A DNA stretch of 37,542 nucleotides from a virus. The notes under the pieces are model-generated. The model was not told the DNA's origin, did no database searches, and saw nothing but the letters and a program-made list of their open reading frames with translations. The stretch covers positions 1-37,542 of IMG/VR virus record IMGVR_UViG_3300044825_001642. One strand, given 5' to 3'. Below, in pieces: positions 1 through 37,542 of this stretch. The position numbers and the translations under genes are program-made. Position 1 is the first letter of the stretch; the number at the start of each line of letters is the position of its first letter.

Positions 1-1
1 T

Positions 2-280
2 AACGAAGATTATATTGAAGAAATTATAGAAGAACCTATAAAAGAAGAAATTATAGAAGAACCTATAAAAGAAGAAATATCAAAAATAGTTGATAATCAA
101 ATAACAGATGCTGTTACAATTATTAAAAAAGAAAAACCTAAAAAATCAAAAAAAATAAAAAAAAATTTGGCAGATACGAAAGAAATTAGTATATTAGATG
201 AAGTTAATACTATCCCGCAAAATGAATTTTACGATGAACACTATAATCCTATTGGATATAGACGGGGTAGAAGTGTCTAA
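2..280 (+). CDS. C-terminal fragment of an unidentified acidic/lysine-rich phage protein
   Basis: An open frame enters from the left edge and ends at TAA 278-280, giving about 92 residues with no start in the window. The visible part begins with a repeated acidic nine-residue unit (EEIIEEPIK), continues through a very lysine-rich stretch, and ends in a short tail containing Y-R-R-G-R-S-V. The composition suggests a disordered tail of a larger protein. No catalytic motif is visible and I do not recognise the family. It lies 15 bases upstream of the ClpP-like gene on the same strand, so it is probably in the same operon. The call rests only on the open frame and a coding-like repeat that keeps frame. 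Confidence 0.6.
   Translation, partial: NEDYIEEIIEEPIKEEIIEEPIKEEISKIVDNQITDAVTIIKKEKPKKSKKIKKNLADTKEISILDEVNTIPQNEFYDEHYNPIGYRRGRSV
17..79 (+). repeat. In-frame 27-bp tandem repeat (two full copies plus a 9-base partial)
   Basis: Bases 17-43 and 44-70 are identical 27-mers, followed by the first bases of a third copy at 71-79. The unit length is a multiple of three and encodes EEIIEEPIK each time, so copy-number change would preserve the reading frame of the partial protein at the left edge. Confidence 0.85.
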
Positions 281-295
281 ATAATGGAGTTTTAT

Positions 296-970
296 ATGGA
301 TCAATTCTATGATAGTGAAGATGAAAATAACAATGAAGTCTTAAAAGAAGAAACTTATGTTGTTAAAGCAAAAGATGCAGAAAACGATATTCCTATTAAA
401 TGGAAAGAAGCAACAACACAAATGGATTATGGAATTGATGTAGAAGCTTCAACAATTCTTTTATTCGGTGAAATAATGGATGGATCACTTTATGATATTA
501 TTACTCGTATTAGAGCAATTCTACATATGAGAAAAGATGAAAATAAAAATGATCCTATAAACCTAATAATAAATTCAGACGGTGGTTCTGTATACGAAGC
601 ATTAGGAATAATAGATTATATGCAAAGTCTTGATGTAAAAGTAAATACTATTTGTAGAGGTAGGGCAATGTCTGCTGCTGCTCTTATACTATGTGCCGGT
701 ACAGGTGTTCGTGCTGCTTCACAATATTCTACAATAATGTTCCATGAGATTAGTTCTGACATATATGGCAAATCATCTGATATGAAGGCAAATGTTCAAC
801 ATATGGAAAAGTTAGAAGAAATTCTTTTGGGAATACTAAAATCAAACTCAAAAAAAGACATAGAATTTTGGAAAAATGTAACTATAAAAGATTATTACAT
901 AACACCAACTGATGCATTAGATTTAGGCGTAATAGATACAATAATTCTACCTAAACATAAGAGGGGTTGA
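296..970 (+). CDS. ClpP-like (peptidase S14) serine protease
   Basis: A 224-residue ClpP-fold protease. The S14 triad can be read directly: Ser126 in G-R-A-M-S-A-A-A, His150 in M-F-H-E-I, and Asp199 in I-K-D-Y-Y, aligning with the nucleophile, histidine and aspartate of ClpP. The D-G-G-S-V strand that forms the oxyanion region is at about residues 95-98. The first 45 residues are acidic and unlike ClpP. I chose ATG 296 over ATG 284 because GGAG (286-289) then sits six bases upstream, the same arrangement as other genes here. Phages use S14 proteases as prohead maturation proteases, but no capsid gene is in the window, so a role acting on host or phage regulatory proteins is also possible. The sigma factor lies two genes downstream. 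Confidence 0.85.
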   Translation: MDQFYDSEDENNNEVLKEETYVVKAKDAENDIPIKWKEATTQMDYGIDVEASTILLFGEIMDGSLYDIITRIRAILHMRKDENKNDPINLIINSDGGSVYEALGIIDYMQSLDVKVNTICRGRAMSAAALILCAGTGVRAASQYSTIMFHEISSDIYGKSSDMKANVQHMEKLEEILLGILKSNSKKDIEFWKNVTIKDYYITPTDALDLGVIDTIILPKHKRG

Positions 971-971
971 T

Positions 972-1340
972 ATGGTATTAACAATAATTGTATTATCAAT
1001 ATGTTTAAGTATTTCTATTTTTGTTAATATAAATTTAACAAGAAAATTTGAAAAATTAGATGATATGGCACAAGATAGTGTTGATGCTTTATTAGAAAAT
1101 GAGAAGTTTTTAACAGAATTACGAAACAGAATACGGTCACAACAATCCTATTTAAGACAATTAGATAGGATTGGTTCGTTTGAGGCAGATGATGAAACTG
1201 GATATTTTTTCAAAGAAATGAAAGATATTATGAATGATATTGCAGTTTACTTTGGTGAAAATCCAATAGATGATGAAAAAAAGAGTATAATTGAAAAATC
1301 AAAAGTTGAAGCAAAATTTGATAAGGACTATTACGTATGA
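972..1340 (+). CDS. Small membrane-anchored protein of unknown function
   Basis: A 122-residue protein with one hydrophobic segment at residues 2-22, followed by a charged, probably helical cytoplasmic part with a conserved-looking F-E-A-D-D-E-T-G-Y-F-F-K-E block at about 69-81. GAGGGG (961-966) lies five bases upstream of the ATG and overlaps the end of the protease gene. Its last four bases overlap the sigma-factor start (ATGA), so the two are probably translationally coupled. From memory, comparable small anchored proteins sit next to gene 55 in other T4-like phages, but I cannot verify that. No function is assigned. The single N-terminal hydrophobic helix with no cleavage-like site suggests a signal anchor rather than a secreted protein. 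Confidence 0.7.
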   Translation: MVLTIIVLSICLSISIFVNINLTRKFEKLDDMAQDSVDALLENEKFLTELRNRIRSQQSYLRQLDRIGSFEADDETGYFFKEMKDIMNDIAVYFGENPIDDEKKSIIEKSKVEAKFDKDYYV

Positions 1341-2071
1341 AACAAAAAAGAAGTCCTAAAAAACCCAATGTTTACTTTACAAAAGAAACAGAAGATGCAA
1401 TAGTATTATACAATTCATTAGAAGATGATATTGAAAAAAATATATTGTATACTCAAAAAATACATCCTGCATTTTACAAACTTGCAGAAATAATGATTCA
1501 TCGTTTTAAGTTTTACAATTTTGATGTTTCACATGAGGATGTAAAACATGAAGTAATTACATTCTTACACGAAAAGATGAATAAATATAAAGCAGAAAAT
1601 GGTAAAGCATTTTCATATTTTTCTATTGTTGCTAAAAATTATCTTATTGCTGAAAATAATAAAAATTATTATCATTACAAAAGAAGTCATTCTGTTGATG
1701 TAATAGATACGGAAAGAGTGATAATAAATGAAATAGTTAGAAACGATTTACTCGAAGAAAAAAGAGACTTTATAGATATATTCAGTTCCATTTTGGAAAA
1801 GAATTTAACTATATTTTTTACAAAAAATAGAGACATTCAAGTTGCAGATACTATTCTATATTTGTTTAAGACACGAGAAAATATTGAAAATTACAACAAA
1901 AAGGCAATATACATACTGGTTAGAGAAAGAACCGGTGTAAATTCACAACACATAACAAGTGTAATAAATAAAATAAAAATTATTTACGGTAAACTTTACA
2001 AAATGTATAAAGACGGAAAAAACATAGAAAAGATTAACTGGTATGATTTTGAAAAAAATATAACTAACTAA
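1337..2071 (+). CDS. gp55-like late-transcription sigma factor
   Basis: A 244-residue protein resembling the minimal sigma factor gp55 of T4-like phages, which directs host RNA polymerase to late promoters. The region at about residues 48-117 fits sigma region 2: helices around H-E-D-V-K-H-E-V-I-T-F-L-H-E-K, then K-A-F-S-Y-F-S-I-V-A-K-N-Y-L-I, an aromatic-rich motif typical of the -10-binding helix, and a basic Y-H-Y-K-R. It is longer than T4 gp55 (185 residues), and the extra C-terminal half is helical and of unknown role. It starts at an ATGA overlap with the upstream gene and has AAGGA at 1323-1327. The identification is by pattern and neighbourhood; a divergent sigma of another type is the main alternative. 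Confidence 0.75.
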   Translation: MKQKRSPKKPNVYFTKETEDAIVLYNSLEDDIEKNILYTQKIHPAFYKLAEIMIHRFKFYNFDVSHEDVKHEVITFLHEKMNKYKAENGKAFSYFSIVAKNYLIAENNKNYYHYKRSHSVDVIDTERVIINEIVRNDLLEEKRDFIDIFSSILEKNLTIFFTKNRDIQVADTILYLFKTRENIENYNKKAIYILVRERTGVNSQHITSVINKIKIIYGKLYKMYKDGKNIEKINWYDFEKNITN

Positions 2072-2073
2072 TA

Positions 2074-2080
2074 TATTTAT
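2074..2080 (+). promoter_or_regulatory. TATTTAT box, candidate late promoter (weak)
   Basis: TATTTAT sits in the 13-base gap after the sigma-factor gene, only four bases before the next ATG, which has no clear ribosome-binding site. The same seven bases recur in three other intergenic gaps (8775, 28720, 33476). If used here as a -10 element, the transcript would be essentially leaderless. Confidence 0.2.
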
Positions 2081-2084
2081 CTAT

Positions 2085-2459
2085 ATGAAATTCGATACTG
2101 AAATATTTGGAAACAAAAAATTTTCTGATTTGTTAAAAGACATCTATGAAAATCAGAAGAAAAAAGATCGTCAGATAAACCTACTTATTGCTGACTTAAA
2201 ACCTATGTTGAATAACATAAGTGATGCCGCTATATTAGTACCTGCTATAAAAGATTTTATGGAAGTAGGAGTTAAGAATGATGAACATTTAGTAAAATTG
2301 GCAGCAGTCATTCAAAGGGCAATGGGTGATAGTGGTGATGAACAATCCTCATTCTTAACAGATGAAGAAAAAGAAGCTCTTTTGAACAGTATTCAAGAAA
2401 TCCAAGAAGAACAAGAGGAAAACAAAATTGACACACAGCAGCCAAAAAATACTGGTTAA
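2085..2459 (+). CDS. Small helical acidic protein, unknown
   Basis: A 124-residue protein, mostly predicted helix, with an acidic C-terminal third (E-E-K-E-A-L-L-N-S-I-Q-E-I-Q-E-E-Q-E-E). No signal peptide, membrane segment or catalytic motif was seen. There is no Shine-Dalgarno sequence before ATG 2085, and a TATTTAT box lies immediately upstream. The last 32 bases overlap the start of the hub/spike gene, suggesting coupled translation and possibly a role with that tail component (chaperone, adaptor or minor tail protein). I do not recognise the family. Confidence 0.7.
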   Translation: MKFDTEIFGNKKFSDLLKDIYENQKKKDRQINLLIADLKPMLNNISDAAILVPAIKDFMEVGVKNDEHLVKLAAVIQRAMGDSGDEQSSFLTDEEKEALLNSIQEIQEEQEENKIDTQQPKNTG

Positions 2460-3657
2460 CGGAATAGAGTATGACTTATATCCTGCTCAAGTAATTTCAG
2501 TAGATTATTCCGGATTAAACAAAGAATATGTATATTCTATAAGATGTAATCTTATAGGACCTTACATAACAAATGATAATCAAAATATCATAGTTGCTAA
2601 ACCATTAGATGTTAATATAAAAAACATTCCTATATCAGGCGAAATAGTAATGGTTATGCGAGCTCCAAATGCATATAACTCTCCAGCAAGAAATTCATCA
2701 GATTATTATTACACAAATGCAGTATCTTTACAAGGTTCTGTACATCACAATGGTTTGCCTGGAGTAACAGAAATGTTGCCAGTAAAAAATTCTGTTGATG
2801 AAAAAACTAGAACAAATGCAGAAGATGGCGTTACTATAAAATCAAGTGAACTCGAAGAAGTTACAAGTACAATAGATCCTCTTTTTCCTGAAAGATTAGA
2901 TGTTTACCCATTACAACCATATCCTGGAGATATATTGATTGAGGGTAGATTTGGACAATCTATAAGATTCGGTTCAACTATAAATGAAAATACTAGATAC
3001 CCATTATCTCCTTATTGGAAAGACGGAACAGGTGCTTCTGGAAATCCAATAATAATAATATCAAATGGTACAAACCCAAAAAGAGATAAATTATACAATA
3101 CATTTATTCTTGAGAATATAGACGAAGACGATTCGGGAATATGGCTTACATCTGGACAAAGTGTTCCATTTACACCAGGATCAACGTTTTCAGTATCTAT
3201 CGAGGACAAAGGAGCTGATTTGTATAGAAGAAATGGGTATGCTGGTAATCAAGCAATAGTTTCTTCGGATAGAATAGTATTAAATGCTAGAAAACAAGAA
3301 TTGATAGGTTTTTCTAAACAGGCCATTGCATTTTCGTCAGATAACATTTTTTCTATTGATTCAAGAAATTTACTTGAAATTGAAAGTAAAAGAATAAATT
3401 TTGGATTAAATGCAGATGAACCTGTTTTATTGGGTAATACTACTGGAACTTGGTTTTTGGATTTATGTGATTTATTAAAACAGATAGTAAATGAAATAAA
3501 GGTAATAACCGTTCCAACAGGAGTTGGTCCTTCCGGAACACCAATAAATGCAGCAAACTTTACAAAAATAAACTCTAATATACAGGCGTTATCCGATAGA
3601 ATAGAAGAATTAAAATCAAAATTTGTATATGTAAACAAAAAATCTGTTTCTATGTAA
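2428..3657 (+). CDS. Baseplate hub/spike protein, gp5-like (OB-fold, no lysozyme domain)
   Basis: A 409-residue protein that looks like the spike/hub component of a contractile tail. An N-terminal region (about 15-110) resembles the gp5/gpV OB-fold. The segment at about 245-340 has the repetitive S-S-D-R-I-V-L-N-A, then F-S-S-D-N-I-F-S-I-D, then P-V-L-L-G-N pattern common in phage baseplate spike proteins, and a helical tail ends the protein. No lysozyme domain is visible, whereas T4 gp5 carries one between the OB-fold and the beta-helix. Translation probably starts at TTG 2428 with AGAGG at 2413-2417, inside the preceding gene; no ATG is available near the conserved start. Three wall-degrading enzymes follow directly. 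The family call is by pattern, not alignment. Confidence 0.6.
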   Translation: MTHSSQKILVNGIEYDLYPAQVISVDYSGLNKEYVYSIRCNLIGPYITNDNQNIIVAKPLDVNIKNIPISGEIVMVMRAPNAYNSPARNSSDYYYTNAVSLQGSVHHNGLPGVTEMLPVKNSVDEKTRTNAEDGVTIKSSELEEVTSTIDPLFPERLDVYPLQPYPGDILIEGRFGQSIRFGSTINENTRYPLSPYWKDGTGASGNPIIIISNGTNPKRDKLYNTFILENIDEDDSGIWLTSGQSVPFTPGSTFSVSIEDKGADLYRRNGYAGNQAIVSSDRIVLNARKQELIGFSKQAIAFSSDNIFSIDSRNLLEIESKRINFGLNADEPVLLGNTTGTWFLDLCDLLKQIVNEIKVITVPTGVGPSGTPINAANFTKINSNIQALSDRIEELKSKFVYVNKKSVSM

Positions 3658-3669
3658 TTGGAGACTTAT

Positions 3670-5385
3670 GTGGACTCTGAAGTTAAAAAGGAAAATTTAC
3701 AAATAAATGATAACGATATTGTTTCTTTGAGCGAGTCTGTTAAAAAAACAACCGTAATAAAAGTTGGTAGTGATTTTATATCCAGTGATAGTGAAAATGA
3801 AAGAATAAGTTCATTAGAAGAACAAACGTTTAAGAGAAGGAATGAGTATAATTGGGAAGGGGCAGACGCAAAAACTATAAAAAGAAGAAAGAATCCATTA
3901 AAATATGAAGCAAAAATGCCACCAAGGGGAGATTTTTCAAATATACCTATGATATTACCTGGAATGAATCGTGGATTTGGAGGGTATTCTACTGGTGGTG
4001 TAGATGTAAGTGGTGTTAATGATACATTTGGTGCAACTGGAAATGCTTTAAGTGAAAGGGCATTAAACGGTTCATATGGTATAATAAAATTTTCAGATAA
4101 ATACAAAGATGGACCTTTAGTGTTTGTAGTTGGTGGGGTTGCAATAGAAAACGATACTTGGTTACCAGGAGTTGGTAACAGTAAACATAAAGAGGGTTAT
4201 GTTTGGGAAAATGGATTTAATAATTTAAATAATTTTCATGTTTACAACTGTAAAAAATCATCCGATGCAGCAAATGGATGGAAAGAATGTCTAACTATTC
4301 TAAATTCAAAATCAATAAAAATTAGTAAAAAAATACTTGTTGGATTTTCTGCTGGTGCTGGGAATATGTACAGCGTTTTAAAACAAGAACCTGCTTCTAA
4401 TTGGAGTGTAATACATATAGCAGGACCATATATGCCAGGACCTGATGATGCAAATAGACATATAAATATGATAAAAAGTTTATCAGAACCTGCAAGAGTT
4501 TTTTATATTCAGCAAAATGGATTGGATAGTGATACAGAAGGTGCAACAGTTTCAAACAAGAAAAAAATAGGTGTATTATTACCAAAAAGCAACATAATAA
4601 ATTCATCCAGCCATATAGATAGTTTAAAAAAATCAGCAGAATGGATTAGAAATAATATAAAATTAAACGGAACAACTACCATATCTGTTGGCGGAAAAAG
4701 TGTTGTGGTAAATGTTGTTACCGGTTCTCCGATATTATTAAATACAGCAAAAAATAAGGGAGAAAAAGGAACACTTCAAACTGCAACACCTTTTGTTCCA
4801 CCAACTGGAACTGCAAAATTAGTAAATATAAAGGATATTGGTTTATCAGTTCCTGGAAAAAGACATAAAGAGTGGTTTTTTAAATGGCTACCTGGAGCAA
4901 AAAATTTAAGCGAAGTTCGTGGAAAACCAATACAATACGAAAATGGTAAATTGCCATCAAATGTTTTATTGACAGTTGAAGGAGAAAAAACAGGAGAAAC
5001 CTATAAAATGTACTACACAGCAGTTTCTTCTTATATTGCAATGAAAAAAGCAGCTGCAGCTGATGGGGTAATAATACGATATAGTAATTGTTATAGACCA
5101 TTAAGTTTACAAATTCAATATTGGTTTGATAATCCAGATCCAGATTATGTTGCGAAACCAATATTTAGAAAAGGTGCTCCAGAAACTCGTGAAAATATCA
5201 TCGCTGGTGGTTCAAATCATGGACTTGGTAAGGCATTTGATGTTTCAGACTATCCTGGAAGATTTGGTTTGACTATACAACAACAAATGCAGGCTCAAAT
5301 TTGGATTGCAAGAAATGGAGATAGATTTGGTTGGTATTGGGGAGATGCTCCAAAAGAAGATTGGCATTTTGTTTATGTTGGTTAA
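3670..5385 (+). CDS. Tail-associated lytic enzyme: docking module + alpha/beta-hydrolase-like domain + M15 peptidase
   Basis: A 571-residue multidomain enzyme. GTG 3670 is chosen because GGAG (3659-3662) lies seven bases upstream and the resulting N-terminus (M-D-S-E-V-K-K...I-N-D-N-D) matches the start of the next protein (M-D-N-E-I-K-K...M-N-D-N-D). Residues 1-95 form a module shared with the next two genes, ending in P-P-R-G-D-F-S-N-I-P-M. Residues about 148-330 look like an alpha/beta hydrolase: G-F-S-A-G at 225-229 (Ser227 as nucleophile) and S-H-I-D with His315 as the likely histidine. Residues about 450-571 are an M15 (D-Ala-D-Ala carboxypeptidase/endopeptidase-like) zinc peptidase with S-N-H-x-x-G-x-A-x-D (His517, Asp524) and E-D-W-H (His566). 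Likely role: cutting peptide cross-links, perhaps with ester removal, during entry. The hydrolase substrate is unknown. Confidence 0.8.
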   Translation: MDSEVKKENLQINDNDIVSLSESVKKTTVIKVGSDFISSDSENERISSLEEQTFKRRNEYNWEGADAKTIKRRKNPLKYEAKMPPRGDFSNIPMILPGMNRGFGGYSTGGVDVSGVNDTFGATGNALSERALNGSYGIIKFSDKYKDGPLVFVVGGVAIENDTWLPGVGNSKHKEGYVWENGFNNLNNFHVYNCKKSSDAANGWKECLTILNSKSIKISKKILVGFSAGAGNMYSVLKQEPASNWSVIHIAGPYMPGPDDANRHINMIKSLSEPARVFYIQQNGLDSDTEGATVSNKKKIGVLLPKSNIINSSSHIDSLKKSAEWIRNNIKLNGTTTISVGGKSVVVNVVTGSPILLNTAKNKGEKGTLQTATPFVPPTGTAKLVNIKDIGLSVPGKRHKEWFFKWLPGAKNLSEVRGKPIQYENGKLPSNVLLTVEGEKTGETYKMYYTAVSSYIAMKKAAAADGVIIRYSNCYRPLSLQIQYWFDNPDPDYVAKPIFRKGAPETRENIIAGGSNHGLGKAFDVSDYPGRFGLTIQQQMQAQIWIARNGDRFGWYWGDAPKEDWHFVYVG

Positions 5386-5396
5386 TGGTGAACTAT

Positions 5397-7061
5397 ATGG
5401 ATAATGAAATAAAAAAAAATAGTGTCACAATGAACGATAATGATTACAAATCATTAAACGAAACTAATAGATACACAATACCCAAAGTTTTAATTGTAGA
5501 TGGTATAGACGAAGTTGAAGACTCAACAACTATTTACAATTCTATGGATGATTTTGATAGAATATACGAGACATTCAGACCGGCTTATCCTTGGGAATAT
5601 TATATGTCATTGAATGAAGGTAAACCGGAAGATAAATCAAAAAATGAAATAAATGAAAATGAAGAAAATTCATATAAAACTTCACCTTTAAGATTTATAC
5701 AAAGAAGAAAGGCAAAATTAAAAAGTTCAAAAGATATGGTAGGAATACCACCGGCAGGAGATTTTTCAAATATACCAATAGGTGTGAGTCGAGCAAATTC
5801 TTACATTTATTCAAGTGGTACATCATTTCCTGGATCAAGTGGAAATGGAAATGGTTATGCTGGTATGGCATCTGCTGGATTTAAACCAGATTTATCAAAA
5901 AAATATTCACAAAAACAAATTAGATATGTTCAAAATAATTGGACAAATGCAGTAAATGCTTGTAGTAAGTATGGATTTGATCCGATAGTAGAATTGGCAC
6001 AAGGTGCAAAAGAATCTGGATGGGGGACTTCTAAAATGGCAACTGAAGGTAATGCTTTTTTTGGTATAAAGGCATCCAAATCAACAAATGAATATTGGTC
6101 TGGAGAAAGAATCGGTGGGGCAGCCGGTTCATTTAGAAAATACTCGTCACCACAAAATTCTTTTTATGATCATGCTCGTTTGATTTCACAAAAAAGTAGC
6201 TATAAAGATGCTTTTATTGGTGCAGGAAGAAGTTACAAAGAATATGCAAATAAAATAGCATATAGTCCTTATATTGTTGGTAGTGATAATAGACCAAAAT
6301 ATGAACAAGATGTTGCAAATATTTATGAAACTTGTTATACGATAGCTGTTCAATTAAAATTATTTGATCCTGCAACCGCACAAAAACAGGCAGCAGATGC
6401 AAGAGCAAAGGCATCATTAAATACAGGAGCAGGAAGATCAGTTACAGCAACTGGTCCATCTGCTGCTGAAATACCGGATGGAAAGCCATACCCAAGTGTT
6501 TACAGAAAACCAATGATACCACCACAAAGACCAACATCTACGAGACAAGAGATAGTAAAATTAACAAACAACTATTCAGAATATCCGTATTTAGTAGGTC
6601 TTCGTGGATATTACAAAAATGAATCAGGACGTCCTGGATTAAACGATAGGGGTTTGTATGATGATGCATTATTTTTTGTTTTACCAACAGAAATGTATGC
6701 TTTTAATTTTAACACTGATCCAGGATGGTATGGGTATAATGATGATCCAGACACAAGAGCTGGTGTTGCAACATTAAAAGAAGGGGTGTGGGAGTATGTA
6801 AGAGGTTGGCATAAAACACATAATGCATTAGTTCAATATGGAAACTTTACTGTTTACAGAGACGGTAATCCCATTACTGGAAAGAAAAAAGAAGTTACTG
6901 GTAAATTTGGAATAAATTTACACAGAGGTGCAGTCGATAGAACATCATCCGCTGGATGTCAGACTGTACCACCATCACAATGGGATGGATTTTACAATCA
7001 ATTACTTACAAAATATTTACCAAAAGGTAAAGTGATAAAATATTTCTTATTTAAAGTTTAA
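5397..7061 (+). CDS. Tail-associated lytic enzyme: docking module + glucosaminidase + L,D-transpeptidase-like domain
   Basis: A 554-residue protein. Residues 1-130 are the module shared with the genes on both sides (Y-P-W-E at 64-67, Q-R-R-K-A-K, then P-P-A-G-D-F-S-N-I-P-I-G to 129). Residues about 170-320 match the FlgJ/LytG-type N-acetylglucosaminidase domain: A-K-E-S-G-W-G with Glu206 as likely catalytic acid, then G-N-A-F-F-G-I-K and a conserved F-R-K-Y-S-S-P-x-x-S-F-x-D-H. The C-terminal part (about 390-554) contains H-R-G (509-511) and S-A-G-C (518-521), resembling the YkuD L,D-transpeptidase signature H-x-G...S-x-G-C. It may cleave or remodel peptide bridges. Start 5397 is supported by the N-terminal match to the preceding protein, with GGTG at 5387-5390; ATG 5385 is an alternative. 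Confidence 0.8.
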   Translation: MDNEIKKNSVTMNDNDYKSLNETNRYTIPKVLIVDGIDEVEDSTTIYNSMDDFDRIYETFRPAYPWEYYMSLNEGKPEDKSKNEINENEENSYKTSPLRFIQRRKAKLKSSKDMVGIPPAGDFSNIPIGVSRANSYIYSSGTSFPGSSGNGNGYAGMASAGFKPDLSKKYSQKQIRYVQNNWTNAVNACSKYGFDPIVELAQGAKESGWGTSKMATEGNAFFGIKASKSTNEYWSGERIGGAAGSFRKYSSPQNSFYDHARLISQKSSYKDAFIGAGRSYKEYANKIAYSPYIVGSDNRPKYEQDVANIYETCYTIAVQLKLFDPATAQKQAADARAKASLNTGAGRSVTATGPSAAEIPDGKPYPSVYRKPMIPPQRPTSTRQEIVKLTNNYSEYPYLVGLRGYYKNESGRPGLNDRGLYDDALFFVLPTEMYAFNFNTDPGWYGYNDDPDTRAGVATLKEGVWEYVRGWHKTHNALVQYGNFTVYRDGNPITGKKKEVTGKFGINLHRGAVDRTSSAGCQTVPPSQWDGFYNQLLTKYLPKGKVIKYFLFKV

Positions 7062-7072
7062 TTGAGAAAAAA

Positions 7073-8749
7073 ATGGAAGAAGAAGAAATACAAGATAACG
7101 GAATAGATGTTAATTTACAAATAGATCCACCAAAAGGATATGGACATTATTCTGAAGATATGAGAAATTTTGAAAAAGAATACCCTTCTCAAAATGTTGA
7201 ATATAATATTTGTACAGATTTAGAAGGAAATTCCTTTGGATTATCAACTCAAAACTCTCCAAATCATGTTAAAATAAGTGATGCCGTTTATGAAAAAATT
7301 AAAATTTATGTAAAAGAAAATGGTTTATATTCTATAATAACATCACATAATCATCCAAATAACACAGTTTTTTCTTCAGGAGATATACATACGTTTATTA
7401 TTAGAAACTTTGCACGTGAAGCAAGAGTTTGTAATAAATTTTACATATTAGTAATGCAAAAACCTGATGACAATTTTGATTCATTAAAAAAAGAAGAAAC
7501 GAAAAAAAAACTTATTGCAAAAACAATAAACGAAAATTTAGAAGATGAATTGAAAAATAGAAGAAATTCCTTATATCATTATTGGAATAGACGATATAGT
7601 GATGAAACTGGATTGATACCATTAAATCCAAAATATATTGATATAGAAGAATATAGACCATATGTAGAAATAGAATGGGAAGTAATGAAAAGTATTTGTA
7701 AAGAATACGGTATTCCAATTACAAGATACGAAAATAATTTTTTTGATAATCCATTTGAAGAAGTAAAATCGGAAAAAGTAAATATTAACGAAGAAGATGC
7801 AAATGTTCTAAATGAAACATTTAATACAGTAGATGATAGTGATATTTTAGCAATAGATGATAGATACGATATTTTACCAGTGTTAGATAAAAGAGACTTT
7901 GATTATCAAAATACTGTTTTAAGACAACCGTATAATTGGGAAGATTTTTCACATTTTGAAAAATTACAATATCAAAATGAAAAAGAAGAATTTAAAAATA
8001 TCGCAGAAAGTGAAAAAAGAAAAACTATAATAAAATCAAGACCTTTAATAAAAAGAAGAAAGGCAAAAATTAAAGGAGCAACTGATATGGTTTCATTGCC
8101 ACCAAAAAGTGATTTTTCATCTATACCTATGGGTAGATCTACTGGTATTACTGTTTATGGTAGTTATAGTACATCAATGACTAATTCTCCTTACACGGGA
8201 GAAAGACCAAAATATAGCTACGGTAAACATGATTATTTTACAACATCATATCCAAACGGATGGCCAATATTACCAACAAAGGAAATACAAGCGGAACAAC
8301 TAGTTACGGATAGAATTCCAGGATTAAAACATGCAATAACTTGTACAAAAGAAGTTTTACCTATATTTTACAATTTATTGTATGATTTACATAAATCAGT
8401 AGAACCAATGAAAAGCACGAGTTGTTTTAATTATAGAAAAATAATTGGAATGGAAGAAAGACCAGATAGGTGGAGCACTCATGCAAGTGGAACGGCAATA
8501 GACTATAATCACCCATGGCATCCATTTGGAAAGGTAAATACATATAAACCAAATCAAGTTGAACAAATACAAAAATTGATAAAAAGATATGGTGTTCAAT
8601 GGGGCGGTAACTTTAGAAAAGGAAGAGACGATGATATGCATTTTGAGATAGCGGTTTCACCTAACGGTGCAACATTGATTATACAAAAATTAAATTTAGT
8701 AAATAGGATGCAACAAATAAAGTCTGGAATAAATGTTCCTGTCAATTAA
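7073..8749 (+). CDS. Tail-associated lytic enzyme: JAMM domain + docking module + M15 peptidase
   Basis: A 558-residue protein with two apparent metallopeptidase domains. Residues about 40-135 form a JAB/MPN (JAMM) domain with H-N-H-P (92-95) and S-x-x-D (Ser101, Asp104). The spacing H-x-H-x6-S-x-x-D is one shorter than in RadC but is seen in phage and toxin JAMM proteins. Residues about 236-355 repeat the module that starts the two preceding genes, with an I-N-E-E-D...L-N-E-T block, Y-N-W-E at 287-290, and R-R-K-A-K...L-P-P-K-S-D-F-S-S-I-P-M-G. Residues about 400-535 are an M15 peptidase: S-T-H-A-S-G-T-A-I-D (His470, Asp477) and M-H-F-E (His523). Phage tail-tip proteins such as lambda K also carry JAMM domains, fitting a role at cell-wall entry. 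Confidence 0.8.
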   Translation: MEEEEIQDNGIDVNLQIDPPKGYGHYSEDMRNFEKEYPSQNVEYNICTDLEGNSFGLSTQNSPNHVKISDAVYEKIKIYVKENGLYSIITSHNHPNNTVFSSGDIHTFIIRNFAREARVCNKFYILVMQKPDDNFDSLKKEETKKKLIAKTINENLEDELKNRRNSLYHYWNRRYSDETGLIPLNPKYIDIEEYRPYVEIEWEVMKSICKEYGIPITRYENNFFDNPFEEVKSEKVNINEEDANVLNETFNTVDDSDILAIDDRYDILPVLDKRDFDYQNTVLRQPYNWEDFSHFEKLQYQNEKEEFKNIAESEKRKTIIKSRPLIKRRKAKIKGATDMVSLPPKSDFSSIPMGRSTGITVYGSYSTSMTNSPYTGERPKYSYGKHDYFTTSYPNGWPILPTKEIQAEQLVTDRIPGLKHAITCTKEVLPIFYNLLYDLHKSVEPMKSTSCFNYRKIIGMEERPDRWSTHASGTAIDYNHPWHPFGKVNTYKPNQVEQIQKLIKRYGVQWGGNFRKGRDDDMHFEIAVSPNGATLIIQKLNLVNRMQQIKSGINVPVN

Positions 8750-8764
8750 AATTACTAATTTTAA
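8746..8764 (+). repeat. 8-bp A/T-only inverted repeat at the end of the lysin block
   Basis: TTAAAATT (8746-8753) and AATTTTAA (8757-8764) are perfect complements around a three-base loop, straddling the TAA stop of the JAMM/M15 gene. It could be a weak hairpin ending or protecting the lysin transcript, but with no G or C in the stem it may be chance in AT-rich DNA. Confidence 0.3.
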
Positions 8765-8774
8765 GGTATTTTGA

Positions 8775-8781
8775 TATTTAT
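8775..8781 (+). promoter_or_regulatory. TATTTAT box, candidate late promoter
   Basis: TATTTATA lies in the 67-base gap between the lysin block and the baseplate-wedge block, 35 bases upstream of ATG 8817 and its AGGTGG ribosome-binding site. The position suits a -10 element for the wedge operon. It is the same seven-base word as at 2074, 28720 and 33476. On the opposite strand it reads TATAAATA, the T4 late box, so the orientation is ambiguous. Confidence 0.3.
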
Positions 8782-8816
8782 AGTTTTACAAACAACTTTA
8801 TTAGGTGGTTATTTAT

Positions 8817-9221
8817 ATGAATGCAAAAAGTTTTTTTAGTAAAATACGTGAAATAATTCGTGAAGAAATTGAATATGCAATAGATAAAAAAATAAACGAA
8901 CAATCTATTGCTAAAATAATTGAATCAAAACAAACAAATACTACGGAAAAACATAAAAAAACTGTTAAAAATACAAATAATAGTTTTTCTAGCATTCAAG
9001 ATTTGTTGAATGAAACAAAAAAAAGTTTGCAAGAAAGTATGGAATATGATGATGAAATGATGTTTACATCGGATATGGTAAATGGATTTGCTCAAAGAAA
9101 TCAGACGGGAGTAATTCCAAATGGTTATTCACCACAAGATGTTCCAGAAGAAGTAATGTCTGCACTAACAAAAGATTATTCTGCCCTTATGAAAAAAATA
9201 GATGAAAAGAAAGGGAGATAA
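8817..9221 (+). CDS. Small charged helical protein, unknown
   Basis: A 134-residue hydrophilic protein. ATG 8817 is preferred over GTG 8805 because AGGTGG (8803-8808) then sits eight bases upstream. The first 30 residues are strongly helical and basic/acidic (F-F-S-K-I-R-E-I-I-R-E-E-I-E-Y-A), the middle is polar and probably disordered, and the C-terminal part contains S-I-Q-D-L-L-N-E-T-K and a P-E-E-V-M-S-A-L-T-K-D-Y segment. There is no membrane segment or catalytic motif. It is the first gene of the wedge block, three bases before the gp25 gene, so a structural or assembly role in the baseplate is likely, but the family is not recognised. Confidence 0.65.
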   Translation: MNAKSFFSKIREIIREEIEYAIDKKINEQSIAKIIESKQTNTTEKHKKTVKNTNNSFSSIQDLLNETKKSLQESMEYDDEMMFTSDMVNGFAQRNQTGVIPNGYSPQDVPEEVMSALTKDYSALMKKIDEKKGR

Positions 9222-9224
9222 AAA

Positions 9225-9713
9225 TTGATTAGAAACAGACGTAAAACATATCAAGAACCAACAACACAACCGTCTGGTAGTGATTTAAAAAATTTAAAAC
9301 CAATAGGTGTATCTATACCATTTAATTCAGAAAATGGAATTTTTAATCAAACATACACCAATACTGCACAAGTAATTGAAAATTTAAGAAATTTGTTTAG
9401 GACTCAAAAGGGTGAACGCATAATGCAACCCGAATTTGGTACAGATATACAATATTTTTTATTTGAACCAATAATAGACGAAGATCAATTTAGAGAAAAT
9501 ATAATGGGTGAAGTGCGTTCCGCATTAAATAGGTGGATGCCGTATGTGGCAATACAAAGTGCAGAAATTATTACTGATCCAAAAAATGATGCTAGATTTG
9601 CAGAATCTAGATATGCGGTAATTATTACAATAAATTTATATGTATCTGGAACAAATATATTTATGCCAGTAACACTTGGAATTACCGAATCTGGTAATCT
9701 TGATATAACATGA
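9225..9713 (+). CDS. gp25-family baseplate wedge protein
   Basis: A 162-residue protein of the GPW/gp25 family, which forms the core of the contractile-tail baseplate wedge with gp6 and gp53. Diagnostic features are the helix around N-L-R-N-L-F-R-T-Q-K-G-E-R-I-M-Q-P-E-F-G-T at 53-73, where R-x-M-x-P-E-F-G is the family's most conserved stretch, then the Y-F-L-F-E-P loop and a W-M-P-Y-V strand. It is somewhat longer than T4 gp25 (132 residues) because of a polar 40-residue N-terminal extension. The start is TTG 9225 with GGGAG (9213-9217) seven bases before it; no nearby ATG fits. It is followed 11 bases later by the gp6-like gene, the classic gp25-gp6 order. Confidence 0.92.
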   Translation: MIRNRRKTYQEPTTQPSGSDLKNLKPIGVSIPFNSENGIFNQTYTNTAQVIENLRNLFRTQKGERIMQPEFGTDIQYFLFEPIIDEDQFRENIMGEVRSALNRWMPYVAIQSAEIITDPKNDARFAESRYAVIITINLYVSGTNIFMPVTLGITESGNLDIT

Positions 9714-9724
9714 GGAAACGATAA

Positions 9725-11614
9725 ATGGCAGATTTATTAAAAAAAGACATACGGTATTTAGGTAGAGATTTCAATTCTATAAAATCAAATTTAATTGATT
9801 TTGCAAAAACATACTTTCCAAATACATATCAAGATTTTAATGAAGCGGCACCAGGAATGATGTTCTTGGAAATGGCAGCTTACGTTGGTGATGTTTTATC
9901 GTATTACACCGATGTAACTCTACAAGAATCTTTGATAACCCATGCAACCGAAAGACAAAACATAATAAATATTGCACAATCAATGGGTTATATCCCAAGA
10001 AACAGAATTGCTTCAGTTGCTAAAGTAAATGTATTTCAACTCATACCATCTATTGATGATGGTTTTGGGATTATGATTCCGGATTGGAGATATGCACTTG
10101 CTATAGATGAGGGAATGACTTTATCATCAACCTCAACCACTAATTTATTCAGAACAACAGATTATATTGACTTTAAATTTAGTAGCAGTTTGGATCCAAC
10201 TGAAGTTACACCTTTTGAAATAAATGATGTTACCGGTGAAGTTGAATTTTGGTTATTAAAAAAATCAGTAAACACCGTATCGGGTAATGTCATATCAACT
10301 TCTTTTCCTATTGGAGAACTTGTTCCATATAGAAAACTTTTATTAGAAGAACCTTCTCTTATAGAAGTTTTATATGCAATGGATAGTGACGGAAATAAAT
10401 GGTACAATGTGCCATATTTGGCACAAGATACAATTTTTGAAGCAGTTCCAAACATTCCGAGAAATGATAAATTTTTAAGTCAAGATAGAGGCGGAACACC
10501 ATATCTATTAAAGTTAAGAAGAATACCGAGAAGATTTACAACAAGACAAGTTGCTGATGGATTATTTGAAATGCAATTTGGATCTGGAGTTAGTAATTTT
10601 AATGAAGAATTTTTAATACCAAATCCAGATTTAGTTGGTAGTTCATTGAATAACATAACAAGTGGTTTTTCAAACGAATTAAATCCTGCAAATTTTTTGT
10701 ATACAAAAAGTTATGGTATTGCTCCAAGCAACACAAATATGACAGTATTTTATAGTGTTGGTGGTGGAAGTGGTGATAATGTTGCTAGTGATACTATAAA
10801 CAAAATAAAATCAAAAAGTGTAATAGTTGATGAGACTGGATTGGATTCTGTATTGTATCAGAGAGTTTTAAACAGTTTAGCAGTTACAAATCCAGAACCT
10901 GCTAGTGGCGGAAAAAATGCAGATGATTTAGAAGAAATTAGACAAAATGCTATTGCACAATTTGCATCACAAAATAGAGCAGTTACAAAAGAAGATTACA
11001 TAATAAGAGCATATAGTCTTCCATCAAAATTTGGATCAATATCAAAGGCATATGTTGTAAAAGATACGGAATTATCATACAATATTACAAGTGCAAATAA
11101 TTTTTTACAAAATCAATTTGGTTTAAGTTTTTACATTTTAGGTTACGATAGAAATAACAAACTTACAAGAGTAAATAATGCAACAAAAGAAAATCTAAAA
11201 ACGTATCTAGATCAATATAGAATGCTTACAGATGCCATAACAATTAAAGATGCATACATAATAAACGTAGGTATTGAGTTTGAAATAGTCACAAGACCTA
11301 ATCAAAACGGCAATCAAGTCATTTTAAAATGTATTCAAAAATTAAAAGATTACTTTGATGTAAAAAAATGGCAGATAAATCAACCTATTGTGATAAGTAA
11401 TCTTTACACAGAATTAGACAAAATTGACGGTGTTCAAACGGTAGTTAATATAAAAATAAATAATTTACACGATGAAACACTTGGATATTCAAAATATATT
11501 TACGATATTGATGCTGCAATAAAAGACGGCATTTTATTCCCATCATTGGATCCATCTATGTTTGAGATAAAATATCCAGATAATGATATAGTTGGTAAAT
11601 CAAGGACATACTAA
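9725..11614 (+). CDS. gp6-like baseplate wedge protein (baseplate J family)
   Basis: A 629-residue protein close in size to T4 gp6 (660 residues), the wedge subunit that dimerises to form the inner iris of the baseplate. The N-terminal part has G-M-M-F-L-E-M-A-A-Y-V-G-D-V-L-S-Y-Y at about 40-57, a hallmark of gp6-type proteins. The core at about 380-450 matches baseplate J, with N-P-E-P-A-S-G-G, then an E-E-I-R-Q-N-A helix, Q-N-R-A-V-T-K-E-D-Y-I and F-G-S-I-S-K-A. The C-terminus holds the D-G-V-Q-T-V strand expected of the family. AGGAAA upstream serves as ribosome-binding site. The stop overlaps the next gene by one base (TAATG), implying coupled translation. Confidence 0.93.
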   Translation: MADLLKKDIRYLGRDFNSIKSNLIDFAKTYFPNTYQDFNEAAPGMMFLEMAAYVGDVLSYYTDVTLQESLITHATERQNIINIAQSMGYIPRNRIASVAKVNVFQLIPSIDDGFGIMIPDWRYALAIDEGMTLSSTSTTNLFRTTDYIDFKFSSSLDPTEVTPFEINDVTGEVEFWLLKKSVNTVSGNVISTSFPIGELVPYRKLLLEEPSLIEVLYAMDSDGNKWYNVPYLAQDTIFEAVPNIPRNDKFLSQDRGGTPYLLKLRRIPRRFTTRQVADGLFEMQFGSGVSNFNEEFLIPNPDLVGSSLNNITSGFSNELNPANFLYTKSYGIAPSNTNMTVFYSVGGGSGDNVASDTINKIKSKSVIVDETGLDSVLYQRVLNSLAVTNPEPASGGKNADDLEEIRQNAIAQFASQNRAVTKEDYIIRAYSLPSKFGSISKAYVVKDTELSYNITSANNFLQNQFGLSFYILGYDRNNKLTRVNNATKENLKTYLDQYRMLTDAITIKDAYIINVGIEFEIVTRPNQNGNQVILKCIQKLKDYFDVKKWQINQPIVISNLYTELDKIDGVQTVVNIKINNLHDETLGYSKYIYDIDAAIKDGILFPSLDPSMFEIKYPDNDIVGKSRTY

Positions 11615-12711
11615 TGATATACACAATATACCCGTTCAAAGATGCAACGATATATGAAAAAACAGAATCACTTAATACTGGATTGGATTCTATATTAGAA
11701 TTATCACACGAAAATGTAACAAATTCTACCTCAACATATAACAGTAGAATATTGATGTATTTTAATTTATCTGATTTAGAAGAAAAATTGAACTCATCAG
11801 TAATACCGTCAGATGCATCTTATTATTTATCACTAAAAACAACAGATGTAAAAGAAGTTCCACAAGAGTATACAATTTATGCTTATCCAGTTAGTTCTTC
11901 TTGGATAAATGGAACTGGACAATATGCTTCAAGACCAAATGTAACAGACGGTGTTTCTTGGAAATACAGAACTTCAAAATCAGTTGGCACAGAATGGCAA
12001 CCTACCCAAAGTTTAAATCCAAACGTTACTGGATCATATAATACAAAAGTTGGTGGTGGAACATGGTGGACTTACAATAATTTGGTTTGTTCTGAATCAT
12101 TTTACTATGAAAATTCAGATGTTTACATGGATATTACACCTATGGTAGATTCTTGGTTGAATAAAACTATTGATAATGATGGATTGATATTAAAATTTGA
12201 CAGTACAGTAGAAACATTACCATCGTATTTTTCAAGCATTAAATTTTTTGGTATAGAAAGTAATACGATATATGTACCAAGATTGCAAGTTATTTGGGAT
12301 GATTCACAGTTTGATACAGGTTCACTATCAGAAATTGAAGACGAAAATATAAACTTAAATGTTAAGTTAAAAAAATATTACTCAAAAGAAGAAAAAGCAA
12401 AAATAAGAATTTATGGAAATAAAAAATATCCACAAAAAACATATACAACTCAATCTTATCAACTGATAAATTATTATTTACCAGAAACTTCTTATTATGA
12501 AATTAGAGATGCACATAGTGATGAAATAATATTACCATTTTCAAATATTGGAACAAAAATAAGTTGTGATGATAAAGGAAGTTATTTTAATTTATGGATG
12601 AATATGTTTCAACCGGAAAGATTTTATAGAATACTGATAAAAGTAGAAAAAGAAAATGGAAACAATGTTCAAATTTTTGATAATAATTTCTACTTTAAAG
12701 TTACGAGGTAA
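11614..12711 (+). CDS. DNRLRE-domain-like baseplate or tail protein
   Basis: A 365-residue protein. Residues 1-215 have the look of a DNRLRE beta-sandwich: an opening Y-P-F-K-D-A-T-I-Y, N-S-R-I-L-M-Y-F-N-L-S, a Y-P-V-S-S-S-W-I-N-G-T-G segment, and a closing M-D-I-T-P-M-V-D-S-W followed by G-L-I-L-K-F. Such domains bind carbohydrate or act as structural modules on surface and phage proteins. The rest (about 230-365) is a second beta-rich domain of unknown family. It lies between gp6 and the very large tail protein, where T4-like phages encode further wedge components, so it probably decorates or completes the wedge. It starts at a TAATG overlap with gp6. Confidence 0.65.
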   Translation: MIYTIYPFKDATIYEKTESLNTGLDSILELSHENVTNSTSTYNSRILMYFNLSDLEEKLNSSVIPSDASYYLSLKTTDVKEVPQEYTIYAYPVSSSWINGTGQYASRPNVTDGVSWKYRTSKSVGTEWQPTQSLNPNVTGSYNTKVGGGTWWTYNNLVCSESFYYENSDVYMDITPMVDSWLNKTIDNDGLILKFDSTVETLPSYFSSIKFFGIESNTIYVPRLQVIWDDSQFDTGSLSEIEDENINLNVKLKKYYSKEEKAKIRIYGNKKYPQKTYTTQSYQLINYYLPETSYYEIRDAHSDEIILPFSNIGTKISCDDKGSYFNLWMNMFQPERFYRILIKVEKENGNNVQIFDNNFYFKVTR

Positions 12712-12716
12712 TAACA

Positions 12717-13232
12717 ATGATTGAAAGAGACAAATCTGGAAAAATAATGATTGATTTTTCTAAAGATGAAAATCCAGACTTACCTATAAGAGTTTTGGAC
12801 GAAAGATACACTTATAGTGATTTTAAGTATGCAGTAAACGTAAATTTTAAATCATTACAAAATGCTGTAAATGCTGAAAATTTTATTATGAACAAATATA
12901 ACAATTTGGTAAGAAATTTAGCAGACGGTATAGTAATGGATCCAAACATGGCTTCGGAATTTAAAAATCTAACAACTGCAGAACAATTTTTTACTAATTT
13001 GACAAATTTAATAAACTTAAACGAAGATAGTGTTGTATCTCAAAAAGAAAAAGTTAGACAGTTAGAACAAACAGTTGAGGATGTTAGGTCTGAATCACAA
13101 GAAAAAGAAACATTATTATATTCACAGGCAAATGAAATAATGGAAAAAGATATGTTAATAAAAGAAAAAGATAGAGAAATCGAATTGTTAAAAGAAAGTA
13201 TTAACTCATTATTGACAAACACAAACATCTAA
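12717..13232 (+). CDS. Coiled-coil baseplate-associated protein, unknown
   Basis: A 171-residue protein with a mixed N-terminal half and a C-terminal coiled coil at about 105-165, with heptad-like spacing of V, L, I and M through E-K-V-R-Q-L-E-Q-T-V-E-D-V and I-E-L-L-K-E-S-I-N-S-L-L. GAGG at 12706-12709 precedes the ATG. The last base of its stop codon is the first base of the next ATG (TAATG). Trimeric or dimeric coiled coils of this kind commonly bridge wedge or fibre proteins. No homologue is recognised. Confidence 0.65.
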   Translation: MIERDKSGKIMIDFSKDENPDLPIRVLDERYTYSDFKYAVNVNFKSLQNAVNAENFIMNKYNNLVRNLADGIVMDPNMASEFKNLTTAEQFFTNLTNLINLNEDSVVSQKEKVRQLEQTVEDVRSESQEKETLLYSQANEIMEKDMLIKEKDREIELLKESINSLLTNTNI

Positions 13233-16200
13233 TGAATAATTTTCAATACCAAAATATAGAAGAAATTTTAAACTCATCTATACCAATTCGTGGTTCTAGA
13301 TATGTAATTTCAAAAGATAGACGAGTTATAGTTCCAGTTCTTAATGTAAAGGATGATTCACAGAATAATATTAAAAAAGATTCTTTTGAAATGCATCTAT
13401 TTTATGGGGACGGTGGTTATATTGGATCACTGTATGATATAAAAAATTGGTCCGTTGATGATGAAAATGATCCACAAAATATTAGATTAAACATAAAAGA
13501 AGATTTAAACAATTTTGTAGTTCAACCTGGATCTTACAAAATTGTCTATAACTTTTTGAGAAATTACATAAGTAGTGAGTTTTCTGCAACAAAACTTTTT
13601 ATTGCAGAAATATCTAATGATAGACGAGAATTGGTTTTGGCTTTAACAAATCCAAACGATTTAACAGAAGTAAACAAACTAAAAAACTTTGTATTAGAAT
13701 ACTTAAAACCAAAATCATATTTTCCACCAATAGTATTAAATTTTGGTGAAAATAAAATAGTTGATGTAATAAATATTACATCCGATGGTAGTGAAACTTA
13801 TTTTTATGTAAAACTATTTTATCCTTTACCATTAGATTTAGGTTTAAGATACGAGTGTTGGTTATCTACTCAAATATTCAAACCTTACATTGATAATATA
13901 AAAATACACTCAGATACAGTTCAAACTATAAATACAGAAAATCTATTGCGTGGACCAAACTACAATGTAGATTATTCATATAATACTGTAACTGAAACTG
14001 ATTTTAAATCTTGGAATGACTTATTATCAACAAATTTACAAACATCACAAGAAATATTAAACAAATATGTTTACGGTGATACAAAACCAATACAGATAAA
14101 CATAGATTTTACAAGTTTTAGTAATTTTTGTTATTATTCTTCTGCAGTAGAAAGATTAAACAATTTCATTTACAAAATGAAACTGTTAGAATCATATAAT
14201 ACACAAATAAGTAATTTACAATCTTATGCAGGTTCATATGATGAAATAGAAACTAATATAATAAATGTAAAAAATTTAAAAGATAAACTTATTACTGGTT
14301 TTGATGAATGGGAAAAATGGCTATATTATGAACAATATAACTACGATCCTTTCAATTTAGAAACAAATTTAATTACACCATATCCCAAATACGAAATATC
14401 ATCAAACGAAGATATTAAAACAAAAAATGGTAAATTTAAATTTTGGAAAACAACAGAAACTCCAGGAGAAAATTGGTATAATGCAACTTTAGTTTTAGCA
14501 GAATATAACGATGCAAATAATCCAAATTTATTGAGTAAAGTATTACCAAGTCATATTACGGAAGATGTTAATAATGAACAATTTATATCTTTCGTAAACA
14601 TGATAGGACAACATTTTGATATAATATACACTTACAATGAACATATACTTTACAAACATTTAAGAAAAGAGGATCCAAAATCTGGAATATCACAAGATTT
14701 GATACAAATTGTAACAAAAAATTTAGGTTGGGATTTATCATCTAATATAAGTGATAAAGAATTATGGGAATATGCACTTGGTTTAAATGATAATGTAGAT
14801 GCAAAATACAATGTTCTCGGTGAAAAATACAATAAAACAGAAGAAGAAAGAACAAAAGAAGTATGGAGAAGAATACTAAATAACTTACCATACATATATG
14901 GAACAAAGGGAACCAGTAGAGGAATACGAGCTTTACTTGCCGCATACGGAATACCACAAACACTTTTAACAATAAGAGAATATGGTGGTGCATATAATCC
15001 AAATTCTTACGATTTGGGTAAAAATTTATATGAAAAATCAACTTATTATTTAAATTTTGAAGGTTCACTTGCTGGTAAAAATCAAAAAATTGAAATACCA
15101 TGGGAAAAAGTAAATCATTATGATGAATGGAAATATCCTGATACGGTTACATTTAGATGGAAAATGCAACCTGAAAAAATATACAATTACCAGTCAAATG
15201 AAATACAAACGATTCTTCAAAAAAGTTCATCAAATGGTGTTGATTGGTTCGTAACTGCAAATAAAAATGGAACGGATATTGAAAAAGGTACACTAACGTT
15301 TTATCTTGCAAGTGGTTCAAACTACTTATCAGCTTCGATATACAATGAGTACATATATGAAGATATTCCATTAAACATAATGATAAGACGAAATATATCA
15401 GATGATGATAATTCCGTACAGCAAGTTTATGATTTTATATTAAAAACTGAAAAATATGGAAAAATTGTAGTAGATGAAACAAAAAGTATTGTTGTAAATG
15501 GTACATTAAAACCAGAGTATAATAATTCTTGGAATAGGGATGGAAAACTATACATAGGATCTGGATCAAATTTTGAAACAAATAAAATACTTTCTGGATC
15601 CGTATTTGAAATTAGATATTGGTCAAATCCGTTATCAACTTCTTCATTTGATAATCACGTTTTGGCAGCTAGATCATATAATGGAAATACACCAACATCT
15701 TCATACTACGATTTACAAGGACAATGGAAATTCTGGCAGTATTTTGATCCAAATATAACATCAAGTATTCAAAGTTTACATCCAAATCAAAAAAACAATA
15801 CATTTTATAGTTCATCAAAAGTTGCAAACTTTATTGGTTTTACAACAAGTTCATTTGAAAATTTTACAGAAACCTACTTAATGGAGATTGCAAATACTGG
15901 TGCATCAACAGAATATTCTCAAAAAATAAGAATAGATTCCGCTTCATTGTCAGGTGCTTTAAGTATAAACAATTCTTATGAAAAATCAACGTTGGAAATG
16001 AATGCACCAGATTCAAATAGATTGATGGTTGCATTTTCACCACAACATATAATAAATGAAGACATATATGAGGCAATAGGAAATGTTGATTTAACGGAAT
16101 ACATGGGTGGTTATGATAATTTATCAAAAGATGAATATCCAGACCTTACAAACTTTGCATATGAATATTGGAAAAAATACGAAAATAGAAATGATTTTAA

Positions 16201-17587
16201 TGCTTACATTTCACTAATATCACAATTCGATTTTAGTGTATTTGAACAAATAAGACAGACATTACCTGCAAGAACTAATGAAATTCTCGGTTTAGTCATA
16301 GAGCCAAATGTTTTAGAAAGATCAAAAGTTTCTGCAATAAAAAATATAAGTGGTTACGCTGAAGGATTTGTTTATGAATCAAATGTAATTTCTCCATACC
16401 CGAATGCAATCCCAGCAGAATTGGATAGTAAACATACTGTTTTGTTTTTAGGGTTTGAAGAAGGTGATATGTTAGATGTAAATTTAATAGAATCAGAAAC
16501 AACAATAGAAACATCAGTTTTTACAGATACGGATGAGAAGATAAAACTTGGAGACATGGATGTAGATCTACATACAAAAGGACAGGTTAATAATTTAGAA
16601 AAAGTAGTAATAAATACACCAATAGGTAATAGTCCAAAATTAGAATTTAGGACATACAACACATTACTAAAAACAAAGTTAATAGAAGATGCTATAAGAA
16701 TGGAAACAGTTTCTTATACAATGAAACTCGATTCAAAGGCATATAAAAATGTTATTGGCGAAACGATACAAGTAACAAATAATCCAAAATTAGATTTAAT
16801 ATTTAATACATCTGGATCACTTGCATTTATTAAAAAATCAACATATAATCAAATTTCAACATACGAAAATCATAATTATTATAGCACAATAGTTCCAAAA
16901 TATAAAACGAATTACATAAAAAATGTTGGATATTACAAATTTTTTGGATCAAATTACATAAATCCAAAATCATTTGAAACTGCAAAACAAGGTAGAGAAT
17001 TTTTTGGATGTAATGATTATCCATATCCGTATAAAAATTCAATAAAACCAGAATTGACACTTTATACTGCAAATTCAAATTTATTAAATTATGCACTTAT
17101 TCGTGAAAATTATGAGTTTACAAAACATAATTTAAATGATCAATTATTTTTAACATATGAAAATGTTAAAAATGGTTCTTCTACGGTAGAAATAAATGTA
17201 TTTCCAAAGAGTAAATTTTGGAAAACTGAAATTAGAGGTGGATTTTTTGATAACATAATTAAGTCGGAAAATCAATATGGAATGATAGATACTGCACCGA
17301 GAATAATAAAATTAAATACATCATTGGAAATAGCCGGTTCAGGTGGAAACTACAAGGCAATGAAAAAGTTATTTACGCCGCAGTATTTACAAGAAAGTGT
17401 TATAGAAGGTACAAAAAGGTATTTAAATTACCCAACATCTCAAGATTATATTAGAGGATTTCCTTGGGTTCTTTGGTGGAAAGGTGATAATGATACGATA
17501 CCAAATTTGGGTCCAGATTTTGGTTTTCAATCAACGTTTTTTGTAACAAATTTACAAACAACAATACCTGCTACAATAAATCAGTAA
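13232..17587 (+). CDS. Very large tail-protein-I/gp7-like baseplate protein with a concanavalin-like insertion
   Basis: At 1451 residues this is the largest protein in the window. Around residues 530-600 it contains W-R-R-I-L-N-N-L-P-Y-I-Y-G-T-K-G-T and R-G-I-R-A-L-L-A-A-Y-G-I-P, the signature region of phage tail protein I and T4-like gp7 wedge proteins. Residues about 605-840 look like a LamG/concanavalin A-like jelly roll: Y-Y-L-N-F-E-G-S-L, a Y-I-G-S-G-S strand, then F-E-I-R-Y-W-S-N-P-L. Flanking regions (1-500 and 850-1451) are beta-rich with no motif I can name. Its place after gp25-gp6 and its size match T4 gp7 (1032 residues) extended by surface domains. It probably forms the outer wedge and may carry a glycan-binding face. 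Translation is coupled to the previous gene (TAATG). Confidence 0.7.
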   Translation: MNNFQYQNIEEILNSSIPIRGSRYVISKDRRVIVPVLNVKDDSQNNIKKDSFEMHLFYGDGGYIGSLYDIKNWSVDDENDPQNIRLNIKEDLNNFVVQPGSYKIVYNFLRNYISSEFSATKLFIAEISNDRRELVLALTNPNDLTEVNKLKNFVLEYLKPKSYFPPIVLNFGENKIVDVINITSDGSETYFYVKLFYPLPLDLGLRYECWLSTQIFKPYIDNIKIHSDTVQTINTENLLRGPNYNVDYSYNTVTETDFKSWNDLLSTNLQTSQEILNKYVYGDTKPIQINIDFTSFSNFCYYSSAVERLNNFIYKMKLLESYNTQISNLQSYAGSYDEIETNIINVKNLKDKLITGFDEWEKWLYYEQYNYDPFNLETNLITPYPKYEISSNEDIKTKNGKFKFWKTTETPGENWYNATLVLAEYNDANNPNLLSKVLPSHITEDVNNEQFISFVNMIGQHFDIIYTYNEHILYKHLRKEDPKSGISQDLIQIVTKNLGWDLSSNISDKELWEYALGLNDNVDAKYNVLGEKYNKTEEERTKEVWRRILNNLPYIYGTKGTSRGIRALLAAYGIPQTLLTIREYGGAYNPNSYDLGKNLYEKSTYYLNFEGSLAGKNQKIEIPWEKVNHYDEWKYPDTVTFRWKMQPEKIYNYQSNEIQTILQKSSSNGVDWFVTANKNGTDIEKGTLTFYLASGSNYLSASIYNEYIYEDIPLNIMIRRNISDDDNSVQQVYDFILKTEKYGKIVVDETKSIVVNGTLKPEYNNSWNRDGKLYIGSGSNFETNKILSGSVFEIRYWSNPLSTSSFDNHVLAARSYNGNTPTSSYYDLQGQWKFWQYFDPNITSSIQSLHPNQKNNTFYSSSKVANFIGFTTSSFENFTETYLMEIANTGASTEYSQKIRIDSASLSGALSINNSYEKSTLEMNAPDSNRLMVAFSPQHIINEDIYEAIGNVDLTEYMGGYDNLSKDEYPDLTNFAYEYWKKYENRNDFNAYISLISQFDFSVFEQIRQTLPARTNEILGLVIEPNVLERSKVSAIKNISGYAEGFVYESNVISPYPNAIPAELDSKHTVLFLGFEEGDMLDVNLIESETTIETSVFTDTDEKIKLGDMDVDLHTKGQVNNLEKVVINTPIGNSPKLEFRTYNTLLKTKLIEDAIRMETVSYTMKLDSKAYKNVIGETIQVTNNPKLDLIFNTSGSLAFIKKSTYNQISTYENHNYYSTIVPKYKTNYIKNVGYYKFFGSNYINPKSFETAKQGREFFGCNDYPYPYKNSIKPELTLYTANSNLLNYALIRENYEFTKHNLNDQLFLTYENVKNGSSTVEINVFPKSKFWKTEIRGGFFDNIIKSENQYGMIDTAPRIIKLNTSLEIAGSGGNYKAMKKLFTPQYLQESVIEGTKRYLNYPTSQDYIRGFPWVLWWKGDNDTIPNLGPDFGFQSTFFVTNLQTTIPATINQ

Positions 17588-17599
17588 ATTAAACTATAA

Positions 17600-17637
17600 A
17601 AATACAATAAAAACATACTTATATTAGTATTGTATTT
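17600..17637 (+). repeat. 10-bp inverted repeat in the leader of the 17672 gene
   Basis: AAATACAATA (17600-17609) and TATTGTATTT (17628-17637) are perfect complements separated by 18 bases, in the 84-base gap after the largest gene. It may form a weak hairpin ending the wedge transcript, or a 5' stem protecting the next mRNA. The stem has only one G-C pair per arm, so it would not be a strong terminator. No clear promoter is seen in the rest of the gap. Confidence 0.35.
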
Positions 17638-17658
17638 AATTTGCAAAGTTATTATTTT

Positions 17659-17665
17659 AAAGGAG
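17659..17665 (+). promoter_or_regulatory. Strong Shine-Dalgarno site AAAGGAG
   Basis: AAAGGAG ends six bases before ATG 17672. It is the best match to the anti-SD sequence in this window and fixes the start of the following gene, ruling out the upstream ATG-like starts of the same open frame from 17630. It implies high translation of that structural protein. Confidence 0.75.
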
Positions 17666-17671
17666 TATCGT

Positions 17672-18331
17672 ATGGGTTATTTAGATAATACCACAATAAC
17701 GGTAGATGCTATTCTTACTAAAAAAGGTAGAGAATTATTAGCAAAAGGTAGAAATCAATTTAACATAACACAATTTGCTTTGGCAGATGATGAAATTGAT
17801 TATGATTTATGGAATCCTTCACATCCAGGAGGAAGTGATTTTTATGGAGCTGTTATTGAAAATATGCCAATAACCGAAGCTGTTCCAGATGAAACACAGT
17901 CGTTGAAATATAAACTGATAACACTTCCACCAGGAACAACACAGATACCTTATATAGATCCTACAAGTCCAGGAATCGCTTCAGGTGTTGTTAAATTAGA
18001 AACAAATAAAAGAACACAGGCGTTGGGTGTTTTGGTAAAACCAAAAACAATACAATTAAGTACAACTGGAACAATTACTGATCCAAATAGTTCATATTCT
18101 TATCATATTTTAGATAATACATATGCAACATTTTCAACGGAAACATCAATGATGGCCGGTAGATCAGTTAGTGTATCAGATGTTCCGGCATCACAAGGAG
18201 TTACGATTGTTGCAACTGGAACAGAATTACCAATAGGAACAACTGCAACAACAAAACTTATTATTAGCGGAAACCAAACAGGTGCCCGTATAGTTATTCC
18301 AATACAAGTTACACAAGCTGTAACAACGTAA
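17672..18331 (+). CDS. Probable abundant virion structural protein
   Basis: A 219-residue protein starting at ATG 17672 behind the strongest ribosome-binding site in the window. The N-terminus (Y-L-D-N-T-T-I-T-V-D-A-I-L-T-K-K-G-R-E-L) and the block F-A-L-A-D-D-E-I-D-Y-D-L-W-N-P match, from memory, a virion structural protein family found in marine T4-like phages. The last 75 residues look like an immunoglobulin-like beta domain (V-T-I-V-A-T-G-T-E-L-P-I-G-T-T...I-P-I-Q-V-T-Q). No enzyme motif is present. It opens the block of five paralogous fibre-like genes, so it may be the adaptor that attaches them to the virion. The exact role is inferred. Confidence 0.7.
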   Translation: MGYLDNTTITVDAILTKKGRELLAKGRNQFNITQFALADDEIDYDLWNPSHPGGSDFYGAVIENMPITEAVPDETQSLKYKLITLPPGTTQIPYIDPTSPGIASGVVKLETNKRTQALGVLVKPKTIQLSTTGTITDPNSSYSYHILDNTYATFSTETSMMAGRSVSVSDVPASQGVTIVATGTELPIGTTATTKLIISGNQTGARIVIPIQVTQAVTT

Positions 18332-18366
18332 TGATTTTTAGATAAAATAATCTTGTGAGATAATTT

Positions 18367-19497
18367 ATGTCAAATATTTTTAAAATGGTTGCACAAAACG
18401 AATCGGCGGCATTAACTGGAACCACCGCAAGTGAAATATTTACTTCACTTTATACAAAAGGTTTGTGGTCTCCAACTATTGCTAGTTTAAAAAGTTTTTA
18501 TACAAGTTCTGTGCAAAATGAGGCATCAAAAGAATATTATTTACAAATATGGATGTCATCTTCATTAAACACAAAAGAAAATGAAATGTTTTCTATTGCT
18601 TACGGCAATATAAACGGTTCTGGATCAAAATATGTAACAACCGCTTATGATGTTGTTGGTCAAGCAAGCGATACGCCTTCAAGAGCAATTTACTCACAAT
18701 ACAAGTTGATGTGTTTAGATGAAACAGAGACAAAATTTACACTAGAAAATGGTGATGAAGTAAATCACTTTTATGCTATAAACATAAATCGAAATAGATT
18801 TGGTGATAAGTTGGATCCTGGTAATTTTGAAATAAATATTGCAGAATTAAATGGTAGATCTTTTGCTAATAATTTATACACTGGTAGTAATGTTGAAGTT
18901 TCTTCTTCAAATAAGATAATATCTCTGATAGATGATTCATTAGATTCAATAGATCAATACGAATATTCTGAAAAACCCGCAAAAGTTCGTAATTTAGTTA
19001 GTGGATCACTTGCAACTGGAATATATGATGCTTCAAATCCACATTATTACGGAAAAGTTTATCCAGACAACGGTACTATAATAATTTCTGCAGAAAAATT
19101 AAACGATAATGTAACATTTAATACTGTAAGTGGAAGTAATATTGATGGTCAGAATAGTTACAAATTATTTACAGCAATGAGTGGATCAGCTCAATCGGTT
19201 AATTTAGGATTTGTTGCTCGTGCAGTTCAAATAAAACACCAACAATCTATTTTTATACGTGTTAATAGTGATGAAATGAATTATTCTAACAATCCTACTT
19301 TTGTTAATTCTGATGCAACAAAAGGTAGAATTGGAAAACCATATTTTGATAGTTTTATGTATAATCCTCACGTTTATGTTACAACAATAGGTCTTTACAA
19401 TGAAAACAAGGATTTACTTGCTGTTGCTAAATTGAGCAAACCATTACAAAAATCATTTAATAGTGAATTATCAATAACTGTAAAACTAGAGTATTAA
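18367..19497 (+). CDS. Fibre/decoration paralogue 1 (module-only form)
   Basis: A 376-residue protein made almost entirely of a module repeated in the next four genes. Recognisable blocks in order: F-S-I-A-Y-G at about 77-82, a R-A-I-Y-S-Q-Y-K segment, F-Y-A-I-N-I-N-R-N-R-F and K-L-D-P-G-N-F-E-I, I-S-L-I-D-D-S, Y-G-K-V-Y-P-D-N-G-T-I-I-I-S-A-E-K-L, F-I-R-V-N, Y-S-N-N-P-T-F, and finally Y-V-T-T-I-G-L-Y-N-E-N-K-D-L-L-A-V-A-K-L. It is beta-rich and Ser/Asn/Gly-rich, typical of extracellular phage appendages, with no signal peptide or catalytic motif. It is the shortest pair with the next gene, and part of the C-terminal coding DNA is identical to it. I infer a virion surface protein; its precise position is unknown. 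Confidence 0.75.
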   Translation: MSNIFKMVAQNESAALTGTTASEIFTSLYTKGLWSPTIASLKSFYTSSVQNEASKEYYLQIWMSSSLNTKENEMFSIAYGNINGSGSKYVTTAYDVVGQASDTPSRAIYSQYKLMCLDETETKFTLENGDEVNHFYAININRNRFGDKLDPGNFEINIAELNGRSFANNLYTGSNVEVSSSNKIISLIDDSLDSIDQYEYSEKPAKVRNLVSGSLATGIYDASNPHYYGKVYPDNGTIIISAEKLNDNVTFNTVSGSNIDGQNSYKLFTAMSGSAQSVNLGFVARAVQIKHQQSIFIRVNSDEMNYSNNPTFVNSDATKGRIGKPYFDSFMYNPHVYVTTIGLYNENKDLLAVAKLSKPLQKSFNSELSITVKLEY

Positions 19498-19500
19498 ACC

Positions 19501-20622
19501 ATGGCTTATGTTTTTAAAAAATTTGAAACAGGATCTATAGCATACGATAGACGAGATTTTGTTTCAAGACCGTTGTGGAGTGGAAATAATGTATCTCTAA
19601 CAAAGATATACTCCAGTTCTTTACAATCAGATATACAAAAATTATACTATGTAGATGTTTACAATACAACCGGCTCTAGAATAGAAAAACAGTTTAGTAT
19701 AGCATATTGTGATTATGTAAATAGTGGATCATCTAATGGATCAACAATAGGAAATAATGTTTCCGAATCTAAAGCATTATATTCTCAATATAAACAACTT
19801 TTATTGGAAAGTGAAACTAATCTTTTTGAATTTGTTTCAAAGTTTGATGGTTTGGATGAAAATGGAAACACCTTAAACACATACACGGAAACATCGGAAC
19901 ATATCTATGTTCTTAATGTAAACAGAAACAGATTCAAAGAAAAATTGGCACCTGGATCTTGGCAATTATCATTACATTCTGTTGATGCTGAAACTGGTGA
20001 AGTTTCTGGAAGTAAAATAACAACACTTGTAGATGAAACTATAAGTGAATTATATCTTTTAGGTAGTTCTCTTTCAAGAACAGGACCTGGAGGAAGTTTT
20101 TATTACGTTTATAGTGGAAGTTTAACAGACGGTCTTTATACAGGCGACGGTTCAGCAACACCTTATGGTATAGCGTATCCAGATGTTGGTATTATTGTAT
20201 TAAATGGAAATGCACTAGATAATGTAGCAAAAATAAATACTAAAAGAAATCCTGCAACTGGTAGTAGTTCATTTAACTCTAGTAGACTTTTTAACGCTAT
20301 AAGTGGTGCAATGGAAGTTTCAAATAATAATGCATTTTTTGGTAGAACATTAGAAACTATAAATTCAACAATATACTTTGCAAGAGTTGGAAATGGAGAA
20401 TTTAATTTTAGTAATAATGTTTCTTACTATCAAACAGGAAGCGAACAGTATATTAAACCACTAATGCTTGCAACTGGTGATGATTACAGAAATGTAACAT
20501 ATATTACAACTGTTGGTTTGTATAACGATGAAAGAGATTTACTTGCTGTTGCTAAATTGTCAAAACCCGTTGGTAAAACATCGGATTCTGAAATGATTAT
20601 CAAAATTAAATTAGATTACTAA
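19501..20622 (+). CDS. Fibre/decoration paralogue 2 (module-only form)
   Basis: A 373-residue protein collinear with its upstream neighbour over its whole length: F-S-I-A-Y-C, K-A-L-Y-S-Q-Y-K, I-Y-V-L-N-V-N-R-N-R-F, L-A-P-G-S-W, Y-G-I-A-Y-P-D-V-G-I-I-V-L-N-G, F-A-R-V-G, and Y-I-T-T-V-G-L-Y-N-D-E-R-D-L-L-A-V-A-K-L. A stretch of 24 bases at 20536-20559 is identical to 19411-19434, pointing to a fairly recent duplication or gene conversion. The gene begins three bases after the previous stop with no Shine-Dalgarno site, so it is probably translated by reinitiation. No enzyme motif. Probable virion appendage subunit, perhaps forming a hetero-oligomer with its neighbour. Confidence 0.75.
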   Translation: MAYVFKKFETGSIAYDRRDFVSRPLWSGNNVSLTKIYSSSLQSDIQKLYYVDVYNTTGSRIEKQFSIAYCDYVNSGSSNGSTIGNNVSESKALYSQYKQLLLESETNLFEFVSKFDGLDENGNTLNTYTETSEHIYVLNVNRNRFKEKLAPGSWQLSLHSVDAETGEVSGSKITTLVDETISELYLLGSSLSRTGPGGSFYYVYSGSLTDGLYTGDGSATPYGIAYPDVGIIVLNGNALDNVAKINTKRNPATGSSSFNSSRLFNAISGAMEVSNNNAFFGRTLETINSTIYFARVGNGEFNFSNNVSYYQTGSEQYIKPLMLATGDDYRNVTYITTVGLYNDERDLLAVAKLSKPVGKTSDSEMIIKIKLDY

Positions 20623-20634
20623 TAGAAGAAAAAT

Positions 20635-23600
20635 ATGGCAAATTACGGACAAAATACACAAGTTAGAATTGATTCGATTGGTTTAACACCTGCAAATATT
20701 GAAACTATAAAAAGTCTTCCAGTAGGTGGATATACTTTAGATGATTTATCAAATTTTCTTCCAAAAAATCTGACACAATTAAGATCTTCATTGTCTTCTG
20801 CAAAAGAAGATGTTGATGCAGTTGCTGAAGTATTCATAAATGATGAAACAAACAGAATATCACAAGGAGCTGCTGCTGGATCAATAACATCAAGACCTAT
20901 AATAAATTTATTGCAAGCAATTAGTATAGATATACAAAAATCTATAAATAATATAGATACAAAATTAAACACCCCACCCGCAGATGTAATAGTTTTGCCA
21001 GAAGGTAAACCAATAATAACTGTAAGAGGTGTAAATTTTGATGAAGTTCAATTAGGTAATGCATCGGTATTACCTATAATAATTGAAAATACTGGTAATG
21101 ATCAACTAATAATAACTGGATATAGTGGATTTGGTGCATCATCATCTTATGCAGTTTTATCACCGTATAATTGGCCTGAAATATCTAATGATAGTCCTAT
21201 AATACTTCAACCGGGTGAAACAAAAAGTTTAGAAGTTTCTTTTACACCAAATGCAATAGTTACTTACACATCAACTATTAAATTTACAAGTAATGCAACA
21301 GAGGGTAGTAATTCTGCTTCAATACTTGGAAAAGGAAAGGCAATTCCAGATCCAGGAGTTGAAAGTGTTTTAGGTAAGAAAAAAACTGGATCAAAAAGAA
21401 TATTAACTATTAAAAATGTAAGAGAAGTATCTGTAACTTCAAAAAATAATCCAGATATAAAATCACCATATTTTGATCAACAAGCAACAAAACATAGTGC
21501 AAAACTTGTTGTTGATATTTGGCAATGTTATACACCATTTGGTCAAGAAAACCAAATTCAAAAATTGTTGTTGGAAAATGTTGTAATTGCAGATGGTATT
21601 GGATCATTTTGGTATGAGAGATGTGATGATTTTCTTGGAGGATTAAGACCATCATATCAATACTACTACGATACAGAACAAATAAACGATGTATTAACTT
21701 GGAAAGCATTAACAAGACAAGATAGACTTCAAGATGCAACCAATTTATTAAATCCAAGTAATGCTTTATTAGATAATACAAATGTAAATGAATTATTCAA
21801 ATTTAGATCATTTATACAAAAAATAAAAGAAGAATTAGATTCAGACGATTCGTACTGGGGAAAATTTGATCAAAAAAATCCAAATAAAACTTTATGTGAA
21901 CCTGGAAATGTTAGAGATGAGATTTATATTGCAAATGTTGTAAGAACCGAGTTTCAATCAAAAAGTGATATAAAAATATATGGTGGATTTAAAGAAAACG
22001 TACAAACAAGAAGAAACGGTATTACAGACAATAATCTTCCAGATTTATTATCATCAGTAGACGGTAATACAATACAAGAATTAGATTCAGGATTTATTTC
22101 CAAAACATCATATGGTAGATTAAGTTGTTTACAACCAAAAACAGGTTGTTACATAAAATCTGAAAGAGAATTAAACGATGTAAAAACATATGGCGATGCA
22201 ATAATAAAATTGATTACTAAATCATCTGTTCCTGAAAAAATACCAAATCATGCTTGTTATCGTGGTTACAAGGCAACATATATTCGTAGTTTTAATTGGG
22301 AAAGACGATGGGAACTGCTTTTAGACTGTTTAGGAACAGAGTACACAGAATATGAATGGAGACCTGATGAAAACCTTTTCAATGAAAGAGGTACGATATA
22401 CGATGTTTGGGAAGATGTTGAATTTGCTGGAACAGAAATTGGATTTACAGAAAATTGTATTCCGATAGAAAGACCTAGAGTTCAAGAACCTTATGTAGAT
22501 ATGTCTGATAATTTGGGTTGTTATGAATTACAAACAACAAAAATTTATATGAAATATCCAGATTACAATTCTCCTGGAGATAAAGACTATATTAGAGGTG
22601 CAGAAGTATTATCCATTCAAGATTATAGTGGTCTTGGTCCTGGAATTAAATTAAATAGAAAAGTAAAAAGAGCAGATTGTGATCAATCCCCCATTAGAAT
22701 ATTTCATCCATTAAAAATGGGTTCTGATATAATAACAGGAAGAGATAATTTGATTACAAAAGGTTTGTTCAATGGTAATCAATCTCCTGATTCTCATTTT
22801 ACAAGTTCGTATCAAAATGAGAAATCTAAAAAATATGTTTACAATATAGTTGATAATACTGTATTAAAAAATAACAAACCAATTTCTTATTATTCCGTAG
22901 GTTACGGTAACAAATATGGTTCTGGATCTGTTTATAGTGGATATGAAACATCCGATTCAACAACAAAGGCAATATACAGTCAAAACCGTTTATTGGCATT
23001 AGAATCATCGGAAACAGAATTTACTACTTATACAAGTGGATCATTGACAAGTGGTAGAAAAGATATTTATACCATAAACTTTAATAGAGATTCATTATCA
23101 GATAGATTGGATCCTGGTAATTTTGAAATTGCATTATCAGATATTTCAACTCCATCAAAAATAATGACCTTTATAGATAATTCTAGAGATATACTTGAAG
23201 ATAAATTTACAAATGATCATGTATTTTCATATTTTGATATTGTAAGTGGAAGTTTAGAATATGGAATACACGATTCTGGAACAGGAAGTTTGGAATCAAA
23301 TTCATATATTACAACTTATGGTAAAGTATATCCTGCTCTTGGTTTAATCGTTTTTGATGCAGAAAAATTAGATGAAAACCTTTCGTTTGAAACAAATTTG
23401 TCTGAAAATGTTGATACAAATAATGCATTAAAATTATTTAATTCAATAAAAAATGCACATGATAATCAGTATGAAATGAAAGCAAGAGGATCAAGTAATA
23501 AAAAATCAAATCATTATTTCATACGAGTTAGTGCTGGAACTTCAAATTATTCTAATAATCCAACAATGGTTAATGATACATTGAATAATAATAATGTAAT

Positions 23601-23757
23601 CAAACATGAATTTTTTAAGTATAATCCAGTTACATACATAACAACAGTTGGTCTTTACAATGACGCGGAAGAATTATTGGCTGTTGCAAAATTAAGTAAA
23701 CCCGTAAAAAAGACACCAGAAATAGACATATTGATAAAAATAAGATTGAATTGGTAA
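20635..23757 (+). CDS. Fibre/decoration paralogue 3 with ASH/Hydin-like domain
   Basis: A 1040-residue protein. Residues about 1-125 are a helical N-terminal region. Residues about 128-235 resemble an ASH/Hydin (choice-of-anchor-D) immunoglobulin-like domain: V-N-F-D-E-V-Q-L-G-N, I-I-I-E-N-T-G-N-D-Q-L-I-I-T-G, L-Q-P-G-E-T-K-S-L-E-V-S-F-T-P and S-I-L-G-K-G. A long central part (about 240-700) has Trp- and Cys-containing beta regions with no recognised family. Residues about 710-1040 are the shared module, including T-K-A-I-Y-S-Q-N-R, R-L-D-P-G-N-F-E-I, Y-G-K-V-Y-P-A-L-G-L-I-V-F-D-A-E-K-L and Y-I-T-T-V-G-L-Y-N-D-A-E-E-L-L-A-V-A-K-L. The C-terminal placement suggests the module is a common attachment or oligomerisation unit and the N-terminal parts vary in function. 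Confidence 0.75.
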   Translation: MANYGQNTQVRIDSIGLTPANIETIKSLPVGGYTLDDLSNFLPKNLTQLRSSLSSAKEDVDAVAEVFINDETNRISQGAAAGSITSRPIINLLQAISIDIQKSINNIDTKLNTPPADVIVLPEGKPIITVRGVNFDEVQLGNASVLPIIIENTGNDQLIITGYSGFGASSSYAVLSPYNWPEISNDSPIILQPGETKSLEVSFTPNAIVTYTSTIKFTSNATEGSNSASILGKGKAIPDPGVESVLGKKKTGSKRILTIKNVREVSVTSKNNPDIKSPYFDQQATKHSAKLVVDIWQCYTPFGQENQIQKLLLENVVIADGIGSFWYERCDDFLGGLRPSYQYYYDTEQINDVLTWKALTRQDRLQDATNLLNPSNALLDNTNVNELFKFRSFIQKIKEELDSDDSYWGKFDQKNPNKTLCEPGNVRDEIYIANVVRTEFQSKSDIKIYGGFKENVQTRRNGITDNNLPDLLSSVDGNTIQELDSGFISKTSYGRLSCLQPKTGCYIKSERELNDVKTYGDAIIKLITKSSVPEKIPNHACYRGYKATYIRSFNWERRWELLLDCLGTEYTEYEWRPDENLFNERGTIYDVWEDVEFAGTEIGFTENCIPIERPRVQEPYVDMSDNLGCYELQTTKIYMKYPDYNSPGDKDYIRGAEVLSIQDYSGLGPGIKLNRKVKRADCDQSPIRIFHPLKMGSDIITGRDNLITKGLFNGNQSPDSHFTSSYQNEKSKKYVYNIVDNTVLKNNKPISYYSVGYGNKYGSGSVYSGYETSDSTTKAIYSQNRLLALESSETEFTTYTSGSLTSGRKDIYTINFNRDSLSDRLDPGNFEIALSDISTPSKIMTFIDNSRDILEDKFTNDHVFSYFDIVSGSLEYGIHDSGTGSLESNSYITTYGKVYPALGLIVFDAEKLDENLSFETNLSENVDTNNALKLFNSIKNAHDNQYEMKARGSSNKKSNHYFIRVSAGTSNYSNNPTMVNDTLNNNNVIKHEFFKYNPVTYITTVGLYNDAEELLAVAKLSKPVKKTPEIDILIKIRLNW

Positions 23758-23758
23758 T

Positions 23759-26386
23759 ATGGGAACAGAATTTCATGTTATAGAAGTTGGATTTATAGGA
23801 TCATTTTTGGAAGAAAGAGCCGATAATGATGGTGATAATCTACGTAAAAATGTTTCTTTGAATGTTCCAAATAATAACATATATGTAATAAATCCTGTTA
23901 CTGGATTACTTGAAAGTAAAATTGAAAACGCAAATACTGATAATCCACAATTTGTTGAATTTAGTTCCGATAAACCTTCATCGCCCACAACAAATTTGAT
24001 AATAAAAAATATCGGAAAAACTATAAAAGTTATTAACAAAACTAATACAGAAACGTGTGTAAACGAAAAAATATCAGGAAGTAATTACATATACGATTCT
24101 GGATCAATTCCGCCTGGTGCAGAAGATTGTTTGAAGTCAATATATTTCACTTCAAATTCAAATATACATTGGCCTACAATGGAACAAACTTATGCAGTTT
24201 TGGATGATTTGAGTAAAAAAATTCCATATGATGAGGGGTTTTCAAAAAAATATTACAAAATACACCATTTAAGTGATGAACATTTAAGAATGGTAGAAAG
24301 TAATACAAAAATTTCTTACGATTTTCTTAAAAAACTACAAACTTTATTTTTATTCGATTCTGAATATCCTGATAATATGGATAACAGTAAAATAAAAATA
24401 TCTTCAGAATGGGATGGATTTTCTGTTGATAATAATGACTCAAACAATTTAGTGTATTCTGATTATTTTAAAACTGGAAGTGCAGAATATGCAAATTTTG
24501 TATTTCTTGTATCGGATAGAACATTAAATGATTTACACGAATATTTTTTGTCTGGATCTGTAGAAAAAACAAATTATTTTGATGCAACAAAGACATATAA
24601 TCCAGAAATTTTTATTGATAAAAAATATGAAAAAAAAGAAAATTATGGAAATTTAATATCATTAAAACCTAAAAATATAAGTTTAGAAAATCCTTCAAAT
24701 CAAGTAGTTGCAACAGAGGAACAAATTTTAGACATTTTATACAAAAAAGAGTTGTATAGAATGGATCCATCAGTTACCGATTTAGATTTAGTATACGATG
24801 TGGTTGCAACAAATATATTCATGGATATTATAGAAGATAACTCTTTATTCACAATAAATAAGGTGGACAATATTCCTGTTGATGTAGAATTGATTGCAGA
24901 GACATCATCAATACAAGAAAATATAAATATAATAAATCCTTTGATAACAAAATACGATGAATTGATTCCAACAAATAAGATGATAATAAACAATAAAGTA
25001 TTTTCCTTAATAAAGGAATATGTTAATTTTCAGATAAACAATAGATTTCCACCAAGACAAAATATAGAAATATCAAAGGATAAATTTGGAACTTTATTTA
25101 AAACTAAACCATTTTTTATAGCAACAGAAGATGGATTGTCATTTTTTCCTGATAACATGGCAAGAACTTTTACATTAACTGTTGATCCAAACACATCTTT
25201 TATTACAGTAACTACTTCTAGTATTCAAAATCCGCCTGAAACTTTATTACAAAACGTTGATCAATTTTTAAATGATGTTGTTGAAATAGTTCCTGCAACA
25301 AATTTAACATTAAAATCAATAAATGTTGCAACAGATTATGCAAAATCAAAAACGGTTTTTGTAACTAAACCAATTTTTTCAAATGGTTTAGATAGAAATA
25401 GTAGTTTTTATACATCTTCTGCACCAAGTAGTCATTTAAATTATTATATTCCAGTTTATACTGATAATTCTAACAATCCATTATCAAAACATATATTTGA
25501 TATTGCTTATGCACATATTTCTGGATCTGGATCATCCTATCTAAATAATGACACAGAACATTTGCCTTCAAAAACTTTATACAAAAAATATTTGGCAGAA
25601 TGTTTTGGAAATCAAGAGTATATGGTTTTTAAAAATAATCCAAAAACTGATCATTTTTACATAATAGAATTTAATAGAGATTTGTTCCGAGATAGATTGG
25701 ATAGTCAAAATATGCAAATTACTTTTTCGCCAATATCTTCAAGTTTAAATCAAACTTTTAATACGGGTAGTAATTTTTCTTCCAATCAAAATTCAAATAT
25801 AATATACAAATTGATAGATGATAGTAAGACATTGACTGCATATTCTGCATCAATGTTTGGTACAGAAGAATACTACAATTTAGTAGAAGGAACACAACAA
25901 GATGGATTAAAATACGAAGACGATGAATCAGAATCTTGGGGTATGGTATTTCCAAGAAGGGGTCTTATATTATTAGATGCTCAAATTTTAGACAAGTATT
26001 GTAATTTTAATACAGTAACAGGATCATTTAATGGTGATAATATACAAAAATTATTCGTATCTTTAAGTTCTTCTTGTGCACCAAATTTATCAAGAACAAA
26101 TCACGAATATTGGTATGTAAGGTCTGCAGAAGAATATTCAGATGAAAATTATTTTTGTAGAGTTAATAAAAATGAATTTAATTACACGAATAATTATACA
26201 TACATAAGCGGCTCTACTAGAAAAATTTTCTATGATAGATTAAACAATTCTTCAAAGGTGTACATATCAACCATTGGTTTGTATGATGATAACAGAAATT
26301 TAATAGCTGTTGGTAAGTTGAAAAAACCGTTATTAAAAGATAGTAGTGAAGAATATATTTTTAACGTTAGAATAAAATCCAACTAA
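23759..26386 (+). CDS. Fibre/decoration paralogue 4
   Basis: An 875-residue protein starting one base after the previous stop. The N-terminal 540 residues are a mix of beta and helical segments without a recognised domain. The shared module occupies about 540-875: F-D-I-A-Y-A-H-I-S-G-S-G-S, F-Y-I-I-E-F-N-R-D-L-F, Y-K-L-I-D-D-S, W-G-M-V-F-P-R-R-G-L-I-L-L-D-A, F-C-R-V-N-K-N-E-F-N-Y and Y-I-S-T-I-G-L-Y-D-D-N-R-N-L-I-A-V-G-K-L. The module is more diverged here than in paralogues 1-3. The gene ends in a TAATG overlap with paralogue 5. Likely a tail fibre or peripheral baseplate protein, with the unique N-terminal half giving a specific contact. Confidence 0.7.
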   Translation: MGTEFHVIEVGFIGSFLEERADNDGDNLRKNVSLNVPNNNIYVINPVTGLLESKIENANTDNPQFVEFSSDKPSSPTTNLIIKNIGKTIKVINKTNTETCVNEKISGSNYIYDSGSIPPGAEDCLKSIYFTSNSNIHWPTMEQTYAVLDDLSKKIPYDEGFSKKYYKIHHLSDEHLRMVESNTKISYDFLKKLQTLFLFDSEYPDNMDNSKIKISSEWDGFSVDNNDSNNLVYSDYFKTGSAEYANFVFLVSDRTLNDLHEYFLSGSVEKTNYFDATKTYNPEIFIDKKYEKKENYGNLISLKPKNISLENPSNQVVATEEQILDILYKKELYRMDPSVTDLDLVYDVVATNIFMDIIEDNSLFTINKVDNIPVDVELIAETSSIQENINIINPLITKYDELIPTNKMIINNKVFSLIKEYVNFQINNRFPPRQNIEISKDKFGTLFKTKPFFIATEDGLSFFPDNMARTFTLTVDPNTSFITVTTSSIQNPPETLLQNVDQFLNDVVEIVPATNLTLKSINVATDYAKSKTVFVTKPIFSNGLDRNSSFYTSSAPSSHLNYYIPVYTDNSNNPLSKHIFDIAYAHISGSGSSYLNNDTEHLPSKTLYKKYLAECFGNQEYMVFKNNPKTDHFYIIEFNRDLFRDRLDSQNMQITFSPISSSLNQTFNTGSNFSSNQNSNIIYKLIDDSKTLTAYSASMFGTEEYYNLVEGTQQDGLKYEDDESESWGMVFPRRGLILLDAQILDKYCNFNTVTGSFNGDNIQKLFVSLSSSCAPNLSRTNHEYWYVRSAEEYSDENYFCRVNKNEFNYTNNYTYISGSTRKIFYDRLNNSSKVYISTIGLYDDNRNLIAVGKLKKPLLKDSSEEYIFNVRIKSN

Positions 26387-28290
26387 TGAATACAAAAGGA
26401 ATAAATATAATATATGATCCAATAAGGATAGGTGATTACACCGTTAGATCCGTATCAACCGGTGGTAATCAACAAAATAGATCATCAACTCCAGTTAGAG
26501 GTTTTAATTCTAACAAAACTTGGATATTTACATCTGATGATGTTAAAAACTTTGCAAACGAAGAAACTGAAATAGTGGATATAGTTTGGTCTACTGCAAA
26601 TTTTTCATTTTTTAATGCTATAAAGGCATGGATTCAGCAGTTGGGAACAACTTCAATTATTGTTACTGAAGGATCCAATATATCAAATTTGGATGCAGAA
26701 AAAATAAACGTTTTTAGATATTTCTATCCTGAAAATGACAAATATTTTGGAAATATATTAAATGTTTCATCATCTTTGTATCAAAACACATATCAACACC
26801 AACCATTAGATCCTAAAATTTTATGGTATTATTTGGATCACAATTATTACAGAGATTATAGAACGGACAAAAATCCTGCTGATGAAACAAATTTTGATAC
26901 AAACAACTATCTTTCACCTACCGGATCTATAATAATTTTTCCAAGAAAAATGACCGGTGAGATAATAAAAAAAGAATCATTAAGACTAAAAAATATAAAT
27001 CCAGTTGATGATGTGTATGAATATGTTGTTGTTGATGACGGTATAGGAAATATAGTAGATACAACAATAGATGACACAAAAATAATAGACCACAGATATA
27101 ATATGTTGTATGTTGGTTTCAATGAAAAATATAGAGAAACAAATTTTGTAAATACAAAACTTGATTATGTTTTAGATTGGTCTAATAATTTGAATGAAGT
27201 AAAGGTAATAAATAAAAGAAAAATATCATATACCGATGGCATACCAACAACTGATACACAAGAAAAATCAGGAGTATGTGCAAATTTTAGCGGTTCATAC
27301 CTAGAAGTAACCGATAATGAAATGTTTAATTTTACGAATAATTTAGATTTTGCATTTAGTTTTTGGATTAACATACCACCAACACAATCAATAGAAACAT
27401 TTGAATATAATCCAATTTTTGATAAAAAAACGATAAAACCAATAGATGTTTATTCAAGTACAACAGGAGTATATTCAGTAGATAGCAACATGGAAAGTAA
27501 ACAATATCCATTTGATATTGTATTAACTAACAGAACAAATGCAGAACCTTACAAAATACAATTCAAACAAAGTGATAGCGTATTAACATCAACAGTTTCT
27601 TCAAATGAATTATCAACTAACGAATGGCATCATATTGTTTGTCAAAAAACTGGAAGTGTTTATGAAGTTTGGGTAGATGGAAATTTGAACGATTCAACTA
27701 ACGTTAATATAATAAGTAATGTTCAAAATAAAAATAAATTTTACATAGCAGGAAACGGAACAACTCAAAATAATTTTTCTGGATCACTTGATGAAATAAG
27801 AATTTTTAACAAGGCATTAAATGAAAATGAAATACAAAATTTGGGCGATAATAGTTTAAAATACGGATATGCTTATCAAAGAAAAGAAATTGGAAACGTT
27901 TATTATGAAACCGGAGTAGTAATAGTTTCTGATCCAAGACCTAAATATAAAAACGCATTTTTAGGAAGAAATGGAATATTTGACTATCAAAATTTTGAGT
28001 TTGGTTTTGAAGGGGGATTTAAAAGTATAAATACAATATATGAACATGAAATTGTTTGTAGTATTGAAAAACATAAATTTAACTTTACACAAAATCCGTC
28101 ATCCTTGACAAAATATACAAATAGAATAAATACAAAACCATATGTAACAAATTCAGAATTTACACCATACATAACCACAATAGGTCTGTACAATGATAAT
28201 CACGATTTAGTTGCAGTTGCTAAATTAGCAACACCACTTAAAAAAAGAAAAGATATAGATGTAAACATAATAATAAGGTTTGATATGTAA
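26386..28290 (+). CDS. Fibre/decoration paralogue 5 with an inserted LamG domain
   Basis: A 634-residue, most diverged member of the set. The N-terminal part (1-290) includes a mixed region around W-S-T-A-N-F-S-F-F-N-A-I-K-A-W. Residues about 295-485 are a clear LamG/concanavalin-type domain: C-A-N-F-S-G-S-Y-L-E-V, L-D-F-A-F-S-F-W-I, E-W-H-H-I-V-C-Q-K, Y-E-V-W-V-D-G-N-L, F-Y-I-A-G-N-G and S-L-D-E-I-R-I-F-N-K-A-L. After it the C-terminal half of the shared module resumes with I-G-N-V-Y-Y-E-T-G-V-V-I-V-S-D and ends with Y-I-T-T-I-G-L-Y-N-D-N-H-D-L-V-A-V-A-K-L. LamG domains usually bind sugars, so this is the best candidate here for a receptor-contacting protein, though that is inference. Confidence 0.75.
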   Translation: MNTKGINIIYDPIRIGDYTVRSVSTGGNQQNRSSTPVRGFNSNKTWIFTSDDVKNFANEETEIVDIVWSTANFSFFNAIKAWIQQLGTTSIIVTEGSNISNLDAEKINVFRYFYPENDKYFGNILNVSSSLYQNTYQHQPLDPKILWYYLDHNYYRDYRTDKNPADETNFDTNNYLSPTGSIIIFPRKMTGEIIKKESLRLKNINPVDDVYEYVVVDDGIGNIVDTTIDDTKIIDHRYNMLYVGFNEKYRETNFVNTKLDYVLDWSNNLNEVKVINKRKISYTDGIPTTDTQEKSGVCANFSGSYLEVTDNEMFNFTNNLDFAFSFWINIPPTQSIETFEYNPIFDKKTIKPIDVYSSTTGVYSVDSNMESKQYPFDIVLTNRTNAEPYKIQFKQSDSVLTSTVSSNELSTNEWHHIVCQKTGSVYEVWVDGNLNDSTNVNIISNVQNKNKFYIAGNGTTQNNFSGSLDEIRIFNKALNENEIQNLGDNSLKYGYAYQRKEIGNVYYETGVVIVSDPRPKYKNAFLGRNGIFDYQNFEFGFEGGFKSINTIYEHEIVCSIEKHKFNFTQNPSSLTKYTNRINTKPYVTNSEFTPYITTIGLYNDNHDLVAVAKLATPLKKRKDIDVNIIIRFDM

Positions 28291-28704
28291 ATGCGTAGAA
28301 ATCAAGTTGCAATAAAACACGGATTCCGTAGTGGATTGGAAGAAAATATAAATGACTTATTAAAAGAATCCAATAAAATTTTTGGTTATGAAACAGAAAA
28401 ATTACCATACATACAACCAGAAACAAAACACAAATACACTCCAGATTTTGTGATGATAAAAAGAGGTGGTAAAAAAATGTATGTTGAAACAAAGGGTAGA
28501 TGGGTAAAGACAGACAGACTAAAATTTGATTTAGTATTTGAACAATATCCAGATATAGATATTCGTTTTGTATTTCAAAATCCAAACGCAAAGCTATACA
28601 AGGGAAGTAAAACAACTTATGCTCAATACTGTGATAAGAAGGGTTGGCTATGGGCAAAAAAAGAAATACCTCAAGAATGGTTGGATGAATGTTTAGATTT
28701 GTAA
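28291..28704 (+). CDS. T7 endonuclease I-like Holliday-junction resolvase
   Basis: A 137-residue protein very like T7 gene 3 endonuclease I, a homodimeric resolvase that cleaves four-way junctions and branched DNA. The catalytic set is intact and well spaced: Glu17 in R-S-G-L-E, Asp52 in Y-T-P-D-F, Glu66 and Lys68 in E-T-K-G. Further family matches are L-P-Y-I-Q-P, K-L-Y-K-G-S-K-T-T-Y-A-Q-Y-C and I-P-Q-E-W. Length is close to T7 endonuclease I (149 residues). T4 itself uses the unrelated endonuclease VII (gp49) for this job. It directly follows the fibre genes with no gap and no evident ribosome-binding site, yet functionally belongs with the recombination genes downstream. It probably resolves replicative branches before packaging. 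Confidence 0.93.
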   Translation: MRRNQVAIKHGFRSGLEENINDLLKESNKIFGYETEKLPYIQPETKHKYTPDFVMIKRGGKKMYVETKGRWVKTDRLKFDLVFEQYPDIDIRFVFQNPNAKLYKGSKTTYAQYCDKKGWLWAKKEIPQEWLDECLDL

Positions 28705-28719
28705 AAAAAAATAAATGTA

Positions 28720-28726
28720 TATTTAT
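28720..28726 (+). promoter_or_regulatory. TATTTAT box, candidate promoter or part of a small hairpin
   Basis: TATTTAT lies in the 66-base gap before ATG 28771, 44 bases upstream of it. It also overlaps a 7-bp inverted repeat, AATAAAT (28710-28716) with ATTTATT (28721-28727), that could be a weak end-of-transcript hairpin. Both readings are possible; it is listed because the word recurs in three other gaps. Confidence 0.25.
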
Positions 28727-28770
28727 TGTAAACTGAAATAATTTTTCTAAATTGAAGTGAGAGAAAACAT

Positions 28771-29265
28771 ATGTTGAAACTTAAAGACATATTAACAGAA
28801 GCCGTAGAAGGAGAAATAAAATGGGAAACCGATCCAATGGTAGACGGCTTCAACGGCATATTTCTTGGTCCAGATGGCAAAAATTTTAGAATAAAGATTG
28901 GGAATCTCCCATTAGACTATATTACACCTGCAGACAAACAACTACTTGATACTTTATGGAAAGATAAAACATCTGAATCCAAATTTGATGATTATGGTTA
29001 CATATGTCTATGTTATGATACAAAAACAAAGGGACGTGGAAAATTGGATTCATCTACAATATCAAAAGTTTCAAATATGTTTGTAGATATTCTTGCTGCT
29101 AAACTTAAAGCAGATAGAGTGGAATATGTATATTTTCAATCATCTAAACGTCCGGTATCAGGGCAACTCCATTCAATGATAGCTCCTAAAATTGCATCAA
29201 AAATGGGATTTCAAGTTAAACAGATTAAAAGTGGTTGGATGGTAGGAAAGGATATATTTAAATAA
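28771..29265 (+). CDS. Unknown protein, 164 residues
   Basis: A soluble 164-residue protein. Features seen: the N-terminus L-K-L-K-D-I-L-T-E-A, a beta-hairpin-like G-I-F-L-G-P-D-G-K-N-F-R-I-K-I-G, a Y-G-Y-I-C-L-C-Y-D-T-K-T-K-G-R-G-K-L strand-turn, a helix S-N-M-F-V-D-I-L-A-A-K-L, and a C-terminal G-F-Q-V-K-Q-I-K-S-G-W. The alternation of strands with a helix after a G-R-G-K turn is faintly like an acyltransferase (GNAT) fold, but I see no convincing CoA-binding motif, so no function is assigned. The start is well supported by GTGAGAG (28756-28762). It stands alone between two intergenic regions and ends just before a perfect inverted repeat. Confidence 0.65.
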   Translation: MLKLKDILTEAVEGEIKWETDPMVDGFNGIFLGPDGKNFRIKIGNLPLDYITPADKQLLDTLWKDKTSESKFDDYGYICLCYDTKTKGRGKLDSSTISKVSNMFVDILAAKLKADRVEYVYFQSSKRPVSGQLHSMIAPKIASKMGFQVKQIKSGWMVGKDIFK

Positions 29266-29276
29266 TAAAATGCTTG

Positions 29277-29313
29277 TAATTGTCACAAATTTTTACTATA
29301 TTTGTGACAATTA
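29277..29313 (+). promoter_or_regulatory. Perfect 14-bp inverted repeat (operator or terminator) before the primase gene
   Basis: TAATTGTCACAAAT (29277-29290) and ATTTGTGACAATTA (29300-29313) are exact complements around a nine-base loop, in the 70-base gap between the unknown 164-residue gene and the primase. As RNA it would form a long uninterrupted stem, but the 3' side continues TTGTTTTAC rather than a clean U-run and the stem has only three G-C pairs. The TTGTCACAAAT/ATTTGTGACAA symmetry also suits a dimeric repressor or activator site controlling the primase-SbcDC operon. Confidence 0.55.
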
Positions 29314-29335
29314 TTGTTTTACATAAAGTGTATCT

Positions 29336-30289
29336 ATGATTAACTACGATTTGTTATCGCTTGTAGAAAAAGTTCTCGGTAAAGGTAGACGGACATCTGG
29401 CAACAATTATTCGTTCTTCTCACCGTTCATAGCCCACTACAAACCAAAACTTGAAATAGACTTATCTGTAAGCAACAATGCACAAAACCCATGGCATTGT
29501 TGGGTTAGTAATGCTAAGGGTAGAAGCATAGTTTCACTTTTCAAAAAATTAAAAGTTGGTAGACAATACCAAGAAGACCTTAATAAAATCCTCAAAACAA
29601 AAAACCTATACATTCAGAATAATACCGAAACAAAAGAAGAATTAGTTTTACCAAAAGAATTTATCAGTTTATATCAGTTTCCAAAGATAAAAGATATTCA
29701 GATAAAGATGCAAATGAAACAGGCATTGAATTATTTGAAATCCAGAGGAATTGGTAGAACCGATATTTTGAGATACGGTATCGGTTATTGTCCTAATGGT
29801 AATTATTCTGGTAGAATTATAGTCCCATCTTACGATGAAAATTTTAATATAAATTTTTTCGTTTCTCGTTCCATATTTGAAGAAGACAAATTGAAATATA
29901 AAAATCCAAAATGGAGCAAAGATGTTATTGGATTTGAAAGTTTCATAAATTGGGAAGAACCCATTACACTTGTTGAAGGTGTGTTCGATGCAATTACTGC
30001 TAGGTACAATGCCATTCCACTATTTGGCAAAATAATTCAACCGAGACTTATGGAAAAGATATTGTTGCGTAAACCACCAAAAGTAATTGTTGCACTTGAT
30101 AATGATGCATTAAATGATTCAATAAAAATTTCATCAAAATTATTATGTGAAGGCATTGAAGTGTCAATGGTTAAAATGGAACAAAAAGATATAAATGAAA
30201 TGGGTTTCAAAGATTTCGTTGGTGTTAAAAACGAAACAAAACCCACAGACAGTTACGATATTATTAAACAGAGGATAATGTATGTATAA
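29336..30289 (+). CDS. DnaG-type DNA primase with TOPRIM domain and degenerate zinc motif
   Basis: A 317-residue primase, the enzyme that makes RNA primers for lagging-strand synthesis (role of T4 gp61). The core matches DnaG: Y-L-K-S-R-G-I-G (133-140), G-R-I-I-V-P-S-Y-D (159-167) and K-Y-K-N-P (187-191). The TOPRIM domain has E-G-V-F-D-A-I with Glu214 and A-L-D-N-D with Asp255 and Asp257. The N-terminal segment (24-75) aligns with a CHC2 zinc ribbon by layout, ending W-H-C-W and S-I-V-S-L-F, but only one Cys remains, so zinc binding is probably lost. It is shorter than DnaG and has no helicase domain. It overlaps the SbcD-SbcC gene by eight bases, forming a replication/recombination pair. 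Confidence 0.85.
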   Translation: MINYDLLSLVEKVLGKGRRTSGNNYSFFSPFIAHYKPKLEIDLSVSNNAQNPWHCWVSNAKGRSIVSLFKKLKVGRQYQEDLNKILKTKNLYIQNNTETKEELVLPKEFISLYQFPKIKDIQIKMQMKQALNYLKSRGIGRTDILRYGIGYCPNGNYSGRIIVPSYDENFNINFFVSRSIFEEDKLKYKNPKWSKDVIGFESFINWEEPITLVEGVFDAITARYNAIPLFGKIIQPRLMEKILLRKPPKVIVALDNDALNDSIKISSKLLCEGIEVSMVKMEQKDINEMGFKDFVGVKNETKPTDSYDIIKQRIMYV

Positions 30290-33200
30290 AGAAATTTTAA
30301 AGACAAACGGTTACATTTATCAAGTAGAAAAAATAATACATATTGCAGATGTCCACATTCGTAATTACAAACGGCATGACGAATATCGTAGTGTATTTAA
30401 AAAATTGTATGATTTCTGTAAACTCAAAGTTGAAGAAAATAAAAATACAATAATTTATCTGGCAGGTGACATTGTTCATTCTAAAACAGATATGACTCCA
30501 GAACTGATTGATTTGGTTACTGAATTTCTTGATACACTTTCACGTATTGCGCCAACAATTTTAATTGCGGGAAATCACGACTGTAATTTAAATAATAGAT
30601 CTAGAATGGATGCACTTTCACCGATAGTTTCTTTGATAGATAGTGATTTCAATAATCTTTTTTATTTGAAAGAAACCGGTGTTTACACATTAAAAAATAT
30701 AGACTTTGTTCTAAATTCTGTTTATGAAAAACCAGAAAACTTTATATCACCGGATGATATTGAAGGGGATAACACAAAAATAGTATTGTTTCACGGTGCA
30801 ATAGATATGGCATCTACTGACATGGGAACTTTTATGAAGAATAAAAGTTTGACTATGGAAAAATTTGATGGTTTTGATTATGGTATGTTTGGTGATATAC
30901 ATAAGTTTCAATATTTGGATGTAGATTGTAAATTTGCTTATGCAGGTTCTCTGATTCAACAGAATTTTGGTGAGGGATTGAATCATGGTATAATCGAATG
31001 GGATATTAAAAACGGTAAGTCAAAATTTATTGAGATAAAAAATGATTGGTCATTCCATACAATAGAAGTTGAAGACGGTAAAATAAAAAAAGATAGTTCA
31101 AACTATTCAAAAAATAACATAGTAAGAATAAAATCAACTAACACATCTAACTCCGATTTGTTTAATATCATAACGGATATAAAAACAAAAATAAATGTTA
31201 TTGACATTAGAGTTCAGAGAGTAAGTAATAAACTTACATCTGCAAATACCCAAACAAAAAACATTATTGGTGATATTAGAGACATTGATTATCAAAACAA
31301 ATTGATTAGGGATTTTGTAAAAAAAGGATTTAATGTAACAGATGAAATCTTAATTAAGATTGAAGAAATAAATGAAAAGATAAATCGAAAATTGAAAGAT
31401 ACTGACATCGTAAGAAATGTTGTTTGGCAACCAATTAAGTTTGAATTTGATAATATGTTTTCTTATGGTGAAGGGAATGTAATACATTTTGATGGAATGA
31501 ATGGAATATACGGATTGTTTGCACCAAATGCAAGTGGTAAGTCTTCTATATTAGATGCTTTGATGTTTTGCTTATTCGATAAATGTTCAAGAACATTTAA
31601 GGCATCACAGGTAATGAATAACAGACAAAATTCATTCAAATGTAAATTACATTTTATGATTGGTGAAATTGATTACTACATAGAAAGAACTGCAACTAGA
31701 GATAAAAAGGGAAATGCTAAAGTAATTGTAAATTTCTATTACATAAAGGATGGAGATAAACATTCCTTGAATGGTGAAGATAGAGATGGAACGAACTTTA
31801 CTATAAGAAAATACATCGGAACATATGATGATTTTATTTTAACTGCAATGTCCGTTCAAGGAAACAATACGAATTTTGTTGATAAGGCACAAAGGGAGAG
31901 AAAAGATTTACTTGCACAGTTTTTAGATTTGGATTTATTTGAAGAATTAAATTCTATTGCAGGTGATGAAGTAAAAGAAGTTCAGGCACTCATAAAAGAG
32001 TTTGGTAAACAAGATTATTCTACAAAGATTGCAAATTCAAAAATAAAATACAAAGAGTATTTTGAAAAAATGGATGAACTCACAAGTCAAAAGGATTATT
32101 TGAATAAAACTGCTGAGGGAATAAATGATGAACTTGTTAAGTTGAATAAAGAATTGGTTGAACTGAAAGATATTGATGATACCGATAATGTTGATGAACT
32201 TGAACATAAAATAGAAAATACGGAAAATAAATTGCTTTCTTTGAACAAAGAAATGATGGATATTGAATTGGATTTAGTAAGACTTCAAAACAAATCAAAT
32301 GAAATTCAAAAAAATATTTTGGAACTAAACGAAGAAGAACTATTTGACAAAAAAGAATACTTAGATAGAAAAATAAAATTCTTATCGGAGCAAGAATCGG
32401 AATTAAATAGTGCAGAGTTGAAATTGAATCATTGTTTAAAAAAAATAGAAAATTTGAAAAACCATGAATATGATCCTAATTGTTCTTTCTGTGTAAATAA
32501 TGTTTTTGTAAAAGATGCCGAAGAGGCAAAAAGATTATTATGGGGTTATGAACAGGATAGGGATGAGTTAAAACTAGAAATAAAATACTTAAAAAATGAA
32601 ATAGAATTGAATCAATCTGTTTATGATTTAATTGATAAATTGACACAATATAAAAAAGAACATTCTGATACTGAAAAATCCATGTTAAGTTTGGAAAAAA
32701 ATCTTTTGGACAAAAAACAAGAGAAGGATCAATCGGATGATGTTATTAAGAAGTTAAATGAAAAGTTAGAACGGATAGAAAATAATAAACTAATAGTTGA
32801 AAACAATATACGGGTAAAAAATGAAATATCATCTATTACTGAAAATAAACAAAATATACTTCGAGAGATAAAATCAATAGAAGAACAAATAATAGAAACA
32901 AGTGGTCACTTAAAATTGAATGAACAAGTAATCACTGACTGTGAGAGATCATTGGAAAAACTAAAAGAATTGGAAAAAGAATTTTATGCATACGACTATT
33001 ATTTGAAAGCCGTAAATAGAAATGGTGTTCCATATGAATTGATTGCTGAAGCATTGCCAAGAATACAAAATGAAACGAATAACATTCTTGCACAAATAGT
33101 TGATTTCCAAGTCCTATTTGATACGGATGGAAAAAGTATAAATACTTACATAGTTTATGACGATGATCGTTTCTGGCCGTTAGAACTTTCAAGTGGTATG

Positions 33201-33461
33201 GAAAAATTTATTTCATCTCTTGCAATCAGAAATGCGTTAGTTCAAGTTTCTTCGCTACCTAGACCAAACTTTATTGCAATAGATGAGGGATTAGGTGTTA
33301 TGGATCCAAATGTTTTAACGAACTTCTCTTTATTCTTGGAATACTTAAAAACACAATTTGACTTCGTTATATTGATTTCACATATTGATGTTGTAAAGGA
33401 CATTGTTGATAGTCAAATTGAAATAAAAAAAGAAAATGGTTACTCAAAAATATATGCTTAA
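30282..33461 (+). CDS. SbcD-SbcC (gp47-gp46/Mre11-Rad50) fusion nuclease-ATPase
   Basis: A 1059-residue single polypeptide containing both subunits of the SbcCD/Mre11-Rad50 complex, separate proteins gp47 and gp46 in T4. Residues about 15-260 are the calcineurin-like nuclease: D-V-H (23-25), A-G-D-I (61-64), G-N-H-D (97-100), His171 and G-D-I-H (204-207). Residues about 385-1059 are the ABC-ATPase: Walker A P-N-A-S-G-K-S-S (415-422), Q-loop Gln526, long coiled coil about 560-910 interrupted by a zinc hook C-S-F-C (734-737), signature L-S-S-G-M-E-K (969-975), Walker B ending D-E (1001-1002) and H-loop His1034. The reading frame is continuous, and no internal stop or start separates the parts. 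It processes DNA ends for recombination-dependent replication. GAGG at 30272-30275 provides the ribosome-binding site. Confidence 0.93.
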   Translation: MYKEILKTNGYIYQVEKIIHIADVHIRNYKRHDEYRSVFKKLYDFCKLKVEENKNTIIYLAGDIVHSKTDMTPELIDLVTEFLDTLSRIAPTILIAGNHDCNLNNRSRMDALSPIVSLIDSDFNNLFYLKETGVYTLKNIDFVLNSVYEKPENFISPDDIEGDNTKIVLFHGAIDMASTDMGTFMKNKSLTMEKFDGFDYGMFGDIHKFQYLDVDCKFAYAGSLIQQNFGEGLNHGIIEWDIKNGKSKFIEIKNDWSFHTIEVEDGKIKKDSSNYSKNNIVRIKSTNTSNSDLFNIITDIKTKINVIDIRVQRVSNKLTSANTQTKNIIGDIRDIDYQNKLIRDFVKKGFNVTDEILIKIEEINEKINRKLKDTDIVRNVVWQPIKFEFDNMFSYGEGNVIHFDGMNGIYGLFAPNASGKSSILDALMFCLFDKCSRTFKASQVMNNRQNSFKCKLHFMIGEIDYYIERTATRDKKGNAKVIVNFYYIKDGDKHSLNGEDRDGTNFTIRKYIGTYDDFILTAMSVQGNNTNFVDKAQRERKDLLAQFLDLDLFEELNSIAGDEVKEVQALIKEFGKQDYSTKIANSKIKYKEYFEKMDELTSQKDYLNKTAEGINDELVKLNKELVELKDIDDTDNVDELEHKIENTENKLLSLNKEMMDIELDLVRLQNKSNEIQKNILELNEEELFDKKEYLDRKIKFLSEQESELNSAELKLNHCLKKIENLKNHEYDPNCSFCVNNVFVKDAEEAKRLLWGYEQDRDELKLEIKYLKNEIELNQSVYDLIDKLTQYKKEHSDTEKSMLSLEKNLLDKKQEKDQSDDVIKKLNEKLERIENNKLIVENNIRVKNEISSITENKQNILREIKSIEEQIIETSGHLKLNEQVITDCERSLEKLKELEKEFYAYDYYLKAVNRNGVPYELIAEALPRIQNETNNILAQIVDFQVLFDTDGKSINTYIVYDDDRFWPLELSSGMEKFISSLAIRNALVQVSSLPRPNFIAIDEGLGVMDPNVLTNFSLFLEYLKTQFDFVILISHIDVVKDIVDSQIEIKKENGYSKIYA

Positions 33462-33475
33462 AATTTTTTACTCTA

Positions 33476-33482
33476 TATTTAT
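33476..33482 (+). promoter_or_regulatory. TATTTAT box in a small palindrome, candidate promoter
   Basis: TATTTATA lies 20 bases before ATG 33503. It falls within ATATTTA (33475-33481) plus TAAATAT (33486-33492), a 7-bp inverted repeat that runs into the GGAG ribosome-binding site (33493-33496). It could be a late promoter for the fibre-like and glycan genes that follow, or a local RNA hairpin affecting translation. Confidence 0.3.
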
Positions 33483-33502
33483 ATGTAAATATGGAGAATT
33501 AA

Positions 33503-33802
33503 ATGTCAAGTACACAAAGAGATCTTAGTAATTTACATATATCAGAATCATTTTATCGTCTGATGCAAACTGATCCGGTTGATGATAAAACTCTTTTAGA
33601 TGGGACTGGATCTTTAGTAACTAATTTAGCAATATCTGGAACTCTTGAAACTTTTAATCTCGAAACCGATGGAACTGGATCATTCAATGGTATTAACACA
33701 TTCACAGGAAGTCTAGTTATTCCATCGGGAACAAAAGAAACTAATTTGCCTCAAATAGGAAGCGTTATGACCTCCGGTAGTAATGCTTGGATTTATCTGT
33801 AA
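33503..33802 (+). CDS. Small Gly/Thr/Ser-rich fibre-like protein
   Basis: A 99-residue protein with a good GGAG site six bases before its ATG. After a short helical N-terminus (S-E-S-F-Y-R-L-M-Q-T) it carries repeated D-G-T-G-S motifs (33-37 and 56-60) and related S-G-T-L / T-G-S-L turns, as in beta-structured phage fibre repeats. No catalytic motif or signal peptide was seen. It stands between the recombination gene and the glycosyltransferase, away from the main fibre block, and could be a small virion protein that is itself decorated with glycan. The function is unknown and the last idea is speculative. Confidence 0.65.
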   Translation: MSSTQRDLSNLHISESFYRLMQTDPVDDKTLLDGTGSLVTNLAISGTLETFNLETDGTGSFNGINTFTGSLVIPSGTKETNLPQIGSVMTSGSNAWIYL

Positions 33803-33836
33803 TACAATATAAAATAATAAAATAAAGGTTTTGTTT

Positions 33837-36614
33837 ATGTCAATAGTAGTGAAAGCACACACATCTATCATTGGGGAAACTGGATACAATACTCACTCCA
33901 GAAATTTTTTCAAAGAATTGAATAAGATATTTCAAGTTCAAGTTAGAAATTGGACAGTTGGTTCATCTTGGGTTGGTTACATGAATGACGAACCACATAA
34001 TAATGAATCATATATTGATGATCAGTTAAAAAAAATTTTGGTAGAACAGACACTTGGGACACCTAACGGTGATGAAGAATTTCCATTGTATACAAAATAT
34101 GAAAATAATGGTAATCCGGATGTCCATATCGTATTGAATGATAATACACATCGGTATTTTTATGAAGATTATTCTGGTAAAAAAATAGCATATAATGTAT
34201 GGGAAACAACAAGACAACCCGAAGGATTTTTTGAAAATCTTAAAAAATTCGATCAAGTTTGGGTTCCATCCAATTGGCAAAAAAGGTGTACAGTAGAACA
34301 AGGGATTTCAGAAGAAAAAGTAAAAGTAGTTCCTGAAGGAGTAGACGGTAATTTATTTAAACCATTGGATAAAGAAGTTAATAATGAAAAATTTACATTT
34401 CTTTTAGTTGGAAGATGGGATTATAGAAAATCGATAAAAGAAATAATAAAATCTTTCACAGAAACTTTTTCAGAGGAAGAAAATGTTCAGTTAATAATAA
34501 GTGTAGATAATCCATTCGCAACGGATGGTTTGACTTCAACCGAACAGAGACTCGAAAAATTTGGAATTAAACATAAGAATATAAAAATAATTCATCACAT
34601 GAGTAAAAATGACTATGTTGAATTGTTGAAATCTGTAAACTGTTTTTTGTCATGTGCTAGGAGTGAAGGCTGGAATTTGCCATTGATTGAGGCCATGGCG
34701 TGTGGCATTCCATCCACTTATTCAAATTGGGGTGCACAATTAGAGTTTGCAAAAGATAAAGGAATACCGATACAAATAAAAGGGGAGGTTCCAGCATCTG
34801 TTGATAATGAAGAATCATGGATTAAAGATGCTCCTGGAAACTTTTGTGAGCCAAATTTTGACCATTTAAAATTGATAATGAGGGATGTATACAAAAATTA
34901 TGATTCCTATAAAGTCAATGCGTTATTAGATTCTGAAAAAATTCGTAAAGAATTTTCTTGGGAAAATGCTGCAATGATTGCAAAAAAATATATTCACGAA
35001 CTTTATGAAAAAAAAGAAGATGATATAAAAGAAAATAATTTAAAAGAATTTATTGATGATTTTGCATTTGTTACTTGCGGTAATGAAAATTATATGCCTC
35101 TAATAGAAAAATTTGTTTTGTCTCTATTAGAATTTTCAAATAGAAAGGTTATAGTATATGGTATAGACTGTGACGTACCATTTGATTATCCAAATGTAAT
35201 ATCAAGACGATTAGAAATTCCTCAATATTCCATACATGATAGGTGGTATTGGAAACAATATGCTTGTATAGAATCATTAAATGAAAATTTTGAAAATTTT
35301 GTTTGGATGGATGGTGATGTTATTGTAAATTACAATATAGATGATATAAAAAAATATTTTGAACAAATAGAAAATTACCCTATACCAGACACACACGTTC
35401 AGGCAAATTTCATAGGGTATTACAGAGATTCAAACGGCAATCAAAAACAACAATTATTTAATGAAAATGCAAATAGAAAATTTGGCGTTGGAATGATGAG
35501 TAAAATTGCTCATGTATGTATGTATGTTTACAACAAAGATTGTAAATGGTGGTTTGATGAAATAATAAAAATATACAAAGAAACTCCATTGGAAAATTAT
35601 ATGGAACTTTTTCAATGGAATGACGAAGGTATAGATAATTTGTTAAGATCAATACACGGTTTTGATAATTTTCTACCAATATCAAACTTTGATGTTTCAG
35701 ATGAACCAAATGCTATGAAACATTTTTTGACATATTGGAAATCAGATACGGCTAAAAATTTTGGACAAATATATGGTTGGCAAAAAGTTCCAAAGAACAA
35801 ATCAAATATACTTTATTTTCATGGTAATAAAAATTTGAATTTTGCCAAAATTATGATGGATTATGTATATGCAAAAAAACATAATTTATTCCACGATACA
35901 TTATACTTTTTTGTTGAAGAAAATACTATAAAAGATTTTACACCATTGGTAGGCGTTCATGGTGGTACACTTGAAATTGCATCGAAATACGGATGGGATA
36001 GTGCAATATTTCACGAAATATACAATTTAAAAGATTACGCCAAAATAGATGGAATAAAAATACAAGAAGGAGATATTGTTGTTGATTTGGGTGGAAACAT
36101 CGGTATGTTTACACGATATGCTTATCACATGGGTGCATCAAAAATAATAACATTTGAACCAGATAAACGATATTTCAAAATACTAAAACAAAATGCACCT
36201 AAAAATACTATACTTTTCAATGCAGCTATTGGTGACAAATTGGGAAAATTAACATTAACTGAAAGTGAACATTTAGGTGGTTCAAATCTTTGGTGTGAAC
36301 CGAATCCACTTCACAATCAGTATGATGTAAACATCTACACATTAGATTATATCATTGAAACCGGACTCATACCTAAAATAGATTTCTTAAAAGTAGATAT
36401 TGAAGGATCAGAAATAATGGCATTAAATGGAATATCTGATGAAAATTTGAAAAACATACGAAACATTGCAGTGGAATATCACCATGAACATCTAAAATTT
36501 GATGAAAAACTAAGACAAGATTTCATTGATAGACTAACAAACTTGGGATTTAATTCATATGTATTGTTCTGTGGAACTGATAATGCATTACAACTAATAT
36601 ATTTTTGGAAATAA
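33837..36614 (+). CDS. Three-domain glycan enzyme: GT-B glycosyltransferase + GT-A-like glycosyltransferase + FkbM methyltransferase
   Basis: A 925-residue fusion. Residues about 1-390 are a group-1 (GT4-like, GT-B fold) glycosyltransferase: V-W-V-P-S-N-W, V-P-E-G-V-D, L-L-V-G-R-W-D, and the E-x7-E motif Glu277/Glu285 in S-E-G-W-N-L-P-L-I-E-A-M-A-C-G. Residues about 408-680 look like a GT-A enzyme with metal-binding D-G-D at 492-494 in V-W-M-D-G-D-V-I-V. Residues about 705-925 are an FkbM-type SAM methyltransferase: V-V-D-L-G-G-N-I-G-M-F (748-758), F-E-P-D, and L-K-V-D-I-E-G-S-E (851-859). It probably builds and O-methylates a sugar chain on virion protein, DNA or host surface; the acceptor is unknown. 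ATG 33837 is chosen over TTG 33831, with AAAGG at 33824-33828, as in the next gene. Confidence 0.85.
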   Translation: MSIVVKAHTSIIGETGYNTHSRNFFKELNKIFQVQVRNWTVGSSWVGYMNDEPHNNESYIDDQLKKILVEQTLGTPNGDEEFPLYTKYENNGNPDVHIVLNDNTHRYFYEDYSGKKIAYNVWETTRQPEGFFENLKKFDQVWVPSNWQKRCTVEQGISEEKVKVVPEGVDGNLFKPLDKEVNNEKFTFLLVGRWDYRKSIKEIIKSFTETFSEEENVQLIISVDNPFATDGLTSTEQRLEKFGIKHKNIKIIHHMSKNDYVELLKSVNCFLSCARSEGWNLPLIEAMACGIPSTYSNWGAQLEFAKDKGIPIQIKGEVPASVDNEESWIKDAPGNFCEPNFDHLKLIMRDVYKNYDSYKVNALLDSEKIRKEFSWENAAMIAKKYIHELYEKKEDDIKENNLKEFIDDFAFVTCGNENYMPLIEKFVLSLLEFSNRKVIVYGIDCDVPFDYPNVISRRLEIPQYSIHDRWYWKQYACIESLNENFENFVWMDGDVIVNYNIDDIKKYFEQIENYPIPDTHVQANFIGYYRDSNGNQKQQLFNENANRKFGVGMMSKIAHVCMYVYNKDCKWWFDEIIKIYKETPLENYMELFQWNDEGIDNLLRSIHGFDNFLPISNFDVSDEPNAMKHFLTYWKSDTAKNFGQIYGWQKVPKNKSNILYFHGNKNLNFAKIMMDYVYAKKHNLFHDTLYFFVEENTIKDFTPLVGVHGGTLEIASKYGWDSAIFHEIYNLKDYAKIDGIKIQEGDIVVDLGGNIGMFTRYAYHMGASKIITFEPDKRYFKILKQNAPKNTILFNAAIGDKLGKLTLTESEHLGGSNLWCEPNPLHNQYDVNIYTLDYIIETGLIPKIDFLKVDIEGSEIMALNGISDENLKNIRNIAVEYHHEHLKFDEKLRQDFIDRLTNLGFNSYVLFCGTDNALQLIYFWK

Positions 36615-36630
36615 TAAAAAGGTTTTTTAA

Positions 36631-37542
36631 ATGGCACATAGAAATCAACAAATGTTTTGTGAAAAGATAAAAAATATGTTTTCAGAATATTTTGTAAATA
36701 CGAAAGTTTTAGATATTGGATCACTTGACATAAACGGTAACAATAGATATTTGTTTAATAATAGCAAATATATCGGTATTGACAGACAAGAAGGTGAAAA
36801 TGTATCTATTGTTACGGAATTTTTGGAATATGAATGTCCAAAAAACTATTTTGATATAGTAATATCAACCGAATCATTACAGGAAGATGATAACTACCAA
36901 GAAACAATATCAAAAATAATTGATGTGATACGTCCTGGTGGTGCATTTTTACTAACTTGTGCTTCAGACAAAAGAGTTAATGACAATCCAAAAAATAAAT
37001 TCACAAAAGATATTTTAGAATCCATAAACAATTTTAAAAACAATTTTCCAGATGGAATTTTTGAATACGAAGATAGTTTTGGTGATTTATATTTCTTCGG
37101 TATAAAGGGTGGTATAAAAAATACAAAAAAATACGATTTATCGCCAAAAGTTTCAATAATAAATTCAAACGATTACAAGGATGATATTTTTGTTGTTGGC
37201 TGCTGGCCAGATACAGAAGAAAAAGAAAATGATTTAATTGAGTGTATTCATAGATTAAAAGAGTTTGAAGGCATTCCTATTTTATTGGCATCACATTATC
37301 CAGTAAAACCTGAAATACAAAAGTTGGTAGATTTTTATTTCTTTGATAAAGACAATCCACTTCTTATGGTAGATGAATACCCAATGTATTCAATATCATC
37401 TGGTATGTGGGCAGATAATGGGCAGTATAAACTGGAATCAAAAACAAAATTTCATCACGACTATGCCATATGGGTTTTGATGCAAAAAGTATTTAAGATA
37501 TGTGATAATTTGGGTAAAAAAACAATTCATTATTTGGAATAC
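36631..37542 (+). CDS. Methyltransferase plus putative glycosyltransferase protein (3' end outside window)
   Basis: The frame is open from ATG 36631 to the right edge (304 residues) with no stop. Residues about 15-120 form a class I SAM methyltransferase: V-L-D-I-G-S (26-31), Y-I-G-I-D (47-51), F-D-I-V-I-S-T-E (74-81) and I-R-P-G-G-A-F-L-L-T (100-109). Residues about 185-304 look like the start of a glycosyltransferase seen in phage glycan clusters: D-I-F-V-V-G-C-W-P-D-T, I-P-I-L-L-A-S-H-Y-P-V, and H-H-D-Y-A-I-W...I-H-Y-L-E-Y at the edge. The leader AAAAGGTTTTTTAA resembles that of the preceding gene, so the two may be co-regulated. It probably continues the glycan-modification cassette beyond the window. 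Confidence 0.75.
   Translation, partial: MAHRNQQMFCEKIKNMFSEYFVNTKVLDIGSLDINGNNRYLFNNSKYIGIDRQEGENVSIVTEFLEYECPKNYFDIVISTESLQEDDNYQETISKIIDVIRPGGAFLLTCASDKRVNDNPKNKFTKDILESINNFKNNFPDGIFEYEDSFGDLYFFGIKGGIKNTKKYDLSPKVSIINSNDYKDDIFVVGCWPDTEEKENDLIECIHRLKEFEGIPILLASHYPVKPEIQKLVDFYFFDKDNPLLMVDEYPMYSISSGMWADNGQYKLESKTKFHHDYAIWVLMQKVFKICDNLGKKTIHYLEY

Follow-up and report, generated by a model that had tools for sequence, protein, structure and literature searches.

Paralogous modules in a five-gene array as probable peripheral baseplate subunits of a Far-T4-type myovirus

In bacteriophage T4, gp10, gp11, and gp12 are thought to have arisen from one primordial fold through specialization and the gain or loss of subdomains; they lie at the baseplate periphery, where they interact, and gp9, gp10, gp11, and gp12 each form a homotrimer before contacting each other (PMC3004832). 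In phage CBA120, four tailspikes of one phage (TSP1-4) are joined in one branched complex on the baseplate via their N-terminal domains (PMC8825819). The Far-T4 group, of which Rhodothermus phage RM378 is the cultured reference (PMC4360716; PMC7198788), is reported to be common in freshwater and seawater, and no T4 core genes involved in virus-host interaction were detected in its members (PMC4360716). Here, we analyzed five adjoining genes in a 37,542-nucleotide stretch of viral DNA (hereafter the window) and infer that they probably encode paralogous peripheral baseplate or adsorption subunits of a Far-T4-type myovirus, a reading that extends to their presence in the virion, their location, and their oligomeric state.

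The five open reading frames form one tight plus-strand operon, with gaps of at most 12 bp and a single 1-bp overlap. The genes and their parts, numbered by position in the window, are as follows.

18367..19497, + strand: gene 1 (P1), module-only, 376 aa; clades with P1 of other phages
19501..20622, + strand: gene 2 (P2), module-only, 373 aa; its nearest tree neighbor is the single copy of two-gene phages
20635..23757, + strand: gene 3 (P3), 1040 aa, variable N-terminal head and C-terminal module
21031..21312, + strand: ASH/HYDIN-type Ig-like domain of gene 3, residues ~133-226 (Pfam PF22073/PF15780/PF22544)
22702..23754, + strand: module of gene 3, residues ~690-1040 of 1040, from BLASTP and the module profile
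23759..26386, + strand: gene 4 (P4), 875 aa, variable N-terminal head of ~515 aa and C-terminal module
25295..26380, + strand: module of gene 4, residues ~516-873 of 875
26386..28290, + strand: gene 5 (terminal gene), 634 aa, read as a divergent module split by a LamG domain
27295..27837, + strand: LamG_3 domain of gene 5, residues 304-484 (PF13385, E 2.9e-16)
27892..28287, + strand: second half of the gene 5 module, carrying the GLYND..AVAKL end

The C-terminal motif GLY[ND][DE]..(L/I/V)AV[AG]KL was detected in 5/5 genes, in agreement with an earlier note on this DNA, which had described five adjoining genes with a common module and a GLY...AV[AG]KL ending. Genes 1-4 aligned over their full module length in pairwise BLASTP (26.6-38% identity, E 9e-58 to 5e-23), and the alignments span 359-384 columns, so the similarity of these four genes reaches well beyond the last 20 residues. 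The module comprises ~345 aa with 46 invariant columns in genes 1-4; a profile built from these genes recovered one module in each of them and only the last ~90 residues in gene 5. The two genes that had been described as module-only, genes 1 and 2, are indeed so. The extra domains proposed for three genes were confirmed as N-terminal heads in genes 3 and 4, but the LamG domain of gene 5 sits inside a divergent module and not in front of it. The Ig-like domain in the gene 3 head was matched at Pfam E 4e-7 to 2e-4, with scores at or just under the curated cut-offs, and a Pfam search with the gene 4 head (~515 aa) returned no match.

BLASTP aligned gene 5 with genes 1-4 in its C-terminal part only (E 1e-12 to 3e-7). 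The terminal genes of two related loci (L094 and L096) encode 316-322 aa without a LamG domain and read unbroken through DDGEGNL..LSGS..VGNIIY..G; in the window, as in most relatives, an insert of at least ~190 residues that matches LamG_3 separates DDGxGN from VGNVxY. When compared with the module profile, the LamG-free terminal genes reached an HHalign probability of 99.6 (E 8e-25), with the second half and the middle of the module matched. After the C-terminal motif was cut off, the remaining half still aligned colinearly and scored 26.4, whereas 60 column shuffles averaged 13.1 and reached 20.3 at most; the N-terminal half alone gave a low HHalign probability (7.9-15.7%). The LamG-free L096 terminal protein gave a moderate AlphaFold2 model (pLDDT 66.8), and Foldseek returned ten significant BFVD proteins (E 7e-7 to 1e-13), all of them within the eleven matched by the gene 1 model. 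Because the LamG-free homologues can be aligned with most of the module and have a similar fold, gene 5 is very likely a fifth, divergent module carrying a LamG insert. The insertion site is strongly supported and full-module homology moderately so: in the interrupted full-length module, the C-terminal half matched strongly and the N-terminal half at modest scores.

The AlphaFold2 model of gene 1 (pLDDT 88.8, pTM 0.81) had no Foldseek match in the PDB at E <= 0.001, its 50 best hits included no T4 baseplate chain, and its eleven significant viral matches are proteins without known function, for which the only descriptive names are LamG/lectin. Searches with 87 module sequences found no recurrent family in Pfam or PHROGs, the best single matches being scattered. 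Because the module combines no significant PDB match with viral matches of no known function and no Pfam or PHROGs model, it is an uncharacterized family. A PDB sequence search gave no match to solved baseplate proteins, and matches of the module profile to known tail-fibre and tail-collar families did not rise above noise in Pfam and PHROGs. PDB sequence matches to 'caspase-3' (E 0.2 and above) were taken as chance. A match to an S-PM2 tail fibre (E 0.002) was dismissed, as it scored 9.4 bits and covered a region without the conserved end of the module, and a link to P2-type tail-collar fibres via the GLY..D..L.AV motif was unsupported by any Pfam match.

By tblastn, the module occurred in only seven phage records: Microcystis phage Mel-JY01, Flavobacterium phage immuto (four records), RM378, and an uncultured 484-kb phage. 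The carriers of module homologues include the uncultured phage LR756508, and relatives are encoded in at least 516 of the 599 IMG/VR contig stretches that match module peptide patterns; T4, P2, P-SSM2, and HTVC008M gave no module match. Searches of whole records yielded five matches in Mel-JY01, two in immuto, and one in RM378, none of them outside the module block. In Mel-JY01, the five-gene array of the window recurs with its gene order unchanged. Phage immuto has one module and a LamG-free terminal gene, directly followed by genes annotated as tail fibre and tail spike, and RM378 has a single module gene adjoining a homologue of the 219-aa protein that precedes the array in the window. Located 3' of this single module gene, RM378 also has a second gene that partly resembles the 219-aa protein (L012, 13620-14339). 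All deposited homologues in the annotated phages examined are named 'hypothetical protein'.

The order gp25, gp6, 365-aa gene, (171-aa gene), ~1200-1500-aa gene, 219-aa gene, module gene(s), terminal gene, endonuclease I, primase recurs in dozens of phages, as read in lineages whose contigs cover the region and with occasional insertions. In the window, the genes preceding the array are the following.

9225..9713, + strand: gp25-type baseplate wedge subunit (phrog_261, E 6e-15; phrog_43, E 6e-12)
9725..11614, + strand: gp6-type baseplate wedge subunit (phrog_219, E 6e-24; phrog_6, E 1e-19; HHalign to T4 gp6, probability 97.1)
11614..12711, + strand: 365-aa conserved neighbor (CBM96 match in 2/18 homologues)
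13232..17587, + strand: 1451-aa giant conserved neighbor (83 loci)
17672..18331, + strand: 219-aa protein directly upstream of the array (91 loci, including RM378)

The 1451-aa protein did not match T4 gp7; judged from its position only, it is a possible wedge scaffold. T4-type gp23 and gp20 are present in Mel-JY01, immuto, RM378, LR756508, and several two-gene contigs, and neither gene was found in the window, a 37.5-kb fragment. The predicted virion location of the array products derives from the synteny with the gp25 and gp6 wedge genes and from these relatives with T4-type gp23 and gp20. We found no paper that reports module products in virions.

Several other features of the region were recorded. 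Directly 3' of the array lies a phage endonuclease I (28291-28704; PF05367, E 6e-43), which is present in ~60 related loci. In L077 and L032, no fibre gene was evident from the translations in the gap between the terminal gene and the primase; beside the array of L032, a three-gene phage, an HNH-type homing-endonuclease-like ORF (16657-17442) and a GIY-YIG-like ORF (18139-18600) were likewise judged from translations. Just upstream of gp25, the window encodes two large adjacent proteins that resemble each other and contain endolysin-type domains (5331-7061 and 7073-8749), which are probably tail-associated cell-wall hydrolases. Positions 284-970 match ClpP-like head maturation proteases (phrog_94, E 8e-34), whereas one RM378 gene is annotated as a gp21-type prohead protease. 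One 1059-aa ORF (30282-33461) matches both SbcC-like and SbcD-like PHROG families. A 927-aa ORF (33831-36614) matches a glycosyltransferase at its N-terminus and a methyltransferase at its C-terminus, and adjoins a second methyltransferase-like gene that runs off the window end. We detected no tRNA and no Rfam RNA in the window.

The number of module genes between the 219-aa gene and the terminal gene was one in 56 loci, two in 6, four in 19, and seven in 1, counts that carry a bias because the loci were picked by similarity to the modules of the window; versions with two, three, five, and eight genes thus coexist. The longest array seen (L043, 9776-20079; the same array occurs in L044) has seven consecutive modules ahead of the terminal gene, and several of these have diverged strongly. 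Trees were computed from 88 modules and then, more carefully, from 51 modules after long branches had been left out. In both, each of the four positions (P1-P4) of the four-copy phages formed one clade (bootstrap 100, SH-aLRT 99-100, 200/200 bootstrap trees), and the single copies of two-gene phages lay nearest P2 in the free tree. A single expansion within the four-copy lineage was not rejected (AU p 0.21). Separate duplications were observed in L024, where the event is more recent, and in L027/L029. No gene conversion or exchange between positions was visible in the module trees. With one clade per position, the four copies existed before the phage of the window and Mel-JY01 split. The duplications are, on this phylogenetic reading, ancient and the copies not interchangeable, because each position forms its own fully supported clade in the four-copy phages. 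The proposal of serial duplication with domain acquisition in the earlier note is supported by the homology of the modules, the variable heads, and the one clade per position; 'serial' applies only with a qualification, as the four-copy array is ancient and inherited by position, with separate later duplications in L024 and L027/L029.

The strict positional orthology and the lack of gene conversion, together with the tight five-gene operon and its gaps of at most 12 bp, would also suit five modules that co-assemble as one obligate hetero-oligomer (e.g., a mixed trimer or ring with one copy each) and not as homo-oligomers at separate sites, for which the branched hetero-complex of CBA120 TSP1-4 offers a precedent (PMC8825819). 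However, two-gene phages manage with one module and the terminal gene, and T4 gp9, gp10, gp11, and gp12 are each homotrimeric (PMC3004832); we consider an obligate hetero-oligomer unlikely.

In distant orthologues, the P3 and P4 modules retain 36-53% identity to the window copy, versus 23-32% for the N-terminal heads in most comparisons. The length of the P4 head ranges from 65 to 641 aa across phages, and some phages have ASH/HYDIN-like Ig or PKD domains in the P3 head. A constant C-terminal module with variable heads would fit an anchored subunit with an exposed part; the head variation might instead reflect weak constraint and not host contact. The variable heads could otherwise belong to a host-range cassette of alternative tail fibres or receptor-binding proteins, with one receptor each and the module as anchor. 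Such a cassette would be in keeping with the Ig-like and LamG domains, the separate expansions in other lineages, and the fibre and spike genes that follow the immuto pair. Yet all complete five-gene loci seen keep two headless copies, the positions showed no recombination or exchange with each other, and no depolymerase or beta-helix domain was detected, which makes this account rather improbable. A place in the virion away from the baseplate, such as neck or whisker fibres or head decoration, is very unlikely: the T4 whisker gene wac does sit just after gp12, but the array lies downstream of gp25 and gp6 in the phages whose contigs cover the region, and the module profile has no similarity to wac.

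Peripheral baseplate subunits remain the favored assignment, because a constant module with variable heads occurs together with a position beside the wedge genes. In the mechanism we propose, the C-terminal module of ~345 residues would be the constant part through which each protein docks at the baseplate rim, attached either to the wedge or to a neighboring module. The two module-only copies may be structural rim subunits or adaptors, and in copies 3 and 4 the large variable N-terminal heads would extend outward and form fibre-like or surface-facing parts. The LamG (concanavalin-like) domain of the terminal copy would be displayed from a module loop, with a surface glycan as its possible ligand. 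The array would have grown from an ancestral pair, one module gene and a LamG-type terminal gene, to four modules and a terminal gene before the five-gene phages diverged, after which each copy would have specialized and been inherited in place. The array is a conserved candidate for part of the host-recognition machinery of Far-T4 phages, with Mel-JY01 and immuto as cultured carriers. More tentatively, duplication of a single module whose fold is so far absent from the PDB may have given Far-T4 phages a baseplate rim that evolved separately from T4 gp9-gp12, in which each paralogue would be fixed in place and non-exchangeable and the complexity of the rim would depend on the number of paralogues (2 to 8).

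Among described systems, the tailspikes of CBA120 and other Ackermannviridae are beta-helix depolymerases, two of them with N-terminal gp10-like XD domains, whereas the common part of the module array is C-terminal; Pfam and PHROG searches of genes 1-5 and of the P3 heads found neither beta-helix depolymerase nor gp10-like XD domains. The array resembles T4 gp9-gp12 in being consecutive genes downstream of gp6, and T4 gp7-gp12 occupy its equivalent place. By HHalign, the module profile matched none of the T4 proteins compared (gp53, the gp5-gp15 range, and wac), the best probability being 0.3% (gp9) against 97.1% for the gp6 control. Since the sequence and fold features tested for membership were not found, the best reading is that the array would work like T4 gp9-gp12 and not as a member of that family. 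In contrast to T4 gp9-gp12, the module array retains paralogy that can be recognized from sequence, its common part lies at the C-terminus, and phages differ in copy number. T4 gp10-gp11-gp12 provide the closest parallel, and the array is an unusually clear example of how duplication enlarges a viral machine, in which, unlike in T4, similarity still orders many of the events.
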